This document shows positions 1 through 64,000 of a DNA stretch of 64,000 nucleotides, piece after piece. Position 1 is the stretch's first letter. The number at the start of each line of letters is the position of its first letter. The DNA comes from Urechidicola croceus (GTDB lineage Bacteria > Bacteroidota > Bacteroidia > Flavobacteriales > Flavobacteriaceae). A program made the translations under genes and the position numbers. The DNA is taken from NCBI RefSeq assembly GCF_001761325.1, contig NZ_CP017478.1, forward strand, positions 1,819,501-1,883,500. The letters run 5' to 3'. Below the pieces are notes generated by a model. That model ran no database searches and had not been told where the DNA came from. It saw nothing but the letters and a program-made list of their open reading frames with translations.

Positions 1-258
1 TTTGAATATGAAAAAGCAATTGTTATCAAATTAATAACTCAAAATTTAGGATACAACAACGTACTCAACAAACCTGTGGTAACCTACAAATTTCAAGAAG
101 TAGTTATTGATAAAAACGGAAATGAACTAGAACATTTAACCGAACTAACCCCAATCACCTTAGGTAGAAATATTCCCAAAATAAAATCAAAACTTATTTC
201 AGAAAATTTAATTGCTACTATTGGCGAAAACAATAAATGGCACATTAAAAAAATATAA
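1..258 (+). CDS. Partial hypothetical protein (C-terminal end)
   Basis: Reading frame 1 is open from the first base of the window to a TAA at 256-258. The frame has no ATG before the edge, so this is the last 85 residues of a gene that starts outside. An internal GTG at 76 is possible, but the frame is open well before it. The visible part is soluble and mixed charged/hydrophobic, with no motif I recognise. It ends 5 nt before the site-2 protease gene, so it is probably co-transcribed with the membrane operon that follows. Function unknown. Confidence 0.5.
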   Translation, partial: FEYEKAIVIKLITQNLGYNNVLNKPVVTYKFQEVVIDKNGNELEHLTELTPITLGRNIPKIKSKLISENLIATIGENNKWHIKKI

Positions 259-263
259 TATTC

Positions 264-1352
264 ATGAAAGGTAATCTAAAATTAGGTAGTGTATTTGGAA
301 TTAAAGTTCTTGTACATTGGACATTCATATTTTTAATAATTTGGGTTGTTTTTTCAGAAATTTCTCAAGGTAGAAACTTAGAAAGTATATTATATAATAT
401 TGCATTTGTTATTGCTGTATTTCTGTGTGTAGTTTTACACGAATTAGGTCATGCTTTAACTGCTAAACGCTATGGTATTCAAACAAAAAAAATAACCCTT
501 TTACCTATTGGAGGAATTGCAAGTCTAGATAAAATTCCTGAATCACCTAAACATGAGTTTTTAGTTACAATTGCTGGTCCTTTGGTAAATTTAATTATTG
601 CTTTGTTGCTTTATTTTGTTATTCCTGTTGAATATATAACCAATCAAAATTTTACTGAGATAATGCACTCAATGGATGATTTCACTTTAAGAAATTTTCT
701 TTTTTTCCTTTTCATTGCAAATATTGGCTTAGTTGTTTTTAACTTAATCCCTGCATTTCCTATGGATGGTGGCCGAATATTCAGATCTATATTAGCAATG
801 AATATGAATCGTGTTAAAGCAACTAGTATTGCATCAAGTGTAGGTCAATTCATTGCCGTAGTATTTCTATTGATTGGGTTAATATATAATCCTATACTCA
901 TTTTCATTGCCTTATTTATTTTTTTAGGTGCTTATGGTGAAAACAAATTAGTGCAGCATTTTGCACTAATGAAAGGACACAAAGTAAAAGAAGCAATGAT
1001 GACAACCTTCACACAATTACGCTCTGAAAACACATTAGATGATGTTGCAAATATTATTATTTCAGGAAGTGAAAAAGATTTTGTTGTTCTCGAAAATAAT
1101 GAAATTAAAGGTGTGCTTCTTAATGAAACTTTTATCAAAAATTCAGCAAGTAGAGAACTTTTAGTAAAAGATATTATGAAAACAACATATAAAACGGTAT
1201 CATCAAATGATGATCTTAAGGATGTATATGAGTTATTAGGTTCTCAAACATTAAAATTCTTTCCGGTACTAGAAAACAATAAACTTGTTGGTGTTATAGA
1301 TTTAATTAATCTTCATGAATTTCTTTTACTTGAATCCAAACTTGAATATTAA
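264..1352 (+). CDS. Site-2 protease family zinc metalloprotease with CBS domains
   Basis: Intramembrane zinc metalloprotease of the S2P/SpoIVFB class, expected to cleave membrane-embedded substrates within the inner membrane. The HELGH zinc motif is at residues 59-63 in a membrane segment. The third ligand sits in the NLIPAFPMDGGR motif (residues 160-171, Asp168). About six hydrophobic segments precede a cytosolic C-terminal region (about residue 240 onward) that resembles a CBS pair, which in this family usually senses adenylyl nucleotides. The 362-residue length fits the CBS-containing subgroup. It is 3 nt upstream of the ABC1 kinase gene, so the two are probably translated together. The substrate cannot be deduced; no anti-sigma factor is visible nearby. 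Confidence 0.88.
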   Translation: MKGNLKLGSVFGIKVLVHWTFIFLIIWVVFSEISQGRNLESILYNIAFVIAVFLCVVLHELGHALTAKRYGIQTKKITLLPIGGIASLDKIPESPKHEFLVTIAGPLVNLIIALLLYFVIPVEYITNQNFTEIMHSMDDFTLRNFLFFLFIANIGLVVFNLIPAFPMDGGRIFRSILAMNMNRVKATSIASSVGQFIAVVFLLIGLIYNPILIFIALFIFLGAYGENKLVQHFALMKGHKVKEAMMTTFTQLRSENTLDDVANIIISGSEKDFVVLENNEIKGVLLNETFIKNSASRELLVKDIMKTTYKTVSSNDDLKDVYELLGSQTLKFFPVLENNKLVGVIDLINLHEFLLLESKLEY

Positions 1353-1355
1353 AAT

Positions 1356-3041
1356 ATGTCAATCTTCAACTACAGCATCAGTAAAAAAGAACTAAAGAGA
1401 TATAATAAACTCTTTAGCATAATGACTCGATATGGTTTTGAAGATATTATCTCTAGTTATGAATTTAAAAAACTCATACCAAAATCATATCTAAAAAACC
1501 ACCAAGTACTCAAGCAAAATCTAATGTATTCAAAATTTGAAAGGATACGAATGGTATTGGAAGAATTGGGTCCAACTTATGTTAAACTTGGACAAATATT
1601 TAGTAATAGAGAAGATATATTGCCGAAAGAATTAATTATAGAACTTGAAAAACTACAAGATCAAGTACCTTTTTTAGAAAATTTTGATGTGAAAAGAGTT
1701 ATAAAAGAAGAACTAAATATCAATATTGAAGACTATTTTCTATCTATATCTGATAAACCTCTTGCTGCTGCATCACTTGCTCAAGTTCATAAAGCACAAC
1801 TTATTAATCAAGAACATGTTGTCTTAAAAATTCAAAGACCAAACATAAAAGAAACTATTGAATCTGATATTATAGTAATGAAACAAATTGCTAGAAGTTT
1901 AGATAAACATAGCGTCAAAATGAAGTCTTTTCAACCTATGCGAATCGTTGAAAGTTTTGAAAGAAGTATTAGAGAAGAACTAAATTTTGTAGAAGAAATT
2001 AATAATATCGAACGATTCACCAACAACTTCATTAACAATAAAAATATATACATTCCTAAAGTTTATAAAGAATTATCAAACAAAAATATCATCTGCATAG
2101 AATATATAGATGGGATCAAGATTTCAAATATTGAAGCCTTAAACTCTCTAGGAATAGATAAGAAAAAGTTAGCAACTATTGGCGTTGGTCTGTATTTAGA
2201 GCAAGTTCTTGAACATGGTTTTTTTCATGCCGATCCGCATCCTGGAAATTTATATTTTTTACCTCATCTTGGTAAAATTTGCTTTATTGATTTCGGAATG
2301 ATGGGACAAATTACAAGTGTAAATCGTGATTTACTTGAAGATCTCTTACTTTATTTTATGCAAAAAGATGTTAAGAAAATTATTGCCATCGTAGAGAAAA
2401 TAGCGATAAAAACAGAAATTTCAGACAGAAAAAAACTAGAATATGAAATTGGAGAACTTATTGAAAGTACTAGTAATGTATCTATTGAGAATATTAAATT
2501 AAATACAATACTCAATCAGTTTAAAAATATCCTTTTTAACAACAATGTCATACTCCCTCATTATTTATACATGCTCATAAGAGCAATAATTATCATTGAA
2601 GGTGTTGGTTTAAAACTTGACCCTAAATTTAATGTCACTATAAATCTGAAACCTTATTTAAATAAAATTATGGCAAAAAGGTTGAGCCCTAAACGAATTT
2701 TAAAAAAAGGTTTTGAAAAATTTCAAGAGGCTAACAACCTCTTAGAAGGTTTGCCAAAAAACATGAATACTATCATTGATAAAATAAAAAATGATGAATT
2801 AATTCTCAAACATGAAATAAAGGATATTGATGCTTTTCAAAAAACCATTAATAAAACTGGAAACCGTTTGGTACTCGCTATTATAATAGCTGCTCTATCA
2901 ATAGGCTCTTCAATATTAGTTATTGCAGATATGCCCCCAAAAATATATGAAATACCAGCACTTGGTTTTATTGGGTTTTCTATTTCTGGAATTTTAGGTC
3001 TTTTCATTATTTATTCTATCATTCGAAATAAAAATTATTAA
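1356..3041 (+). CDS. ABC1/AarF/UbiB-family atypical kinase
   Basis: Atypical protein-kinase-like ATPase of the UbiB/COQ8 family, linked in other organisms to isoprenoid-lipid (quinone) metabolism. Family marks are visible: the KxGQ-type motif KLGQ at residues 77-80, the alanine-rich nucleotide loop (AAAS, about 137-140), Lys158 in VVLKIQRP, the catalytic HADPHPGN motif, and the metal-binding DFG in CFIDFGMMGQ. Two hydrophobic segments at the C-terminus should anchor it in the membrane, as in UbiB. The length of 561 aa is normal. It lies between a membrane protease and a phospholipid-synthesis-type gene with gaps of 3 and 12 nt, which supports a lipid or envelope role; that role is inference. 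Confidence 0.87.
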   Translation: MSIFNYSISKKELKRYNKLFSIMTRYGFEDIISSYEFKKLIPKSYLKNHQVLKQNLMYSKFERIRMVLEELGPTYVKLGQIFSNREDILPKELIIELEKLQDQVPFLENFDVKRVIKEELNINIEDYFLSISDKPLAAASLAQVHKAQLINQEHVVLKIQRPNIKETIESDIIVMKQIARSLDKHSVKMKSFQPMRIVESFERSIREELNFVEEINNIERFTNNFINNKNIYIPKVYKELSNKNIICIEYIDGIKISNIEALNSLGIDKKKLATIGVGLYLEQVLEHGFFHADPHPGNLYFLPHLGKICFIDFGMMGQITSVNRDLLEDLLLYFMQKDVKKIIAIVEKIAIKTEISDRKKLEYEIGELIESTSNVSIENIKLNTILNQFKNILFNNNVILPHYLYMLIRAIIIIEGVGLKLDPKFNVTINLKPYLNKIMAKRLSPKRILKKGFEKFQEANNLLEGLPKNMNTIIDKIKNDELILKHEIKDIDAFQKTINKTGNRLVLAIIIAALSIGSSILVIADMPPKIYEIPALGFIGFSISGILGLFIIYSIIRNKNY

Positions 3042-3053
3042 TAAAATTAAACT

Positions 3054-3647
3054 ATGCTCACGTTTAAAAATTACAATATTGCAGATTGGTTTTCATTCTA
3101 TCGAGTTGTAGCTGCTCCATTTTTACTCATATTAATATGGCTTGGTTATCGTGAATTATTTACTTGGCTCTTACTTCTTAGTTATAGTACTGATATGATT
3201 GATGGCTTTTTAGCACGTAAATTAAAAATTACAAGTCCTAGAGGGTCACAGTTAGATTCATTTGGTGATCAAATTACTCTTGTCGTAGGACTAATTGGTC
3301 TTTTTGTATTTGAAAGAGAATTTATTAACTCCAATTACATTCTAATTCTAATAGCATTTATTCCTTATATAGTCCAAATGCTTATTGCTTATAAAAAATA
3401 TGGAAAAGCCACAGCCTTTCATACTTACTTGGCTAAATTCTCAGCGGTGACTCAAAGCGTATTTATATTATCATCTTTGTTTTTTAGTCCAAATTATACA
3501 CTTTTTTATGTTATGATTGCAATTGGATTATTAGAAACAATAGAAGAAATTACTCTTATTTTTATGTATGATGAATGGGTGTCGGATGTCAAAAGTTATT
3601 TTTGGGCTCTACATGATAAACGAAGGGAAATTAAAACTAAAAAATAA
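3054..3647 (+). CDS. CDP-alcohol phosphatidyltransferase family protein
   Basis: Integral membrane enzyme family that transfers a phosphatidyl group from CDP-diacylglycerol to an alcohol such as glycerol-3-phosphate. The signature DxxDGxxAR(x)8-9GxxxDxxxD is present in full (DMIDGFLAR, then G, D and D in GSQLDSFGD), so the active site is intact. About six hydrophobic segments and a 197 aa length fit the family. The acceptor alcohol cannot be told from sequence. It is the fourth gene of the plus-strand operon, 12 nt after the ABC1 kinase and 11 nt before the phosphoesterase. PgsA is the nearest analogy, but this clustered copy may be an accessory enzyme. Confidence 0.87.
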   Translation: MLTFKNYNIADWFSFYRVVAAPFLLILIWLGYRELFTWLLLLSYSTDMIDGFLARKLKITSPRGSQLDSFGDQITLVVGLIGLFVFEREFINSNYILILIAFIPYIVQMLIAYKKYGKATAFHTYLAKFSAVTQSVFILSSLFFSPNYTLFYVMIAIGLLETIEEITLIFMYDEWVSDVKSYFWALHDKRREIKTKK

Positions 3648-3658
3648 ACCTTCATGCA

Positions 3659-4873
3659 ATGCGTCCATTTTCTCTTTTTTCAATAATCTTAATATGTATA
3701 GCAGTTCTTCTTGTTGATATTCTAGCATTTTACTGGTTGCAATCAATCACACAGTTAATCACTTCAACTTTTCTTCAAAAATTTATAAACATCATTTTCT
3801 GGGTTTTTACAATTGGATTAATCCTTTCAATTATAATTCTCAAACTTCGTTTAGATAATATTGATCCAAAACGTAAACAAATACTTATTTCATCATTATA
3901 TGGATTGACAATTTCTTCATTCGTACCCAAACTAATTTTTGTAATTATCATATCAACACTCTATTTTTCAAATTATTTATTTTCAGAAAAACAGTCTCTT
4001 ATAATAATTCCATTAATTGGATTATTTTCTGGCTTCCTTCCTTTCTTTATGATTATCTATGGAATTTTCAGAACATTGTACCGTTTTAAAATACATACAC
4101 ATTCAATTAAAATCCCCACTCTTCCAAAGAGTTTTAATGGTCTTCGAATAGTGCATATTTCGGATATTCACTTAGGAAGTTTTAACTTTCGGTATCATAT
4201 ATTAGATAAAGCAATAGCTACAATTAATAATTTAAATCCTGATTTCATATTTTTCACTGGAGATTTAGTCAATAACTATGCTTGGGAATTAAAAGGTTGG
4301 GATAAAGTTTTAAAAAAATTATCTGCATCCAAAGGAAAATTTTCAATATTGGGCAATCATGATTATGGAGATTACAGTCAATGGAAATCAAAAGAAGAAA
4401 AGGAAAGTAATTTTCAATTGATAAAAGCATTTCATAAGAAAATAGGATTTAAACTATTGTTAAATCAATCGGATGTAATTGAAATCAATACAGATAAAAT
4501 TGCCATAATTGGTGTTGAGAACTGGGGTAAACCACCATTTAAACAATATGGAAATTTAGAAAAATCATTGAAATTGGTTAATAATATTCCTTTTAAAATC
4601 TTGCTATCACACGACCCTTCTCATTGGAAAGCCAAAGTTCTAAATAAGACTGATATTGCCATTACTTTTTCTGGACATACTCACGGAATGCAAGCTGGAA
4701 TTAATCTCAAAAATAAAAAATGGAGCCCTATAAAGTATAAATATGAACATTGGGCTGGGTTATACAAAGAAAATAACCAATATCTTCATGTAAACAGAGG
4801 TTTAGGATGGCTTGGTTTTCCCGGAAGACTAGGTATGCGTCCAGAAATAACATTGATTGAATTAATGAACTAA
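3659..4873 (+). CDS. Membrane-anchored metallophosphoesterase
   Basis: Calcineurin-like metallophosphoesterase with about four N-terminal membrane segments (residues 1-145) followed by the catalytic domain. All metal-site motifs are seen in order: ISDIHLGS (DxH), FTGDLVN (GD), LGNHDYGDY (GNHD), a later SHDPSH, and SGHTHGMQ (GHTH). The family cleaves phosphate mono- or diesters and some members act on lipids such as UDP-diacylglucosamine; the substrate here is not known. It closes the plus-strand operon, and its co-location with a CDP-alcohol phosphatidyltransferase makes a lipid phosphate substrate plausible. The ATG at 3659 is used; an ATG 5 nt upstream is in another frame. Confidence 0.85.
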   Translation: MRPFSLFSIILICIAVLLVDILAFYWLQSITQLITSTFLQKFINIIFWVFTIGLILSIIILKLRLDNIDPKRKQILISSLYGLTISSFVPKLIFVIIISTLYFSNYLFSEKQSLIIIPLIGLFSGFLPFFMIIYGIFRTLYRFKIHTHSIKIPTLPKSFNGLRIVHISDIHLGSFNFRYHILDKAIATINNLNPDFIFFTGDLVNNYAWELKGWDKVLKKLSASKGKFSILGNHDYGDYSQWKSKEEKESNFQLIKAFHKKIGFKLLLNQSDVIEINTDKIAIIGVENWGKPPFKQYGNLEKSLKLVNNIPFKILLSHDPSHWKAKVLNKTDIAITFSGHTHGMQAGINLKNKKWSPIKYKYEHWAGLYKENNQYLHVNRGLGWLGFPGRLGMRPEITLIELMN

Positions 4874-4918
4874 TTCTGTTACTACTATAAACTTAACATC
4901 ATATTTCATTTTGTATTA

Positions 4919-4932
4919 ATGATTAATATCAT
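4919..4932. promoter_or_regulatory. Inverted repeat ATGAT-N4-ATCAT (Crp/Fnr-like box or terminator stem)
   Basis: Arms ATGAT (4919-4923) and ATCAT (4928-4932) have the same geometry as an FNR-type box. The same arms occur upstream of the paralogous gene at 9885. It lies 69 nt before the start at 5002. A run of T follows directly, so it could instead be a short intrinsic terminator for the upstream operon. No TAnnTTTG box is visible between it and 5002, which leaves the activator reading weaker here than at 9937-9952. Confidence 0.35.
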
Positions 4933-5001
4933 TTTTTAACCTCTATTTCAAATGTAATTTTATAGAGATAAAATATATAATTATGAAACTAAGAGATAAA
5001 A

Positions 5002-5409
5002 ATGATACGCAAAAAAAAAAGAAGTCCTGAGGATATGCATTTTGATTCATTACAATGGATTTCTGAATTAAAATTTATCAATGATGAACAAAAATTTTTC
5101 AATCATTTATTGAAAGTACACTATAAAGATTCAAAGATTCAAAATGATTACCCTGAAATTTTAGAATTAGTAACAAAATTATCATCAAATAAAAAAGTTT
5201 GTCAATTGCTAATGTCAAATATTGAAAAACATAATAATGAGTTAGATGTTTTACTTGATGATGTTAATCAACCTTTTGAAGAAAAAAAGGTAATGGCTGA
5301 TCATAATGGTTTAATTGACGAAGTAGAAACGTTTCTTCATAATTACAAAGAACTGAAAATGAATATTTTTATAATTATAATTGATATTATGAAAAATAAT
5401 AAAGAATAA
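5002..5409 (+). CDS. Conserved hypothetical helical protein
   Basis: A 135 aa soluble, strongly helical protein with no motif I recognise. It has the same general pattern as the 146 aa product at 9445-9885: an early tryptophan-containing segment, an FxHLL/FLFHLI-like core, then long amphipathic helices with heptad-like spacing. I judge the two to be distant paralogues. Both lie next to the stress-type operon and both have an ATGAT-N4-ATCAT palindrome upstream. A role in a stress or oxygen-responsive regulon is inference from neighbours only. The lysine-rich N-terminus (MIRKKKRS) is not a signal peptide. Confidence 0.6.
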   Translation: MIRKKKRSPEDMHFDSLQWISELKFINDEQKFFNHLLKVHYKDSKIQNDYPEILELVTKLSSNKKVCQLLMSNIEKHNNELDVLLDDVNQPFEEKKVMADHNGLIDEVETFLHNYKELKMNIFIIIIDIMKNNKE

Positions 5410-5496
5410 TTCTAGGATTGAAATTAATGATCGTTTTTTGAAAAAAACTAATTATTCCAAATATCCAAACAAGAAATTACTAGGTGTTTTAAATTC

Positions 5497-5674
5497 ATGG
5501 AGCACCTACAAATATTATCTAAAAACATTACTCAAAGTATTGACCTTGGCGTTTATCAACCAAATGAAATAAATGAAAATTTATTATCGAAAAAGTAGAT
5601 GATTTTTTAAAAGAGATGATTAAATGAGAAGTCCCTAGTATTCAAAACAAATTGGGTTTTAAGATTGATAATTA
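5497..5674 (+). pseudogene. Possible decayed small gene
   Basis: In the gap between 5409 and 5678 an ATG at 5497 opens a 33-codon frame (MEHLQILSKNITQS...) that stops at 5598. Shifting by one frame near 5580 gives a further protein-like stretch (KVDDFLKEMIK, an in-frame TGA, then EVPSIQNKLGFKI) to about 5674. One frameshift and one stop would join these into a protein of about 58 residues. This looks like a recently broken small gene, but it could be chance in AT-rich DNA. Family unknown. Confidence 0.3.
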
Positions 5675-5677
5675 ATA

Positions 5678-6133
5678 TCAATTACCATATTTTTTAATGA
5701 TTGCTATTTGACCAGCATGATAAGCCGTATGAGAAATTATTCTTCCCAATGCTTCTGCTTTTGTTTTTACACCAAATTCTTTAGTTGAAATTTCAATTTC
5801 CCAATCACTTTCTTTTTGTTTTTCAATAATATATTTTAAAATTTTAAAAGAATAATCAACATATTCATTTAATTCTTTAAGATTGGTCCATTCACCTGTA
5901 TCATATTGAGCAATTACAGTTTTAGCAATAACTTTTACATCACTTCCCCCAAATACATTCTTAGCAAAAAGCAATTCAACATCTCCAATATGTCTTATCA
6001 AAAATCCAATCCTATTTGGAGAAGGATCTAACTTTTTCTTTAAATCTTTCTCAGTGATATTTATTAGTTGATTTGAAAATCGTATTCGAGATTCTTGCCA
6101 TAATTGGGAAAATAATTCTGATTTATTTTTCAT
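5678..6133 (-). CDS. DinB-superfamily protein
   Basis: A 151 aa four-helix-bundle protein of the DinB/YfiT superfamily. Members bind a metal through three histidines; many act as thiol-dependent enzymes and others are stress-induced with unknown role. Visible are the histidine in IRHIGDVELLFAKNVFGG (helix 2) and the C-terminal ISHTAYHAGQIAIIKKYG with two histidines, the typical last motif of the family. It is the last gene of the minus-strand stress operon, 8 nt after the MscS gene. The stop codon lies in a small AT-rich hairpin (5665-5681) without a convincing T-run. Confidence 0.75.
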   Translation of the reverse strand: MKNKSELFSQLWQESRIRFSNQLINITEKDLKKKLDPSPNRIGFLIRHIGDVELLFAKNVFGGSDVKVIAKTVIAQYDTGEWTNLKELNEYVDYSFKILKYIIEKQKESDWEIEISTKEFGVKTKAEALGRIISHTAYHAGQIAIIKKYGN

Positions 6134-6141
6134 ATTGAAAT

Positions 6142-7056
6142 TTAATTTTTACTACTTAAATCAACTTTAATTTCTGGTAATTTAATTAACTCAACTGTAG
6201 TAGATGCCAATACAACTTTTCCATTCGTTTTCTCAAATTCCTTTCTAATAGCCTCATTTAATTGATTTTTCACATATCTTCTTTTCTTAAAATCAACTAT
6301 ATACCTCAAATTAAATTGAATCCAATTATCTGTCAATGAAATTGCCAATGTTGGATCTAAGTGCGCATCTTCTATATAGTATTTATTGACAACTTCTTTC
6401 CATTTTGATTTAGAATGTGTTGTATAATCTAACAGCATTTCAGATGCAATTTTTATTACTATAGATTTAGCTAATTCTATATCAGATCCATAACGAATTG
6501 GCAAATCAAATTCATCCCATATAAATGGAAAATCTTGTGTGTAATTATAAATAGGTCCTTTAAAAACAAAAGCATTACTTAACTTCACAATTCTTCCGCT
6601 ATAATTATCACTTGTTACCCATTCTCCAATCTCCATCATTGTAGTATAAACGCTATCAACATCTATTACATCTCCTTTGATACCATTTATTTCTATTCTA
6701 TCTCCAGGTTTATAAACTTTTACAACGAAAATATAAATAGAACCAGCAATACTCAATATTAACTCTTGTAAAGTAAATGCTATTCCTGCAGTAAATAATC
6801 CGATAGCAACAGAAAAATCTTTAATATTTCCTGTAAAATAAGAGAAAGTTAGTATTACTAACAATATATACCCAAAAATTTCAACACCCTTTTGAGTTTT
6901 ATATCTAGCAGAAGCATCTAATATATTCTTTCGTAGAAATCTTCTTAAAATTTGAATTATTAACAAAATAAAAACAACTAATAAAGCATATTTCACAATG
7001 TTTACTAGTGTTGGATTTTCAAGTAGAAACTCTTTAATTTTATCTAATTCATTCAT
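6142..7056 (-). CDS. Small-conductance mechanosensitive channel (MscS family)
   Basis: Inner-membrane tension-gated channel that releases solutes on osmotic downshock. The 304 aa protein has three N-terminal membrane segments, with the pore-lining helix followed by the conserved beta domain (VYKPGDRIEINGIKGDVIDV) and a mixed alpha/beta C-terminal domain. The length is close to the minimal MscS form. The C-terminal domain is somewhat longer than the E. coli type and has a distinctive segment around WDEFDLPIRYGSD. It is 9 nt after cbpM in the minus-strand operon, fitting a general stress gene set. Confidence 0.85.
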   Translation of the reverse strand: MNELDKIKEFLLENPTLVNIVKYALLVVFILLIIQILRRFLRKNILDASARYKTQKGVEIFGYILLVILTFSYFTGNIKDFSVAIGLFTAGIAFTLQELILSIAGSIYIFVVKVYKPGDRIEINGIKGDVIDVDSVYTTMMEIGEWVTSDNYSGRIVKLSNAFVFKGPIYNYTQDFPFIWDEFDLPIRYGSDIELAKSIVIKIASEMLLDYTTHSKSKWKEVVNKYYIEDAHLDPTLAISLTDNWIQFNLRYIVDFKKRRYVKNQLNEAIRKEFEKTNGKVVLASTTVELIKLPEIKVDLSSKN

Positions 7057-7065
7057 ATAAACAAC

Positions 7066-7362
7066 TTATAAATCGCCCAAAAGGCGTAACTTATTTTGAA
7101 GAGTTACAACTTCTTGTTTTAGTGAATCAACCTTATTTAAAAGGTTAAATATTGCATCCAATCCCTCCATATTAATATCCAATTCATAATGCAAACGCAT
7201 CATTTTTTCAATCTCTTTTATTTCAGTTTTATAGATACATACTGTCTCCTCTACTTCAATAAATTGAACTAAATCATATTCATTTAAATTTTGAATAAAT
7301 GAAATAGGAATATTATAATGAGTACTTATTCGTTCTATTGATATAAAATCAGTTGTTTCCAT
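7066..7362 (-). CDS. cbpM: CbpM-like chaperone modulator
   Basis: A small (98 aa) MerR-like helical protein of the CbpM family, which binds the J domain of CbpA and restrains its co-chaperone activity. It begins with a short segment resembling the winged-helix part of MerR proteins (SIERISTHYNIPISFIQNL) and ends in a coiled coil (about residues 70-98, INxLNKVDSLKQEVVTLQNKL). The call rests on size, this architecture and the gene order: it directly follows the cbpA-like gene with a 2 nt gap, the usual arrangement of the pair. Confidence 0.78.
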   Translation of the reverse strand: METTDFISIERISTHYNIPISFIQNLNEYDLVQFIEVEETVCIYKTEIKEIEKMMRLHYELDINMEGLDAIFNLLNKVDSLKQEVVTLQNKLRLLGDL

Positions 7363-7364
7363 AA

Positions 7365-8255
7365 TTATCTTAATTTATCTAACTCTCTGAATAATTCTTT
7401 CTCTTTTTCAGATAATTTCGTTGGTGTTTTAATTTTATAAGTAACATATAAATCTCCAAATTGACCTACCTTTTTATACTTTGGAAACCCTTTGCCTTTT
7501 AATTTAACTTTTGTGCCATTTTGAGTTTCAGGTTTAATTTGAAGTTTTGCTTTTCCATCAAATGTATCTACCATCATTTCACCCCCTAAAATCGATTTGT
7601 ATAAATCTAAGTCAACAGTAACATATAAGTTTTCTTTATCGCGTTTGAATTTAGTTGTATTGTTTACATAAAATTTAATATATAAATCTCCATTTGGCCC
7701 TCCATTAACCCCCACTCCACCGTGACCAGTAATTTTTATGACTTGTCCATTCTCTATACCAGCAGGAATTGTAATACGAATATTTTTATTATTTACCGTT
7801 AATGTACGTTTATGAGTTTTATAAATATCTTTTATGTCAAGGTGCAATTCTGCATTGAAATCTTGCCCTCTAAATTTCACATTCGCTCCCCCACCTCTAG
7901 ATCGTGAGAATTGATCGCCAAACATGGATTCAAAAAAATCTGAATAATCTTCATTGGTATAACTAGCAGATGATCTTTGTTGAGAACCTCTTTGATGATG
8001 TTGCTGTCTTGCTCTTTCATATTCTTCAGAATGTTTCCAATTCTCACCGTATTTATCATACTTTTTCCGATTTTCAGGATTGCTCAATACTTCGTTAGCC
8101 TCATTGACTTCTTTAAACTTTTTTTCAGCAATTTTATCATCTGGATTTAAATCTGGGTGGTATTTTCGAGCCAACTTTCGGTAGGCTTTTTTAATATCCT
8201 TTTCTGATGCTGTTTTTGTAATTCCTAGTACTTTATAATAATCTATAAAAGCCAT
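7365..8255 (-). CDS. cbpA: DnaJ-class co-chaperone, CbpA-like
   Basis: Hsp40 co-chaperone that stimulates DnaK ATPase activity. The N-terminal J domain carries the HPD motif at residues 33-35. A Gly/Ser/Gln-rich linker follows (about 80-120), then two DnaJ C-terminal substrate-binding domains, with [17 protein letters not shown] marking the first. There is no zinc-finger CxxCxGxG repeat, which separates it from DnaJ proper and matches CbpA. The 296 aa length is typical. It is translationally close to cbpM (2 nt), so chaperone and modulator are probably made together. Confidence 0.87.
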
Positions 8256-8294
8256 TTTTATATTTTTTATAAATATGAATCTGAAAAAATCAGA

Positions 8295-8660
8295 TTATAA
8301 CTTAATGATGTCGGTTGGTGTTTCAATTAAAAGCGTCTTCTCACCATGCAAAGCTATTGGTTGCTTCATAATTTCAGGATTATGTTGAATCATTTTAATC
8401 CAATCATCATCTGAAAAATCATGATGCTCAAATTTTGAAGAATAGGCAGAATGTTCCTGATTAACAAGATCTTTAATATCAACACTTAACCTATCTGCTA
8501 ATTCAGCAATTTGAGTTCCAGTTATTGGAGTTTTTAGCATATCTATTTCCAAAACAGGCAACCCTTTTGACTTTGCATATGCCAAAGTTTGTTTTGCTCT
8601 TACCGATTTTGAATGATAAAAAACTGTAATTTGCCTAGGTGATCTTGCTATTTCTCCCAT
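8295..8660 (-). CDS. ArsC/Spx-like thioredoxin-fold protein lacking cysteines
   Basis: A 121 aa protein with the ArsC-family fold order: an N-terminal strand ITVFYHS where ArsC has its redox cysteine, a helix, an LPVLEIDM strand, and the late PEIMKQPIALHGEKTLLIETPTDI stretch that corresponds to the conserved I..RPI segment. No cysteine occurs anywhere in the protein, and the catalytic position after YH is serine. Arsenate reduction is therefore unlikely; a regulatory or binding role, as in Spx, is possible. It abuts the next upstream gene without a gap in the stress operon. Confidence 0.7.
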   Translation of the reverse strand: MGEIARSPRQITVFYHSKSVRAKQTLAYAKSKGLPVLEIDMLKTPITGTQIAELADRLSVDIKDLVNQEHSAYSSKFEHHDFSDDDWIKMIQHNPEIMKQPIALHGEKTLLIETPTDIIKL

Positions 8661-8882
8661 TTATTTATTTTTATGTGTTTCTAAATGATGTCTTAACAAT
8701 TCCTTTAGACTATTTAGATAATCATTCATTATTTTTAATTTGGTATTTGGATGATCAACTGACGGAATTGTAATTGGGTTTTCATCTAAAAATTGATATA
8801 ATTCGGGATGATTAGTCTCAATTTCACCAGTCAATTTTGAAATAGCTGCTAGAACAGAATTTAAATCCTTCATAATTTCCAT
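8661..8882 (-). CDS. Small conserved hypothetical protein
   Basis: A 73 aa soluble helical protein with an acidic N-terminal half and a C-terminal amphipathic helix ending in HHLETHKNK. No catalytic or binding motif is recognised. Its stop codon directly touches the start of the ArsC-like gene, so the two are probably translationally coupled and may act together. Its position in an eight-gene operon, with length and codon use like its neighbours, supports a real gene. Confidence 0.6.
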   Translation of the reverse strand: MEIMKDLNSVLAAISKLTGEIETNHPELYQFLDENPITIPSVDHPNTKLKIMNDYLNSLKELLRHHLETHKNK

Positions 8883-8926
8883 TTTAAATTATACACTTAT
8901 ATTTGAAATATTTATTCTTTTTAATC

Positions 8927-9421
8927 TTAAGGTCTTCTCACCTTTCCAAAGATTTCTTGAATTTTTAATTTATATACTATTGGGATATTCATAGAATCTG
9001 ATTTACTTGAAAATTCGTTGATAAAGTGTGGTGTTGTATTTTTATTTTTATCTAAGTTCTCTTTAACGCCTTTTGAAAATTGGTTTAATAAATATTTTGC
9101 ATCGATACCATTCACTTCTTCAAATATCCCCAAAACCAAAACTGATTTCCAATTGTCTATTGTAGTTATTTCCTCTACTTCTAATGAAACAGCTGTGTTT
9201 TTTCTCATTGCTTCAATTTTATGTCCTTCACTAGAGTAACTTATAATACTATTATCATCAGAATTAAAGTAATAAGTAATTGGAATAACAAAAGGCCAAG
9301 ACTGCGATAAATATGCCAAATGACCTACATAGTTATTCTTTAATAGTTCCAAACATTCATTTTTATCTAAATTTTCCATTATGTGTTGTTTTTTTATGGT
9401 TTCCGATTTATATATATCCAA
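8927..9421 (-). CDS. Pyridoxamine 5'-phosphate oxidase-like FMN-binding protein
   Basis: Split-barrel flavin-binding protein of the PNPOx-like superfamily. The central part (NNYVGHLAYLSQSWPFVIPITYYF, then GHKIEAMRKNTAVSLEVEE and WKSVLVLGIFEEV) follows the FMN-binding barrel pattern seen in the NimA-like and general-stress-protein-26-like groups. The substrate is unknown; members often reduce or bind flavins or nitro compounds. Two in-frame starts exist, at 9421 and at Met15 (9379). The second gives a protein beginning MENLDKNECLELL, the usual family N-terminus, and may be the true start. It is second in the operon. Confidence 0.78.
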   Translation of the reverse strand: MDIYKSETIKKQHIMENLDKNECLELLKNNYVGHLAYLSQSWPFVIPITYYFNSDDNSIISYSSEGHKIEAMRKNTAVSLEVEEITTIDNWKSVLVLGIFEEVNGIDAKYLLNQFSKGVKENLDKNKNTTPHFINEFSSKSDSMNIPIVYKLKIQEIFGKVRRP

Positions 9422-9444
9422 TTATCTTGACAAAATCATTTTCA

Positions 9445-9885
9445 TCAAATATGGGCTAACTTTTCGTTATCAATTAAATACTCAGTAATTTCAAATGTGT
9501 CTTTTTTAATCAGTCTAAATGATTTCAAAAACGAGGACATTTCATCTTCAAGATGCTCGTGTTCAACTATAAATACTCTTGAATCTATAGTACTCTCTTT
9601 ATCAATAACAGTCCCTAACTGAACTAGATGTTTACTAAGTTTAGTTAACATACTTTCACATATTTCAGTAACTTGAAAAAGGTCTTTTTGGATTTCTTTA
9701 ATTTTATCCAAATTTTCATCTTTAGTAATCCAAATAATATATTTATTAATAAGATGAAATAGAAAACGTAAATCATCTTTATAAAATAATAAATCAGACT
9801 TCCAATGCTCTGATATTATATAAAGTTCATTCCAGACCTCTTCTTCTGTTTGGCTCTTTATCTGTTTGTTTAAATAATCTTTCAT
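9445..9885 (-). CDS. Hypothetical helical protein, first gene of the stress operon
   Basis: A 146 aa soluble protein predicted to be a bundle of long helices, with no recognised motif. It resembles the 135 aa product at 5002-5409 in size, helix pattern and an early WxSxL segment, so I call them likely paralogues. It is the promoter-proximal gene of the eight-gene minus-strand operon: a good TTTG-N18-TAACTTTG promoter lies 23 nt upstream of its ATG, with a Crp/Fnr-like palindrome just beyond the -33 element. A regulatory or stress-protective function is inference from position. Confidence 0.6.
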   Translation of the reverse strand: MKDYLNKQIKSQTEEEVWNELYIISEHWKSDLLFYKDDLRFLFHLINKYIIWITKDENLDKIKEIQKDLFQVTEICESMLTKLSKHLVQLGTVIDKESTIDSRVFIVEHEHLEDEMSSFLKSFRLIKKDTFEITEYLIDNEKLAHI

Positions 9886-9907
9886 TTTATATATTTTTAT
9901 ATTTAAA

Positions 9908-9937
9908 CAAAGTTATTTGGTATTCATTTATTACAAA
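9908..9937 (-). promoter_or_regulatory. Bacteroidota-type sigma-A promoter of the stress operon
   Basis: Read on the minus strand, a -33 element TTTG (9937-9934) is followed after 18 nt by TAACTTTG (9915-9908), a perfect match to the TAnnTTTG -7 box of this phylum. The -7 box ends 22 nt before the ATG of the gene starting at 9885. The spacing is in the accepted range, so this should drive the eight-gene operon. Confidence 0.6.
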
Positions 9938-9952
9938 ATGATATATATCATT
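9937..9952. promoter_or_regulatory. 16-bp perfect palindrome, Crp/Fnr-like operator
   Basis: AATGATATATATCATT is a perfect palindrome with ATGAT-N4-ATCAT arms, close to the TTGAT-N4-ATCAA box of Fnr-type regulators. Its centre (about 9944.5) would lie near -42 relative to the start of transcription inferred for the minus-strand promoter, the position used by class II activators. It also lies 73 nt upstream of the ROK kinase start on the other strand, so it could serve both directions. Chance in AT-rich DNA cannot be excluded. Confidence 0.45.
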
Positions 9953-9996
9953 ATAATCTACTGATTTTAATCATATTAATTAATTAAAATTACACA

Positions 9997-10004
9997 TAAA
10001 TTTG
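9997..10004 (+). promoter_or_regulatory. Candidate -7 box (TAAATTTG) for the ROK kinase gene
   Basis: TAAATTTG fits TAnnTTTG and ends 21 nt before the ATG at 10026. No good TTTG is visible 17-23 nt further upstream, so the promoter may be weak or depend on an activator, for example at the palindrome 9937-9952. Confidence 0.35.
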
Positions 10005-10025
10005 ATTTAATTATATCCAAATAAA

Positions 10026-10997
10026 ATGAAAAAAGAAAAAATAGTTCTAGGTATTGATATAGGTGGTACAAATACCAAAATTGGTTTTGTTTCAAAAAAT
10101 GGGAAGGTATATTTTGAAAATCATTTTAGTACCGAATCAAAGAAACCCTTTGAAAATTTCATATCTAAACTTACTTTGGAAATTCAAAACTTGACTTACA
10201 AGTCCGATAATCAATTTGAATTGATTGGAATTGGAATTGGTGCTCCAAATGCCAATTTTTATAGTGGTCAAATGGAATATCCACCTAATTTTAAATGGGG
10301 AGATTTTGTACCTATTGTTCAGAGAGTAAAACAAGTTTATAATGTTCCTATTCGTTTTACCAATGATGCCAATGCTGCTGCTGTAGGGCAATTGCTTTAT
10401 GGAATAGGTCATAGCATGAAAAATTTTGTAGTTTTAACTTTAGGAACTGGGCTAGGTAGTGGTATAATTATTAATGGAAGATTATTGGTTGGAGAACATG
10501 GAGTTGCTGGAGAAATTGGGCATATAAATGTCAATCCAAATGGCAGAATGTGTAATTGTGGTCTTCAAGGTTGTTTAGAAACTTATGCTTCTGTTACTGG
10601 TATTAGAAGAACTGTATTCGAACTCATTTCAGAAATGAAAGAAGATTCTTCACTTAAAAATGTTAGTTTTAATGAAATGACAGGTGAAACAATAGCAAAT
10701 GCGGCAATTGATGGTGATAAAATAGCTGAAAAAGCTTTCGAATTTACTGGAGAAATTCTAGGAACAAAAATCGCTGATGTTGTGGCTGTTCTTGACCCAG
10801 AGGCAATAATTCTAACTGGCGGACTAGTGAAGGCAGGCAAAATACTATTAGACCCTATTAAAACTCACATGGAAAAAAACCTTTTTAGCGCATATAAAGG
10901 GAAAATTAAAATTTTGACTTCAAAAATGACTAGTTCAGATGCGGTAATAGGTGCTGCATCAATGGTTTGGAATAATCAACAAGATAAGTTTAATTAA
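10026..10997 (+). CDS. ROK-family sugar kinase (glucokinase-like)
   Basis: Cytosolic ATP-dependent sugar kinase of the ROK family, likely phosphorylating glucose or a related hexose. The N-terminal phosphate-binding motif GIDIGGTNTKIGF is intact. A second glycine-rich loop LGTGLGSGIIINGRL precedes the zinc-binding signature CNCGLQGCLETYAS, and GEHGVAGEIGH supplies the ExGH sugar-contacting segment. There is no N-terminal helix-turn-helix, so it is a kinase rather than a ROK repressor. The 323 aa length fits. Glucose released by the downstream GH16 locus would be a sensible substrate. The 3' end overlaps the convergent ABC ATPase gene by 8 nt. Confidence 0.85.
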   Translation: MKKEKIVLGIDIGGTNTKIGFVSKNGKVYFENHFSTESKKPFENFISKLTLEIQNLTYKSDNQFELIGIGIGAPNANFYSGQMEYPPNFKWGDFVPIVQRVKQVYNVPIRFTNDANAAAVGQLLYGIGHSMKNFVVLTLGTGLGSGIIINGRLLVGEHGVAGEIGHINVNPNGRMCNCGLQGCLETYASVTGIRRTVFELISEMKEDSSLKNVSFNEMTGETIANAAIDGDKIAEKAFEFTGEILGTKIADVVAVLDPEAIILTGGLVKAGKILLDPIKTHMEKNLFSAYKGKIKILTSKMTSSDAVIGAASMVWNNQQDKFN

Positions 10998-11664
10998 TAA
11001 TCCTCCCATCTTCCATTTGAATAATTCGATCTGTTCTCTTAGCAAAATCTAAATCATGAGTTACTATTAAAAGTGATAATCCTTCTTCTTCTTTAAGTTG
11101 CTTAAAAATTTGAAATACATTTTCAGAATTATAACTATCTAAATTACCTGTGGGTTCATCACCCATCAATATTGAAGGATTATTAATCAATGCTCTTGCA
11201 ATAGCTACACGCTGCTTTTCTCCTCCTGAAATTCTTGAAGCACGTTTTTTAGCTAGATGATCAATTTTCAACATTTTTAGTTTCATCATAGCTTCATGCT
11301 CAATTTCCTGATGTGATTTTTCGGCAAGTTTTTTCGCTGGTAACATCACATTTTCTAATACACTAAATTCTGAAAGTAAATAATGAAACTGAAACACAAA
11401 ACCGATGTATTTATTTCTAATTTTTGAAAGTTCTTGCATTGGTTTTCCAGTGACCAATTCATTATTCAAAAATAATTCTCCATCATAATCGGTATCCATT
11501 GTTGAAAGTATGTATAGTAAAGTAGACTTTCCGGAACCAGATTTTCCCATAATTGAAGTAAACTCACCTTTTTTTACATTAAAAGAAATATCCTTTAACA
11601 CATGAAAATCGATAGGTTTTCTAAAGTGTTTATTTATATTTTTTGTTTCTAAAACAATACTCAT
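10990..11664 (-). CDS. ABC transporter ATP-binding protein (LolD/MacB-type)
   Basis: Nucleotide-binding subunit of a type VII (MacB/LolCDE-like) ABC transporter. Walker A is GKSGSGKST, the signature motif is ISGGEKQRVAIARAL, Walker B is ILMGDEPTGNLDS, and the H-loop is in LLIVTHDLDFAKR. The length of 224 aa is typical. It is the last gene of a three-gene set (adaptor, permease, ATPase), 10 nt after the permease stop. Its own 3' end overlaps the end of the convergent ROK gene, so no terminator separates the two transcripts. Confidence 0.88.
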   Translation of the reverse strand: MSIVLETKNINKHFRKPIDFHVLKDISFNVKKGEFTSIMGKSGSGKSTLLYILSTMDTDYDGELFLNNELVTGKPMQELSKIRNKYIGFVFQFHYLLSEFSVLENVMLPAKKLAEKSHQEIEHEAMMKLKMLKIDHLAKKRASRISGGEKQRVAIARALINNPSILMGDEPTGNLDSYNSENVFQIFKQLKEEEGLSLLIVTHDLDFAKRTDRIIQMEDGRIIN

Positions 11665-11674
11665 TATCTATATT

Positions 11675-12937
11675 TTATGTACCTCTGATGATTCGTACTG
11701 GATCTATTTTTCGCGCCTTATTTGATGGTAGATATCCTGCAATAAAAGTTGATATTAAGGCAAATACAATTCCCACAATATAAAATATTGGATTGAAATT
11801 AACAGGGTATGTTTCTATGGTTGGTAAGGCCTCAGTCATAAACGGAATAGTACTTATGAATTTTGATAGACCAAAACCAATAATTAACCCTGAAATTCCT
11901 CCAATCAATCCAATAATCATGGCTTGACTCATAAAAATTAATTGCACATCTCTTCCTGAAAATCCTGTTGCTTTGAGAATAGCAATATCTTTCATTTTTT
12001 CATATATCAACATATTTAATATATTATAGATTCCAAAACCAGCAACAATCAAAAGTGTTATCGAAACTGAGTATGTAATTAAATTTCTGATGGTTGTTCC
12101 TGTTTCAAACTGAGCATTAGCCTCATTAATATCCATCGCTTTTACTTCAAATTGACGCTCTAATTTTTCTGCCATTAAAGGAGCTTCATTTATATCAATT
12201 AATTTAATATTTATATCAGTAACATAATTTTCGGCCTCTCCTAAAATTCGCTGAGCCGTTTTTAAGTTTGTAAAACTTTGGATATTATCAATATCAGTAA
12301 TTCCACTTTGGTAAATACCAACTATCTTAAGAGGGAAAATAGCACCATTTATGGTACTTATTTGAACTCTATCTCCAATATTTAATGACATTTTTTTTGC
12401 TAAACCAGCACCTAATAAAATACCGTTGTCATTATTTTTAAGTGCTTCAGGAGTTCCCTTGACAATATAATCTTGAATATTGGATAGTCTTACCTCCTCC
12501 ATAATATCTATTCCAGATAAATAGCCACCAATCTCTATAGATCCTGCGACATAAAAAATAGTTGTCTGAATTTTAGGGACTGCACCAAGTACATTTGAAT
12601 CTTTGTTCAAATAATCAATAATTGGTAAAGCATTGTGTATTTTCTTTTGACTTTGCTTTGGTTTTATAGAGTGAATAACATTAAATGCATTTTCAAAATC
12701 TTGATATAATGAAACAGGTTGATTTTCTGAAGGCTCAATCTCATTGTACAAATGTATATGTGGTGTTTGATTTAAAACTAAATCATCCAACATACCATTC
12801 AAACCTGTCATAAAACTTACCAAAGTGATATAGGCTCCAATACCAAAAGTAACACCTAAAGATGCTGTAATTGTAGACTTTAACTTAGTTGTTAAATGTG
12901 TTTTAGCAATATTTAATATGACTTTCCAGTTTGTCAT
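11675..12937 (-). CDS. ABC transporter permease (MacB/FtsX-type)
   Basis: Four-helix FtsX/MacB-type permease of 420 aa: one N-terminal membrane segment (about residues 20-45), a large periplasmic MacB-like domain (about 50-285), then three C-terminal membrane segments. The cytosolic coupling segment NMLIYEKMKDIAILKATGFSGRDV is clear. Such transporters act as mechanotransmission machines that extrude lipoproteins, peptides or toxic compounds through a periplasmic adaptor. The ATG overlaps the stop of the adaptor gene (12934-12937), which implies coupled translation. The substrate is unknown. Confidence 0.87.
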   Translation of the reverse strand: MTNWKVILNIAKTHLTTKLKSTITASLGVTFGIGAYITLVSFMTGLNGMLDDLVLNQTPHIHLYNEIEPSENQPVSLYQDFENAFNVIHSIKPKQSQKKIHNALPIIDYLNKDSNVLGAVPKIQTTIFYVAGSIEIGGYLSGIDIMEEVRLSNIQDYIVKGTPEALKNNDNGILLGAGLAKKMSLNIGDRVQISTINGAIFPLKIVGIYQSGITDIDNIQSFTNLKTAQRILGEAENYVTDINIKLIDINEAPLMAEKLERQFEVKAMDINEANAQFETGTTIRNLITYSVSITLLIVAGFGIYNILNMLIYEKMKDIAILKATGFSGRDVQLIFMSQAMIIGLIGGISGLIIGFGLSKFISTIPFMTEALPTIETYPVNFNPIFYIVGIVFALISTFIAGYLPSNKARKIDPVRIIRGT

Positions 12938-14016
12938 TCGCTTGGCTTATATATATAAGTTTCAGAATCAATTCCTTCTAAAACCTCAATTTTATCGAGA
13001 CTTTCAAGACCAGTCACCACCTCTATCAATCCAGCATCAGTTTGCACCTTATTTTCATCAACCAAATAATCTTTTGGAATTGTTAACACCTTTTCTTTTT
13101 GACTAATTATAATATTTCCTTCTCCAGAAAGTCCTGGATACAACACTTTAGGAGGCTTACTAAATATAGCTTCTATTTTAAAAGTTTGTGTACGTTCATC
13201 TTTTCTTGGATATATTTTATTAACTACTGATTCAAATACTGTCGAATTATACGAATCAAGTGTTATAAGTGCTTTTTGTCCTAATTTAATTTTTACAATA
13301 TCCACTTCATCAACTAGCATTTCAATTATAAAATCTTTACTTGAACCTACTGATGCTAATGGCTCCATAGTACTAACTAATTCTCCCTGATTTTTAAATA
13401 ATGCATATACTTTACCATTGATTTTACTTTTAACAGTAAAATCTTTGGTATTTATCAATGAAGTCTGATAATTATTTTGCGCTTGTTGAACTGCAGTTCC
13501 TAATTCGTTTTTAGTTCTGTTGTATTTACTTTGTAAAATTTGTAAGTTATTAGAAGATAACTCATAATTCAACTTCTTTGTATCATATTCTATTTTAGAA
13601 CCTATCTTTTGGCTCCATAAATTTTGCTGTCTTTTATAATTAATTGAGTCATTAGCATATTTTAATTTAGCAGCAATAATTTCATCTTCAATTCCTTGCA
13701 ATATTGTTGCACTACCACTATAGTTTTCTTTGGCCAACTCTAGTGCTAATCTTGTATTTTCAGTATTTAGTTTTGGAGTATTATTGATTATTTGAATCAA
13801 TGAAGTTCCCTTACCTACTTCATCTCCTTCTTCTACCAAGTTTTTTTCTAATATCCCACCTACAGCACTATATACTTGATATAAACTATCTGGTTGAATC
13901 GTTACTGATGAATAAACGGATTCTGTTAACGAGGTTTTTTCTGGTAAGATTTTTTCTTCTGACTTTTTACAAGAAATAAAAAATAAGAAACTAATAAAAA
14001 AAATATAATATTTCAT
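12934..14016 (-). CDS. Periplasmic adaptor (HlyD/MacA-type) lipoprotein
   Basis: Membrane-fusion-protein subunit that connects the permease to an outer membrane partner. An N-terminal lipoprotein signal ends in a lipobox with Cys16 (FLFFISCKK). A lipoyl-like half (YSAVGGILEKNLVEEGDEVGKGTSLIQI), a long coiled-coil hairpin (about 80-170) and a second lipoyl/beta-barrel part (KSKINGKVYALFKNQGELV) follow in the usual order. The length of 360 aa is typical. No TolC-like gene is present nearby, so a shared outer membrane channel would be needed. It lies 67 nt after the smaller GH16 gene and could partly share the transcript of the glucan locus. Confidence 0.84.
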   Translation of the reverse strand: MKYYIFFISFLFFISCKKSEEKILPEKTSLTESVYSSVTIQPDSLYQVYSAVGGILEKNLVEEGDEVGKGTSLIQIINNTPKLNTENTRLALELAKENYSGSATILQGIEDEIIAAKLKYANDSINYKRQQNLWSQKIGSKIEYDTKKLNYELSSNNLQILQSKYNRTKNELGTAVQQAQNNYQTSLINTKDFTVKSKINGKVYALFKNQGELVSTMEPLASVGSSKDFIIEMLVDEVDIVKIKLGQKALITLDSYNSTVFESVVNKIYPRKDERTQTFKIEAIFSKPPKVLYPGLSGEGNIIISQKEKVLTIPKDYLVDENKVQTDAGLIEVVTGLESLDKIEVLEGIDSETYIYKPSE

Positions 14017-14083
14017 AATGAGATAGAATTCAACACCTCAAAATAAAATGAAATAAGAATATTATAATATGAGTAAAATCATG

Positions 14084-14842
14084 TTATTGATACACTTTGA
14101 CATAATCAATAATAAATTCTTGAGGAAAAATAGAATCATCTACTTCTGGACCTCCAAAATTTCCGCCAACTGCAAGATTTAAGATAATGTAGAACGGCTT
14201 ATCAAATGGCCAATTCTTATCATCTTTCATTTTTGGGGAATATGAATAAACTAAGATATCATCGACTAAGAAATCTATTTTATCTTTTGTCCAATTTGCC
14301 TTGTAAACATGAAACCCTTCTTCAATATTATCTATTCTTGTTTTTTTACTAGATGCATTTCCTCCATGATTTTTTGGAGTATGCAGCGTTGTATAAACGG
14401 TTTTAGGTTCTTTTCCTACATATTCTAAAACATCAATTTCGCCACAAACTGGCCAACCATTTTCTTTAATATCACTTCCTAACATCCATATTGCAGGCCA
14501 AATTCCTTGTCCAGTTGCAACTTTTGCTCTTGCTTCAATAGTACCATATTGAAATTCTATTTTTTTTGCAGTTGTAATTTTACTTGATGTATATCCTACT
14601 GAATCTTTGACAGCAGTAATTACCAAATTTCCATCTCTAAATGAAATGTTTTCTTTTGTATAAAATTGACTTTCATTATTTCCCCATCCACATAACTCAG
14701 GGCACCCATCTCCTAATTCAAAATTCCAATATTCTTCATTTAATTGATTTCCATCAAAATTTTCTTCAAAAATGATTGAAGTGTTGTTTTCATTTTTACA
14801 TGATATAATTGTAAGAAGAAGTAAATAAATAATATTTTTCAT
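14084..14842 (-). CDS. GH16 beta-glucanase lipoprotein
   Basis: Glycoside hydrolase family 16 enzyme, expected to cut internal beta-1,3 (laminarin) or mixed beta-glucan bonds with retention. The catalytic motif GEIDVLEYVG has Glu135 as nucleophile, Asp137 as helper and Glu140 as acid/base, the bulged form typical of laminarinases and related beta-glucanases. The GWGNNESQFYT and GIWPAIWMLG substrate-cleft motifs are present. A lipobox with Cys15 indicates a lipoprotein. It is single-domain (252 aa), follows a probable terminator and is the last hydrolase of the polysaccharide locus. Confidence 0.87.
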   Translation of the reverse strand: MKNIIYLLLLTIISCKNENNTSIIFEENFDGNQLNEEYWNFELGDGCPELCGWGNNESQFYTKENISFRDGNLVITAVKDSVGYTSSKITTAKKIEFQYGTIEARAKVATGQGIWPAIWMLGSDIKENGWPVCGEIDVLEYVGKEPKTVYTTLHTPKNHGGNASSKKTRIDNIEEGFHVYKANWTKDKIDFLVDDILVYSYSPKMKDDKNWPFDKPFYIILNLAVGGNFGGPEVDDSIFPQEFIIDYVKVYQ

Positions 14843-14862
14843 ATCTAATTTAATATTATAAA

Positions 14863-14892
14863 AGGAAGGTTATTGATATTCATAACCTTCCT
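14863..14892 (-). terminator. Hairpin between the two GH16 genes
   Basis: Perfect 11-bp arms (14863-14873 and 14882-14892) enclose an 8-nt loop; on the minus strand the stem is followed by TTTTATAA. It sits between the stop of the large GH16 gene and the start of the small one, so it may reduce read-through and lower expression of the distal genes, or stabilise the 3' end of the susCD transcript. Confidence 0.6.
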
Positions 14893-14931
14893 ATTTAAAG
14901 AAAAACTAAAAAAAGTGACTAACTTAATTTT

Positions 14932-16611
14932 CTATTGAAAAACTCTGACATAATCAATTTCAAATGTTGATTCAGAAAAATTTGAATCAATTGCTCCACC
15001 TAAATTTCCACCCATAGCAGTATTTAAAATTATAAATTGATCTGCTGTATAAGGCCATGTCTGTGGGTTTTGTTCACTTGGTTCGTAGACATAGAATACT
15101 TCGTCATCTACTAAAAATGTAATTTCATCTGGAGACCAATGAACAGAATAAACATGAAATTCTGAAGTTGCAGTTGGCACATCATAATCTGCTCTGTTTA
15201 TTGTTGCTCCTGAACTTGATGGTGTATGTAAAGCCGCTCCAATTATTCCTTCATTATTACCTACATGCTCCATAATATCTATTTCTCCACAAGCAGGCCA
15301 ACCTACTGTTTCTATATTTGAACCTAACAACCAAATTGCTGGCCAAGTTCCTCCACCAGAAGGTAATTTTGCTCTAACGTCAACTCTACCATATGTAAAA
15401 TCATATAAACCTTGTGTTTTTAATCTTGCAGATGTATAGTTGCTAGAATTAAAACTTTCTGCTTTAGAAATAATTTTCAACACCCCATCTTCTACATAAG
15501 AATTATCTAATCTGTCAGTATAATATTGTTCTTCATTATTTCCCCATCCGCTTGAACCTGTACCTGTATCATAAGTCCAATTTGATGAATCAGGCGCTCC
15601 ATCTACTTCAAATTCATCTGCCCAAACTAAATTTGTATAAATAGATTCAAATTCTTCTTGAACTGGAGGTGAAGTAGAAAAGGTATGATACCAAGCAAGG
15701 TCTGCATTTAAACCATCAATAACTCTAACAGTCATTAAATTATTAGTTAAAGAAATTATCTCATAACTTGAAGTACTCAAGTAATAACCCATAAATCCGT
15801 TATCAGAAAAATCCATTACGGTACCTCTTGATGTGAAATCTGGATCTGGAACTGACGACCAATCTATTGAAGTTGGAGCTAATGAAACATTTTTAATCCC
15901 TGATGTATCTAAATCTAAACAAACATCGTCTCCTCCCAATCCTGAATGAGCTCCATTGTAAAATGTTTGACCATTATTATTTAACACATATGTTAATTGT
16001 TCACTATCATTTAATGAAAATGTTAACTCATCAGTATATATACAACTACTTTCTGGCGCACCTGCTTTTTCAAAAGGTTGTGCAGCGTACCACTGTGGAA
16101 ACCACCATCCGTCTGCACCTACATTTGAATTAGCTGGACCAACTCCTAAATGCCCAACATCAGCAGCAGCCCAGTACCAAGTTTTTGAATTTCCTGCTCC
16201 ACCTGAAAGCATTTCTTTTGCTTCTAAATCATCAAAAGAACTAAATACATCAACATTTATAGTTGAACTTGTAACCAATCCTCCTGTACCAATTGCATTT
16301 ACAACAACTGTATATGAATTTAAACCTACAATTGTATATCTATGTGTACCAACACCTGAAGCCACAATTTCATCAGAATTATCTCCAAAATTGAATTTAT
16401 AACTAATTGCATTATCTGCAGTGGCTACAAAATTTACAAATCCACTTCCATCACCATTTGGATTTGCAGCATCTGCTCCAACAATTTCAAACGAAATACT
16501 TAAATTAGTTGGTGCAGTTACATCTCCAAAAGTTAAATTATCTTCTTGACAGGCTACTAGAGTGAATAGTATACTGAAAAATAAAACTAAATTATATTTA
16601 AATTTTTTCAT
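14932..16611 (-). CDS. PKD-like domain/GH16 beta-glucanase lipoprotein
   Basis: Surface or periplasmic endo-beta-glucanase of 559 aa. The signal peptide has a lipobox (LFTLVACQED). A PKD/Ig-like domain follows (about 35-125), then a 150-residue module (about 130-290) resembling the repeated C-terminal module of the neighbouring glycan-binding protein: a lone W-rich segment, LGVGP, an acidic FSLND strand. The C-terminal GH16 domain has GEIDIMEHVG with Glu443, Asp445 and Glu448 in the bulged laminarinase arrangement and the cleft motifs GWGNNEEQYYT and GTWPAIWLLG. It lies 12 nt after the glycan-binding gene. Beta-1,3-glucan is the most likely substrate. Confidence 0.87.
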   Translation of the reverse strand: MKKFKYNLVLFFSILFTLVACQEDNLTFGDVTAPTNLSISFEIVGADAANPNGDGSGFVNFVATADNAISYKFNFGDNSDEIVASGVGTHRYTIVGLNSYTVVVNAIGTGGLVTSSTINVDVFSSFDDLEAKEMLSGGAGNSKTWYWAAADVGHLGVGPANSNVGADGWWFPQWYAAQPFEKAGAPESSCIYTDELTFSLNDSEQLTYVLNNNGQTFYNGAHSGLGGDDVCLDLDTSGIKNVSLAPTSIDWSSVPDPDFTSRGTVMDFSDNGFMGYYLSTSSYEIISLTNNLMTVRVIDGLNADLAWYHTFSTSPPVQEEFESIYTNLVWADEFEVDGAPDSSNWTYDTGTGSSGWGNNEEQYYTDRLDNSYVEDGVLKIISKAESFNSSNYTSARLKTQGLYDFTYGRVDVRAKLPSGGGTWPAIWLLGSNIETVGWPACGEIDIMEHVGNNEGIIGAALHTPSSSGATINRADYDVPTATSEFHVYSVHWSPDEITFLVDDEVFYVYEPSEQNPQTWPYTADQFIILNTAMGGNLGGAIDSNFSESTFEIDYVRVFQ

Positions 16612-16623
16612 CTTTTTAATTTA

Positions 16624-18720
16624 TTAATTTCTCACAAGTTTGAAAGTCCAGAATACGCCTGCACCTGCTTCAACTACTAATGTCATTGAATTACTATCGG
16701 TTAGAGTTATATCATAAGTTATAGATTCTGGAACATCTACATTCGGTAATTCACCAGCATTATTTGCCTTTGGAATTCCTAAATAAGCACCTGTTCCTTG
16801 TATAGTAACTGTTCCTGCAGTTTCATCATAGGTATAGGTTGCTGTTGCTGATCCATCATATGGTGCAACTGGTGTTCCACAAGCATCAGAACCTCCTTGC
16901 CATCCTTCAATCCAAGTATCAGCCCCCAAAATATTACTAAATGACCCATCAGCAGAGAAAACATATGTATCATCATAAAAACATGCTCTATCTGTTACAC
17001 CTTGTTCGTCAATTGCCCACCATTCTGTAGATTCTGGTGCTGGTCCAACTGCTAATGAACCTGCTATAGGAGAAACACTCCAAGACCCTTCTAATGGTGA
17101 TGTGGCTACTGCGCCTTCTCTTACTAATTTATATTGCCAAAATACACCTGCTCCAGCTTCAATGTATACACTCATTGTGTTATTATCTATAAATGTAACA
17201 TTGTAAGTTATTGCATCTGGTACTGCTACGTTTGGAAGTTCACCTTGATTATTTGCTTTTGCGATTCCAATATATGCGCCAGTTCCATTAATTGTCACTG
17301 TACCATCTGCTAAATTATGAGTATAAGTTGCTGCAACAGAACCGTCGTATGGTGCTACTGGTGTACCACATGAGTTACCTCCACCTTGCCAATCTTCAAC
17401 CCAAGTATCTGGCCCTAAAATATTACTAAAAGTACCATCTTCAGAAAAGACATAGGTGTCATTATAAAAACATTCTCTTTCTGCAATACAACCTTCATCG
17501 CAATTCCACCAACTAACATCACCAACTCCTGGACCCACACCTAAAGCTCCTGCTTCTGATGCAATTTTCCAAGTACCTACTATTGAAGTCTGAGTAGATT
17601 GTTCTTTATAAAAATAAATATTATCAATAAATACAGTTCCTGCAGCCCATGGTTCACCAACAAATTTCAATTGAAAAATTTCGCTTACAGTTAATCCTTG
17701 ATCTATATAATCAGAAATAGGAATCTCAATACTAGTCCAATCATTTGGAGTTAATGAACTTGTTACTGGTGCTTCAGTTGTAGCACTTGGCCCATTAATA
17801 AGTGATGTTTCTATATCTGTTACGATGTCTGTTGTCCAAACATCTAAATGTAAATATTCCATAGTTGAAACATCAACTGATGTTCCATCAGCAAGAGCAA
17901 TACCTTGGTAACTTAAGTTGATATATTGTAACATCTCATCGCCAGACAAATCGAACATTGTCCAACTACTTCCTTGACCGCCTTGTCCCCAATCTGGAAA
18001 ATAATTTACTCCTTCTAAATTGGTATATGCACTACTAAATATAGAAATAACATCTGTATCTAATCTAGCAGGAGGAGTTGGAGCCGAAGCCAAGGGTTGT
18101 TCTATTGCAGTAACTTCAAATTCTTCAGTATAAGTTGTAAATTCTATTGCAGCACTATAAGCATTTACAGTAATTGTGTAAACTCCTGCTTCTGCATATT
18201 CATGAGAGATGATTTCATCCAACATCATTGGTGTTGGTACTTCATCTACAACATCACCAAAAAGTACTTCAAAATAAGTTGCATAGTCTGCAGTTGCTGA
18301 TATATTTACTGTTTTTGATAATGCTGGATCGTTTTCAATAGTCACAATTAAATTCTCTGGAGATAAAAATGACACAACTAATGTTTGGCTCACTTGAGTC
18401 GACAATCCATTAATTCCATTTGCAATAATTATCACTTCATATGTTCCTTCTTCATAAATATGCTGAACTGAATCACCTGGATCTATAGTTTCAGAAACTT
18501 CGCTTCCATCACCATAATTGACGTTAAAATTAGCAACGCCTTCACCTAAGGGAGTGATAGTAACTAGACCTGTATTATCTGAAGTAATATTAAATACTGC
18601 AGAAAGGTTAGTAGGAGGATCAATAGCATCTGTAAAATTTGTATCATTATCATCCTCCGTACAACTAAATACAAAAAATAATGCAAGAAAAATTGTTAAG
18701 TTATATTTTAATGTTTTCAT
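16624..18720 (-). CDS. PKD-containing surface glycan-binding lipoprotein with duplicated C-terminal module
   Basis: Probable surface glycan-binding protein (SusE/F position) of 698 aa. The lipobox Cys is at residue 20. Two PKD-like domains (about 35-117 and 120-205) form a stalk. A carbohydrate-binding-like domain follows (about 215-372), then two tandem copies of a 155-residue module (382-536 and 545-698). The copies share LxVGP, a WW pair, CFYNDTYVFS/CFYDDTYVFS, SNILG and CGTPVAPYDGS, so they arose by duplication. No catalytic residues of a hydrolase family are visible. It is transcribed directly after SusD and before the GH16 gene, the usual place for a glycan-binding protein. Confidence 0.75.
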   Translation of the reverse strand: MKTLKYNLTIFLALFFVFSCTEDDNDTNFTDAIDPPTNLSAVFNITSDNTGLVTITPLGEGVANFNVNYGDGSEVSETIDPGDSVQHIYEEGTYEVIIIANGINGLSTQVSQTLVVSFLSPENLIVTIENDPALSKTVNISATADYATYFEVLFGDVVDEVPTPMMLDEIISHEYAEAGVYTITVNAYSAAIEFTTYTEEFEVTAIEQPLASAPTPPARLDTDVISIFSSAYTNLEGVNYFPDWGQGGQGSSWTMFDLSGDEMLQYINLSYQGIALADGTSVDVSTMEYLHLDVWTTDIVTDIETSLINGPSATTEAPVTSSLTPNDWTSIEIPISDYIDQGLTVSEIFQLKFVGEPWAAGTVFIDNIYFYKEQSTQTSIVGTWKIASEAGALGVGPGVGDVSWWNCDEGCIAERECFYNDTYVFSEDGTFSNILGPDTWVEDWQGGGNSCGTPVAPYDGSVAATYTHNLADGTVTINGTGAYIGIAKANNQGELPNVAVPDAITYNVTFIDNNTMSVYIEAGAGVFWQYKLVREGAVATSPLEGSWSVSPIAGSLAVGPAPESTEWWAIDEQGVTDRACFYDDTYVFSADGSFSNILGADTWIEGWQGGSDACGTPVAPYDGSATATYTYDETAGTVTIQGTGAYLGIPKANNAGELPNVDVPESITYDITLTDSNSMTLVVEAGAGVFWTFKLVRN

Positions 18721-18740
18721 AATTTGAGTGTTAGTTTTTA

Positions 18741-20201
18741 TTAATATCCAGGGTTTTGCTGCCAGTTACCATTTGAAAATTCTATTTCTTCAATTGGAAT
18801 TGGAAATAGTTCATTTTTATTTGGAGTAAAACCATCTATTTCAGAACCTCTACCAGTTCTTACTAAATCGAAAAATCGATGACCTTCACCTACTAATTCT
18901 ACTCTTCGTTCTTGGTAAATTGCTTCAGTCAAAGCATTTCCAGTCAAAGTAATATTTTCAAGTGATGCTCTATTACGAACTTTATTTAAATATGTTTGAG
19001 CTGTACCATCATTAATACCTCCTCTATTATATGCCTCAGCAGCCATAAGTAATACATCGGCAAAACGAATTGATCTGTAGTTATTTGGGTTTGTTAAATT
19101 TTGATCTCCTGTATTTAAATCTCCTTGGCGAGGTAAATATTTTCTATTAAAAAACCCTGTATGTTCATATCCTGTTCCATAAGTTGCTCCTGTTTCATTT
19201 GCCCAAGCCTCAATATTTAAAATTGCTATATCTCTTCGGATATCACCATCTTCAAAAGCATCATATGTTTCTTGAGTAGGAACATTAAAACTAAAACCCG
19301 AGTCAAATAAAGGTCCTGAATAATTTCTTATTCCACTAAATCCAACAGCAACATTTCCTTCACTGCACTGTAAGCATCCAAAATCGGCACCTTGAGCGTC
19401 TGTATATTGTACTTCAAAAACCGACTCAATACCATTTTCACCTATATTTTCAAAAATATCTTCATAATTTGGCATTAAATCATAAGGACCATTTTGAATT
19501 AAATTCTCTAAGACATTTGCCGCAAGTGAAAACTTATCTTGATATAAATATGCCTTTCCTAATAATGCTTGTGCAGCACCTTTGGTTGCTCTACCCACTT
19601 CTGGTGCTGTATATGACAAGTTATCAACAGCAAAGATTAAATCTTGCTCTATTAAACTATATACTTCAGAAACAGGAGAACGCGGTATAGTTGTTTCATC
19701 ACCCAAATTAAATCTTTGATCAATTTTAAGTGGAATACCACCAAACCATTTTACCAATTCAAAATTGTAATAGGCTCTTAAAAAACGTGCTTCAGCAATA
19801 ATAATATTTCTTCCTTCAAAATCGGTTTTATCTTGAAACTCCAATAAATAATTTGCTCTATTTACACCAGCAAACATCCAGTTCCAAACATCTTTTAAAT
19901 TACTATTCACAGAAGTGTGAATCATATCGTCTATTTGTTGAAAACCTATTACATCTGTTGCTCCACCACCACCACATAATGTATTATCTGATGCAATTTC
20001 ACCCAACATAACATTTACATAAGATGCATGTAACAAATCATAAGCACCAATTAATGCGTTGTAATAATCACTTTCATTGTTGAAGTAATTTTCAGAATCT
20101 ATTGAATAGACTGCTTCTCTATCAACAAAATCATCTTGACAACTTGTGATAATAAACATAGTTATCAATAAGAAAAATTTAAGTTTAAATATTTTTTTCA
20201 T
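18741..20201 (-). CDS. SusD/RagB-family nutrient-binding lipoprotein
   Basis: Outer-surface lid subunit that binds oligosaccharides and closes over the SusC channel. The lipobox is MFIITSCQDD (Cys21). The N-terminal SusD-like region with tetratricopeptide helices (EARFLRAYYNFELVKWFGGIPL) and the C-terminal RagB/SusD block ending EERRVELVGEGHRFFDLVRTG ... NPGY are complete. The 486 aa length is normal. It lies 13 nt downstream of the susC-like gene, an obligate pairing. The binding aromatic residues cannot be assigned without a structure, but the context points to beta-glucan. Confidence 0.92.
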   Translation of the reverse strand: MKKIFKLKFFLLITMFIITSCQDDFVDREAVYSIDSENYFNNESDYYNALIGAYDLLHASYVNVMLGEIASDNTLCGGGGATDVIGFQQIDDMIHTSVNSNLKDVWNWMFAGVNRANYLLEFQDKTDFEGRNIIIAEARFLRAYYNFELVKWFGGIPLKIDQRFNLGDETTIPRSPVSEVYSLIEQDLIFAVDNLSYTAPEVGRATKGAAQALLGKAYLYQDKFSLAANVLENLIQNGPYDLMPNYEDIFENIGENGIESVFEVQYTDAQGADFGCLQCSEGNVAVGFSGIRNYSGPLFDSGFSFNVPTQETYDAFEDGDIRRDIAILNIEAWANETGATYGTGYEHTGFFNRKYLPRQGDLNTGDQNLTNPNNYRSIRFADVLLMAAEAYNRGGINDGTAQTYLNKVRNRASLENITLTGNALTEAIYQERRVELVGEGHRFFDLVRTGRGSEIDGFTPNKNELFPIPIEEIEFSNGNWQQNPGY

Positions 20202-20214
20202 CTTATTCAGTATT

Positions 20215-23200
20215 TTAAAAATTCAGATTTAATCCTAGTATGTAAGTACGTGGTATTGGGTAAAAACCAAAGTCAATACCTCCACCAATTGGCTGTCCAC
20301 TTGATGCTCCTGGATCATAACCTTTATAGTCTGTAAATGTGTATAGATTATTTACACTTGCATATAATCGTAGTTTTGAAATGCCATTCTTTGATAAAAC
20401 TTCAGAAGGAACTGTATAACCCAATTGAATATTTTGTATTCTAACATATGAGGCATCTTCTACGTAAAAATCTGAGAAAATAGTATTGGCAGTTGCACCT
20501 GTAGTAACTCTAGGTATAGAATTACTTGTGCCTTCACCTCTCCATCTTCCCAAAAGATAATTAAGTCCGTTTGCATCAGCAACAGTTCTTTCATAATTTC
20601 GCACCATATCATTTCCTATTGATGCAAAAGCATAAGATGTAAAATCAAAGTTTTTGTAATTAAAGGTTACGTTTAATCCCATAGTCATATCTGGAATTGG
20701 ATCTCCTATATATGTTCTATCTTCAGCATTTAATACTCCATCATTATTGTTATCAACATATCTTAAATCTCCAGGAACGGCATTTGCTCCTAAATCAATT
20801 TGTGAAGGGTGCGCATCTACTTCTGCTTGATTTTGAAAAATACCATTGGTTTTATATCCATAAAAATATCCTAAAGGTAAACCTGCTTCCATTCTTGATG
20901 GTGCTGGTTGACCAACTCCAAAACTTCCTCCTTCAAGAAACCCTGTACTATTATTTACTTCAAGAACCTCATTGTCTAGTGTAGTAATGTTGTAATTTAT
21001 TCCAAAGTTTAAGTTTTCGGTTATCTCATCTTTATAACCAATTGAAAATTCGAAACCTTTGTTCTCTACAGAACCTGCATTAACGGTTGGTGAACCACTA
21101 CCTGGAGCAGCAACTCCAACAATACCAGATACAGGAATATTATTGATTAATAAATTATCTCTAGTATTGATAAAATAATCTGTTGTAATATCAATTTTAT
21201 CATTTAGTAGTCTTAAGTCAAAACCAACATCAAACTTTTTAGCCTCTTCCCATTGTAAGTCAGGATTCGGAAGTACGCCAATAGCATTTCCATTTACTAA
21301 GACTCCATCAAAAACATAGGTTGCTTCTCCACTCAAAGAACCTATATAACCATTATTTCCAATTTGATCATTACCAAGAATACCATAACTAGTTCTTAAC
21401 TTCAAAAAAGTTACATTATCAGATTTTCCAAAAAATTCTTCATCAGAAATAACCCAACCTGCAGTTGCCGAAGGGAAATATGCTACTTTATTACCTGGTC
21501 CAAACTTGGTTGACAAATCTCTTCTAAGCATTGCAGAAAACAAGTATTTACCTTGGTAATCATACTGTAATCTTGTAAAGAAAGATAATCTACGCTCATC
21601 ATATGAATAAGAACTTACATCTCGTACACCTTCACCACCTGTTCCAGTTGCCAAAGCGATATCGGCAAATTCCCAAGAATTGTTTGGAACTTCATAGCCA
21701 GAAGCAAAAAGACCATTTCCGAACTCTTTGAAAATTGTAGTACCTAATGTAAAGGTAACTTTATGATTTTCATTAAATGTGTTGTTATAGGTTGAAAAAA
21801 CATCAAGAGAAAAATTATTATCATTGATTGAGTTTTGATCAACTCTACTTCTCAAAACATCAAATACTTTCCCTCCATAATCAACAATTTTTGCAAAAGA
21901 CTTACCTTCACTATTACTTGTATTAAAACCAATTCTTCCTGTCAATCGTACATTATCAATTACATCATAATCTAGTGAAACAGTTCCATTTAATTTTCTT
22001 AAATCATAATCGTTGTAAGTATTTTCAACTTGAGCAAGTGGATTGATAATTTCTATTCCAAGTCCATTACTACTCGGTAGTAATGTATAATCTCCGTTAA
22101 TATCAAAAGGATTTAAAGTTGGTGGTGCATTCAATGCATTAAACAATACTGAACCTAAGCCATTTTCATTAATGTTATCTCTATCTAAATATGTGTAAAT
22201 TACATTTGCTTTTAAGTTAAGTTTAGGTGTTATTTCTGCACCCAAAGACAATCGAGCAGTGTTTCTTCGGAAATCAGATTTTTTAGGGGCTAGGACACCT
22301 TGTTGATATAAGTGGGATCCACTAAATGAATATGTAATTTTTTCTGAACCACCAGAAACATTAAAATCATGACTAACAATAGGTACATTTTTGTTTAAAA
22401 CTTCTTTTTGCCAATCTGTACCTTGACCTAGCGTATTAACATTTGTATATTGGATAGATTCTCCACCAGCAACATATTTTTCATTTAATAATAGTGCATA
22501 TTCAGTAGCATTTAATAATGGTAATTCTCTTGATGCCTCTTGAAAACCTGTGTACGTATTGTATGATATTTTTGGTTTCTGATTTTTCTTACCATTTTTA
22601 GTAGTTATCAAAACTACACCATTTGCACCTGCAGTACCATATATTGCTGCTTGAGCATCTTTTAATACTGTGATGGTTTCAACATCATTAGGATTTAGTA
22701 TACTTAAATCACCTTGATAACCATCAATTATTACTAATGGTCCATTTGTACCGTTAGTTGAAATTCCACGTATTCTAATATCTAATCCTGCTCCAGGTGC
22801 ACCAGATTGTGAAGTGACATTTACTCCAGACACTGTTCCTTGTAAGGCCTGCTCAACTTTGACAGGTCTAATATCTTCTAGCGTTTGTGCGCTAACAACT
22901 GATACAGCTCCAGTCAATTCTCTTTTCTTTTGAGTACCATACCCAATGACAACTACTTCTTCTAAAGATTGTGCATCTTCAGCCATTAAAATAGTTATAG
23001 GGGAATTATTGGTAATCGTAATTTCTTGTGTTTCATATCCTAAATAGGAAAAAACTAAAATTGAATTTATTGGTACATTTTCAATTGAAAAATTTCCATC
23101 AAAATCGGTTGAAACCCCGCGGTTAGAATTTTTAAGCAAAACATTTACTCCTGGCATTGGGCTATTATCACCATCTATTACTGTTCCAGTAACGGTGTAA

Positions 23201-23262
23201 TTTTGTCCATAGGAAATTAATGTAGCACAAAAAAATACAAAAAATAAAATTCTTGAATTCAT
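20215..23262 (-). CDS. SusC/RagA-family TonB-linked outer membrane transporter
   Basis: A 1015 aa TonB-dependent importer for oligosaccharides. After a signal peptide (about 1-20) come a carboxypeptidase-regulatory-like domain (VTGTVIDGDNSPMPGVNV..., about 23-100), the plug domain (VSAQTLEDIRPVKVEQALQ, then LDIRIRG and GPLVIIDGYQGD) and a 22-strand barrel ending in an aromatic residue (LNLNF). It is first in the transcript susC-susD-SGBP-GH16. A 242 nt gap separates it from the regulator gene upstream and should hold the promoter, although I see no clear TAnnTTTG match there. The barrel has no truncation. Confidence 0.92.
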   Translation of the reverse strand: MNSRILFFVFFCATLISYGQNYTVTGTVIDGDNSPMPGVNVLLKNSNRGVSTDFDGNFSIENVPINSILVFSYLGYETQEITITNNSPITILMAEDAQSLEEVVVIGYGTQKKRELTGAVSVVSAQTLEDIRPVKVEQALQGTVSGVNVTSQSGAPGAGLDIRIRGISTNGTNGPLVIIDGYQGDLSILNPNDVETITVLKDAQAAIYGTAGANGVVLITTKNGKKNQKPKISYNTYTGFQEASRELPLLNATEYALLLNEKYVAGGESIQYTNVNTLGQGTDWQKEVLNKNVPIVSHDFNVSGGSEKITYSFSGSHLYQQGVLAPKKSDFRRNTARLSLGAEITPKLNLKANVIYTYLDRDNINENGLGSVLFNALNAPPTLNPFDINGDYTLLPSSNGLGIEIINPLAQVENTYNDYDLRKLNGTVSLDYDVIDNVRLTGRIGFNTSNSEGKSFAKIVDYGGKVFDVLRSRVDQNSINDNNFSLDVFSTYNNTFNENHKVTFTLGTTIFKEFGNGLFASGYEVPNNSWEFADIALATGTGGEGVRDVSSYSYDERRLSFFTRLQYDYQGKYLFSAMLRRDLSTKFGPGNKVAYFPSATAGWVISDEEFFGKSDNVTFLKLRTSYGILGNDQIGNNGYIGSLSGEATYVFDGVLVNGNAIGVLPNPDLQWEEAKKFDVGFDLRLLNDKIDITTDYFINTRDNLLINNIPVSGIVGVAAPGSGSPTVNAGSVENKGFEFSIGYKDEITENLNFGINYNITTLDNEVLEVNNSTGFLEGGSFGVGQPAPSRMEAGLPLGYFYGYKTNGIFQNQAEVDAHPSQIDLGANAVPGDLRYVDNNNDGVLNAEDRTYIGDPIPDMTMGLNVTFNYKNFDFTSYAFASIGNDMVRNYERTVADANGLNYLLGRWRGEGTSNSIPRVTTGATANTIFSDFYVEDASYVRIQNIQLGYTVPSEVLSKNGISKLRLYASVNNLYTFTDYKGYDPGASSGQPIGGGIDFGFYPIPRTYILGLNLNF

Positions 23263-23504
23263 AATTAATTTAAGTTAAGATCTTAGTAAAATTAATTAGA
23301 ACATCATTAAAACAATTATAAATATGCACAACAAAAAGTATACAACGCAAAAAATAAATGATAAAAAAGTATTACAAACAGATAAAATAATACACAAATA
23401 GGGCGCTGTTCAAGGGAATAAAAAATTCTAAAAAAACCTTTTAATTACTGATAAAACTGACTGTGTAGTGATAATGTTAAGATAAAATAAATAATTGTAG
23501 TGAC

Positions 23505-26318
23505 TTATAGTTCTAAAATATAATTTGTCAAACTAGCTTCATGAGGTAAATCCATCTTTTTACGCAAACGATATCGTTTAACATCTACACTTTTAGCAGA
23601 AATATTTAAAAGTGGTGCAATTTCTTTTGAAGATAAATTTAACCTTAGGTAAGCACACAGTCTTAAATCGTTTGGTGTTAAATCTGGGTGATACTTTTTC
23701 ATTTTTTTGAAGAAATCTTTATCGGCATTATTAAATGCTTCTTCAAAAAATTTCCAATCATCAGAATTATTAATATGTTTATCAATTATATTAATTACTG
23801 GTTTAACTTTAGAATTGGCTTCACTCGCCATCAATTCGCCCTTAATCTTATTTAAGAACTCATTTTTCTTAATTAAACTCATTGTAGAGATAGCCAATTC
23901 CCTATTCTTACCCTCAATATCATGCTGAAGTTTTTCGTTCTTAAAAGACATCAATTGTTGCTCGTTTTCTAGTCGTCTCATTTTTAATTCACGTTGCGTT
24001 TTTTCTAACAATTTTTCTCTTTGAACTGTATAATAACGCTTATAAGCATTGTGCATAAAAAACGAAAATAAGCCAATACTTAAAAGGTATATAAAAACCA
24101 TGAAGTTGGATAAATACCATGGCTTATCTATACCAAATGTGAAACTTTCTATATTAGTTGTTTCTGTATTTCCAACTCGTGCTTTTACATTAAAAGTATA
24201 TTTTCCAAATGGTAAATTTTTAAATGTAACTCTAGAATCGCTAGACCACTCACTCCATTTATCATAAATACCTTTTAATTGATATTGGTATTGGGTTTCA
24301 GAAAACTTATTGAAATTAGGAACACTATAATAGAATTCTAAATTATTGGCATTGTTTTCAAAAGTTATTTCTTGGGACAAATCTACTAATGAACTTTTTT
24401 CATCTAAAGTGTTATTCTTTATTTCATCAATCGAAACATTAAATTTACTATCATTAATTCTATCTAAATTCAATATCATATACCCATTAGAACCACCAAT
24501 TAGAAATTGTTGTTCTTTAAGGTTTGTTAAGCATTCGAATCCTATAACGCCTAAATTTCTTCTAAAAGATGATGGGATAGGTATTTTAGTTTCTTGAGGT
24601 TCATCATTAAATTTACCTTGTGATAAACAAATTATGTTTTTATTAGAAAAACCCCATAACTTGTTTGTTTTTTGATCAGGAATGAGAGCACCAACAATTG
24701 TATCATTCACATTGAAAAGTTTTTGAGTTATAAGTGAATCTATACTAAACTCTTGGTTTTCAATACTGTACTTCTGCACCCCATTATTGGATGAAAATAA
24801 TATATCTTCATTAAATTTAATTATACTAGATCCATAACCATTGGGTGGTAAAACCACTTGTTTTTCTACTTTCTTAAATTCCTTATCAAGTGTTAAAGTA
24901 TAAATCCCTTTATTTTCATGATTTACCAAAATTTGATTTTCACTTATAAATTCAAAAAAGCGACTTGATGTATTAAAACCTTCAATTTTGTTTCTAAACT
25001 TCCAAGAATCTCCTGATTTTTCAAGTATACCTAATCCTGAATAATTTCCTTGAATTAAAAGATTTTCATTATTTTCAATTGATTTAACAGCCCAGGTACC
25101 TGGAAAATCAGCAATCTTTTCAGCAACCTGATTTTTGATGATATAAGTACCTAAATTATGACCGCAAAAAAGTGTATTTTGAACAACGTTTAAACTCCAC
25201 ACTTGTCCTTTGGTGTTTTTTAAAAACTTAAAATCATCACTTGTATTTAACTTTTTATAAAAAACACCTTGATTTGTACCAAGGTATAAATGTTCTTTAA
25301 AAATTGTTGATGCATAAACAACTCCTAAAGTTCCATCAAAATCATTATAAACTTTAAATGGAGAATTTAAATTAACTAGACTTATTCCATTATCTAATCC
25401 TAACCATAAATTTTCATCGCTATCTTCAAACATTGAAAGGATTGTGTTGTTAATTAACCCATTCCTTTTATTTACTTTATTTACAAACTCACCTTTCTTA
25501 TCTAAGATATATAATCCATTTGATATTGTACCAAGTAGAAAATTGCCATTTCTTAATTGTAAACTACTAAAAACATTTACCGATTGTAACTTTTCTTCAG
25601 CACTAATATTCCATTTTCTCACCTCATGAATTCCATCTAAAAAATAAAAATCACCTTGTTCCGTTAATAGTAATTTTTGATTATCAACACTAAAAAAGCC
25701 TACTAAAATGTTTTGCTGAAAAATAGGATTATCAGATACTAAAACAGTAGTCCCTTGTTCAATTTTAAAAATTCCTTCATTAATTTTTTGAAAATAAATA
25801 CCATTGTCAACCTTAAAAATTTCTGCTCTTGTTGTTTTAGAATTTATAATACTAAAATTTTCATCTTTTGAATTATAAATGTAAGTTCTATCCAAAGATT
25901 GAAATAAAACCCAATCATTATATTCAATAATATTCCAAAATTGCTCTTCTTCAAGCAATGGTACTTCAAGTTTATCAATAATTGAAGTATACTCAAGGTT
26001 ACCAAAGTTATTTTTTGTCCAATAACCAAATTCCATGTAACAACCCGTATAAATTCTTTCCCCAATAACTTTTACTGAACGTAATACTGTATAATTAGGT
26101 GATGGGTGCAACTTCCAAACGGCTCCATTAAACTCTAAAAGACCACCATTATTTGCTATATAAATATTCTTATTTGATGATTGTGAAATATCCCAGTTTT
26201 GATTTTCTGCACCATATAACTCTGGAGAATAGTTATTTATAGGCGAAAACTCTTGCGCATTAATTATAATTGTAATTAATAAAAAAAATATGGTAATTAG
26301 TTGCTTCAATTTATACAT
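23505..26318 (-). CDS. Membrane-tethered beta-propeller/Y_Y_Y sensor with LuxR-type HTH
   Basis: One-component transcription regulator of 937 aa, likely sensing glucan fragments in the periplasm. It has a signal/anchor (1-21), a Reg_prop two-bladed beta-propeller sensor (about 25-650), and a Y_Y_Y domain (KYTFNVKARVGNTETTNIESF). One membrane segment (about 750-775) is followed by a coiled coil and a C-terminal LuxR-type helix-turn-helix (LTPNDLRLCAYLRLNLSSKEIAPLLNIS...). Unlike hybrid two-component sensors it has no histidine kinase or receiver domain, so the DNA-binding domain is joined directly to the membrane sensor. It lies upstream of susC in the same direction, matching a local activator. 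Confidence 0.85.
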   Translation of the reverse strand: MYKLKQLITIFFLLITIIINAQEFSPINNYSPELYGAENQNWDISQSSNKNIYIANNGGLLEFNGAVWKLHPSPNYTVLRSVKVIGERIYTGCYMEFGYWTKNNFGNLEYTSIIDKLEVPLLEEEQFWNIIEYNDWVLFQSLDRTYIYNSKDENFSIINSKTTRAEIFKVDNGIYFQKINEGIFKIEQGTTVLVSDNPIFQQNILVGFFSVDNQKLLLTEQGDFYFLDGIHEVRKWNISAEEKLQSVNVFSSLQLRNGNFLLGTISNGLYILDKKGEFVNKVNKRNGLINNTILSMFEDSDENLWLGLDNGISLVNLNSPFKVYNDFDGTLGVVYASTIFKEHLYLGTNQGVFYKKLNTSDDFKFLKNTKGQVWSLNVVQNTLFCGHNLGTYIIKNQVAEKIADFPGTWAVKSIENNENLLIQGNYSGLGILEKSGDSWKFRNKIEGFNTSSRFFEFISENQILVNHENKGIYTLTLDKEFKKVEKQVVLPPNGYGSSIIKFNEDILFSSNNGVQKYSIENQEFSIDSLITQKLFNVNDTIVGALIPDQKTNKLWGFSNKNIICLSQGKFNDEPQETKIPIPSSFRRNLGVIGFECLTNLKEQQFLIGGSNGYMILNLDRINDSKFNVSIDEIKNNTLDEKSSLVDLSQEITFENNANNLEFYYSVPNFNKFSETQYQYQLKGIYDKWSEWSSDSRVTFKNLPFGKYTFNVKARVGNTETTNIESFTFGIDKPWYLSNFMVFIYLLSIGLFSFFMHNAYKRYYTVQREKLLEKTQRELKMRRLENEQQLMSFKNEKLQHDIEGKNRELAISTMSLIKKNEFLNKIKGELMASEANSKVKPVINIIDKHINNSDDWKFFEEAFNNADKDFFKKMKKYHPDLTPNDLRLCAYLRLNLSSKEIAPLLNISAKSVDVKRYRLRKKMDLPHEASLTNYILEL

Positions 26319-26459
26319 TTTTAATATCTAATGAAAGATATACAATAATACAAATTATAAATTTTATGAAGGTGTTTTGTAGTTTTTCAAAATTGATTTC
26401 AAAAAATGAAATTATAATTCAAGGAATAGGATTTTCACACATTAACACCCCACTTTTAA

Positions 26460-27530
26460 CTATGTGATTGCTTTCATTTTCTCTAAATACTTCTCCGTTA
26501 ACAACGTTTTTAAATTTTCTTCTTTACTGTTAATATAAACTTTTTCATCATCAGTGATTCCTAGTGCATAAATAGCATCGTTTAAATGTCTTTGCGCCCA
26601 ATTTAATTTTATATTTTTATTATTAAAATTGCTTAAATCATTATTATGGGCACTTTTTAGAGTTGCTGTATCACACCATTCAAATATTGCTTCAGCAAGT
26701 TTTATTAACGGAGTATTAGTTTCTCTTTTTGATCGTTTTTGTTCTTTTTCAATACCATCACCAATACTTACATCATCAGTTCTTCTATTTCTTAAATCAT
26801 CTAAATTTTTAACCGCCTTAATTTTACTTATTTCTTCTTTTTCTTCTCCTTCTTCCTTTCTTCCAGAAAATTTAGTGACTATTGCTCCTTTTCTAGAATT
26901 ACGCATTTTTATATATGCCTCGCTCAACTGCTGTATTACTTGAGTCCTTTCCATTGCATCAATATCGGCAGGATCTATGGCCTTATACTTATCCCAAATA
27001 ATTTTAAAACTAGCATAAATTTTATTTCTTAATGGTATATCCACTTCATTTTCATCTACCATAAACTTTTGAAACAATCCTTTTAAATTATTAAATGCTT
27101 CATCAAACGGTTTATTTAAAATTGTTTTCTCTACTTGCATTACAAAAAGGCTATTGGGCGTAACATGAGGACCTCCTGTAGTTTCGCTACTATTTCTTTG
27201 GTATTTCACCTCTGATATTTGATACGGACCGTTTCCTTGCACCTTACTAAAAGAAACATTAAATATTCTTTGAACAACAGAATTTGAAGTGTTTTTTACT
27301 TGAGGTTTTTTATTTATTTCTGGACTACTATTAGTTATTTCATTGATAGTACTAAATTGACTTATAGCAGGATTTTTATTAACTATTTCAATTAATTTTC
27401 TTTGAAAAACTGCATCAGAATGTTTATTAGCAAAATGAAAAGTAGAATTAGTTATATTTTTTTTAGGTGAAATTAAATTACTTGCTAATTCACTTTTTTT
27501 ATTTTGTGTTTTATCAACATGAATATTCAT
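26460..27530 (-). CDS. Putative eCIS cargo protein (leader-bearing, no DUF4157)
   Basis: A 356 aa protein of unknown activity and the last gene of the injection-system operon. The N-terminal segment at residues 30-46 (TFHFANKHSDAVFQRKL) matches the same residues of the DUF4157 protein at 51540 (TFQFVDNRPEAIIQSKL), with T30, F31, F33, A40, Q43, K45 and L46 identical. The zinc-peptidase-like DUF4157 region is missing here. After a disordered linker, a unique domain starts near residue 95 (FNVSFSKVQGNGPYQI) with a GGPHVTP motif and continues as helices; a Lys/Glu-rich stretch lies near 215-265. I infer a toxin or effector payload; no catalytic motif was recognised. Confidence 0.55.
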   Translation of the reverse strand: MNIHVDKTQNKKSELASNLISPKKNITNSTFHFANKHSDAVFQRKLIEIVNKNPAISQFSTINEITNSSPEINKKPQVKNTSNSVVQRIFNVSFSKVQGNGPYQISEVKYQRNSSETTGGPHVTPNSLFVMQVEKTILNKPFDEAFNNLKGLFQKFMVDENEVDIPLRNKIYASFKIIWDKYKAIDPADIDAMERTQVIQQLSEAYIKMRNSRKGAIVTKFSGRKEEGEEKEEISKIKAVKNLDDLRNRRTDDVSIGDGIEKEQKRSKRETNTPLIKLAEAIFEWCDTATLKSAHNNDLSNFNNKNIKLNWAQRHLNDAIYALGITDDEKVYINSKEENLKTLLTEKYLEKMKAIT

Positions 27531-27553
27531 AAGTTCTTTTATAATGTGATATT

Positions 27554-29896
27554 CTAAGGTAAATCTCTTGGAACATACTTTCGTCTAATTCTACCTTGAT
27601 TAATAATGATACCTATTACCAAACCAATAACCGCTGGGAAGATTAAAACTTCATACCCAGTATTTCCTTGATTTGAAGCTCCTATTGAATCTATCCATGG
27701 AGCTAAAAAGATTGCGGCTAAAAACGAAATCAATCCAATAATAAAAAACAAATAGCTTCCTATTGTAATAAAAAAACGCAATTTATCAGTACCCTTGTTG
27801 AACCTATCTAAGTAATTAACCCATAGCCTCAATAGTATTAAGATAAATAAACAAATTGAAGTGAATATAAAAAATAATGTAGAATATAAGTACCACCGTC
27901 CCATTAAACAACGACACGTTTTCTCATTATTTAATAACTTTATCCTTTTTTCTCCATCTTTTGAAAAGTGCAACACATTATCCTTTGTTTTGTATTCTAA
28001 ATCTGGTTGTATTGCCCAAATATTGTCTTGCATAAAAACATCAAAAAAAACTAAGGAATCTTTTTCGATATTAAATGCTTGAAAATTCTGCCAAACACGG
28101 CTTCTTTGTTCTTTATTGAAAATATTAAACTTGTCTTTTGCTTTATCATACTTGCACTCTTCTATTCCATTCACTTCTTTATCCGAAATAGAATCTGTCT
28201 CTACTTTAATCAACTCAGTACCTATAGCATCCCATAAATTAGCATAACCATCATCATAACCAAGACCACGTATTGAAACTCCTGCAAGATTATTGTCTAA
28301 TAACCATTTATATTTTAATTTTAAACTTTTATTACTTTCAAACCACACTTGACGATATTCAGTATTACCATACCAAGGAGAATCTTGTTTACTAATGTTT
28401 AGGTAAGAAACTATTTGAATTGTATCAAACTCTACTTTAAAACTATTTTTTGGGTCATAAGTATTTATGTATTTTTCTAATATATCGTTATATTTTAATT
28501 CTTCACCTATTGTTCTTTCAAGAACTTCTCCTTTAAAATTTTTAACATTCCAATCAATTCCTGAATATGAAACTGACATGATAATTTTTGAAATTGGAAT
28601 TTTACCATTTAAATAAAAATTTATGGTTGATTCAATTGAATTTTGCCCAGATCTACCTCCTGAAAACAATGGACTAAAAGGCAATGAAATGGTGTTATTT
28701 AATTTGGTCATTTTATCAGTTGAAACCAAATAATAGTCTACAATAGCATTGAGTTTCGTAAAATCATAGGCACTGATATTTTCTAAACTACTATCATTCC
28801 AAACAGATGGAATTGTAATAGTTAATTTAACATCCTCGAACTTTTCTAAGATTTCGTGTAGAGAAAAAGCAAAAGCAACAAAGTTTTGATTATCCTTAGT
28901 TGATACGTTTTCAAAATACAAGTTAATTCCTTTTAAATCATAATTCTTTATCAATCGTTCCAAATCTGTCAAAAAGACTTGTTGAGCATGTGAATTATTC
29001 AAAAAACTGGAAATTTCAATTGGGTATTTATTATAAATAGTAAGGTAAACATCAGCTAGTTGACTTTGAGCAAAATCTATAACACCTTCTTGTTTTGTAA
29101 ACCTTTCAATATCAATAGGATTTTTAATTTTGCCATTTGGTGCTAATTCATATCCATATAGATTTATTGCAGTTAGATAATTGTAATTATAATTTTTATA
29201 CTCTGTTTTATTCCATGCATTGTGCCAACCAATTATTTCTTTTTTATGAGCTATATACTTTTTAAAACGGATATACGTACTATCGTCTCCAAGAATACTA
29301 TCCCAGGGTGCTAAATTTTTATTCTTCTCTGTAAATCGTATACCTCTGAGATCTCTTAAAATAATTTTTAATGAATCTTTTTGCGCTCTTGTTAAGGTAT
29401 CTACTTTAACTTTTAGACTAATAACTTTTAGTATAGAATCTAGTTTTATTTTTAATGAGTCTACAGCATCTTTAGATATAATTTTATCATAATCATAAAC
29501 CTTAATTATACTGTCAATTTTATTACTAAATATCGTATCCTTAGCATTTAACCTTAAATTATATTTATTAATAGAATCTAATTGAACTTTTATATTATTA
29601 ACAGTTGTAGAATCAATATTTAATTGACCTTTCTTTATCAATTCCATCAAAAAAAGATAGATTCTTTCTTTTTCTTTTTTGTTTCTATTATCCTTAAATT
29701 TAAATGCTTGAACCATTTTTTTAAAGATTCCTTTTGTCTTCTCATCATACTTTAATGTATCATTCAATTTAACAGTAGAAGGCTGAATAGTAACTTCTTG
29801 TGAAAGAATTTGATTCGGAAACAAATACACAAACAAGAACAATACGACTAATAATCGCATTCTAAAAAATAATTTTATGAGTTCTAACCAATTCAT
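27554..29896 (-). CDS. Membrane protein with degenerate GH18-like domain, eCIS-associated
   Basis: A 780 aa protein with an N-terminal signal/anchor (about 11-32), a helical region (about 50-190), a TIM-barrel-like domain resembling GH18/YaaH (about 215-585) and three C-terminal membrane segments (about 671-693, 712-735, 748-768). The GH18 active-site stretch reads LKGINLYFENV (321-331): the terminal Glu329 is kept, but the Asp of the DxE pair is Tyr327, so chitinase-type activity is doubtful. Its place between the tape measure and a cargo gene in the eCIS operon suggests a membrane anchor or a peptidoglycan-binding fixture for the particle; this is inference. Confidence 0.6.
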   Translation of the reverse strand: MNWLELIKLFFRMRLLVVLFLFVYLFPNQILSQEVTIQPSTVKLNDTLKYDEKTKGIFKKMVQAFKFKDNRNKKEKERIYLFLMELIKKGQLNIDSTTVNNIKVQLDSINKYNLRLNAKDTIFSNKIDSIIKVYDYDKIISKDAVDSLKIKLDSILKVISLKVKVDTLTRAQKDSLKIILRDLRGIRFTEKNKNLAPWDSILGDDSTYIRFKKYIAHKKEIIGWHNAWNKTEYKNYNYNYLTAINLYGYELAPNGKIKNPIDIERFTKQEGVIDFAQSQLADVYLTIYNKYPIEISSFLNNSHAQQVFLTDLERLIKNYDLKGINLYFENVSTKDNQNFVAFAFSLHEILEKFEDVKLTITIPSVWNDSSLENISAYDFTKLNAIVDYYLVSTDKMTKLNNTISLPFSPLFSGGRSGQNSIESTINFYLNGKIPISKIIMSVSYSGIDWNVKNFKGEVLERTIGEELKYNDILEKYINTYDPKNSFKVEFDTIQIVSYLNISKQDSPWYGNTEYRQVWFESNKSLKLKYKWLLDNNLAGVSIRGLGYDDGYANLWDAIGTELIKVETDSISDKEVNGIEECKYDKAKDKFNIFNKEQRSRVWQNFQAFNIEKDSLVFFDVFMQDNIWAIQPDLEYKTKDNVLHFSKDGEKRIKLLNNEKTCRCLMGRWYLYSTLFFIFTSICLFILILLRLWVNYLDRFNKGTDKLRFFITIGSYLFFIIGLISFLAAIFLAPWIDSIGASNQGNTGYEVLIFPAVIGLVIGIIINQGRIRRKYVPRDLP

Positions 29897-29909
29897 TAAA
29901 TTTTAAAAT

Positions 29910-32900
29910 TTAAATCCATTCAACATAGATTGGGTTCTTCATCCATTTTAATTTTACTAGCGATATATTCCAAGGAATAGATTCCATTAAAATATCAACA
30001 CCTTTTTTTGAAACTATTAAAGTGACTTTATCATTATCGATTCTTAAAACCCCTTCTCTCTGTAAAAAGGTTTCTTGAATGGCTGCATGAGAAGAATTTT
30101 TTACCTTTTCCCAATTTGCAATAAGCCCATCAAGTAAACTACTTACAACTTCTTTTTCTGTTTCAGTCATTTTTATAAATGGTGATATTGGCTCTTCTAG
30201 TTCCATTCCAACTAATAATTTATTTAAAGGAAAATAATATTCTGGATATTCAAAATCATTAGTAACTAAACATTGTAGTAGATATACACCTCTATTTTTT
30301 GCTTCTTCATTAACAAATATTTGATTTTCTGTCAATTCTAATAATTCAAAAAAACGTGGCAAGAATGGTCCAAAAAGAATTAAACCAGCATTGTATATTT
30401 TAATTTCTGTAGTATCCATTTGCTTATTTATAATTTTATCAGAATTGTATTTTTCTTCTTTCTGCTTTATATATATATCATTCTTATCAAAAAAATCAAA
30501 CAAAATTTCGGGAAAAACAATTGCTTTATTTTTATTATTTGAAGATTGTAATAATGTATAAATTGATTTAAAAATATATGACCAATCTAAACTAGAATAG
30601 TTCTTTTTCAATTCGATTAAAAAGTATTTTTCAAATTGATTTACTGATCCTTTTGGGTTTTGAGAAAGATAATTTATAGTGAATTTTAACAACAACTCTC
30701 TCCACTTCATTGGATTAATATTTCGAAAATAAAAATACTTAGACAGGTTTAAATATGTTTGAATACAATTTAAAATCTCCTTGTTTTCTTTTGAAATACC
30801 ATTAAGTATAATTTCATCTCCAAATAAGTATAAATTTTTGAATATTAACTTATTACCCTGTATGTTTTCAAGATTATAAAACTCATCAAAAGTTTCATTT
30901 TCTATATTAATTTGTTCATTATTAAAATGTAGTAACTCGTCGCTTGTGCCAATTGCTCGGTCTTTAGTTTTTTGCCATATACTATTTAATTGTGATAGTT
31001 TAGAAACAATTAATTCAAATTCTGAAAGGCTAGTATCATCCAAGTTACTCAGAAGAGATATCATAATCTTTTCACCTTGCTCAACTTTAATAAACGCTTG
31101 CTCAAATTCCGCTGGATACAACTCACTACTTTGCTTTAATTTTTTTAACAATTCCTTGAGGTTTATATTCTTAAATTGTGTGAACAACTTATTTTGTTGA
31201 CTAAAAAATGTTAAAAGGGTAATTTGTAAATTTATCGTTGAAATGTAATTTTCGTTATTTATTGCTGCATTGAAATTAGCATTTTTAATTTCCTTTAAAC
31301 TCAGTTTGTTAATTGTTTTAGTTTTGTTGACTAACTCCTTTTCAGACTCTACAACCAATTCACTTCTGGCTTTTTCCCAACTATTTTTTAATTGTGAGTG
31401 ATTAGAGATAATTAATTCAAATTCTGAGAGAATATTTTGGTTCAATTTTTTTAAAATTGTTTTAATAAATTTCTCTTCACTATCAATTCTTAAAAATACC
31501 TTCTCAAAAATTACAGGGTGTAATTGACTATTATTCTTTAAATTAAAAATATTTTCGGTTAATGATGTTATTTCTGACCACCATGGAAAAAAACTATTTG
31601 TAAGATAAAAAAACAATACAGATAATTGCTCCTCTATTTCTCGAGTGTAACTAATGACATTTACTTGTTCTAAATTATTAGAAGAATTTCGAATATTATT
31701 ATTTTTTTGAATCAGTGGAATTTCTATTAAATCAATAGGTTTATATGAATAGGAAACGAGTTGATGAAGTTCCTTTATTTTAGATTTTCTCAACTGATTC
31801 AAGAGAGGATAAAACTCTTGTAAGTGATTAATTTCTTTTAAATTTTGAAATAAATTACGAATAAACAACCTTGAAAAAGCCTCTTCGGATATACTTTTTT
31901 TATCAATATTTAAGTAAATTGAAAAACGCATAATTCCTATTTTCCATAAACTTTCATTTATAGAATTAGATGAAAAAATTGGTGAAAATGACATCAATTT
32001 CTGCAAATAAGAATCGATTTTTATTTCTCCTGTTAAAAGAACTTTTGGCAATTCATCTTTTTTGAAAATAGAAATTAAATTTTCGGATTCTTTATAGTCA
32101 TTTAGCAATAAAATCAAATAAGCTTTAAAAAATTTAGGATTAGATTGCTTATATCTATTGAGTTTTTTAATTGAAATTGTTTCCGTGTTTTTTTGCTTTT
32201 CTGTTTTAAAACCAAATTCATTTTTAAATTTTAAAATTTTACTTTTCAATTGATCACTTGATAGTAACAATTTTTCAAATTCAATAAATTCACTTTTTTT
32301 CAGATAGTGCTTAAGTAGTATATATGAAATATAACTACTTTCTGTTCTTTCTTGAAAAATATCTAAAACTCCTTCACTATAAAACTTAGAATACATGAAT
32401 ATTTTGTACGCAAACTGAGAAATTTCAATATCGTAATTCCACAAACCATATTGAGATAAATCAAATGTGTTTATTAATGAAGAGTATTCTTGAGAAATAG
32501 ATTTTCTAATCTCAAGAAATACATTTTTTGAGTGAAATTGATTATTACTTTTAAGAATTATGCCATCTGATTCAAAAATTAAATCTTGATTTTGATTAAT
32601 TATCTCTAATAAAACCCATTCTTGTTCTTTTGATAATTTATCAATTAATTTTACAAATAACTGTTCCTTAAAATTCTTAACACCTTTACCAATCAAAGAT
32701 TTAATAAAAACTTCTATAATTAATTCTGAAGTAAAAAACTGTTTTACTTTATATTGATATAAATATTGGTCAATTTTACCTATTAATTTTGAAAAAACAT
32801 CATATTCATTTGGGTAAAAGTGAATTAAATAGTCTTGTGTTATTTCAATAATATTTGGTGATAATAATTGCTTTATTCTTTTAAATAGATGTGTAGAGTC

Positions 32901-34550
32901 TATTTGTGTTGAAATTATTTTAAATAAGAAATCACTTTTTTCACTAATTAAATCAGAATATAGAACTTTGATATCTTCTAAACTAAATTCTAAATACTCA
33001 TTTAACAAATAACCATTCTCTAAATAAAAATTTATAATTTTAATTCGATTTAACGTATAGAATGTGTTAATATTTTTTATATCTGATTCTATAAAATTGT
33101 TAGTTCGTTTTTCAATATCATTGGTATTTGAAAGTGTCTTTTGAATTTGAAAAATTTCTTTATTATTGATTTCTTGAGTAACTACAGAAGACATCCTATT
33201 GCTACTCATATTTTTTTGCTTAGATAAAAAAATCTGGAATTCACTAGATTCAACAATTTTGAAATCCTTTTGATTAGAGATATAAATTAGAAATAGAAGA
33301 TACTCTTCTTTATTGAGCAACCTGATAAATTTTTCATGAAAATATTTTGCAGTTAACAGAACAAATTTATTCTTTATATACTCAGGACTACTGTTAGATT
33401 CAATCTTATTTTTAAGACTTAAAACTTTGGTAAATGATGAAATAAGTTGCATTAAGTCTTTCGAATTTCCACTATAAAATAAGTTTATAATTAAATTTCT
33501 CGCTGAAGAATTTAAGGCATTCATTAAAGCATTACTATTTTCTTTTGAATATAAAGTTTCAAGTATTTGCTGTTTTAATAATTGAGTTTTATTGCTTTTA
33601 AAATCAAACTTTGAATTGTTTAAAATTGCTATCAATTGGTCTATTTCTAGCGTTACCTTTTTAATGTTTTTTTTGGCAAAGGTTTCATCATTATTTAAAG
33701 TTGAAAATATGGTTTCTAGCAATACCGAAATCTCAGAATTAGAGGTTTGTTTTTTGATTGAATTTGAAACTTCCTGTGTATTAAGTTTAAATATTTCTGT
33801 TAATTTCTTTAATACAAATTTTAAAAAATCGGCTTTATTGAATGATTGAGAAGTGGAATTTAATAAATACTCCAAAATCAACAAATCAATTGTTGAACTA
33901 AACTCATTACTACTAAATTGATTTAGTTTTTCTTGCTTTTTAAAATGTATTAAAGATTTTTTAAAATTGAGAATCCAAAGAGTATTTACAGGGTTAATTA
34001 CTTCCAATAAACTCTCAAAAGAATTAGAATTAATAGTATTAACAAGTCTTTTCAGAATTTTTTCATTCTTTTTATGAGTATTTATTATTTTCAAAAAGTC
34101 ATTTTTCGATTGTGAAATTGACTTTTGCACTAAATCATCAAACGAAATAGACTTATCTATCCAAAAAGGAAAATATCCCTTCTCTAAAAACAACTCGATA
34201 GTATTAAAAATATATTGATCTGGTTGCTGATTATAACTTATACCATTTTTAATAGAAGTTCCATTTATAACCATTTTGGCTTGAAGCGATTCCTCTAAAG
34301 CGATTCTTATTCTATGAGCAAGTGTTGATAAAATATCTTTTTCTTCAATTATACCAATATCAATTTCTAATTTTGACAATTCCATATGAACCCCTTCTGG
34401 AATTTTATTAGAAATGGCTGTATTAATTTCTAGAAATATTTGATTATGAAAAATGGATTCAATAATACTATTACATCTAGACGCAGAAATTTTATTTTCA
34501 TATTGAAAATTGAAAATTGAAGAATCAATTATGTTCTGCGAATTTTTCAT
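29910..34550 (-). CDS. Contractile injection system tape measure protein (Pvc14-like)
   Basis: Very large (1546 aa), helical, Lys/Asn-rich protein. The N-terminus (IIDSSIFNFQYENKIS, then VHMELSKLEIDIGII) and the C-terminal block (LILFGPFLPRFFELLEL, RGVYLLQCLV, EPISPFIKMTETEKEVVSSLLDGLIANWEKVKNSS) are typical of eCIS tape-measure proteins, which set tube length and reach the baseplate. Near 1000-1240 two segments are alike (SELVVESEKE.. and a second LSEFELIVSKLSQLNSIWQKT copy of LSEFELIISNHSQLKNSWEKA), showing internal repetition. Its start overlaps the stop of the previous gene by 4 nt. Length suggests a long tube if one residue spans about 1.5 angstrom. Confidence 0.82.
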   Translation of the reverse strand: MKNSQNIIDSSIFNFQYENKISASRCNSIIESIFHNQIFLEINTAISNKIPEGVHMELSKLEIDIGIIEEKDILSTLAHRIRIALEESLQAKMVINGTSIKNGISYNQQPDQYIFNTIELFLEKGYFPFWIDKSISFDDLVQKSISQSKNDFLKIINTHKKNEKILKRLVNTINSNSFESLLEVINPVNTLWILNFKKSLIHFKKQEKLNQFSSNEFSSTIDLLILEYLLNSTSQSFNKADFLKFVLKKLTEIFKLNTQEVSNSIKKQTSNSEISVLLETIFSTLNNDETFAKKNIKKVTLEIDQLIAILNNSKFDFKSNKTQLLKQQILETLYSKENSNALMNALNSSARNLIINLFYSGNSKDLMQLISSFTKVLSLKNKIESNSSPEYIKNKFVLLTAKYFHEKFIRLLNKEEYLLFLIYISNQKDFKIVESSEFQIFLSKQKNMSSNRMSSVVTQEINNKEIFQIQKTLSNTNDIEKRTNNFIESDIKNINTFYTLNRIKIINFYLENGYLLNEYLEFSLEDIKVLYSDLISEKSDFLFKIISTQIDSTHLFKRIKQLLSPNIIEITQDYLIHFYPNEYDVFSKLIGKIDQYLYQYKVKQFFTSELIIEVFIKSLIGKGVKNFKEQLFVKLIDKLSKEQEWVLLEIINQNQDLIFESDGIILKSNNQFHSKNVFLEIRKSISQEYSSLINTFDLSQYGLWNYDIEISQFAYKIFMYSKFYSEGVLDIFQERTESSYISYILLKHYLKKSEFIEFEKLLLSSDQLKSKILKFKNEFGFKTEKQKNTETISIKKLNRYKQSNPKFFKAYLILLLNDYKESENLISIFKKDELPKVLLTGEIKIDSYLQKLMSFSPIFSSNSINESLWKIGIMRFSIYLNIDKKSISEEAFSRLFIRNLFQNLKEINHLQEFYPLLNQLRKSKIKELHQLVSYSYKPIDLIEIPLIQKNNNIRNSSNNLEQVNVISYTREIEEQLSVLFFYLTNSFFPWWSEITSLTENIFNLKNNSQLHPVIFEKVFLRIDSEEKFIKTILKKLNQNILSEFELIISNHSQLKNSWEKARSELVVESEKELVNKTKTINKLSLKEIKNANFNAAINNENYISTINLQITLLTFFSQQNKLFTQFKNINLKELLKKLKQSSELYPAEFEQAFIKVEQGEKIMISLLSNLDDTSLSEFELIVSKLSQLNSIWQKTKDRAIGTSDELLHFNNEQINIENETFDEFYNLENIQGNKLIFKNLYLFGDEIILNGISKENKEILNCIQTYLNLSKYFYFRNINPMKWRELLLKFTINYLSQNPKGSVNQFEKYFLIELKKNYSSLDWSYIFKSIYTLLQSSNNKNKAIVFPEILFDFFDKNDIYIKQKEEKYNSDKIINKQMDTTEIKIYNAGLILFGPFLPRFFELLELTENQIFVNEEAKNRGVYLLQCLVTNDFEYPEYYFPLNKLLVGMELEEPISPFIKMTETEKEVVSSLLDGLIANWEKVKNSSHAAIQETFLQREGVLRIDNDKVTLIVSKKGVDILMESIPWNISLVKLKWMKNPIYVEWI

Positions 34551-37384
34551 TTAATGTTTTTTATGCGAATTAACTCATTATATACTTCTCTTGAATTCTG
34601 TTTTGATTGTGAGTTTTCCCAATTTAAATAGACTTCTTCAAAACTTTCCATATTGGTAGAATCTAACCATAATATTTGATTTTGAATATGAGAAGGGACC
34701 CTCTCTTGAATTAAATCTTTCAAATACGATTTGAACCGTTCATCTTGAAATCTTGCTGGCCAATCAGGCAAAACAATTGAAATATTTAAGTTAAAAAAGT
34801 CCTCATTGACAATTGACTTATCTTCTAGTTTTCTTTGAAAGACTAATCTTCTTTGCCCAAAATGCTTACCTTCTATATCTAAATTTCCTTTCAATCTAAT
34901 TTTTTCAACTTCTTTAAACCTCAACCTTCCATTAGCTATATTTTTATAATCAAATAGATTCAAATAACTTTGTGTTATAAGATAAATTTCCCTTTGTGTA
35001 TAATCATGACTTATTGGTTTATATACTGCTAATTCCCTATTTTTAGCATCTTTTATATACCACTTTTCATTTTCAAAGACATAAGAACTTTCATTTCTTG
35101 AAAATTTAAAGAACTTTTTCATTTTATCATTTCTTTCAGTTATAGTATTTGAAAAAGAATCTTCCGATACTTGAAAAAAAGGCTCACCTATTTCATTAAA
35201 AAAACTAAATCCATATTTAACATTCTCTTCTTCTATAAAACCTCGAAGCATTATATGATCTATAATATAAATTCGTTCAGAAGAGTTATTCTGATTAATA
35301 AAAAAAGTGACGATTTTATGAATTTCTTTTATGGCATCTATTTCACTATCAGATTCAAATAATTTAATCCATTTGTTATCCTCTTTTTGAAATACAACCT
35401 GAAATTTACCTTTAATTATTTCCTTTGAGATTTTATAATTATCATAATTTAAAGCCTCTTTAAAAAGGGTTTTATAATCTACTTTGACAATTGTACTTTC
35501 TTCAATATTTAAAGACTTCTCTTCTAATTTAACATTAGAAATTTCATCAATTCTTAAGGCTCTATAATCTTTATTAAAGAGTTCATCTGAAGATAAAAAA
35601 TCAATTTTCATTGATTTTTTTGAAATATTATTTATGAAAATTTTAGGAAAGCTATTTCCTTTCATTCTTTCAGGAATCCCTGTTTTTGTTAAAACTATCT
35701 TTTCTAATCCAGACGAATTTTCTCTAGAATAATTTTGATTAAAACTTTCACCTTTATTCCTATTGTAACTCAATGATTCAATGTTTTTCAAAAAGTTAGA
35801 TTTGTGCTCAAGTAGTATCTCATTATACTCTTCATCAGAATTAATAAGATTTAGATTTTGTGCAATTTTCCAAGGAATTTCATTTAAATCTTCTCCAAAT
35901 CTTGCCAATAAATGATTATAAACTCTATTTTTTCTATTAAAAAAAGTATACTTATCTTCTAAAGATGGTCGGTTGACTTGCCTCTTTTTTAATTTATCAA
36001 TTTCAGGAACAGATGTCAATTTTTGTGTGAAGTATGTTTCTCTTTTACCTTTAGCATAATCAATATTAAAAAACTCATGTAAGTTATCAAGTTGTGATAA
36101 ATGATTTGCTAAATGTTGTTCAAAAAACAACAAATATCCTTTTAATTGAAATGCTTTTATACGATTCTCTTCAACAGTGTTCTTACTAGTAATCGCATTT
36201 TTACCAATTTCATAAATGGTCGGAAAATGATTCTGAATTGAAAAATAATCTGACGTATTTCGAAAATCTCCTTTTATCTTTTTTGTATAAAATTCTGTTT
36301 CTAAATTACCTATTGGATATGATCTATATTTTTTAGACCAAGTTTCAAAAAACAGATTGTGAATTCTATTTTTATTATAAGATTTTACCTCTATATTATT
36401 TAAAAACACTTTCATATTAGAATATATACTCTCAAAAGTATTATCTATCAAAATGTGAAAAAAGGTTTCTTTATCAACGTTAAATTCTTTACACTCTACT
36501 TTTTTACCATCTATTGTTGTTTCTAATTGAAGTACCCTACACATGTTAACTCCTTCAACTTTAATAAACATTTTTTTTAGTTCATCAATATGTATTTTAC
36601 TTGGTTTTTCCCTTAGTTCATCATCTTTTATAAAGCCTCTATTTAGTTTTGGCCCATTAAAAATTTCTTCAAATTCATATCCAAATTCTTGCATTTCATT
36701 TAGTGTATAAAACTGCATAGGACAATAGACAAATTCAAAAAGTTTTACTAAAATATTTGAGATAATTAACTCTAGGTCTAAATGGTCATTTAGGTAGATT
36801 TCAAATTTAATTTTAACATTTTGACTTGTCAATAAACATGGAGTTTCAAAGTCTTCGCCTATATTTCTAAGTTGCTTTAAGAATTTACTGACTTTTTCTA
36901 TAAATTTATTTTTTTCGTTATCGTTAACCCTAAACAGTTTATGACAATTTAAATTCGGTAAAATATCAACATGATACAATCCTGATAATTGTTCTTCATA
37001 ACCTATATTCTCATTAATACTCAACCATACATTTTCAATTTCATCAAACTTATCTATAATTACTTTTCTAATATCATTGATTGAAACTGGATGAGAACTC
37101 AAAATGTTTGAAGGCGCAAAAAAAGCATTGTTTTTTGCATTTATTGATAATCCTTGATGAGAAGACAATAGATCTTTTATAGGGAATGAGGTTCTGTTTC
37201 CTAAATCGGTAAGAGCATAACAAAGTTGCTCTAATATAGTAACACCTGGATCATGTGAATTATAATCTGTCCATATATCACCACTTAAATCTTGAATGAT
37301 TTCCAAACCTTTTTCTCTAAGTTCTGAAAAATTCAAACTAACACTTTCTACATCTTCTAAAGAAAAACTTACTGATTCTTTCAT
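34547..37384 (-). CDS. Large eCIS baseplate protein (Pvc12-like)
   Basis: A 945 aa protein in the position of Pvc12, a baseplate wedge component. The N-terminal motif WTDYNSHDPGVTILEQLCYALTDLGNRTSFPI (about 38-69) is the usual start of this family and relates it to the gp6/baseplate-J wedge fold. The rest alternates beta-rich and charged helical parts, without transmembrane segments. It ends 4 nt inside the tape measure gene and begins 5 nt after the fibre-like gene, so translation is probably coupled. It should pair with the baseplate-J protein at 38287 to form the wedge heterodimer. Confidence 0.75.
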   Translation of the reverse strand: MKESVSFSLEDVESVSLNFSELREKGLEIIQDLSGDIWTDYNSHDPGVTILEQLCYALTDLGNRTSFPIKDLLSSHQGLSINAKNNAFFAPSNILSSHPVSINDIRKVIIDKFDEIENVWLSINENIGYEEQLSGLYHVDILPNLNCHKLFRVNDNEKNKFIEKVSKFLKQLRNIGEDFETPCLLTSQNVKIKFEIYLNDHLDLELIISNILVKLFEFVYCPMQFYTLNEMQEFGYEFEEIFNGPKLNRGFIKDDELREKPSKIHIDELKKMFIKVEGVNMCRVLQLETTIDGKKVECKEFNVDKETFFHILIDNTFESIYSNMKVFLNNIEVKSYNKNRIHNLFFETWSKKYRSYPIGNLETEFYTKKIKGDFRNTSDYFSIQNHFPTIYEIGKNAITSKNTVEENRIKAFQLKGYLLFFEQHLANHLSQLDNLHEFFNIDYAKGKRETYFTQKLTSVPEIDKLKKRQVNRPSLEDKYTFFNRKNRVYNHLLARFGEDLNEIPWKIAQNLNLINSDEEYNEILLEHKSNFLKNIESLSYNRNKGESFNQNYSRENSSGLEKIVLTKTGIPERMKGNSFPKIFINNISKKSMKIDFLSSDELFNKDYRALRIDEISNVKLEEKSLNIEESTIVKVDYKTLFKEALNYDNYKISKEIIKGKFQVVFQKEDNKWIKLFESDSEIDAIKEIHKIVTFFINQNNSSERIYIIDHIMLRGFIEEENVKYGFSFFNEIGEPFFQVSEDSFSNTITERNDKMKKFFKFSRNESSYVFENEKWYIKDAKNRELAVYKPISHDYTQREIYLITQSYLNLFDYKNIANGRLRFKEVEKIRLKGNLDIEGKHFGQRRLVFQRKLEDKSIVNEDFFNLNISIVLPDWPARFQDERFKSYLKDLIQERVPSHIQNQILWLDSTNMESFEEVYLNWENSQSKQNSREVYNELIRIKNIK

Positions 37385-37389
37385 TCTGA

Positions 37390-38277
37390 TTATTTAGTTG
37401 ATGTTCTAAAATTATCGTCCCATAATACCGAAACTTTATATTGTATTTTTTTACCTTTTCCATAATTACTTCGCGTTCTTAATTGAAGGTTATAAATAAA
37501 GGTTTCTTTTTGCTCAAAAAAACGTACTATTCTATTCCACCATCCTTTTTTAGCATCTGCTTCATCAAAATCTTTGGCACCTTCTTGAAGTCTTATAGGA
37601 CGTGATTCCCACCTAATATCAATCTTATTCCAAGATTTACCAAAATGTGCTCTTGTTTTAGAAATCTTACACTTAGAGTTTCCATATGTACTTATTGCAA
37701 TTGCATGCATTAAAGCATATCTACCTTGCTCCTTTTTCCCTTGTGCATAAGCCATTACTTCAAACGCGTTTGAACCTGATCCTTTTATACCTTCTCCTTC
37801 AAACACATTGTGCCATTTCCCATCGGCATCTAATTCTCCTTCACAATAATTTCCTGCTCGACCTTTTGATGCAATAATTCCATTTACATCCAGTTTTTGA
37901 GTTGGAGAATTGGTACCAACACCAATATTTCCTCTTCCTTTTTCAATAAATAGATCTGGTATTTTCGATTTACTTTCATTATCATCTCTATGTACATTAT
38001 TGATGGAAATTCCGCCAGAATCACCTTTAGAAATACGCATTACCCAAACTGGAAATTGATCATCTTTATCTTCAAAAAAACTAATTAGATTTCGCAATTC
38101 ATGCTTTTCTGCTGGATATATGAGTAATCCATCTTCATCATCTATATCTAATTTATCATCAGCCTTATTAAAAGTAGAATGAATTAACTTTTCAAAGTGA
38201 GTCTCGTTTGGAAGACTTCCTTTTTTAAAAAAAGTAATCAATTGTTTTCTATCAGTAAGGTCTTTCTTGTTTTTCAT
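37390..38277 (-). CDS. Putative eCIS fibre/receptor-binding protein
   Basis: A 295 aa protein with a short helical N-terminal region (DRKQLITFFKKGSLPNETHFEKLIHSTF), a middle segment with the IGVGTNSPTQKLDVNG motif, and a compact beta-rich C-terminal domain (about 140-295). The GVGT...PTQKLDV motif is common in trimeric tail-fibre and surface-adhesin stalks of Bacteroidota. I infer a fibre or spike tip that meets the target cell, with the N-terminal part binding the baseplate. It sits between the two large baseplate genes rather than beyond Pvc12 as in the Photorhabdus system. Trimerisation and target are unknown. Confidence 0.55.
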   Translation of the reverse strand: MKNKKDLTDRKQLITFFKKGSLPNETHFEKLIHSTFNKADDKLDIDDEDGLLIYPAEKHELRNLISFFEDKDDQFPVWVMRISKGDSGGISINNVHRDDNESKSKIPDLFIEKGRGNIGVGTNSPTQKLDVNGIIASKGRAGNYCEGELDADGKWHNVFEGEGIKGSGSNAFEVMAYAQGKKEQGRYALMHAIAISTYGNSKCKISKTRAHFGKSWNKIDIRWESRPIRLQEGAKDFDEADAKKGWWNRIVRFFEQKETFIYNLQLRTRSNYGKGKKIQYKVSVLWDDNFRTSTK

Positions 38278-38286
38278 TTTATTTTG

Positions 38287-41200
38287 TTAAAAAAAATCTA
38301 CATCTTTTCCTTCAATTATTACAAAATCTGATTCAACTGATAAATCTTGTACTCCAGAAGGTTTTGGTTCTAGTGATAGTTCGTCATCGATTGCAGAAAT
38401 ATTATGTTTAGGCACAGAGGTAAGAATTGCATATGCAGAAATAGTTCTCAATTCTTCTATTTTATCTATTAAAGCAGTATCTATAATTTTGTATCGCTCT
38501 TGTATTTCTATCAATTGTAAAACAGAAAATCCTGTAACATAATTTACATAAGGTCTACTTTCAATAAAATTTAGAATTACAGTTTTTGAAATTGAATCAT
38601 CAAATCCTTTATTAATTATTGTATTTTCAGAACCTGGTGTTAAAAAATCTACCAACTCATCATTAAGTAACTTAATAAGTTGTCCACTTTTTTGAAAATT
38701 GTCAAACTTAACTTTACATTTTACTTTTAATTGTTCGTAAACTGGGTTTGATACCGAAATACTAACAAATGGTGAAACAAATTTTGAAAGGTATTTTTTC
38801 ACCTCATCAAAAATAGGATAACTTATATTGTTTTTAACATCTGTATTTCTATTCTCTTTTATATATTTTGGTATTAAGACAACTTGTAATGTACTTCCTT
38901 TTGTTATTTCATTTGGATAATTATTTCGACTATATACCCTTACTTTATCTACTTGACTAAATTTATCTAAGATGATTCTCTCCGCATCCCAACAAGTAAC
39001 TATCTTATTTTTATGTCTTAATTGTTCACTAGCACGAGAATAAAAAGAAGATTCTGTTTCAAATGATTCATTAATTTTATAATCAAATGGACCTCTGATT
39101 GAATTAATTCCTTTTTTATTTAGAATAGTTATTTTTTTCGGTTTACTTTCTGTACTAAATTCAACAAATTCTTTTTTATCATTAGTAGAACGAACTGAAA
39201 TTGCTTGTGTGTAAATTTTTTTAATCTTAGAATTAATTTCTTCTTGACCATTATAACAAGCTCTAATCCAAAACTTATTGTTGGGTAATCGTGTATTATC
39301 AAATTGTATGACATCTGGTATTCTAATTTTTATAATACCCGACTTAATGAGATTATTTGTTCCATCATCTAAAAGTAGATTCCCAATAGGTTCCCATTCA
39401 TTATTCAACAAATAATACCATTTAACTTTTGGAGTTTGAATACTTGAATGAATATAAACCGCAGGTATCAATTCAAAACCTAAACTCACTATATCATTTG
39501 GTTTTATATTTTTCAATCCCAACAATAAATTACCCTTATATTTTATTTGTGGTAGGAAAAAACTACTTGCTTTAATTGGTCCAGGAAAAACCTGTACATG
39601 ACCAAATGGATACAAGTGAATCAGTTTTATATCACTGCTATTTTCATCTTGTTTTCGAAGCATAATTTCTTTTGAAGCATTAGAGTATTGAAGTGTTAAT
39701 TTCTCAATAATTGGTGTGTAAGGCTGTTTTGGTATTTCGACTAGTTTTCTTCTAAATCTACTTTTTTTAATTGCAGCTTCGGCATATAACTCATTAAAAA
39801 CATGATGTCCAAAGGCCATTTCTTCTGGACTAGTCAATACAATAAATAACGAATCTTCATTTTCAACAACTTGATCATTTTCAATTTCAATTCGATTGTT
39901 AAAATTGCTTTTTTCTAGAAAAATTTTCTCTTCTTTTTTATCAATTAGTAAATCTCTATTATCGACATCAAATAGATTTATAATCTGTCCTTTGTCATTA
40001 AAATTATTTCTTTTTTGAGTAATATTTGCCCTAAAACTATCATTATCAATATCAAAAGGGTATGATTTATAATATTCTCTAAACCCATATTTTGATTGAG
40101 GAAGTCCAATCCAATTTAAAGTGATTTTTAAATTTGAAAGATTTTTTTGAAAAATAAGCGGATTTTGAATTCGTAAAAATGATCCTACCATTGGTGTTGG
40201 TCCAAAGGGTGAAAAAGGAATTGAATTATCTAAATTTCCCAAAGAGTTAGTGAGTTTTAGCGTTTCAACTTCTGATACTGAAGTTTTAATTTGAATATTT
40301 TTCAAAACACAATTTTCTAAAAATTTATACGCATGATACTGTGTTTCATTATTTAGAATAATTTTAATACAGGGCCATTTTACTTTATAATTTCCTTCAT
40401 GAATTTCAGAATTATAGATTACTAGTCTTTCATTATCATTTTTTAAATGAAAACCAATATCTAAACACGTTTTTGAATCGTCAAGGCTAATACTAAAAGA
40501 ATCCAATTGTTTCCAACCATCACTAGTTGTTATAAAAATGACAAATGCATCTCTTAAAAATTTTGAGATGACTCCTTTTTTCTTTCTTTCAAAATCTTCT
40601 TTCTGAAAGGTTTTTTTATTCCGACTTTGTTGTTGAACCAATCTATTAAACATCTCTATTGATTTTTTATCAAACATTCCATCTGCTCCTTCTTCAAAAA
40701 CCCTTTCCATGTTAAATATAAGTTCGACTTTCTGTATTCCCTTTTCAAGAATTAAGGAAGGGGAACTTACAACCAAACCGACATCACAATGATTTGTGAG
40801 TGATTCATCACTACGTGATGTTTTATCTCCAAATACAGAGAAAAATTTTTCTTTTTTTGTTTTATTTTTTTCTTGATTATTATGAATATGTTCATTAAGA
40901 TTTGATTCATATAATATATTAATCATAAAATCATCTTCATCAAATTTACTGCTATATGGTTGGTAATCACTTTTAAAAAGTGTTCTTATATCAGAAATTT
41001 CGGCAGTATTAATTTCAGTTTCTTCAATTAAACTGAATTCATGCTCAATATCATCTTCTAATATAAAATTGAACTTATCACCCTTTTTCAAAACAACTTT
41101 ATCAATTTCTTGATCAAGTTTTATGGAGAGTTGTGCTTCATAAGAATTGGTGCTTTTTCTTTTTTGCTGTAATAAATTTTTATAATAATAATCTAAATGT

Positions 41201-41970
41201 TTTTTAGTTAATAAATTAATATCTGATTGAAGGTATTTAAATAATTTAAAGAAAGTAAGTAGCAATCCTATATGTGGAGCATGATTGTTCTTTGTTAAAA
41301 TTTCTTTTTCAAATTCGTTAGTTGCCTTTTCTTTGATAAATAGAATTTTTCTGTAAATGTGTTCAAAAGTCTCACTTATATATTCAATTTTAGGAGTATC
41401 TGAGTTATTTGATTCTAAAGTGTTATCAATTTTAGAAATTGATAATTTCTTTTGTAGAGATTGATAACTTAAAACAAGGGTTTCTAGTTCAGACTCATGT
41501 TTTTCTTGTTTAACTAAATCTTGAATCCACTTTTTTATAACTTCAATTTTTCTAGTTAATGATTTTAATAAATTTTCAATTTCATTAACTAACGAACCAT
41601 CATAAGCCGCTTTTTGGAATAAATCCAACCAATTTGTCGAAAAATGTACCATTTCTAAGATATTATTAATTGCCAAAACAGCTTTTTTCTCATTGGTTAT
41701 ATTATATGATTCATAAATTATTTTATCATTTTTTATTCGAAATTTTTTAATATCTGTTGCAGTAATAGATGCAATAATAAAGGCTGGATTATTTAAAAAG
41801 AACGGTGTCCAATTGTGAACTCTAGTTTCACCATGATTGTAGAAATTTATTGACTTTGAAAAGTCCATAGTATAACGAACCATATCTAAAATAGATCTTT
41901 CATCTATAGAAATATAGTTTGCATCAAGTGCTTTATTACTTCTTAAATCCCGACTTGTACCTTTATTCAT
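38287..41970 (-). CDS. Baseplate J-like wedge protein (Pvc11-like)
   Basis: A 1227 aa baseplate protein. The C-terminal third has the gpJ pattern (SFYSRASEQLRHKNKIVTCWDAERIILDKFSQVDKVRVYSR ... LQVVLIPK ... FVSPFVSISVSNPVYEQLKVKCKVKF), which forms the core of the wedge around the hub. The N-terminal 300 residues are mostly helical with coiled-coil segments, and the middle is a long beta-rich insertion. Size and gene order (after gp25) match Pvc11. The ATG at 41970 follows the gp25 stop by 26 nt. No truncation is seen. Confidence 0.82.
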   Translation of the reverse strand: MNKGTSRDLRSNKALDANYISIDERSILDMVRYTMDFSKSINFYNHGETRVHNWTPFFLNNPAFIIASITATDIKKFRIKNDKIIYESYNITNEKKAVLAINNILEMVHFSTNWLDLFQKAAYDGSLVNEIENLLKSLTRKIEVIKKWIQDLVKQEKHESELETLVLSYQSLQKKLSISKIDNTLESNNSDTPKIEYISETFEHIYRKILFIKEKATNEFEKEILTKNNHAPHIGLLLTFFKLFKYLQSDINLLTKKHLDYYYKNLLQQKRKSTNSYEAQLSIKLDQEIDKVVLKKGDKFNFILEDDIEHEFSLIEETEINTAEISDIRTLFKSDYQPYSSKFDEDDFMINILYESNLNEHIHNNQEKNKTKKEKFFSVFGDKTSRSDESLTNHCDVGLVVSSPSLILEKGIQKVELIFNMERVFEEGADGMFDKKSIEMFNRLVQQQSRNKKTFQKEDFERKKKGVISKFLRDAFVIFITTSDGWKQLDSFSISLDDSKTCLDIGFHLKNDNERLVIYNSEIHEGNYKVKWPCIKIILNNETQYHAYKFLENCVLKNIQIKTSVSEVETLKLTNSLGNLDNSIPFSPFGPTPMVGSFLRIQNPLIFQKNLSNLKITLNWIGLPQSKYGFREYYKSYPFDIDNDSFRANITQKRNNFNDKGQIINLFDVDNRDLLIDKKEEKIFLEKSNFNNRIEIENDQVVENEDSLFIVLTSPEEMAFGHHVFNELYAEAAIKKSRFRRKLVEIPKQPYTPIIEKLTLQYSNASKEIMLRKQDENSSDIKLIHLYPFGHVQVFPGPIKASSFFLPQIKYKGNLLLGLKNIKPNDIVSLGFELIPAVYIHSSIQTPKVKWYYLLNNEWEPIGNLLLDDGTNNLIKSGIIKIRIPDVIQFDNTRLPNNKFWIRACYNGQEEINSKIKKIYTQAISVRSTNDKKEFVEFSTESKPKKITILNKKGINSIRGPFDYKINESFETESSFYSRASEQLRHKNKIVTCWDAERIILDKFSQVDKVRVYSRNNYPNEITKGSTLQVVLIPKYIKENRNTDVKNNISYPIFDEVKKYLSKFVSPFVSISVSNPVYEQLKVKCKVKFDNFQKSGQLIKLLNDELVDFLTPGSENTIINKGFDDSISKTVILNFIESRPYVNYVTGFSVLQLIEIQERYKIIDTALIDKIEELRTISAYAILTSVPKHNISAIDDELSLEPKPSGVQDLSVESDFVIIEGKDVDFF

Positions 41971-41996
41971 AGTTTAAAATTAAAAAGTTAGCCTCT

Positions 41997-42434
41997 TTAA
42001 AGGTTTGTTCCTTCTTTAGAATAAAATGGATACACTACATTGTTTCTCGTATTTGTAATTATTACGGTATAATAAATATGTATAAATAGTAACCCGTCCC
42101 TTTGAGGGTACTCTTTGTTTTTAGATAAATATGCATCAGTTATTTCAATTTCTTCAACTTTAATTCTTGGCTCATTGTATAATAGTGCATCATAAATAAC
42201 ATCCTTTAACATTCGTATTTGTGTTGGATCTTTTGATTCAAAAACAAATTTTCTAATATCACATCCAAATTTTGGAAACATCATTCTTTCACCAGGAATG
42301 GTTCCGATAATTATTTTAATACTTTGCTTGATATCAATTTCATTTTCAACCATTTCAACCGAACCAGTTGTAAGATTAAAAACCGGCGGAAATGACCATC
42401 CTCTACCTAAAAATGAAACTTCTGTATCTTTCAT
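41997..42434 (-). CDS. gp25/GPW-like baseplate protein (Pvc9-like)
   Basis: Small baseplate protein that joins sheath and wedge and nucleates sheath assembly. The family core is visible: IKQSIKIIIGTIPGERMMFPKFGCDIRKFVFE, then DVIYDALLYNEPRIKVEEIEI. I place the start at the ATG at 42434 (MKDTEVSFLGRGWSFPPVF), 2 nt after the PAAR stop, which gives 145 aa and the normal family N-terminus. An upstream in-frame ATG at 42464 would give 155 aa and a 28-nt overlap with the PAAR gene. The protein is required for contractile systems in general. Confidence 0.85.
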   Translation of the reverse strand: MKDTEVSFLGRGWSFPPVFNLTTGSVEMVENEIDIKQSIKIIIGTIPGERMMFPKFGCDIRKFVFESKDPTQIRMLKDVIYDALLYNEPRIKVEEIEITDAYLSKNKEYPQRDGLLFIHIYYTVIITNTRNNVVYPFYSKEGTNL

Positions 42435-42436
42435 AT

Positions 42437-42736
42437 TTAACCGCCTATCATTACTGTTGGACATCCTATGACTATACTTCCTCCATGTGCAGTACTATCT
42501 CCCATTCTTGCTGCTGGTTTACCTCCAATCATTACAGTAGCAGAACCTTTAATAATACTATCTGGAGGCCCTACACATACTGCATTATCTCCCATAACTG
42601 CTGCGGGTAACTTTCCAATCATCACCGTTGGAGTTCCTGGTCCAACAATTGGTCCTCCTACATGAGGAATAGGAGGTAATCCTGGTGTTACCATTGGACA
42701 TACGTGCATATCTGTTAATCTTGCTGCTGGTGGCAT
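42437..42736 (-). CDS. PAAR-domain spike-tip protein (Pvc10-like)
   Basis: A 99 aa PAAR protein that forms the sharp cone capping the VgrG spike. Repeated GxP/TVMIGG/PAARMGD units (PPAARLTDMHVCP, GTPTVMIGKLPAAVMGD, GSATVMIGGKPAARMGD, GCPTVMIGG) make the beta-cone; His11 and later Cys/His residues fit the metal site at the tip. There is no C-terminal extension, so this PAAR is structural and carries no fused toxin. It is 11 nt downstream of the spike gene, matching assembly partners. Confidence 0.9.
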   Translation of the reverse strand: MPPAARLTDMHVCPMVTPGLPPIPHVGGPIVGPGTPTVMIGKLPAAVMGDNAVCVGPPDSIIKGSATVMIGGKPAARMGDSTAHGGSIVIGCPTVMIGG

Positions 42737-42747
42737 ATTTTGTCTTT

Positions 42748-44538
42748 TTAATTTATCATTACCATTGCTCCTTTTACTGTAGTTTGACCAGAAGCAGAAA
42801 CTTCTGCTGAAGCATTACCTTTGGCTGTAAAGCCAACTTTTGCAGAAATATTCACATTTGAACCATCTACATTCACATCAGATTTGGCGTTTATTGAGAC
42901 TCCAGAAGTCGCAGAAACATCAATATTCCCTTTGGCCGTTAATTTTATATCTTTTGAACTATCAATCACTATCCCTGAATCATCCATAGTTATTGAATTA
43001 CCAGAGACATCTTTTAATTCAATTTTTTTATTTTTATCATCAAGAGTAAATACATTTTCTCCTGGTGTTTGTATTACCAATATTTTATCTTCATCATCAA
43101 ACCGAATATTTATTCCTGATTTTGAATAAATTGACTTGAATTGATTTTTTTCATCTGGAGTCTCTTTTGGCTTGTTTTTTTCATTATACAATGCGCCAGT
43201 TACAACTGGAAATCTTGGATCATTATTAATAAAAGTGACCAATACTTCATCATCAATTTCTGGAAAGAAAAAAAATCCTGCTTCATTAGAAGCATAAGGA
43301 AATGACATTCGTGCCCAAATACCATCGTCTTGACCAGTTCCTATAAATGTTGGAAGTGTTACTAATACCCGATAATTTCCATCAGGATCTTCATCTATTT
43401 TTTTGACTTTAGCTATTTGAAAACCATTTGAAGCTGGAATTAATCCTGAAGCCGAAATATCTTGAACATCTGGTAGTGAAGCATGCCATTTTATTGGTTG
43501 CCCAATGAATAAAGTCGTTGTCCATTCTCCTTCTTTTACCGAATGATAGATCTTTGAAACATAAGCTTTGCCATTGAACCTTGTGCTAAATCCTGAAATA
43601 TTAATAACATCTCCTGCAGAAATTTCTGTAATTCCTGGAACAACTATTTTACCTTGAATTTTACTTAAAACTGTCTTGCTTGAAATCGAATTTCCCCATA
43701 ATTTTAACTCATCTTCCGAAATTGTGGCTGATGTATAATACTGAGCATCATTTGATAGTATGGCCATTTTTTTAGCAGATAAGTTTCCTTGCGAAAGACT
43801 GTCATTTAATTTAACTGTTACCTTATTTTCTTTTTGATCCTTATCATTCCAAGAAGTAAGCTCGAAAGAATCCGCTATGTTTTCACAATCAATATCTAAA
43901 TCAATATCAATAACAAAATCAGCGCAATTAATTTCATATTTAGGTGATTCACTAAAATCAAGGTCTTTAATAACTAAATTATTTTTATCAGTTAACACAA
44001 CCGAATTGTTCATCTCAGCACGGATTACAATAAAATCCCAATCGGTACAATTATATTGAATTAAAGCTGGGAGTTTAAGTTTTGTAGTTGTATTAGTTAA
44101 TTTTAGTCCATAATTAGACGCAATGCTTTTGATTACATCAGAATCAGACTTATCTTGATGAATAGTATTAAATCGACCTTTGGTCATATTTACAGCCTTG
44201 TCTTTACATTTGATTTCAAGTTGTGATTTTCCAATCTTAACCATAAGACGCTGTGTTATAATTATCCCCTCAAATACTACAATATTTTTTCCATCATAAC
44301 CCAAAGTTATTTTTATTTCATTACCAGGAATAAAATCTTTTCCTTCACTATTTGTAAAAGGATTGTTTTCTACTCCCATAGCTCCACCATCATGAATTAG
44401 AACAGAAGCAGATGAAATTTTATTTACCTCAGATTGAATATAAATAGCAGCGACCTCAACAGTATCTTTAATTTTTGAACCATTGATAAAAATATCAAAC
44501 CCAATTAACCCATCTTTTTCTTGTAAAACTTTAGCCAT
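42748..44538 (-). CDS. VgrG-like spike/hub protein (Pvc8-like)
   Basis: A 596 aa trimeric central spike protein. The N-terminal half resembles the gp27/phage-late-control-D hub domains (EVAAIYIQSEVNKISSASVLIHDGG, SDSDVIKSIASNYGLKL). An OB-fold gp5-like domain follows (YRVLVTLPTFIGTGQDDGIWARMSFPYA, then FFPEIDDEVLVTFIN). The C-terminus is a repetitive beta-prism (KDIKLTAKGNIDVSATSGVSINAKSDVNVDG...) that ends in a blunt tip for PAAR. No enzymatic extension is visible. The gene lies 5 nt after the LysM gene. Confidence 0.9.
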   Translation of the reverse strand: MAKVLQEKDGLIGFDIFINGSKIKDTVEVAAIYIQSEVNKISSASVLIHDGGAMGVENNPFTNSEGKDFIPGNEIKITLGYDGKNIVVFEGIIITQRLMVKIGKSQLEIKCKDKAVNMTKGRFNTIHQDKSDSDVIKSIASNYGLKLTNTTTKLKLPALIQYNCTDWDFIVIRAEMNNSVVLTDKNNLVIKDLDFSESPKYEINCADFVIDIDLDIDCENIADSFELTSWNDKDQKENKVTVKLNDSLSQGNLSAKKMAILSNDAQYYTSATISEDELKLWGNSISSKTVLSKIQGKIVVPGITEISAGDVINISGFSTRFNGKAYVSKIYHSVKEGEWTTTLFIGQPIKWHASLPDVQDISASGLIPASNGFQIAKVKKIDEDPDGNYRVLVTLPTFIGTGQDDGIWARMSFPYASNEAGFFFFPEIDDEVLVTFINNDPRFPVVTGALYNEKNKPKETPDEKNQFKSIYSKSGINIRFDDEDKILVIQTPGENVFTLDDKNKKIELKDVSGNSITMDDSGIVIDSSKDIKLTAKGNIDVSATSGVSINAKSDVNVDGSNVNISAKVGFTAKGNASAEVSASGQTTVKGAMVMIN

Positions 44539-44543
44539 CTTTA

Positions 44544-45197
44544 TTAAATTATTGGAGGAAAAGCAATCACTTTTCCTGGTTCTAATGTTCGAAAATTGGT
44601 AAGTTTATTGTGCTTAGCCACTTTTATATAATGACTACTATCACCATAAATTTTATAACACATAAGTGGAAGATTATCTCCGTCTAGTACTGTTCTCACA
44701 TGAGTAAGATCGGATGAATTTTTACGCTCTTCAAGGGCTTTTCTTTTTATACTTATTGATGAAACTAATGATAATGTTACCTCGGCTCTTAATGGAGTTC
44801 CATCCTTATCCAACATAGTATAATTGACACTCCACGTTTTCAATCGACCTTGAAAAAGTGTTTGAGTTCCCCAATAAACCCTCAGGTAATTTGGTTCATG
44901 AATATCTCCATTAAATTTATATGTCAAATCCTTAACCTCCTGAATTTGAGTGTCTACTTTTTTAGTTGAAATAATTCCTGTACCATCAAAAAACAATATC
45001 ATTTCAAATAAACTTGCACCACCACTTACATAATTCTGAGTCTGTTCACTTGAACCAATAGTTTTAGTTGGAGCAAATTGTTGTTCGGCCTTTGCCTTAT
45101 AATTCTCTGGATTGACAAGTACATCATAATCGCCTAACTTACTAGAAAAATCAGGGTCTTTGTATGCAACAATTTTCATTTTAGTAAGTTTCCCCAT
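44544..45197 (-). CDS. LysM-domain tube-baseplate adaptor (Pvc7-like)
   Basis: A 217 aa protein with an N-terminal gp53-like structural part and a C-terminal LysM-type fold (DNLPLMCYKIYGDSSHYIKVAKHNKL, then LEPGKVIAFPP). In contractile systems this type of protein links the tube to the spike hub inside the baseplate; LysM here serves assembly and need not bind peptidoglycan. It is placed between DUF5908 and the spike gene, as in other eCIS. No signal peptide is visible, as expected for a cytosol-assembled particle. Confidence 0.82.
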   Translation of the reverse strand: MGKLTKMKIVAYKDPDFSSKLGDYDVLVNPENYKAKAEQQFAPTKTIGSSEQTQNYVSGGASLFEMILFFDGTGIISTKKVDTQIQEVKDLTYKFNGDIHEPNYLRVYWGTQTLFQGRLKTWSVNYTMLDKDGTPLRAEVTLSLVSSISIKRKALEERKNSSDLTHVRTVLDGDNLPLMCYKIYGDSSHYIKVAKHNKLTNFRTLEPGKVIAFPPII

Positions 45198-45203
45198 AAA
45201 TAA

Positions 45204-45386
45204 TTATCTAATTTTTGTAGTTTCTAATTTTTGCATAACAGTATCTACACACTCCTTTTCTATTTCTCGCTTCATATCTTGTAGATATTGAGATAATTTC
45301 TCTTTCTCAAAAAAAGTTTCATCAATTTGTGAATATTCATTTGATACAATTCCTCTAATAATCAATTCTTTTATAATTAATGTCAT
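45204..45386 (-). CDS. DUF5908 small eCIS protein (Pvc6-like)
   Basis: A 60 aa protein beginning MTLIIKELIIRGIV and ending with a charged amphipathic helix, the standard layout of the DUF5908 family seen almost only in eCIS clusters. Its start overlaps the stop of the preceding tube gene by 4 nt, and the LysM gene begins 6 nt after its end. The exact role is unknown; the position suggests assembly of the tube-baseplate junction. Confidence 0.75.
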   Translation of the reverse strand: MTLIIKELIIRGIVSNEYSQIDETFFEKEKLSQYLQDMKREIEKECVDTVMQKLETTKIR

Positions 45387-45916
45387 AGTTGTTCTTTTAC
45401 AAAATGTCTATATTTTAATGTCAATGTTTCTATAGCCAATTGATTACTTGTACTATTAAGCGTTGATAATTCCCATGAAATTGGATAAGCTTGAACAATG
45501 TGCCAAGAAGCCAATGTTTGAGCATTGCGAGCCAACATAGCATTTACCACACTTGAAGGTGCTTTTTGTTTAATAGCATTAGGAATAGAAAGTTTTCCTG
45601 GTGCCAAAAGTGATATATGAATATCTCTTGGAGTAAACTTAAAATCTTCTAAAGCATCTCTACACCATTTGGTCAGTTCTGAATTGTGTACTAAACTTCT
45701 TTTTAAAATAAGATCGCTGTATTTTGGTCTATTAGGAACATGGAGAAAATATTGATTTTCTCCACCTTCCTGTTTAGGTTGAGTATCTATTGTTACTTTT
45801 AAGCCAGAAACCTCTTGAAAACTACTTTCTTCTTTAAAAAACCCTTTAAATTTCACCGAAAAATAAAATGCTGTTGGTGGCGTATAATTTGGTATAAGAA
45901 GATTTTTAAGACTCAT
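45383..45916 (-). CDS. Tail tube-type protein (Pvc5-like, tube initiator)
   Basis: A 177 aa gp19-like tube protein. The family features are FYFSVKFKGFFKEESSFQEVSGLKVTIDTQP near the N-terminus, NRPKYSDLILKRSLV in the middle, and WELSTLNSTSNQLAIETLTLKYRHF at the end. A longer loop with PNAIKQKAPSS separates it from the smaller tube protein at 45921. In eCIS the second tube paralogue usually forms the first ring on the hub. It lies 4 nt downstream of the main tube gene. Confidence 0.82.
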   Translation of the reverse strand: MSLKNLLIPNYTPPTAFYFSVKFKGFFKEESSFQEVSGLKVTIDTQPKQEGGENQYFLHVPNRPKYSDLILKRSLVHNSELTKWCRDALEDFKFTPRDIHISLLAPGKLSIPNAIKQKAPSSVVNAMLARNAQTLASWHIVQAYPISWELSTLNSTSNQLAIETLTLKYRHFVKEQL

Positions 45917-45920
45917 CCTC

Positions 45921-46373
45921 TTAACCGTTTGCTATTGTCAATCCTTCATGAGCAATTTCAATTGTTTCAACAGCAACCTCACTTCCATCAGACTTTAAAT
46001 CTGTTGAACTTATCTTAGTAGGCCATGCATTGTTCAATGTCCATGTCATTGTAGGATTACCTCCTTCATCTAAAAGTTTGATGACTACATTTTGTCGCTC
46101 GATGGTATTCATTTTAATTTTGCTATACCAATCCCAAAAACCATTATCATTAGCAAATACTCCTTTTTTCATAGTTACATTACTGTTCTTAACTATTCCA
46201 GGCATACTTATTTCTGAAAAAACGGGACTATTCCCATGTCTATAATTTATCGGTTGAGCTTCAATATCTAAACCACTCACTTCTTGAAAGGCAATATTTG
46301 TAGTACTACCCCAATCTACCATGAAATAAAACTTTGGTAGTGGCCAATTGTTGTCTTGTGCTTCTCCTGCCAT
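45921..46373 (-). CDS. Main inner tube protein (Pvc1-like)
   Basis: A 150 aa gp19-family tube protein, the likely bulk component of the hollow tube that carries cargo. Motifs: PLPKFYFMVDWGSTTNIAFQEVSGLDIEAQPINYRHG, SNVTMKKGVFANDN, and a final strand AVETIEIAHEGL. It resembles its downstream neighbour in layout but is shorter, and it lies directly after the sheath gene with a 39 nt gap. Abundant expression would be expected for a tube protein. Confidence 0.85.
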   Translation of the reverse strand: MAGEAQDNNWPLPKFYFMVDWGSTTNIAFQEVSGLDIEAQPINYRHGNSPVFSEISMPGIVKNSNVTMKKGVFANDNGFWDWYSKIKMNTIERQNVVIKLLDEGGNPTMTWTLNNAWPTKISSTDLKSDGSEVAVETIEIAHEGLTIANG

Positions 46374-46412
46374 AATATTTTAATTTTAATTGTTTAACTT
46401 TTTGATTATTAC

Positions 46413-48164
46413 TTAAGATTTTTGCATTTGTTGTTGAAATGTTACTACGATAAATTCTGCTGGTCTCACAATTGCTAGTTTGATTGATACTAACATTCTT
46501 CCTTCTAAAATATCTAAACTTGTCATTGTACTTCCCAATCCTAACTGAACATCAAACGCATCTTCTGGAGAAGATCCTGCTAATGCTCCCTGCTTCCACT
46601 TATCAGTTAAGAAGTTAATAATCATGCTTTTAACTGTAACCCAAGTATTAGAATCGTTTGGCTCAAAAACATAAGCTCTTAATGCTAATTTTATTGATTG
46701 CTCTAGCATTATAATAGTTCTTCTAACATTAATGTATTTCCAATCAAGACTATTACCATCTAAAGTTCTTCCTCCCCAAACTAAAGTTCCAATTCCTGGA
46801 AAAGTTCTTATTGCATTAATTGATTTACCAGAAATAGCATCAACATTTAAATCTTCTTGATCATCATGTGTAATATTTGAGGCTGGTTTAACAACATTAT
46901 TGATACTAATATTTGCAGGTGCTTTCCAAACTCCTCTACTATTATCTACTTGCGTATAGATACCTGCCATAGCACTAGACGGAGGTAAAAGGTTCATAAC
47001 TGCAGTTATTTCATTAAGTAAATTAGAATAAGTAGGGCTTGTAGCAATAAGACCTAAATGAAAATTACGTTTTTTCACAGCAAGTTTTTGTGCTATTTGT
47101 TCAGGGGTAAGCACTACTGCTACTTCATCTGTTGTGGCTGAATCATCTGTTGTGGCAGTATCTGTTGTGGCTGCTGGATCTCCTGCTGTGTCATCCACTG
47201 TTGTAGCATCCTCTGTTGTAACTGGTTCTTCTGGTTTATAAAAATCTTCTATTACTTTTTGTGCTTTGGGCTCTTTTAGAATACTTGCTAAAAATGTTTG
47301 AAAGGCATTTCCTTCTGAAGTTGCTGGTTCTCCTGCAGTCGTACTTACATCATCAGTAGGAGTAGTTGCTGGTTCTCCTGCTGCTGCTGAATCTACTGTG
47401 TCGGTTGCTACAGCTGCATCATCATCACTTGGGACTAAATTTTCATATGTAATATCACTATTTTGAACAATACTTGTATGAAGCCAAGGGTAATATGCAG
47501 CTGCATAATTTAAATTTTCTGTACCAATGTTTCCCCTAAATTTTTTAATTATATCAGTCTTGTCTCGTATTCTATCCTTATAGCCATCATATATATCTAA
47601 AATTGCAACTCTACTTTGCATTTTAGCACAATGAGCTAAAACATTTACATAAACATTGTAACACTTATCCTTTAGTTTTACTGCATCAGGTATTACAACC
47701 ATAGTAGGTTCTTGTTCTTTAAGCAAAGTATCTAAACCTGTTTCTAGTTCCTCTTTTTTAACTTCAACCTTTTCTTTATCTCTATAAGTTCCTACTGAAA
47801 CTATATAGCATGTACCACCTCCATTTTGATAAAATAAACTTATTGCTTTAAAAAGAAAAGCATCATTATCGGTCTTGTAATTAATATACTTTTCTTGGTC
47901 ATTAATAGTAATTTTGTGTTCGTAAACATCTTTTGCAGTATCATCTAATGAAAACTTTGCATTAAAAGCGCCACCAAACAATAGCCTATATTCTGCAAAA
48001 GATGTGATTCGAGTAGGTTCATTATTTAAAGATTTTCCATTTCTTGAGGCTATATCGGTATAACCTATAAATGCTGGAATAGCAGTCGCGACTTCGACAA
48101 CTGATCCTGGAAAGGCACTTTCCTCTCTAATGTAAACTCCTGGAGTCATTAATTTTTGTGTCAT
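46413..48164 (-). CDS. Contractile sheath protein with acidic low-complexity insertion (Pvc2-like)
   Basis: A 583 aa sheath subunit. The N-terminus (MTPGVYIREESAFPGSVVEVATAIPAFIGYT) and C-terminus (RTIIMLEQSIKLALRAYVFEPNDSNTWVTVKSMI ... GRMLVSIKLAIVRPAEFIVVTFQQQM) are conserved and form the extended-arm interactions of contractile sheaths. Only one sheath gene is present. Residues about 246-350 are an insertion very rich in Thr, Ala, Asp and Glu with repeated AGEPAT/AGDPAT units, likely an exposed loop on the outside of the sheath. It is absent from the conserved core and is coded by imperfect DNA repeats. Confidence 0.87.
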   Translation of the reverse strand: MTQKLMTPGVYIREESAFPGSVVEVATAIPAFIGYTDIASRNGKSLNNEPTRITSFAEYRLLFGGAFNAKFSLDDTAKDVYEHKITINDQEKYINYKTDNDAFLFKAISLFYQNGGGTCYIVSVGTYRDKEKVEVKKEELETGLDTLLKEQEPTMVVIPDAVKLKDKCYNVYVNVLAHCAKMQSRVAILDIYDGYKDRIRDKTDIIKKFRGNIGTENLNYAAAYYPWLHTSIVQNSDITYENLVPSDDDAAVATDTVDSAAAGEPATTPTDDVSTTAGEPATSEGNAFQTFLASILKEPKAQKVIEDFYKPEEPVTTEDATTVDDTAGDPAATTDTATTDDSATTDEVAVVLTPEQIAQKLAVKKRNFHLGLIATSPTYSNLLNEITAVMNLLPPSSAMAGIYTQVDNSRGVWKAPANISINNVVKPASNITHDDQEDLNVDAISGKSINAIRTFPGIGTLVWGGRTLDGNSLDWKYINVRRTIIMLEQSIKLALRAYVFEPNDSNTWVTVKSMIINFLTDKWKQGALAGSSPEDAFDVQLGLGSTMTSLDILEGRMLVSIKLAIVRPAEFIVVTFQQQMQKS

Positions 48165-48191
48165 AATCTTTTCATTTTTTTCGTTAATAAA

Positions 48192-49217
48192 TTAGTTTAT
48201 ATAAATATGGGAATAGAATGTCGAATTGGGAGGGGAATTATCAGTATATAACTGGGATGGAGAGGCAATAGGTAATGTTTTTATAATCACTTTTGCCGTT
48301 CTTATATCTTCATCATCATTGTTTTTATCTACTAGTTGAAATGTATCATCACTGAGTTGTGACAGGGGAAGTGCATTTTTTGATTCAAACACCCATGCTT
48401 CGGTATGTTCGGAGATTTTAAATTTTTCAGGAGAAATAAAAACTTCTTCTTTTAATTTATTAATAATACTCAATTTATGATAGTTTTGATAAACTGGACC
48501 TACCAAAAAGTATTTCCATTTAGTATGTCTATTCTTGAAGTTTATTGAATATTCTATTCTATCAAAATTTTCAAAATTCTTTATGAGTTCTTTAGGAAAA
48601 ATCTCTAATATACCTAAAGGTTTTCTCCAAACTACATTCGGATTATAATAAATACTTTCTAATACTGTAGTTTCAGAAACAACTTTAATTATTCCCTCAG
48701 GTAAATTAGAGACTATAAATTCGTCTTTAATATTGGTTAATTTCTTAGGGATTTCGTTATTATATTTATCTATAATTTTATAATCTAAATTTTCATCAAA
48801 TTCAGAAATTTTGATTTTACCATTAGATATAGTCATGATCTCATTTCTGCCAACATACTCATCTTCATGTATTCTAAAATCTTGATTCTCGGCTGTAAAA
48901 CTTTTATTTACATTACTGAAATATAGAATCTCTTTTGAGATATTAAATTTTGGTAATTCTGTATAATTGATATAGTATGAATCATTCGTGTGAAAATTCA
49001 ATTTTACAGATTCAAAATCACCAATCGATTTTAACAATTCTGGATTTGAAGATAAAAGATGAAAACCTCCACTAAAAGTTTTGATTATAATCCCAAAATT
49101 CTTCATTAAATTTTGAGATTCAAATCCAAAACTTATATCCAATGACTTAAATAAACCGTCATCAAAATATGAATGTTTGAACAAAAAAGTTGATATATGT
49201 GCAAAACGTTGTTGCAT
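48192..49217 (-). CDS. eCIS-associated hypothetical protein
   Basis: A 341 aa beta-rich soluble protein without signal peptide or membrane segment. I recognise no domain by motif. It stands between the DUF4255 gene (12 nt) and the sheath gene (27 nt), so it is almost surely part of the particle or its assembly. By position it may correspond to the C-terminal part of Pvc16-like cap proteins or to an end-collar protein; both are inference. Segments such as EFIVSNLPEGIIKVVSETTVLESIYYNP look like Ig-like strands. Confidence 0.55.
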   Translation of the reverse strand: MQQRFAHISTFLFKHSYFDDGLFKSLDISFGFESQNLMKNFGIIIKTFSGGFHLLSSNPELLKSIGDFESVKLNFHTNDSYYINYTELPKFNISKEILYFSNVNKSFTAENQDFRIHEDEYVGRNEIMTISNGKIKISEFDENLDYKIIDKYNNEIPKKLTNIKDEFIVSNLPEGIIKVVSETTVLESIYYNPNVVWRKPLGILEIFPKELIKNFENFDRIEYSINFKNRHTKWKYFLVGPVYQNYHKLSIINKLKEEVFISPEKFKISEHTEAWVFESKNALPLSQLSDDTFQLVDKNNDDEDIRTAKVIIKTLPIASPSQLYTDNSPPNSTFYSHIYIN

Positions 49218-49229
49218 ATCAATAAAAAA

Positions 49230-49793
49230 TTAGGTTTGGTTATCTATTCCTTTAATTGATGGGGTTATTTTTTCTATTGTTTCATCATCAAATACTATAG
49301 TACGAACTTTATATAATACGGAAGGCATAAGTTTGCTACCAAGAGCCGACCAAAGATGACTTAATTGACTAAATTCTAATTTACTTATTTCTAAACTCAA
49401 TTCTTTCAAATTGGAGTCTGAGTTTCTAATTGAAATTTTTCTATTTGATTGAAAAAAACGTATTAAAAATGAAAGATATTTTAATCCTTCTGGATATACT
49501 GCGCCATCAAAATTGGCACAAAACAATAAATGCATATTAAGGTGGAGAGATGGGCTTTTATATGCGAATGAGCCACTATTTTTACTAACAGACCTACTAA
49601 GACTGTTTTTCAAAGTTGATTCTTCTTCAATACTTACTAAAAAAAAAACAATTTTACTTTCTATATTTGGATCTACTGACCCATCAGATTTAATAATATT
49701 AGAAAGAACTACTTTATTTTCTGAAATTGAAAATTGATTTTTAAAACTTTGGTTTAAAATATCTCTAATATGAGTTAATGCAGCATGAATCAT
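49230..49793 (-). CDS. DUF4255/Pvc16-N-like tail terminator protein
   Basis: A 187 aa protein with the family start MIHAALTHIRDILNQSFK, then VVLSNII and the conserved IVFFLVSIEEESTLKN ... SPSLHLNMHLLFCANFDG ... YPEGLKYLSFLIRFFQ. In Photorhabdus-type systems Pvc16 caps the distal end of the tube and sheath. The C-terminal WSALGSKLMPSVLYKVRTIVF is typical. It is the second gene after the AAA ATPase, separated by a 208 nt AT-rich gap that may hold an internal promoter for the structural genes. Confidence 0.82.
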   Translation of the reverse strand: MIHAALTHIRDILNQSFKNQFSISENKVVLSNIIKSDGSVDPNIESKIVFFLVSIEEESTLKNSLSRSVSKNSGSFAYKSPSLHLNMHLLFCANFDGAVYPEGLKYLSFLIRFFQSNRKISIRNSDSNLKELSLEISKLEFSQLSHLWSALGSKLMPSVLYKVRTIVFDDETIEKITPSIKGIDNQT

Positions 49794-50001
49794 AAAATGT
49801 CTTATTAATTTGAAAAATCCTTCAACATTATAAATTACAACCTTACTAACTCTTTTTCAGTAAATTAAGTCGTATAAAATTACACTTTTTTTTTTATAAA
49901 ACTATGTTTTTTTAATTATTTCAATTTTTTTTTAATTCTTACTATTTAAAATCATTAATTCTTTAGTTGGAAAACATTCAAAAAAAAAGGTCAATAAAAT
50001 G

Positions 50002-51354
50002 CTATACAATACTCTTTCCTTGTTTAATTTTTTCGATTCTTATACCCGCATTTATATCATTAATAGTAATAATTCTATCTTCTCCATCTTTCCTATTTAA
50101 ACATTTCAAAATACTATAATGAAGTATATTGACAATTGAAGCCGCAGTAAGTTCATAATTTTCTGACAGATATTCAATATCAACATTTTTATGATATTCA
50201 AAATCTTCAGTTTTAGATTTATCCCATAAAATACGTCGCTGATTTACATCTGGAATTTCAAAATTTAATACTAATTGAAATCTTCTAAAAAACGCTTCGT
50301 CTATATTCCTTTTAAAATTAGAACATAAAATTACCAAGCCATCAAAATCTTCTATTCGTTGTAATAGAAATGATACTTCTTGATTGGCATATCGATCATG
50401 AGAGTCAGAAGTAGTACTTCTTTTACCAAACAAAGCATCAGCCTCATCAAAAAATAAAATCCAATCTTTTGATTCGGCTAAATCAAATACTCGTGATAGG
50501 TTTTTTTCAGTTTCTCCAATATATTTTGAAACAACCATTGACAAATCAACTTTATAAACATCTTTTTTATATTCTTTACCCAACCAACTTGCTGTTAATG
50601 TTTTTCCAGTTCCTGGAGGGCCAGTAAATAATACTTTAAACCCTGATTTAATCTGTTTACCAAATTGAAATTTATTCTTCAATTTTTTACCATGAAGTAT
50701 GTAATTTTTTATTTCATCTAAACCATTCGTCAAATGTTCAGAAAAGACTAAGTCTTTCCATTCGTAAGTAGTGAAAATTCTCTTTGCAGGAAAATGAGGG
50801 CTAAAATCTGGCTTATGTTTTTTACCAGAAATAAATAATGCTAAATACTCTTGTGATAGTAATAATTGTCTACTAAAAAAAGGTTCAGTTGATGAACTTT
50901 TTTCCAAAAAAAGAATACTATTAAGGTGAAAAAAATGTTTTTTATCAAACAACTTCATTAATTCAAACCTCTTTTCGATATTAGTACCTCCGAGTAAAAA
51001 AAGTACAGTTTCTCCTGTTGGAAGAAATCCATTATGCATTGGATGTTTTAATCCTCCGAATTCTGAATACGGAACATCATACATTTTGTTTTTAGTAAAA
51101 AAGAAATCTAAAAATGACGGTTTTACATGAGGAATTAAAGACAAAATTAACACTGCTCGCTCTTCAATATTCATCTTATGCTCATTGATGCAATTTGCAT
51201 AGTCGGAAGTTTGATGTTCAACCGATGGAGGTTGGACATCTAAAATATCAATCTTTTGGCCTTCAAAATAATTTTTGAACCGTGTATCAACAACATTTTG
51301 AAACCATTTAAGTTCTTCTTGAATGGTTTTAGCATTTTCAAAATTAGCATTCAT
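50002..51354 (-). CDS. AAA+ ATPase of the eCIS (Pvc15-like)
   Basis: A 450 aa AAA+ ATPase that in related systems is needed for loading of cargo or remodelling of particle parts. Walker A GPPGTGKT is at residues 245-252 and Walker B (ILFFDEAD) at about 299-305, followed by the sensor-1-like ILCSNFKRNID and the arginine-finger segment EAFFRRFQLVLNF. The N-terminal 200 residues form a family-specific domain without similarity that I recognise. It is the first gene of the operon on the minus strand and faces the divergent DUF4157 cargo gene over a 185 nt intergenic region. Confidence 0.88.
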   Translation of the reverse strand: MNANFENAKTIQEELKWFQNVVDTRFKNYFEGQKIDILDVQPPSVEHQTSDYANCINEHKMNIEERAVLILSLIPHVKPSFLDFFFTKNKMYDVPYSEFGGLKHPMHNGFLPTGETVLFLLGGTNIEKRFELMKLFDKKHFFHLNSILFLEKSSSTEPFFSRQLLLSQEYLALFISGKKHKPDFSPHFPAKRIFTTYEWKDLVFSEHLTNGLDEIKNYILHGKKLKNKFQFGKQIKSGFKVLFTGPPGTGKTLTASWLGKEYKKDVYKVDLSMVVSKYIGETEKNLSRVFDLAESKDWILFFDEADALFGKRSTTSDSHDRYANQEVSFLLQRIEDFDGLVILCSNFKRNIDEAFFRRFQLVLNFEIPDVNQRRILWDKSKTEDFEYHKNVDIEYLSENYELTAASIVNILHYSILKCLNRKDGEDRIITINDINAGIRIEKIKQGKSIV

Positions 51355-51427
51355 AAATTATGAAATTAAAAATATTAGTAGCACTAAATTAATTGATTTA
51401 CAGCCTATTAAAAAAATATAAATGATA

Positions 51428-51454
51428 TTTGTACTGTTTTTTTTATTAGATTTG
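51428..51454 (+). promoter_or_regulatory. Candidate promoter for the DUF4157 cargo gene
   Basis: TAGATTTG (51447-51454) fits TAnnTTTG; the nearest TTTG (51428-51431) is 15 nt upstream, a little closer than usual. It would give a 5' leader of about 80 nt. No matching box was found on the other strand for the ATPase gene. Confidence 0.3.
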
Positions 51455-51539
51455 TAGGATAATATCCCAAATAATACTCTCCAAAAGTTTTTTTTAAATA
51501 AGAATCATTGGTCTTTTTCCCAAGTTAAAAAAGTATTCT

Positions 51540-53144
51540 ATGAGAACACAAAGCAATAAATCGACTGAGAATAAAAATCAATTAATTGCACCCAATGTAA
51601 CTCAAAAAAAAAGTGTTTCGAACCCTACTTTTCAGTTTGTTGACAATCGACCAGAGGCAATTATTCAGAGTAAGTTACAAAAAATGACTGAAAACTATTC
51701 CAAAAACAACATTCAAAAACAAGAATTAGAAGAAGAGGAATTATTACAAGGTAAATTTAAAACCACCCAACTACAAGGAATTGAAAATGAAGAATTACTT
51801 CAAGGTAAGTTTGAAACAATTCAGAAAAAAGAAAATAATACAGGTTTACCAGACAACTTAAAATCTGGAATTGAAAATATGTCGGGAATAGCAATGGATG
51901 ATGTTAAAGTTCACTACAATTCTGATAAACCATCTCAATTACAAGCGCATGCCTATGCTCAAGGAACTGATATTCACTTAGGTCCTGGACAAGAAAAACA
52001 TTTACCTCATGAGGCTTGGCATGTAGTACAGCAAAAACAAGGACGCGTAAAACCTACTATGCAAATGAAAGGTAAGATAAATATCAACGATGATGCTGGT
52101 TTAGAAAAAGAAGCAGATGTGATGGGAGCGAAAGCAGTTCAATTTTCATCAAAAGATTACAAAGGAGTGTTGCAAACAAAGAAAGACACTGGAGGAATAA
52201 ATACTAGTTCTTTAATCTCTGGTACAATTCAAAGAGCACCATGGGCAAATATTCCCGCTAAATTTAGAACAGATAATGGAATGGATAACGTTCCAAATTC
52301 TGAATATTTCGTAGGAACTACTAGCTACAAACGTTATGCTCCAATTAATGAAATTAGATCACCTGGACAAATATTTCATGAAGGCCCTAGGAGTTTTGTA
52401 TACATTAATAGTGGAGATAATGCAAATATAGCATATAAAAAAACTATTAAAGCTTTGCCAGATCAAAATAACAATCAGCGTATCAACCTTATAAATGGTA
52501 AAGAAAAAGTTTCGGCTTATTTAAGTCCTGCCAATGGTCGAGACGTATGGGATGGTGATGTAAATGATGATGGAACAGTTACTAGTAGGCACCCTGGGCA
52601 TACTGTAATAAATTTGGGACAAGTTCTTCCTAATTTGGACAATAAAGACTCTCAAAAATTAGCTCGATACAAACAAGAAGCAATCCACAAAGCTCAAATT
52701 GACGGTTTAATTGGTAGTGATGAAATTCTATTTGATCAAGTGTATGATTGGATAGATACAAACTACTCACATATTAAAGAGCAAGATCGTGATAATATAG
52801 GTATGAAATATTTATTAGACCATCCAGAAGTGTTTCAAGAAATACAAGACGCCAAAGATGCTGGACAAATGAAATATACTACTGAGAAATCAGTAGAAAA
52901 ACTATGGAATGAATGCCATATTTTGGAAAATATAGATAAAACAAATCCTGATAGAACTATAGCCTTTTATAAAAAGGTATCTATGTTGCAAGACTCAGAA
53001 AAAGATACAATATCTCTATTACGAAGATCACATATTAGTAGATTTTGGGTATCACTTGAATCTAGTTTGAAAACTAAGGTAATTAGTGCACTAAATAAAA
53101 ATGACACTGAAATGCTATTAGGTATCAAACAAATTTTCACATAG
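51540..53144 (+). CDS. DUF4157-domain putative eCIS cargo/effector
   Basis: A 534 aa protein probably packed into or delivered by the injection system. The N-terminal motif (residues 30-46) is shared with the cargo at 26460. A short repeat EELLQGKF occurs twice (about 67-91). The DUF4157 domain runs from about 104 to 200, with GIAMDDVKVHYNSDKP, the zinc motif HEAWH at 157-161 and NDDAGLEKEADVMG. DUF4157 is known as an eCIS-linked putative metallopeptidase, often in front of toxin domains. The C-terminal 300 residues are unique; DVWDGDVNDDGTVTSRHPGHTVI has acidic and His residues that could bind metal, but no toxin family is recognised. Confidence 0.78.
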   Translation: MRTQSNKSTENKNQLIAPNVTQKKSVSNPTFQFVDNRPEAIIQSKLQKMTENYSKNNIQKQELEEEELLQGKFKTTQLQGIENEELLQGKFETIQKKENNTGLPDNLKSGIENMSGIAMDDVKVHYNSDKPSQLQAHAYAQGTDIHLGPGQEKHLPHEAWHVVQQKQGRVKPTMQMKGKININDDAGLEKEADVMGAKAVQFSSKDYKGVLQTKKDTGGINTSSLISGTIQRAPWANIPAKFRTDNGMDNVPNSEYFVGTTSYKRYAPINEIRSPGQIFHEGPRSFVYINSGDNANIAYKKTIKALPDQNNNQRINLINGKEKVSAYLSPANGRDVWDGDVNDDGTVTSRHPGHTVINLGQVLPNLDNKDSQKLARYKQEAIHKAQIDGLIGSDEILFDQVYDWIDTNYSHIKEQDRDNIGMKYLLDHPEVFQEIQDAKDAGQMKYTTEKSVEKLWNECHILENIDKTNPDRTIAFYKKVSMLQDSEKDTISLLRRSHISRFWVSLESSLKTKVISALNKNDTEMLLGIKQIFT

Positions 53145-53225
53145 TCATAAACTGAATAATCAATAAGAAGGTTATAAAATTGAAGGACTCTAAATTAATA
53201 TTTACCCATAAATAAGATATCTTCA

Positions 53226-54374
53226 TTGAAAACAGAAAACAGAAAAATAAAGAAAAAAACTTGGTGGTGGATATCCATTAGCATCTCATTATTATTACTT
53301 TCTCTTTTACTATTTATGTGGTTTAAAATGCATAGACATAAAACCAATGATAAAAACCAACTTACTGATATTACTAGCGTAAATAAGTATTTAAAGGATA
53401 GTGTCGAACAGAGTGTTTTAAATGGTGCCTTAAAAATAAAAACTGGTATTTATCTTCAATCTTTAAATTTTTCTAATGCTAATGATGTTCAACTAACTGG
53501 ATATATTTGGCAGCATTACAAAGATAGCATCCATGATGAATTTAAGCCTGACCATACACAAATAGGCTTTATCCTTCCCGATCAAGTGAATTCTGCTGGG
53601 GATATTGAACCAAGAGAAGTTTACAGAAAGCGTAATGACAATGAAGAGGTTATTGGTTGGTATTTCGAAGCAACATTGCGTCAACCTTTTGATTATTCAA
53701 AATATCCATTTGATAGAAATTCTGTTTGGGTACGAATGTGGCCTAGTGATTTTATAAACCACGTTATTTTAGTTCCCGATTTAGAGGCCTACAATTCAAC
53801 TGATTTAAATGTCATGTTTGGAATAGAAAAGAAAATTGTACTTGGTATTTGGGAGCCTGAGAATACATTTTTTAATTATAAAACTCAAAGTTATGACACA
53901 TCTTTTGGTATAAATGATAATTCCAGAAAATCAATACCCGAACTCCATTATAATTTTGTTGTAAAGCGCAAATTAGAAAGTGCTTTTATCACCTATCTTT
54001 TACCTCTATTTTTAGTTGCTGCATTACTATTTGCAGCACTGTTAACTGTTAGTAAAAATGATAGAATTTTGGAAAAAATGGGCTTTAATAATTCGACATT
54101 TATTGGAACTAGTTCTGCTTTATTCTTTGTGGTAATGTTAGCTCACATTCAACTAAAGCAGCAATTTCAAGGAGCCGGAATTGTATATGTTGAATATTTT
54201 TATATCCTAATGTATGGAATGCTAGTAATTTGTACAACTAATACTTATTTGTTTTCTATTAGTTCAAAAAAAAACAAAAATATCATTACTTGGAAAGATA
54301 ATTTATTACCAAAAATTAGTTATTGGCCTTTTCTACTTGGAAGTATTATTATAATTACTTTTTTCTTTTATTAA
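53226..54374 (+). CDS. Membrane protein resembling a pentameric ligand-gated ion channel
   Basis: A 382 aa protein with an N-terminal membrane anchor (about 14-34), an extracytoplasmic beta-rich region (about 60-250) and four C-terminal membrane segments (about 254-275, 291-309, 320-345, 364-382). The beta region contains FDYSKYPFDRNSVWVRMWP (YPFD at 160-163), like the conserved strand of bacterial Cys-loop-superfamily channels, and a GYIWQHY segment. The plan of a ligand-binding domain plus four helices fits that family, but the extra N-terminal helix is unusual and the assignment is tentative. TTG at 53226 is the only good start. It lies 81 nt after the cargo gene and 102 nt before the cassette array. 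Confidence 0.45.
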   Translation: MKTENRKIKKKTWWWISISISLLLLSLLLFMWFKMHRHKTNDKNQLTDITSVNKYLKDSVEQSVLNGALKIKTGIYLQSLNFSNANDVQLTGYIWQHYKDSIHDEFKPDHTQIGFILPDQVNSAGDIEPREVYRKRNDNEEVIGWYFEATLRQPFDYSKYPFDRNSVWVRMWPSDFINHVILVPDLEAYNSTDLNVMFGIEKKIVLGIWEPENTFFNYKTQSYDTSFGINDNSRKSIPELHYNFVVKRKLESAFITYLLPLFLVAALLFAALLTVSKNDRILEKMGFNNSTFIGTSSALFFVVMLAHIQLKQQFQGAGIVYVEYFYILMYGMLVICTTNTYLFSISSKKNKNIITWKDNLLPKISYWPFLLGSIIIITFFFY

Positions 54375-54399
54375 AAAAATCTATCATTGTAATGTTAAT

Positions 54400-54430
54400 G
54401 GATAACCACAACAAAAAGTTGCGCTTATCC
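54400..54430 (+). terminator. Probable terminator hairpin after the channel-like gene
   Basis: Outer arms GGATAA/TTATCC and inner arms CAAC/GTTG around an AAAAA loop form an imperfect stem from 54400 to 54430. There is no long T-run after it, so termination may be inefficient. It is the last chromosomal element before the array. Confidence 0.4.
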
Positions 54431-54476
54431 GGAAAATATTAAACATAAACGAGTATATTTATACTCATATAACCAG

Positions 54477-54934
54477 TTCTCTTTAATGCTAAAAAACAAA
54501 ATTAAGCGGAATAACAAATAACAAAAAATCACTCAAATTTGGCAGATTTTTAGCAATTACAGCGGAATTGAAAGTTGTCACGAAAAAAAACTAAACAACG
54601 GAATTTTTGCCAGTCTTTGCGGAGTAAAAAGTAGAAACGGAAAACTCAACTTTGCGGAATTATAAGTTGCTGTGAAAAACTCAACTTTGCGGAATTGAAA
54701 GTTCGAGCGGAAAATTATAACGGAATGAAACTCACTCACGGCGGAATCTCATAACGGCGGATTTTCACTCAGAAACGGAAAAACCACTCAAAATACGCAC
54801 TAAAAGAGAACACTGTTTATATTCAATGCTTTACTTTTGGTCAATCCATAAAGTTTTTGCACTTTTATAACATCAGATTTTCCTAGCGGAAAATCTGCCG
54901 CGTACTTTTACGCACTGAAACATACACTAATCCG
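54477..54934 (+). mobile_element. Geneless cassette 1
   Basis: A 458 nt unit with core GTTCTCTTT (54476-54484) and matching inverse core AAAGAGAAC (54803-54811). There is no credible gene. The body consists of repeated CGGAA-centred elements such as GCGGAATTGAAAGTT. Its left junction has no upstream attC arm: the preceding sequence is chromosomal, with a small GAGTATA/TATACTC hairpin at 54451-54466. Confidence 0.7.
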
Positions 54935-54943
54935 TTGTGTGCA
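54803..54943 (+). repeat. attC-like site 1 (geneless family)
   Basis: The inverse core AAAGAGAAC opens and the core GTTGTGTGCA of the next unit closes an imperfect inverted repeat. Outer arms are GTTTATATTCAATGC and GCACTGAAACATACAC with one extra base on the 3' side. A strong inner hairpin is GATTTTCC/GGAAAATC. Mismatches are mostly A opposite C on this strand, that is T-G wobble on the other. Confidence 0.75.
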
Positions 54944-54956
54944 ATTTGAGTAAAAT

Positions 54957-54987
54957 TTTGCCATCATACCAATTTTTGGTATATTTG
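54957..54987 (+). promoter_or_regulatory. Promoter of the parDE cassette
   Basis: TTTG (54957-54960), 19 nt, then TATATTTG (54980-54987) match the -33 and -7 elements of Bacteroidota sigma-A. The -7 box ends 16 nt before the ATG at 55004. The promoter lies inside the cassette and would move with it. Confidence 0.6.
54966..54982. promoter_or_regulatory. Operator-like inverted repeat for ParD autoregulation
   Basis: ATACCAA-ttt-TTGGTAT is a perfect 7-bp inverted repeat lying between the -33 and -7 elements and overlapping the -7 box. ParD-type antitoxins with ParE usually repress their own promoter through such sites; binding here is inference. Confidence 0.5.
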
Positions 54988-55003
54988 AATAAATTTATGT
55001 CAA

Positions 55004-55255
55004 ATGAACAAAAACACATCAATATCACTCGGAAATTATTTTGACCAATTCGTTCAAAGCCGAATAAATGAAGGCAGGTTTAAAAACGTTAGTGAAGTAA
55101 TTCGTGCTGGACTTAGACTTTTAGAGGAAGAAGAAAGTAAAGTTATTGCTCTTAAAAACGCAATTCAAGAAGGAATAGACAGCGGAATTGCTCACGATTT
55201 TGACCCAAAGAAACATTTAGAATCTTTAAAAGCGAAAAAGCACTCGAATGGCTGA
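55004..55255 (+). CDS. parD: ParD-like antitoxin (cassette 2)
   Basis: An 83 aa ribbon-helix-helix antitoxin of the ParD/CC2985 type. The N-terminal segment NTSISLGNYFDQFVQSRINEGRFKNVSEVIRAGLRLLEEEE is the DNA-binding and dimerisation part; the C-terminal GIDSGIAHDFDPKKHLESLKAKKH wraps the toxin. It should neutralise the ParE product and repress the shared promoter. It overlaps the toxin gene by 8 nt, the usual coupling. A self-controlled toxin-antitoxin cassette is a known stabiliser of large cassette arrays. Confidence 0.9.
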   Translation: MNKNTSISLGNYFDQFVQSRINEGRFKNVSEVIRAGLRLLEEEESKVIALKNAIQEGIDSGIAHDFDPKKHLESLKAKKHSNG

Positions 55256-55547
55256 ATATAAACTGACCAATAAGGCTGTTGAGGATTTATCGAAGATTTG
55301 GGATTATACATTTGAGGTTTGGTCTGAAAAACAGGCTGACAAATATTACGATGGACTGATTTCTAACTGTGAAGAAATTGCGAGAAACCCAGAATTAGGA
55401 AAAAACTATAAAGGAATATCGAAACAACTTCTCGGAATTAAAGCAAATAGACACGTAATATTCTATAGAACGTTGGACAAAAATTATGTAGAAATTACAA
55501 GAATACTACACGAAAGGATGGATTTAAAGAAAAGAATAACCGAATAA
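55248..55547 (+). CDS. parE: ParE-like toxin of the RelE/ParE superfamily (cassette 2)
   Basis: A 99 aa toxin with the typical order YKLTNKAVEDLSKIWDYTFEVWSEKQADKYYDGL, then NPELGKNYKGISKQLLGIKANRHVIFYRTL and VEITRILHERMDL. ParE toxins usually inhibit DNA gyrase, whereas RelE relatives cut mRNA; sequence alone favours ParE because of the C-terminal RILHERMD motif and the ParD partner. It ends 3 nt before the inverse core of attC-like site 2, so gene and site are tightly packed. Confidence 0.9.
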   Translation: MAEYKLTNKAVEDLSKIWDYTFEVWSEKQADKYYDGLISNCEEIARNPELGKNYKGISKQLLGIKANRHVIFYRTLDKNYVEITRILHERMDLKKRITE

Positions 55548-55550
55548 AAC

Positions 55551-55687
55551 TGCACACAACAATGGCTATAAGTAATTGCTTGTTCTCGCCTACTTCTGAA
55601 AATCCTCTCGGATTTTCAGTTTGGTGTGTACTTGCAAAGTTTCGTGCTAACCCACGCAACTACTCATAGCCGAGACCGTTGGCAAAC
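55551..55687 (+). repeat. attC-like site 2 (GGCTAT family)
   Basis: Inverse core TGCACACAAC (55551-55560) is the exact complement of this cassette's core at 54934-54943. Arms GGCTATAAGTAATTGC and GCAACTACTCATAGCC pair except for two A-C positions. The unpaired spacers AAT and GAGACC are asymmetric, as in attC sites. An inner hairpin GAAAATCC/GGATTTTC is present. The core GTTGGCAAA closes the site. Confidence 0.8.
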
Positions 55688-55703
55688 ATTTAGCGGAACT
55701 AAA

Positions 55704-56120
55704 ATGAAACTAAAATATTCTGAATCTCACCCTTTGAAATCATACGAATTGAATGAACAATTCTTGACTAAAAGTGAATTTATTCAAAAGTTTGAAAATT
55801 TTAAATGGGAAAATTTACTGAAATTACAGTTGAGTGCAAATGACATCCAAATACATAATTCACCTTCTATAAATTTAAATGATAATGACGGAAAAGGAAT
55901 ATCAGTTTCAATAGTTGGCGAATTGAATGAGTACGAATTTTATGTTTGCTTTAAAAGACCAATAACTCGAAAAAAAAGTAAATGGCTTGGACTTATTAAA
56001 TACGATTTTTATGATAAAGACTTTTGTAGCGTAATTCCTGAACAAACGAAAAAAGATGCACTTGATGCATTTATTCTGTTTTACGATAGGAATTTTGAGG
56101 AATTGGAAAAAAAATGGTAA
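55704..56120 (+). CDS. Hypothetical protein (cassette 3)
   Basis: A 138 aa soluble protein of unknown function with mixed alpha/beta character (YEFYVCFKRPITRKKSKWLGLIKYDFYD). An upstream in-frame ATG at 55626 lies inside the attC-like site of the previous cassette; translation from there would cross the recombination point, so I place the start at 55704 (MKLKYSESHPLK), 26 nt inside the cassette. No promoter fits in the short leader, so expression probably depends on upstream cassettes. The gene ends 7 nt before the inverse core. Confidence 0.65.
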   Translation: MKLKYSESHPLKSYELNEQFLTKSEFIQKFENFKWENLLKLQLSANDIQIHNSPSINLNDNDGKGISVSIVGELNEYEFYVCFKRPITRKKSKWLGLIKYDFYDKDFCSVIPEQTKKDALDAFILFYDRNFEELEKKW

Positions 56121-56127
56121 AAAACGA

Positions 56128-56264
56128 TTTGCCAACAATGCATATATTTTATTGCTAGGTTCTAGCCTGCTTACGAATATTCCTGCGGAATATTCTATTC
56201 GGTTTTTATTTACTAATTTAGTGACTTAAACACGCAACAAACCATATGCTAAACCGTTGTATTT
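56128..56264 (+). repeat. attC-like site 3 (GCATAT family)
   Basis: Inverse core TTTGCCAAC (56128-56136) complements this cassette's core GTTGGCAAA at 55678. Arms GCATATATTTTATTGC and GCAACAAACCATATGC pair with three wobble-type mismatches. The inner hairpin GAATATTCC/GGAATATTC is perfect. The closing core is GTTGTATTT. Confidence 0.78.
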
Positions 56265-56691
56265 AATGCTTAAAACTAAATTACACGGAAAAAAATTGAC
56301 TAAATCAACTCCTACTCTACAAATTTGAGCAATTACTGCGGAATTGAAAGTTGTTACGGAAAAAATCAAAACTACGGAGAAAAATAACGGCGGAGATTTT
56401 GCCAATCTTTACGGAATTAAAAGTTGCTGCGAAAAACTCAACTTTGCGGAATTGAAAGTTGAAACGGAAAATTTTAACGGAATAAAACTCACTCACAGCG
56501 GAATCTCATAATTGCGGATTTTTACTCAGAAACGGAAAAACCAATCAAAATACGCACTAAAATACAACACTGTTTATATTCAATGCTTTACTTTTGGTCA
56601 ATCCACAAAGTTTTCGCACTTTTATATCGTTAGATTTTCCTAGCGGAAAATCTGCCGCGTACTTTTACGCACTGAAACATACACTAAACCG
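56257..56691 (+). mobile_element. Geneless cassette 4
   Basis: A 435 nt unit with core GTTGTATTT (56256-56264) and inverse core AAATACAAC (56560-56568). The body holds about ten CGGAA-type elements, with no open frame of convincing composition. It is a diverged relative of cassettes 1, 5, 11, 12 and 13. Confidence 0.7.
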
Positions 56692-56699
56692 TTGCCTTT
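56560..56699 (+). repeat. attC-like site 4 (geneless family)
   Basis: Opens with AAATACAAC and closes with GTTGCCTTT. The outer arms and the inner GATTTTCC/GGAAAATC hairpin are as in site 1; the 3' spacer reads TAAACC. Confidence 0.75.
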
Positions 56700-57119
56700 A
56701 ATGCTTAAAACAAAATTTTCGGAATTATAAATATTAAAAATTCAATCAAATTTTGAGCAATTACAGCGGAATTGAAAGTTACAACGGAAAAAATCAAAAC
56801 AGCGGAGAAAAATAACAACGGAATTTTTGCCTGTTTTTGCGGAATGAAAAGTTGAAACGGAAAACTCAACTTTGCGGAATTGAAAGTTGGAGCGGAAAAT
56901 TATAACGGAATGAAACTCACTCACGGCGGAATCTCATAACGGCGGATTTTCACTCAGAATCGAAAAATAACACTCAAATGCGCACTAAAAGGCAACACTG
57001 TTTATATTCAATGCTTTACTTTTGGTCAAGTTCAAAAGTTTTCGCATTTTTATATCGTTAGATTTTCCTAGCGGAAAATCTGCCGCGTACTTTTACGCAC
57101 TGAAACATACACTAAACCG
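56692..57119 (+). mobile_element. Geneless cassette 5
   Basis: A 428 nt unit with core GTTGCCTTT (56691-56699) and inverse core AAAGGCAAC (56988-56996). It is almost identical to cassette 12 (61453-61880), with the same length and only scattered changes, mainly in the attC-like part. This points to recent duplication at two separate positions in the array. Confidence 0.72.
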
Positions 57120-57127
57120 TTGTGCGT
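56988..57127 (+). repeat. attC-like site 5 (geneless family)
   Basis: Opens with AAAGGCAAC and closes with GTTGTGCGT. The arms are as in site 1. The central part differs from the other copies (GGTCAAGTTCAAAAG, TATATCGTTAG), showing that the loop region is free to vary. Confidence 0.75.
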
Positions 57128-57142
57128 CATTTAAGAAAAACC

Positions 57143-57781
57143 GTGAGATACAAGAAAATAAGAGGACTAAAACGAAAGGTTGCTAATATTCAGAATTGGA
57201 TAAATGAATATTTGGAACTAAATGTTGAACACTTGAATGAATATAAATACGAATACGCAAAAGTTTATGTTGACCCTTGGGACAATCTGACTTTGACCGA
57301 CAGTCATATTCCTGAACCGAAAGGAAAAGCGAAAAAAGAAATTCTAAACGGACTAGAAAAAATTTATGACAGTTGGAAAACTGAACTGGAAAAACTAAAC
57401 AAACCGTATTATTTAAAAATATGGCTTTACGAGCCAAGGATTTCAAAATCTCAAGTTGTCTGTGCAATTGATGAAAAAATTGAGTACTACGAAAACATAT
57501 TTGAAAAAGCGGATTTTAAACCAAATGACTCGTCATTTACAAATCAATTGAGTTCTGAATTTAAATGGCAACCGAATATTGACGAAGAACCTTATTGGGA
57601 AAGTGATTTACTTTGGCCAATTGACCAATACGAAAGAATAGAAGACAGTTATTCTGACAGAAGACTTTTGAACAAACTGAAAAAAGGGAATTTTAAGAAT
57701 AAAGAAATTGACAGTCCAAATGGAAATAAAGACACGATTTATTTCTTGCCAAAAGGTAAAATTTGGGTTGGAGAAAAATAA
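57143..57781 (+). CDS. Hypothetical protein (cassette 6)
   Basis: About 212 aa, soluble, rich in aromatic and charged residues (EYKYEYAKVYVDPWDNLTL, YLKIWLYEPRISKSQVVCAI). No family is recognised. The frame is open back to a GTG at 57122, which overlaps the recombination core; a second GTG at 57143 keeps the gene fully clear of the core and is my choice, without strong support. The compact gene ends 6 nt before the inverse core of its attC-like site, as expected for a cassette gene. Confidence 0.6.
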   Translation: MRYKKIRGLKRKVANIQNWINEYLELNVEHLNEYKYEYAKVYVDPWDNLTLTDSHIPEPKGKAKKEILNGLEKIYDSWKTELEKLNKPYYLKIWLYEPRISKSQVVCAIDEKIEYYENIFEKADFKPNDSSFTNQLSSEFKWQPNIDEEPYWESDLLWPIDQYERIEDSYSDRRLLNKLKKGNFKNKEIDSPNGNKDTIYFLPKGKIWVGEK

Positions 57782-57787
57782 AAACGA

Positions 57788-57923
57788 ACGCACAACAATG
57801 GCTATAAGTAATTGCTTGTTCTCGCCTACTTCTGAAAATCCTTGCGGATTTTCAGTTTGGTGTGTACTTGCAAAGTTAAGTGCTAACCCACGCAACTACT
57901 CATAGCCGAGACCGTTGGCAGTA
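57788..57923 (+). repeat. attC-like site 6 (GGCTAT family)
   Basis: Inverse core ACGCACAAC complements the core GTTGTGCGT at 57119. The arms are identical to those of site 2, and the loop differs by only a few bases although the two cassettes carry unrelated genes. It closes with GTTGGCAGTA. Confidence 0.8.
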
Positions 57924-57931
57924 ATTTGAGA

Positions 57932-58612
57932 ATGAGCAACAAAAAGGAACATAGCGTTTATATATCGAACAAAAACAACTGTCTTTTTACTGAACAATTT
58001 GACAGTTGGGAACGTTTCGATTGGAATGAAGATATGCCACCATATTTTAAAAGGTTAAACGAAATTAATGATGACAGGTCATTTGTCATTTTAGCCTGTT
58101 CTGTTATGGAATATCAAATTGATAGATTTTTAAAAACCTTTATCCCTAAACCAGAGATTATAATTAACGACAATGCTAACCTGAATAATAAAATTCTAAT
58201 TATTCAAGCATTTAATTTAATTCCACCTCATTTTGTTCAAATAATGAACACTATTAGAAATATTAGAAACGACTTTGCTCATAATCTAAATATTGACTCG
58301 TTTTCCGATTCAAACAAATCGGAAAAATTACCAAAGCACATTAAAGAAATGGAAAGATTATGGGAAAAATTTAAAAATGATATGTGCTATTGGAATAAAG
58401 GAGAATCTTTAAGATTAATGTATAAAGACATATGGAGAGTTTGTGTGGAAGGATTGAGAGTTTATGAATCCAATGTTCGACTTTTTAGACAGGAAACTGA
58501 AAAAGTTGAATTTATCGAACATTTACAGAAATTATCAACTGAATTAGCGGACAAAAGAGAAAAAGATGAACAAGAGGCTGTATTGAAAATATATATGCCT
58601 TGGAGGAAATAA
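57932..58612 (+). CDS. HEPN/MltR-like protein (cassette 7)
   Basis: A 226 aa helical protein. Residues 48-120 resemble the MltR/HEPN-like fold: SFVILACSVMEYQIDRFLKTF, KILIIQAFNLIPPHF, then IRNIRNDFAHNLNID. The RNDFAH segment (Arg112, His117) fits the Rx4-6H motif of HEPN RNases, common in defence and toxin systems. Whether it is an active RNase is not known, and no partner nucleotidyltransferase is present in the cassette. I use the ATG at 57932; a TTG two codons upstream is possible. The gene ends 3 nt before the inverse core. Confidence 0.6.
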   Translation: MSNKKEHSVYISNKNNCLFTEQFDSWERFDWNEDMPPYFKRLNEINDDRSFVILACSVMEYQIDRFLKTFIPKPEIIINDNANLNNKILIIQAFNLIPPHFVQIMNTIRNIRNDFAHNLNIDSFSDSNKSEKLPKHIKEMERLWEKFKNDMCYWNKGESLRLMYKDIWRVCVEGLRVYESNVRLFRQETEKVEFIEHLQKLSTELADKREKDEQEAVLKIYMPWRK

Positions 58613-58615
58613 AAA

Positions 58616-58754
58616 CTACTGCCAACACCGTATATAATTTATTGCTAGTTCTAGCCTACTTACGAAAATCCTTGCGGATTTTCTATTCGGTTTTTATTTG
58701 CTAAATTAGGTGCTTAAACCACGCAACAAACCATATACAAACACGTTGTAAACC
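58616..58754 (+). repeat. attC-like site 7 (GCATAT family)
   Basis: Inverse core TACTGCCAAC is the exact complement of the core GTTGGCAGTA at 57914. Arms GTATATAATTTATTGC and GCAACAAACCATATAC have three wobble-type mismatches. The closing core GTTGTAAACC is preceded by CA rather than the usual CC. Confidence 0.78.
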
Positions 58755-58757
58755 ATT

Positions 58758-59240
58758 ATGAAATACCGAATATTTATGTTTCTATCATTGATGAATTTTT
58801 TAGGTTTTGGACAAGAAAAAAAAGAAACTGAATTAAAAACTGAAAGCGAACTAAAATTAGAAGAAATATTTTTTATTGGCGACAATAATTTCTTTTTCGA
58901 CAAATCTAAATGTGTTGTAGAACATAATAATAACAAAGTGACTGATTTTACATTTGTTGGAAACAAAGAGATTTTTGAAAAACTCGATGAAAAGGATGAT
59001 TTTGAATTTAAATATTTTATTTATCCACCTGAACTGCGAATTCGAAATTTGACTTTGACAAAAAATATGGAAACTCGAATTACGAAAAACAATCATTTAG
59101 ACTCGGAAGTAGGTATTTATTTTGGAGAACACGGATTATTTGAGGGAGATTTTTTTATAAAAAATGGATGGATTAGAATTATTGGATTTGGCGAGGTTTA
59201 TGGAAAAAAATATCCCATAAAAATTAATTTTAAATTATAG
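58758..59240 (+). CDS. Secreted or periplasmic hypothetical protein (cassette 8)
   Basis: A 160 aa protein with a short signal peptide (MKYRIFMFLSLMNFLGFGQ), so it is exported. The mature part has an acidic Lys/Glu start (KKETELKTESELKLEE) and then beta-strands ending in KKYPIKINFKL. No family is recognised. The ATG lies 13 nt after the GTT core, leaving no room for a promoter within the cassette. The gene stops 42 nt before the inverse core. Confidence 0.62.
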   Translation: MKYRIFMFLSLMNFLGFGQEKKETELKTESELKLEEIFFIGDNNFFFDKSKCVVEHNNNKVTDFTFVGNKEIFEKLDEKDDFEFKYFIYPPELRIRNLTLTKNMETRITKNNHLDSEVGIYFGEHGLFEGDFFIKNGWIRIIGFGEVYGKKYPIKINFKL

Positions 59241-59282
59241 AAAACCGACTTTTGATAAGAACAGTATTTGAAATAAAAAAAC

Positions 59283-59420
59283 GGTTTACAACAATGTATA
59301 AAAATAATTACGGTTTAGTGCTTAATCAAAGATCGTTGCAATTTTGTTACGTCTGATTTTCCTGCGGAAAATCCTCGCACACAAAACCGCAACTATTCTT
59401 ATACGAGACCGTTGTATGCA
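59283..59420 (+). repeat. attC-like site 8 (GTATAA family)
   Basis: Inverse core GGTTTACAAC exactly complements the core GTTGTAAACC at 58745. Arms GTATAAAAATAATTACGG and CCGCAACTATTCTTATAC pair with wobble-type mismatches; the spacers are AAT and GAGACC. The inner hairpin GATTTTCC/GGAAAATC is present. It closes with GTTGTATGCA. Confidence 0.78.
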
Positions 59421-59438
59421 AGCTGAAAAACTGAACTT

Positions 59439-59690
59439 TTGAGAAAAATATTTTACATAATCGGACTTTGTTTTTCGTTTTTTGGAGTTCCGCTTTTTTA
59501 TTTTATGGCTATAAATACAGGAGTAAGTCTGAAATATGAAACGGAATTTGGAGAATGTATTTCTCAAGTTTCAGGAATTGACTTGTGTAAACAACAAGAT
59601 TTATTTCTCGGACTGACATACTCTTGCGGAATTATATTTCTGATTTTAATAAGCATTTTAATTTACAAAACAGTTAAATGGAAAACATAA
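59439..59690 (+). CDS. Small two-helix membrane protein (cassette 9)
   Basis: An 83 aa protein with two membrane segments (about 5-25 and 55-76) and a short extracytoplasmic loop with two cysteines (GECISQVSGIDLCKQQ). The frame has only a TTG near the front (59439); the next ATG is at codon 23 inside the first membrane helix, so TTG is preferred. It overlaps the following gene by 13 nt. Function unknown; a membrane protein and partner on one cassette could be an effector-immunity or transport pair, but this is a guess. Confidence 0.5.
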   Translation: MRKIFYIIGLCFSFFGVPLFYFMAINTGVSLKYETEFGECISQVSGIDLCKQQDLFLGLTYSCGIIFLILISILIYKTVKWKT

Positions 59691-59917
59691 GCGAATTTTT
59701 ATACGGAAAAGACTATTCGGATAAACTCGACAAGTTTAATAAAGCGATTGACCAAATTCACGCTGAATACGAAGGAGAATTTGACACAAGTGGCTACTTT
59801 ACAATGCAAACTCACAATCAAAAAGGAGAAGTGAAATTGGACTTTGACCAGGACAAAAACATTCCGGCTGAATTAAAAGAAAACGTATTGAAAGCGTTAA
59901 AAGAAATATGGAAATAA
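59678..59917 (+). CDS. Small acidic hypothetical protein (cassette 9)
   Basis: A 79 aa soluble protein (MENISEFLYGKDYSDKL...) with helices at both ends and a central GYFTMQTHNQKGEVKLDFD strand pair. It is acidic, and its start lies within the end of the membrane protein gene, so translation is likely coupled. It ends 5 nt before the inverse core of site 9. No family is recognised. Confidence 0.55.
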   Translation: MENISEFLYGKDYSDKLDKFNKAIDQIHAEYEGEFDTSGYFTMQTHNQKGEVKLDFDQDKNIPAELKENVLKALKEIWK

Positions 59918-59922
59918 AAGCC

Positions 59923-60061
59923 TGCATACAACAATGTATAACCGCAATTACGGCGGATTCGACTACGTCCGAATCCACTCGGAATTGCTAACGTCAGTAC
60001 TTAACCGAAAATCATTAACTTTAATCCCGTAACTGACGGTTATACGAGACCGTTGTAAGTA
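59923..60061 (+). repeat. attC-like site 9 (GTATAA family, diverged centre)
   Basis: Inverse core TGCATACAAC is the exact complement of GTTGTATGCA at 59411. Arms GTATAACCGCAATTACGG and CCGTAACTGACGGTTATAC pair with one extra base and one wobble. The inner part is unlike the other sites (GGATTCG/CGAATCC) but the core geometry is unchanged. It closes with GTTGTAAGTA. Confidence 0.8.
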
Positions 60062-60084
60062 ATGCCGAAAAACCCAGAAACCAA

Positions 60085-60879
60085 GTGAATAAAACGATAT
60101 TTGAAATTACCAAAATGGATTGTCCTTCAGAGGAAAATCTTATCCGAATGAAATTGGACGGAATTTCAAGCATTGCGAATTTGGACTTTGATATTCCTAA
60201 TCGAAAATTGACCGTTTTTCACAGCGGAGAAATTGACCAAATCGAAAAGTCCGTTATCGAATTGAATTTAGGTGGAAAGAAAATCTCAACGGAAAAAACC
60301 GACCAAACGGAATTTAAAGAAAACGAAAATCAAAAAAAACTTCTTTGGTCTGTACTTATCATAAATTTTGCGTTTTTCATAATCGAAATGACAACAGGAA
60401 TTATCTCAAAATCTATGGGACTTGTTGCCGATAGTTTAGATATGCTTGCGGACAGTTTTGTGTACGGAATTAGTTTGTTTGCGGTTGGCGGAACAGTAAT
60501 AAAGAAAAAACGGATTGCCAAACTTGCTGGATATTTTCAAATAATACTTGCGATTATTGGATTTGTAGAAGTCTTGAGAAGATTTTTCGGAAACGAGAAA
60601 CTTCCCGATTTTTCGACAATGATTATTGTTTCGATTTTTGCACTTATCGCAAACGGAATTTGTCTTTATATTTTGCAAAAGTCAAAGAGCAAAGAAGAAG
60701 CACATATGAAAGCGAGTATGATTTTTACTTCGAATGACGTGATTATCAATTTGGGTGTAATAATTGCAGGAATTTTAGTGCATTATTTGAGTTCTAATAA
60801 ACCTGATTTGATTATCGGAACAATTGTTTTTGCATTGGTAATTCAAGGAGCATTTCGGATTTTGAAATTAAGTAAGTGA
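60085..60879 (+). CDS. Cation transporter with HMA-like N-terminal domain (cassette 10)
   Basis: A 264 aa CDF-family-like metal transporter. Residues 1-70 form a ferredoxin-like domain like those of copper chaperones, but the CxxC metal site is changed (TKMDCPSEEN has one cysteine). Six membrane segments follow; KSMGLVADSLDMLADSFVYG carries the Asp residues of the transport site. There is no long cytosolic C-terminal domain. Zinc, cobalt or another divalent cation is plausible. GTG at 60085 is the start. It is the only metabolic-type gene in the array; it ends 13 nt before the inverse core. Confidence 0.75.
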   Translation: MNKTIFEITKMDCPSEENLIRMKLDGISSIANLDFDIPNRKLTVFHSGEIDQIEKSVIELNLGGKKISTEKTDQTEFKENENQKKLLWSVLIINFAFFIIEMTTGIISKSMGLVADSLDMLADSFVYGISLFAVGGTVIKKKRIAKLAGYFQIILAIIGFVEVLRRFFGNEKLPDFSTMIIVSIFALIANGICLYILQKSKSKEEAHMKASMIFTSNDVIINLGVIIAGILVHYLSSNKPDLIIGTIVFALVIQGAFRILKLSK

Positions 60880-60892
60880 ACGAAAAAAGCAC

Positions 60893-61028
60893 TACTTACA
60901 ACAACGTGTATAATTAATGGCTGGTTCTCGCCTACTTACGAAAATCCTCGCGGATTTTCTATTCGGTTTTTATTTGCTAAATTAGGTGCTTAAACACGCC
61001 ACTAATCATACACAAAACCGTTGCCTTT
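60893..61028 (+). repeat. attC-like site 10
   Basis: Inverse core TACTTACAAC is the exact complement of GTTGTAAGTA at 60052. Arms GTGTATAATTAATGGC and GCCACTAATCATACAC have two wobble-type mismatches. The central part is like sites 3 and 7. It closes with GTTGCCTTT. Confidence 0.78.
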
Positions 61029-61452
61029 AATGCTTAAAACAAAATTTTTCGGAATTATAAGTATTAAAAATTCAATTAAATTTTGAGCAATTACAGCGGA
61101 ATTGAAAGTTACTACGGAAAAAATCAAAACGATGGAATTTTTGCCAGTCTTTGCGGAATGAAAAGTTGAAACGGAAAAATCAATTTTACGGAATTATAAG
61201 TTGTTGTGAAAAACTCAACTTTGCGGAATTGAAAGTTGGAGCGGAAAATTATAACGGAATGAAACTCACTCACGGCGGATTTTCACTCAGAATAGAAAAA
61301 TAACACTCAAATGCGCACTAAAAGGCAACACTGTTTATATTCAATGCTTTACTTTTGGTCAATCCACAAAGTTTTCGCACTTTTATAACATCAGATTTTC
61401 CTAGCGGAAAATCTGCCGCGTACTTTTACGCACTGAAACATACACTAATCCG
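61021..61452 (+). mobile_element. Geneless cassette 11
   Basis: A 432 nt unit, core GTTGCCTTT (61020-61028), inverse core AAAGGCAAC (61321-61329). It shares the CGGAA-rich body with cassettes 5 and 12 but has an extra CGGAATTATAAGTTGTTGTG element and lacks one segment, so copies differ by gain and loss of short repeats. Confidence 0.7.
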
Positions 61453-61460
61453 TTGCCTTT
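61321..61460 (+). repeat. attC-like site 11 (geneless family)
   Basis: Opens with AAAGGCAAC and closes with GTTGCCTTT, so here the two flanking cores happen to match each other because neighbouring cassettes 11 and 12 are of the same type. The arms are as in site 1. Confidence 0.75.
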
Positions 61461-61880
61461 AATGCTTAAAACAAAATTTTCGGAATTATAAATATTAAAA
61501 ATTCAATCAAATTTTGAGCAATTACAGCGGAATTGAAAGTTACAACGGAAAAAATCAAAACAGCGGAGAAAAATAACAACGGAATTTTTGCCTGTCTTTG
61601 CGGAATGAAAAGTTGAAACGGAAAACTCAACTTTGCGGAATTGAAAGTTGGAGCGGAAAATTATAACGGAATGAAACTCACTCACGGCGGAATCTCATAA
61701 CGGCGGATTTTCACTCAGAATCGAAAAATAACACTCAAATGCGCACTAAAAGGCAACACTGTTTATATTCAATGCTTTACTTTTGGTCAATCCACAAAGT
61801 TTTCGCACTTTTATAACATCAGATTTTCCTAGCGGAAAATCTGCCGCGTACTTTTACGCACTGAAACATACACTAATCCG
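61453..61880 (+). mobile_element. Geneless cassette 12
   Basis: A 428 nt unit nearly identical to cassette 5. Core GTTGCCTTT (61452-61460), inverse core AAAGGCAAC (61749-61757). About a dozen CGGAA/CGGAG elements are spaced 10-30 nt apart. A 60-codon antisense frame exists but is judged to be an artefact of the repeats. Confidence 0.72.
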
Positions 61881-61888
61881 TTGGGTTT
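61749..61888 (+). repeat. attC-like site 12 (geneless family)
   Basis: Opens with AAAGGCAAC and closes with GTTGGGTTT. The arms and inner GATTTTCC/GGAAAATC hairpin are as in site 1. Confidence 0.75.
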
Positions 61889-62339
61889 AATGCTGACAAA
61901 CAAATCTACGCTGAATATAAAACTTTAAAAACTCACTCAAATTTGACAGATTTTTAGCAATTACTGCGGAATTGAAAGTTGTCACGAAAAAAAAACTAAA
62001 CAACGGAATTTTTGCCAGTCTTTGCGGAATGAAAAGTTGAAACGGAAAACTCAACTTTGCGGAATTATAAGTTGCTGTGAAAAACTCAACTTTGCGGAAT
62101 TGAAAGTTGGAACGGAAAATTTTAACGGAATGAAACTCACTCACGGCTGAATCTCATAACGGCGGATTTTTACTCAGACTCAGAAAATAACAATGAAAAA
62201 CGCACTAAAACCCAACACTGTTTATATTCAATGCTTTACTTTTGGTCAATCCACAAAGTTTTCGCACTTTTATAACATCAGATTTTCCTAGCGGAAAATC
62301 TGCCGCGTACTTTTACGCACTGAAACATACACTAATCCG
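61881..62339 (+). mobile_element. Geneless cassette 13
   Basis: A 459 nt unit most similar to cassette 1 in its body (same TTTGACAGATTTTTAGCAAT segment), but its core GTTGGGTTT (61880-61888) and inverse core AAACCCAAC (62208-62216) both differ from those of cassette 1 (GTTCTCTTT/AAAGAGAAC). The two ends changed together. Confidence 0.72.
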
Positions 62340-62348
62340 TTAGGCAAA
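62208..62348 (+). repeat. attC-like site 13 (geneless family)
   Basis: Opens with AAACCCAAC and closes with GTTAGGCAAA, the one core in the array that fits the classical GTTRRRY consensus exactly. The arms are as in site 1. Confidence 0.75.
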
Positions 62349-62367
62349 ATTTAGACCAGATAAACAA

Positions 62368-63579
62368 TTGAAACGAAATCTAAAATCATACACAAACTTT
62401 CTGAATGAATTATTGGTTCTTGAAAGGTTCTACTTTGCCACCAAATATTCATATGAACAAACTGAAAATGTTATAAATTTCGTTAGGAACAAGAAGCTGA
62501 AATTTGCGCAGGAAACAGAATTTGGACTGACTGTCGACAAACCAAACCCTTTTAGCGTAAAAAAAAGAGCTAGAACAACTCGTAGAAACATTATACTTGA
62601 AATTATTTATGTTAGAATAGTTTCTGCTTTGGAGGTTCTTTTGGTTGATTTAATAAGGGATGTTTTTCTAATAACAAAAGACCCTTTCAAAAGACAAGAC
62701 ATAAAGCATCAATTTTCACAAGGAGAATTATTATCTCTTGATTCCACTACTTCCATTTTGAATATGATAATCAACAAAGAATGCAGGAAATTGAGTAGTG
62801 GTGGTTACAACGACATAGTAAAATATTATAAAAGACATTTTAATATTGATATTGGTAGCTTTCATCCAGGTAATAAAAGAATGGAAGAAATTCACGATAG
62901 ACGTCATCTACTAGTCCATAAACTTGGAAAAACGGATAAAGCTTACAGGAAAAAATACAACACTACTAGTACTTCTGTCTTGATAAATGAAGAATACCTA
63001 CTAGAAGCTATCTCTGATTTAAGAACTTTCTCTTCACTTTTAAAAAATCAATTAGATTATCGGTTAAATAACGATTTTACAAAAACCGACAAAAAGGAAT
63101 TCAAGTCTAAAAAAACTAGAATTATAGAATTAACTCATCCCGAAAATTATGAATTTGAGTTTCTATCCAAAGATTATGAGTTTTGGGCAGGAGATGAATT
63201 TTGTAAATCAAATAGCATTGTCAAAAAAGTTGACAAAATTGATTCAGAAACTACAAAACTAGAGGTGTTTGGAGAGACTCAAGTTTTGAGGGCATTTTTA
63301 CGTCTAATTCGAAGAAGATGTAAAAAAAACGGCTTCGAATTTAAAGAGAAAAAGCAATCGAATAATGGAACTAACGTAGAGTACTCTCAGAAGTTATTAG
63401 ACGAAGACTTAATTTTAAAAATTAAGAATGAACTTCCTGAACAACCTTGGGAAAAAGGAATTCATAAAATAGTAGCTAAAAAACTTAATATCTCAAATAA
63501 AATAAGTTCAAGCGGAATCCAGCAACTTATAGCAAATGGAGATTTTAAGATGCAAATAGATGGAAAAATAATTGAATAA
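62368..63579 (+). CDS. HEPN-motif hypothetical protein (cassette 14)
   Basis: A 403 aa protein, the largest in the array. Residues 70-225 are helical and contain EEIHDRRHLLVHKLGKTDKAYRKKY: the RRHLLVH segment (Arg179, His184) fits the Rx4-6H HEPN motif, and the following KLGKxDxxY is common in HEPN proteins of unknown type. The C-terminal 170 residues are basic with a possible DNA/RNA-binding role (VLRAFLRLIRRRCKKNGFEF, IHKIVAKKLNISNKISSSGIQQLI). A phage-defence or toxin role is possible but unproven. The start is a TTG at 62368; no ATG is close. It ends 4 nt before the inverse core. Confidence 0.6.
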   Translation: MKRNLKSYTNFLNELLVLERFYFATKYSYEQTENVINFVRNKKLKFAQETEFGLTVDKPNPFSVKKRARTTRRNIILEIIYVRIVSALEVLLVDLIRDVFLITKDPFKRQDIKHQFSQGELLSLDSTTSILNMIINKECRKLSSGGYNDIVKYYKRHFNIDIGSFHPGNKRMEEIHDRRHLLVHKLGKTDKAYRKKYNTTSTSVLINEEYLLEAISDLRTFSSLLKNQLDYRLNNDFTKTDKKEFKSKKTRIIELTHPENYEFEFLSKDYEFWAGDEFCKSNSIVKKVDKIDSETTKLEVFGETQVLRAFLRLIRRRCKKNGFEFKEKKQSNNGTNVEYSQKLLDEDLILKIKNELPEQPWEKGIHKIVAKKLNISNKISSSGIQQLIANGDFKMQIDGKIIE

Positions 63580-63583
63580 AAAC

Positions 63584-63720
63584 TTTGCCTAACAATGGCT
63601 ATAGTTCATTGCTTCGGATTTTCTGCCGAAAATCCTCGCACTTTTACTATCTTGGTTTCTTAATCGGAAAATCCTTGCGGATTTTCACGCAACGAAACCA
63701 TAGCCGAGACCGTTGGTTTC
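63584..63720 (+). repeat. attC-like site 14 (GGCTAT family)
   Basis: Inverse core TTTGCCTAAC is the exact complement of GTTAGGCAAA at 62339. Arms GGCTATAGTTCATTGC and GCAACGAAACCATAGCC have one extra 3' base and two wobble-type mismatches. Two nested inner hairpins of CGGATTTTC type are present. It closes with GTTGGTTTC. Confidence 0.78.
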
Positions 63721-64000
63721 AATAACTCCGAATGATAGAACGCTGATTGAAAGTTACGTTTGAATTGGATATTTAAAAGCAATTATTACACGGAATTTTA
63801 ATCAGATTTTGAAAATTACTCTTGTGGAATTTAAGCCAGTTTGCGGAATTGATAAACTGAACCTAAAGATTAATATGGAAGAAAATATATTGCGGATTTT
63901 TCCACTCGAACGGAATTAAAAAATTACAACGGAATTTTACTCGGCTGAATAAAATTTAAATGGAATCTGAACGTGATTACTCAAATGTGTCGTTACAAAA
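63713..64000 (+). mobile_element. Partial cassette 15 (probably geneless)
   Basis: Begins at core GTTGGTTTC (63712-63720) and runs off the window. It contains diverged CGGAATT and ATTGAAAGTT elements like the geneless cassettes and no credible gene. Its attC-like end, expected to start with GAAACCAAC, is outside the window. Confidence 0.5.

What the first reader, a model, noticed from the sequence alone, without database searches (positions are those of the whole stretch)
54476..64000. Integron-like cassette array in a Bacteroidota chromosome, proven by covarying cassette ends
Fifteen GTT cores divide the region into 14 complete units. In every unit the first 9-10 bases complement the inverse core at the same unit's 3' end: GTTCTCTTT/AAAGAGAAC, GTTGTGTGCA/TGCACACAAC, GTTGGCAAA/TTTGCCAAC, GTTGTATTT/AAATACAAC, GTTGCCTTT/AAAGGCAAC, GTTGTGCGT/ACGCACAAC, GTTGGCAGTA/TACTGCCAAC, GTTGTAAACC/GGTTTACAAC, GTTGTATGCA/TGCATACAAC, GTTGTAAGTA/TACTTACAAC, GTTGGGTTT/AAACCCAAC, GTTAGGCAAA/TTTGCCTAAC. 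Within one site the two flanking cores come from different cassettes and usually pair only over AAC/GTT. So pairing follows the cassette, not the site, as expected if circles form by cutting after the G of GTT. Genes are all in one direction and packed against the sites. The cores mostly depart from the classical GTTRRRY.
Basis: partly seen in the sequence, partly recalled or inferred. Interest (0 to 1): 0.88.

Follow-up and report, generated by a model that had tools for sequence, protein, structure and literature searches.

The report
Overlooked integron lineage in marine flavobacteria
This stretch is a train of swappable gene cassettes, like those that spread genes in other bacteria by integrons, but it appears to be run by a different recombinase and to use a different kind of cassette end, so it points to a separate integron lineage in flavobacteria that present definitions may pass over.

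Summary
In detail: 14 of 14 complete units have ends that pair with each other over 9-10 bases; shuffled sequence gives no such unit. The array runs past the window. It starts at 54401-54478 with a copy of the last 13 codons of a recombinase gene plus its attI-like site; the site's only other copy lies beside an intact 394-aa tyrosine recombinase 1.6 Mb away, heading an array of about 97 sites. Thirteen sets of identical units exist, five of them shared by both arrays. The sites fold as 16-bp hairpins with two near-invariant A.C mismatches on the top strand, which are T.G pairs on the bottom strand: a bottom-strand attC design. In 80 named loci all 181 detected sites lie 3' of the recombinase, and an attI-like motif follows it in 64. 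The recombinase lacks the IntI-specific insertion, and 21 of 116 cores fit GTTRRRY. It works like an integron but fails the IntI tests: a distinct lineage in Flavobacteriaceae and beyond. Sites of this type also occur in a Polaribacter phage. Recombination was not tested here.

The parts
54401..54442 (+). Relic of the 3' end of the integron recombinase gene (last 13 codons and stop)
   Evidence: Aligned without gaps to the 3' end of the intact gene (G000:C1:242035-243219, -); relic and attI-like site together have one mismatch up to the core
54443..54478 (+). attI-like site ending in ATATAAC-CA-GTT
   Evidence: A 24-base piece of it (54455-54478) is found twice in the genome with up to 3 mismatches allowed, each time at the head of an array; the motif follows the recombinase stop codon in 64 of 80 named loci
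54476..54933 (+). Cassette 1, of the repeat family without a clear gene; site AAC 54809 - GTT 54934
54934..55677 (+). Cassette 2, ParD antitoxin (55004-55255) and ParE toxin (55248-55547); site AAC 55558 - GTT 55678
55678..56255 (+). Cassette 3, ORF ending at 56120, no Pfam match; site AAC 56134 - GTT 56256
56256..56690 (+). Cassette 4, without a clear gene; identical copy in the other array (G000:221896); site AAC 56566 - GTT 56691
56691..57118 (+). Cassette 5, without a clear gene; identical copy further down the same array (G000:1886415); site AAC 56994 - GTT 57119
57119..57913 (+). Cassette 6, 219-aa ORF 57122-57781; two identical copies in the other array; site AAC 57794 - GTT 57914
57914..58744 (+). 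Cassette 7, 228-aa ORF 57926-58612; site AAC 58624 - GTT 58745
58745..59410 (+). Cassette 8, 160-aa ORF 58758-59240; site AAC 59290 - GTT 59411
59411..60051 (+). Cassette 9, ORFs 59439-59690 and 59678-59917; two identical copies in the other array; site AAC 59930 - GTT 60052
60052..61019 (+). Cassette 10, cation-efflux protein 60085-60879; identical copy in the other array and an 89% homologue at attI of another species with both ends changed in step; site AAC 60900 - GTT 61020
61020..61451 (+). Cassette 11, without a clear gene; site AAC 61327 - GTT 61452
61452..61879 (+). Cassette 12, without a clear gene; site AAC 61755 - GTT 61880
61880..62338 (+). Cassette 13, without a clear gene; identical copy in the other array (G000:198021); site AAC 62214 - GTT 62339
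62339..63711 (+). Cassette 14, 403-aa ORF 62368-63579; site AAC 63591 - GTT 63712
63712..64000 (+). Cassette 15, cut by the window end; sites go on to about G000:1896750

Best explanation
The region is the head of a secondary cassette array of a chromosomal integron-like system. A 394-aa tyrosine recombinase (gene at G000:C1:242035-243219, minus strand) is inferred to act in trans. It would bind the folded bottom strand of each cassette's site: AAC/GTT core, an asymmetric 3-against-6-nt spacer, and a 16-bp stem whose positions 7 and 12 are T.G on the bottom strand. It would cut at the GTT core and join cassettes to one another (excision) or to the attI-like ATATAAC-NN-GTT site that follows the recombinase gene (insertion). 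In the excised circle the cassette's own start core returns beside its own site and completes a 9-10-bp stem, which explains why pairing follows the cassette and not the site. The window array carries its own attI copy and a scrap of the recombinase gene, so it most likely arose from duplication or breakage of a complete platform and is served by the intact recombinase elsewhere. Shown: anatomy, shared attI-like site, synteny with the recombinase, strand asymmetry, identical cassettes in both arrays. Inferred: catalysis, exact cut position, single-stranded substrate, origin of the second array.
For: Own-end pairing 14 of 14 in the window and 102 of 116 at 9 or more bases in the two arrays, absent in shuffles. 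138 sites in the genome, most in two blocks. attI-like site plus recombinase relic at the array start; the site occurs twice, both times at array heads. 13 sets of identical units covering 29 of 116, five sets shared by both arrays, usually with different neighbours on at least one side. In 80 named loci all 181 sites are 3' of the recombinase, 180 on its strand (read from the table; 150 of 150 aligned rows by script, 0 sites among those rows in 578 kb of 5' sequence). attI-like motif in 64 of 80. Bottom strand more stable in 84 of 86 circle forms and 83 of 86 integrated forms. Stem covariation score 0.383 against 0.082 in shuffles. All 12 relatives with a recombinase 45% or more identical have sites, and 6 of 6 further ones in the order survey; there sites occur in 29 of 51 genomes with a recombinase match at E 1e-60 or better and in 22 of 145 without. 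Motif residues that I take as the catalytic R, K, H-R, H and Y (assignment recalled) are conserved.
Against: No recombination was observed; the recombinase, cut site and single-stranded substrate are inferred. 12 of 116 units do not show own-end pairing; several of these contain a site that the scanner missed or look chimeric, but I did not resolve all. 33 of 80 named loci show no site; 29 of them have under 1500 b of 3' sequence, 4 have more. The link is loose at wider range: 22 of 51 genomes with a recombinase match lack detected sites and 22 of 145 without one have them, often one site only; among the 27 other relatives 15 have sites without a close recombinase. Identical cassettes could also arise by homologous recombination between arrays; several identical pairs have one similar flank (69-99%). 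The strand test is partly circular: my scanner favoured bottom-strand wobbles slightly, and the sites of relatives were found and aligned with a model trained on own sites.
Confidence: 0.9

Rival explanations
1. The array is an inert tandem repeat family: units multiply by replication slippage, unequal crossing-over and homologous recombination between similar repeats, and no site-specific recombinase is involved.
For: 47 of 116 units belong to one family without a clear gene, 73-87% alike between core types (one representative each), suitable for homologous exchange; two of the 47 have unequal cores, as chimeras would.
Against: Coding cassettes of unrelated content share only the site class; identical units sit between different neighbours in arrays 1.6 Mb apart; core bases covary at both ends of one cassette between species and in 45 of 47 members of the family over 5 core types; sites lie on one side and one strand of a recombinase in the 47 named loci that have them.
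Confidence: 0.05
2. A true IntI integron of a known kind, with attC sites that are merely divergent.
For: The recombinase scores 208.7 bits with the IntI model TIGR02249, above XerC and XerD; with 2 Xer rows as outgroup, IntI and the new family fall on one side, support 100/99; IntI4 is among the best structural matches. A published assay reports that IntI1 recombines one of two tested sites of Polaribacter phage P12002L, bottom strand only (PMC9892861, section 3.4 read), and that phage has sites of the new type; which site was tested I could not map.
Against: Below the curated cut-off of 265 bits; the roughly 40-residue IntI-specific insertion is absent in all 23 new-family rows and present in all 6 IntI rows; about 95 residues are added at the N-terminus; six loci with true IntI from the phylum show no site of this type; 21 of 116 cores fit GTTRRRY.
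Confidence: 0.04
3. A wandering repeat element that uses XerC/XerD of the host, with the adjacent recombinase irrelevant.
For: Two Xer-like recombinases are present in the genome.
Against: A dedicated recombinase is linked to the sites on a fixed side and strand, and its attI-like site heads both arrays.
Confidence: 0.01

Closest known systems
Sedentary chromosomal integrons (IntI, attI, attC arrays)
   Same: Recombinase plus attI-like site plus long array of cassettes in one direction, a toxin-antitoxin cassette, AAC...GTT boundaries, bottom-strand hairpin with asymmetric spacer, cassette start complementary to its own inverse core.
   Different: Recombinase lacks the IntI-specific insertion and has an N-terminal extension; cores mostly not GTTRRRY; 9-10-bp covarying outer stem; two fixed T.G wobbles, while a conserved extrahelical base as in classical attC was not found; in most loci seen the recombinase is read in the same direction as the cassettes.
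CALIN (cluster of attC sites lacking an integron integrase)
   Same: The window array has sites and cassettes but no intact recombinase beside it. One published CALIN, in Polaribacter phage P12002L (PMC9892861), lies in a genome where the new site type is found.
   Different: It keeps an attI-like site and a scrap of the recombinase gene, and an intact recombinase exists in the same genome.
XerA / 'site-specific tyrosine recombinase/integron integrase' (NCBIfam NF040815, PDB 5hxy)
   Same: Best family and structure match of the recombinase by score (223.2 bits, cut-off 220).
   Different: XerA resolves chromosome dimers (recalled); here the gene heads a cassette array and has an extra N-terminal domain.

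Membership tests
Integron (IntI-type) | Integrase over the curated IntI cut-off (TIGR02249) | tested here: not met
   208.7 bits against 265; 0 of 12 matches in the own genome over the cut-off
Integron (IntI-type) | IntI-specific additional domain in the catalytic domain | tested here: not met
   Alignment: insertion absent in 23 of 23 new-family rows, present in 6 of 6 IntI rows; 21 against 64 residues relative to IntI4 2a3v
Integron (IntI-type) | attI site next to the integrase | tested here: met
   ATATAAC-NN-GTT-like motif 3' of the gene in 64 of 80 named loci; the first cassette core is fused to it. Position and motif only; function not tested
Integron (IntI-type) | Tandem array of cassettes each ending in an attC-like site | tested here: met
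   138 sites in the genome; 116 units parsed
Integron (IntI-type) | R boxes RYYYAAC / GTTRRRY | tested here: not met
   21 of 116 cores fit GTTRRRY; AAC and GTT themselves are nearly invariant, which the model and search partly impose
Integron (IntI-type) | Bottom-strand fold more stable than top strand | tested here: met
   84 of 86 circle forms and 83 of 86 integrated forms; wobbles that pair only on the bottom strand 72 against 1 (own), 144 against 5 (relatives)
Integron (IntI-type) | Conserved extrahelical bases in the stem | tested here: inconclusive
   14 bulged bases, all T, over 33 own stems, so not in every stem; instead positions 7 and 12 are A.C on top (T.G on bottom) in 31 and 33 of 33
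Integron (IntI-type) | Whole-cassette movement | tested here: inconclusive
   Identical units with different neighbours at two or three places; movement itself was not watched and close strains were not compared
Integron (IntI-type) | Integrase-catalysed attI x attC recombination | not testable with these tools
   needs a bench assay
CALIN | Two or more attC sites without a neighbouring integrase | tested here: inconclusive
   Window array: 14 complete units and only a 13-codon recombinase relic at its head; whether the sites count as attC for IntegronFinder or HattCI was not tested, their models are not on hand
XerA (NF040815) | Score over the curated cut-off | tested here: met
   223.2 bits against 220; the model name already includes 'integron integrase', so it does not settle function

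The most novel reading that the evidence does not exclude
Bacteroidota carry a second, separate lineage of integrons, whose sites were found in 51 of 196 genomes sampled from the order and whose recombinases act on folded single-stranded sites without the domain held to be essential in IntI. They would read strand polarity from two fixed T.G wobbles and read the core by pairing rather than by sequence. The lineage may be sister to IntI or preserve the state before IntI gained its insertion.
Probability: 0.55. Interest if true: 0.93.

Novelty: new variant of a known kind. Interest (0 to 1): 0.86.

Why it matters
Integrons are defined and searched for by IntI and its attC consensus. The IntegronFinder 2.0 paper reports for Bacteroidetes only In0 elements earlier and one complete integron in Salinibacter (passages), and a Tenacibaculum genome was reported free of integrons with that program (passages), while two other Tenacibaculum species here carry this system. 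Against full novelty: another paper lists Bacteroidota among phyla where integrons have been detected (PMC9668308, passage). If the system is active, a large reservoir of mobile genes in marine flavobacteria has been overlooked. It would make two questions testable: whether the IntI-specific domain is needed for single-strand cassette recombination, and how integrons arose from Xer-like recombinases. The covarying cores pose a clear puzzle: how do two ends, hundreds of bases apart on the linear cassette, change together?

Tried and rejected
Rfam at gathering thresholds: 0 matches in the window. No recombinase ORF lies just upstream of the window array: the nearest ORF is a 382-aa protein with membrane-like stretches, read by eye. 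The 403-aa recombinase-like ORF in L009 (16201-17412, -) beyond the far end of the window array was set aside because it is on the other strand; it was not tested further. Plasmids: 359 records match the recombinase at E 1e-30 or better, all under 60% identity, best about 38%; the records were not searched for sites. Phages: 18 records; the Polaribacter phage Freya integrase looks like an ordinary phage integrase by its neighbours. Polaribacter phage P12002L, met in a paper, was scanned with R1: 8 matches at E below 1, 7 of them below 1e-4. One alignment had one wrongly bounded row and was replaced. The tree has only two, long-branched Xer rows, so the root and the order of IntI and the new family are open; holding the new family together is not rejected (p-AU 0.668). 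IntegronFinder and HattCI could not be run. Pfam gives only weak matches that might concern the N-terminal domain (DUF5710 in 11 of 60 members, best E 0.0039; HARP in 4 of 60, best E 0.012), so no claim is made. Literature: 10 searches in open-access PMC only; their listings and the passages I opened show no description of this system, but preprints and most subscription papers are not held, so 'not in print' is not claimed. I saw passages of ten papers and one whole section of PMC9892861; no paper was read whole.

Rows dropped before counts: own stems, 116 of the 118 candidate sites of arrays A and B (gap under 130) give 33 distinct stems, all used; relatives, 75 of 80 rows of alignment A3 had findable AAC and GTT, 68 distinct stems, 66 used (score floor). 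Fold energies: 111 of 116 units (long units or wide gaps left out), 86 distinct. The ORF count leaves out the gene-less family and units over 2300 bp. Cassette 1 of the window starts at attI and is in the 14 but not in the 116. The attI regular expression fixes part of its own last 11 columns, so only the columns before them are unbiased. Genome-wide site counts score only part of the first-look candidates (150 of 3370; 16 or fewer a genome) and are lower bounds. The 'order' and 'phylum' surveys are samples (196 and 296 genomes).


Full report
What is there. The window is G000:C1:1819501-1883500 of a 3.43-Mb single-contig genome; the named genomes with the most similar recombinases are Lutibacter. 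From 54476 to the window end, 15 GTT cores bound 14 complete units. In all 14 the first 9-10 bases pair with the unit's own end. Between AAC and the next GTT lie 117-122 bases with a constant plan: AAC, 3 nt, a 16-bp stem arm, a variable middle, the other arm, 6 nt, GTT. A scanner that ignores the variable core bases finds exactly these 14 sites on the + strand and none elsewhere in the window; 100 shuffles of the region give a mean of 0.03.

The array goes on. Sites continue to about G000:1896750, and a 628-bp unit occurs there twice with two other cassettes in between and different flanks. A covariance model of the sites (R1) finds 138 sites in the genome; by my count of its table 97 lie in one block, 163.9-241.4 kb on the minus strand, and 27 in a second, 1874.3-1896.8 kb on the plus strand, the window array.

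The recombinase. At the head of the larger block stands a 394-aa tyrosine recombinase, G000:C1:242035-243219 (-), read in the same direction as the cassettes. It scores 223.2 bits with NF040815 (XerA / 'integron integrase', cut-off 220), 208.7 with the IntI model (cut-off 265) and 189.6 with XerD (cut-off 329.6). The residues that I take as catalytic are conserved. The insertion that marks IntI is absent in all 23 rows of the new family and present in six IntI from the same phylum; against IntI4 (2a3v) the corresponding stretch is 21 instead of 64 residues. A model of a Lutibacter relative (L060; mean pLDDT 87.1, pTM 0.65) shows an added N-terminal domain of strands and helices (residues 10-77) before the usual two domains; its best structural matches by E-value are XerA, then an archaeal Xer and IntI4.

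The window array has lost its own recombinase. Window 54401-54478 aligns without gaps, with one mismatch, to the last 13 codons of the intact gene plus the sequence that follows it up to the first core. A 24-base piece of this attI-like sequence occurs twice in the genome, both times at the head of an array. In 80 named loci a motif of the form ATATAAC-NN-GTT follows the recombinase stop codon in 64; in 50 of these the GTT begins 23-42 bases after the stop.

Linkage in other species. In those 80 loci (the best 80 of at least 582 relatives found) R1 gives 181 sites at E 0.01 or better; all lie 3' of the recombinase and 180 are on its strand (the exception is the reverse reading of a site also found on the plus strand) (table read by eye). 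For the 150 aligned rows a script gives 150 of 150 at 3' and 0 in 578 kb of 5' sequence; 25 of 80 contigs end within 700 b after the gene and none begins within 700 b before it, as a repetitive array would cause. 47 of 80 loci have a site; of the 41 with 1500 b or more of 3' sequence, 37 do. Among 40 relatives (own genome included) 28 have sites: 12 of 13 others in the genus, 10 of 11 in other genera of the family, 5 of 15 in other families of the order. All 12 relatives with a recombinase 45% or more identical have sites, and so do 15 of the other 27. In a sample of the order 51 of 196 genomes have sites (E 1e-6) and 51 of 196 a recombinase match (E 1e-60); the 6 genomes besides the own with 45% or more identity all have sites; overall sites occur in 29 of 51 genomes with and 22 of 145 without a match, so the looser matches are not a reliable marker. 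Some distant recombinases (33-39%) also head arrays, for example in G155 and G019, and in G014 and G254 the recombinase lies on the strand opposite to the array. In a sample of the phylum true IntI over the cut-off occur in 84 of 296 genomes, of which one (G253) is listed in the own class; six such IntI loci gave no site of this type. G254 has both a true IntI and the new system.

The sites look like bottom-strand attC. Among 33 distinct own stems, mismatches that become G.T pairs on the bottom strand number 72, those that would be G.T on the top strand 1; in relatives (66 stems) 144 against 5. Positions 7 and 12 of the stem are A opposite C in 31 and 33 of 33 own stems and in 58 and 64 of 66 relative stems. 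My scanner favoured bottom wobbles slightly and R1 was trained on own sites, so the excess is somewhat inflated. On the 150 best sites of the named loci, found and aligned by R1, two stem columns are non-standard on top in 128 and 149 of 150 while the rest of the stem covaries (14 of 19 pairs with changes on both sides; score 0.383 against 0.082 shuffled and at most 0.065 when slid). With DNA parameters the bottom strand is the more stable one in 84 of 86 circle forms and 83 of 86 integrated forms, and on the bottom strand the circle form is more stable than the integrated form in 78 of 86.

Evidence for movement of whole units. Thirteen sets of identical units cover 29 of 116 parsed units; five of the sets (641, 795, 968, 435 and 459 bp) span both arrays. 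The 100-base flanks of the 641-, 788-, 968- and 628-bp units are 50-62% alike; other sets have one more similar flank, such as the 795-bp unit (left 93-97%, right 53-63%). The efflux cassette at 60052-61019 has an 89% homologue in a Flavobacteriales genome (L089) directly at attI; its two ends have changed together, from GTTGTAAGTA/TACTTACAAC to GTTGTGGTTA/TAACCACAAC. Within the gene-less family, 45 of 47 units have matching cores at both ends over five core types, though representatives of different types are only 73-87% alike. This is covariation of ends within cassette lineages, and I cannot explain how both ends change.

A phage with the same sites. While checking a paper on phage integrons I scanned its Polaribacter phage P12002L: R1 gives 8 matches, seven at E 9.4e-6 or better, around methyltransferase genes. 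Seven of the eight are more stable on the bottom strand, and the unit around one methyltransferase gene has own ends that pair over 8 bases (GTTACCTA/TAGGTAAC, read). That paper calls the array a CALIN and reports that IntI1 recombines one of two tested sites of this phage, the bottom strand only (PMC9892861). If the working site is one of these, the site type is a real bottom-strand substrate, and IntI1 can use it; I could not map which site it was. This supports the mechanism and at the same time narrows the distance to classical attC. It did not change my odds, since the IntI tests of the recombinase are unaffected.

Reading. The parts of an integron are present: recombinase, attI-like site, array, strand-marked folded sites, one-way cassettes, a toxin-antitoxin cassette. 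But three features that define IntI integrons fail: IntI score, IntI-specific domain and GTTRRRY core. In classical sites a conserved extrahelical G sets strand choice (PMC2727003, passages), and extrahelical bases are contacted by IntI (PMC3053210, passages); here two fixed wobbles might play that part. The 2021 survey of tyrosine recombinases calls the insertion essential but 'not fully conserved' in its integron-like subgroup (PMC8138268, passages), so some of these proteins may already lie in that subgroup. I therefore call it a new variant of a known kind.

Limits. No recombination was observed here, the crossover position within GTT is inferred from classical integrons, the root of the recombinase tree is open, strains of one species were not compared, and the literature library lacks preprints and most subscription journals.

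Noticed in passing
window about 27000-53144: A cluster that looks like an extracellular contractile injection system (sheath- and tube-like proteins, AAA+ ATPase 50002-51354, and a protein at 51540-53144 with a DUF4157-like motif); recalled from sequence features, not searched.
   Followed up: no
window 14084-23262: Two GH16-like secreted proteins, SusD- and SusC-like proteins in a row: a polysaccharide-utilisation locus by recall.
   Followed up: no
L009:6783-8035 and L009:11247-12236: IS3-like transposase genes inside a cassette of the array and an IS110-like gene beyond it (names recalled); the IS-bearing cassette has unequal cores at its ends (GTTGTATTT and GTTCTCTTT), as recombination between IS copies could give.
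   Followed up: partly
window 54476-54933, 56256-57118, 61020-62338 and many in the sister array: A cassette family without a clear gene makes up 47 of 116 units, 45 of them under 500 bp; longest ATG ORF 51 aa, though GTG or TTG ORFs up to 85 aa exist on the other strand. Function unknown.
   Followed up: partly
L042 (G014:C13:50000-69900): Beside sites of the usual length there are four copies of a shorter site (77 nt between AAC and GTT) with a stem of another sequence: perhaps a second site class in that genus.
   Followed up: no
L145 and L146 (G254): One genome of another class of the phylum holds both a true IntI over the cut-off and an array of the new type with its own recombinase.
   Followed up: partly
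recombinase residues 1-95: N-terminal domain; weak Pfam matches to DUF5710 (11 of 60) and HARP (4 of 60), places not shown for them; if it is HARP-like it might bind fork or hairpin DNA.
   Followed up: partly
G000:C1:216278-216480 and 1896550-1896752: Two sites with a longer middle (185 nt between AAC and GTT) and the same inverse core, one inside the sister array and one at the far end of the window array.
   Followed up: no
L160 (Polaribacter phage P12002L, record 31112-39715): Sites of the new type in a lytic phage, three of them short (about 50 nt between AAC and GTT), on the strand opposite to the neighbouring genes.
   Followed up: partly
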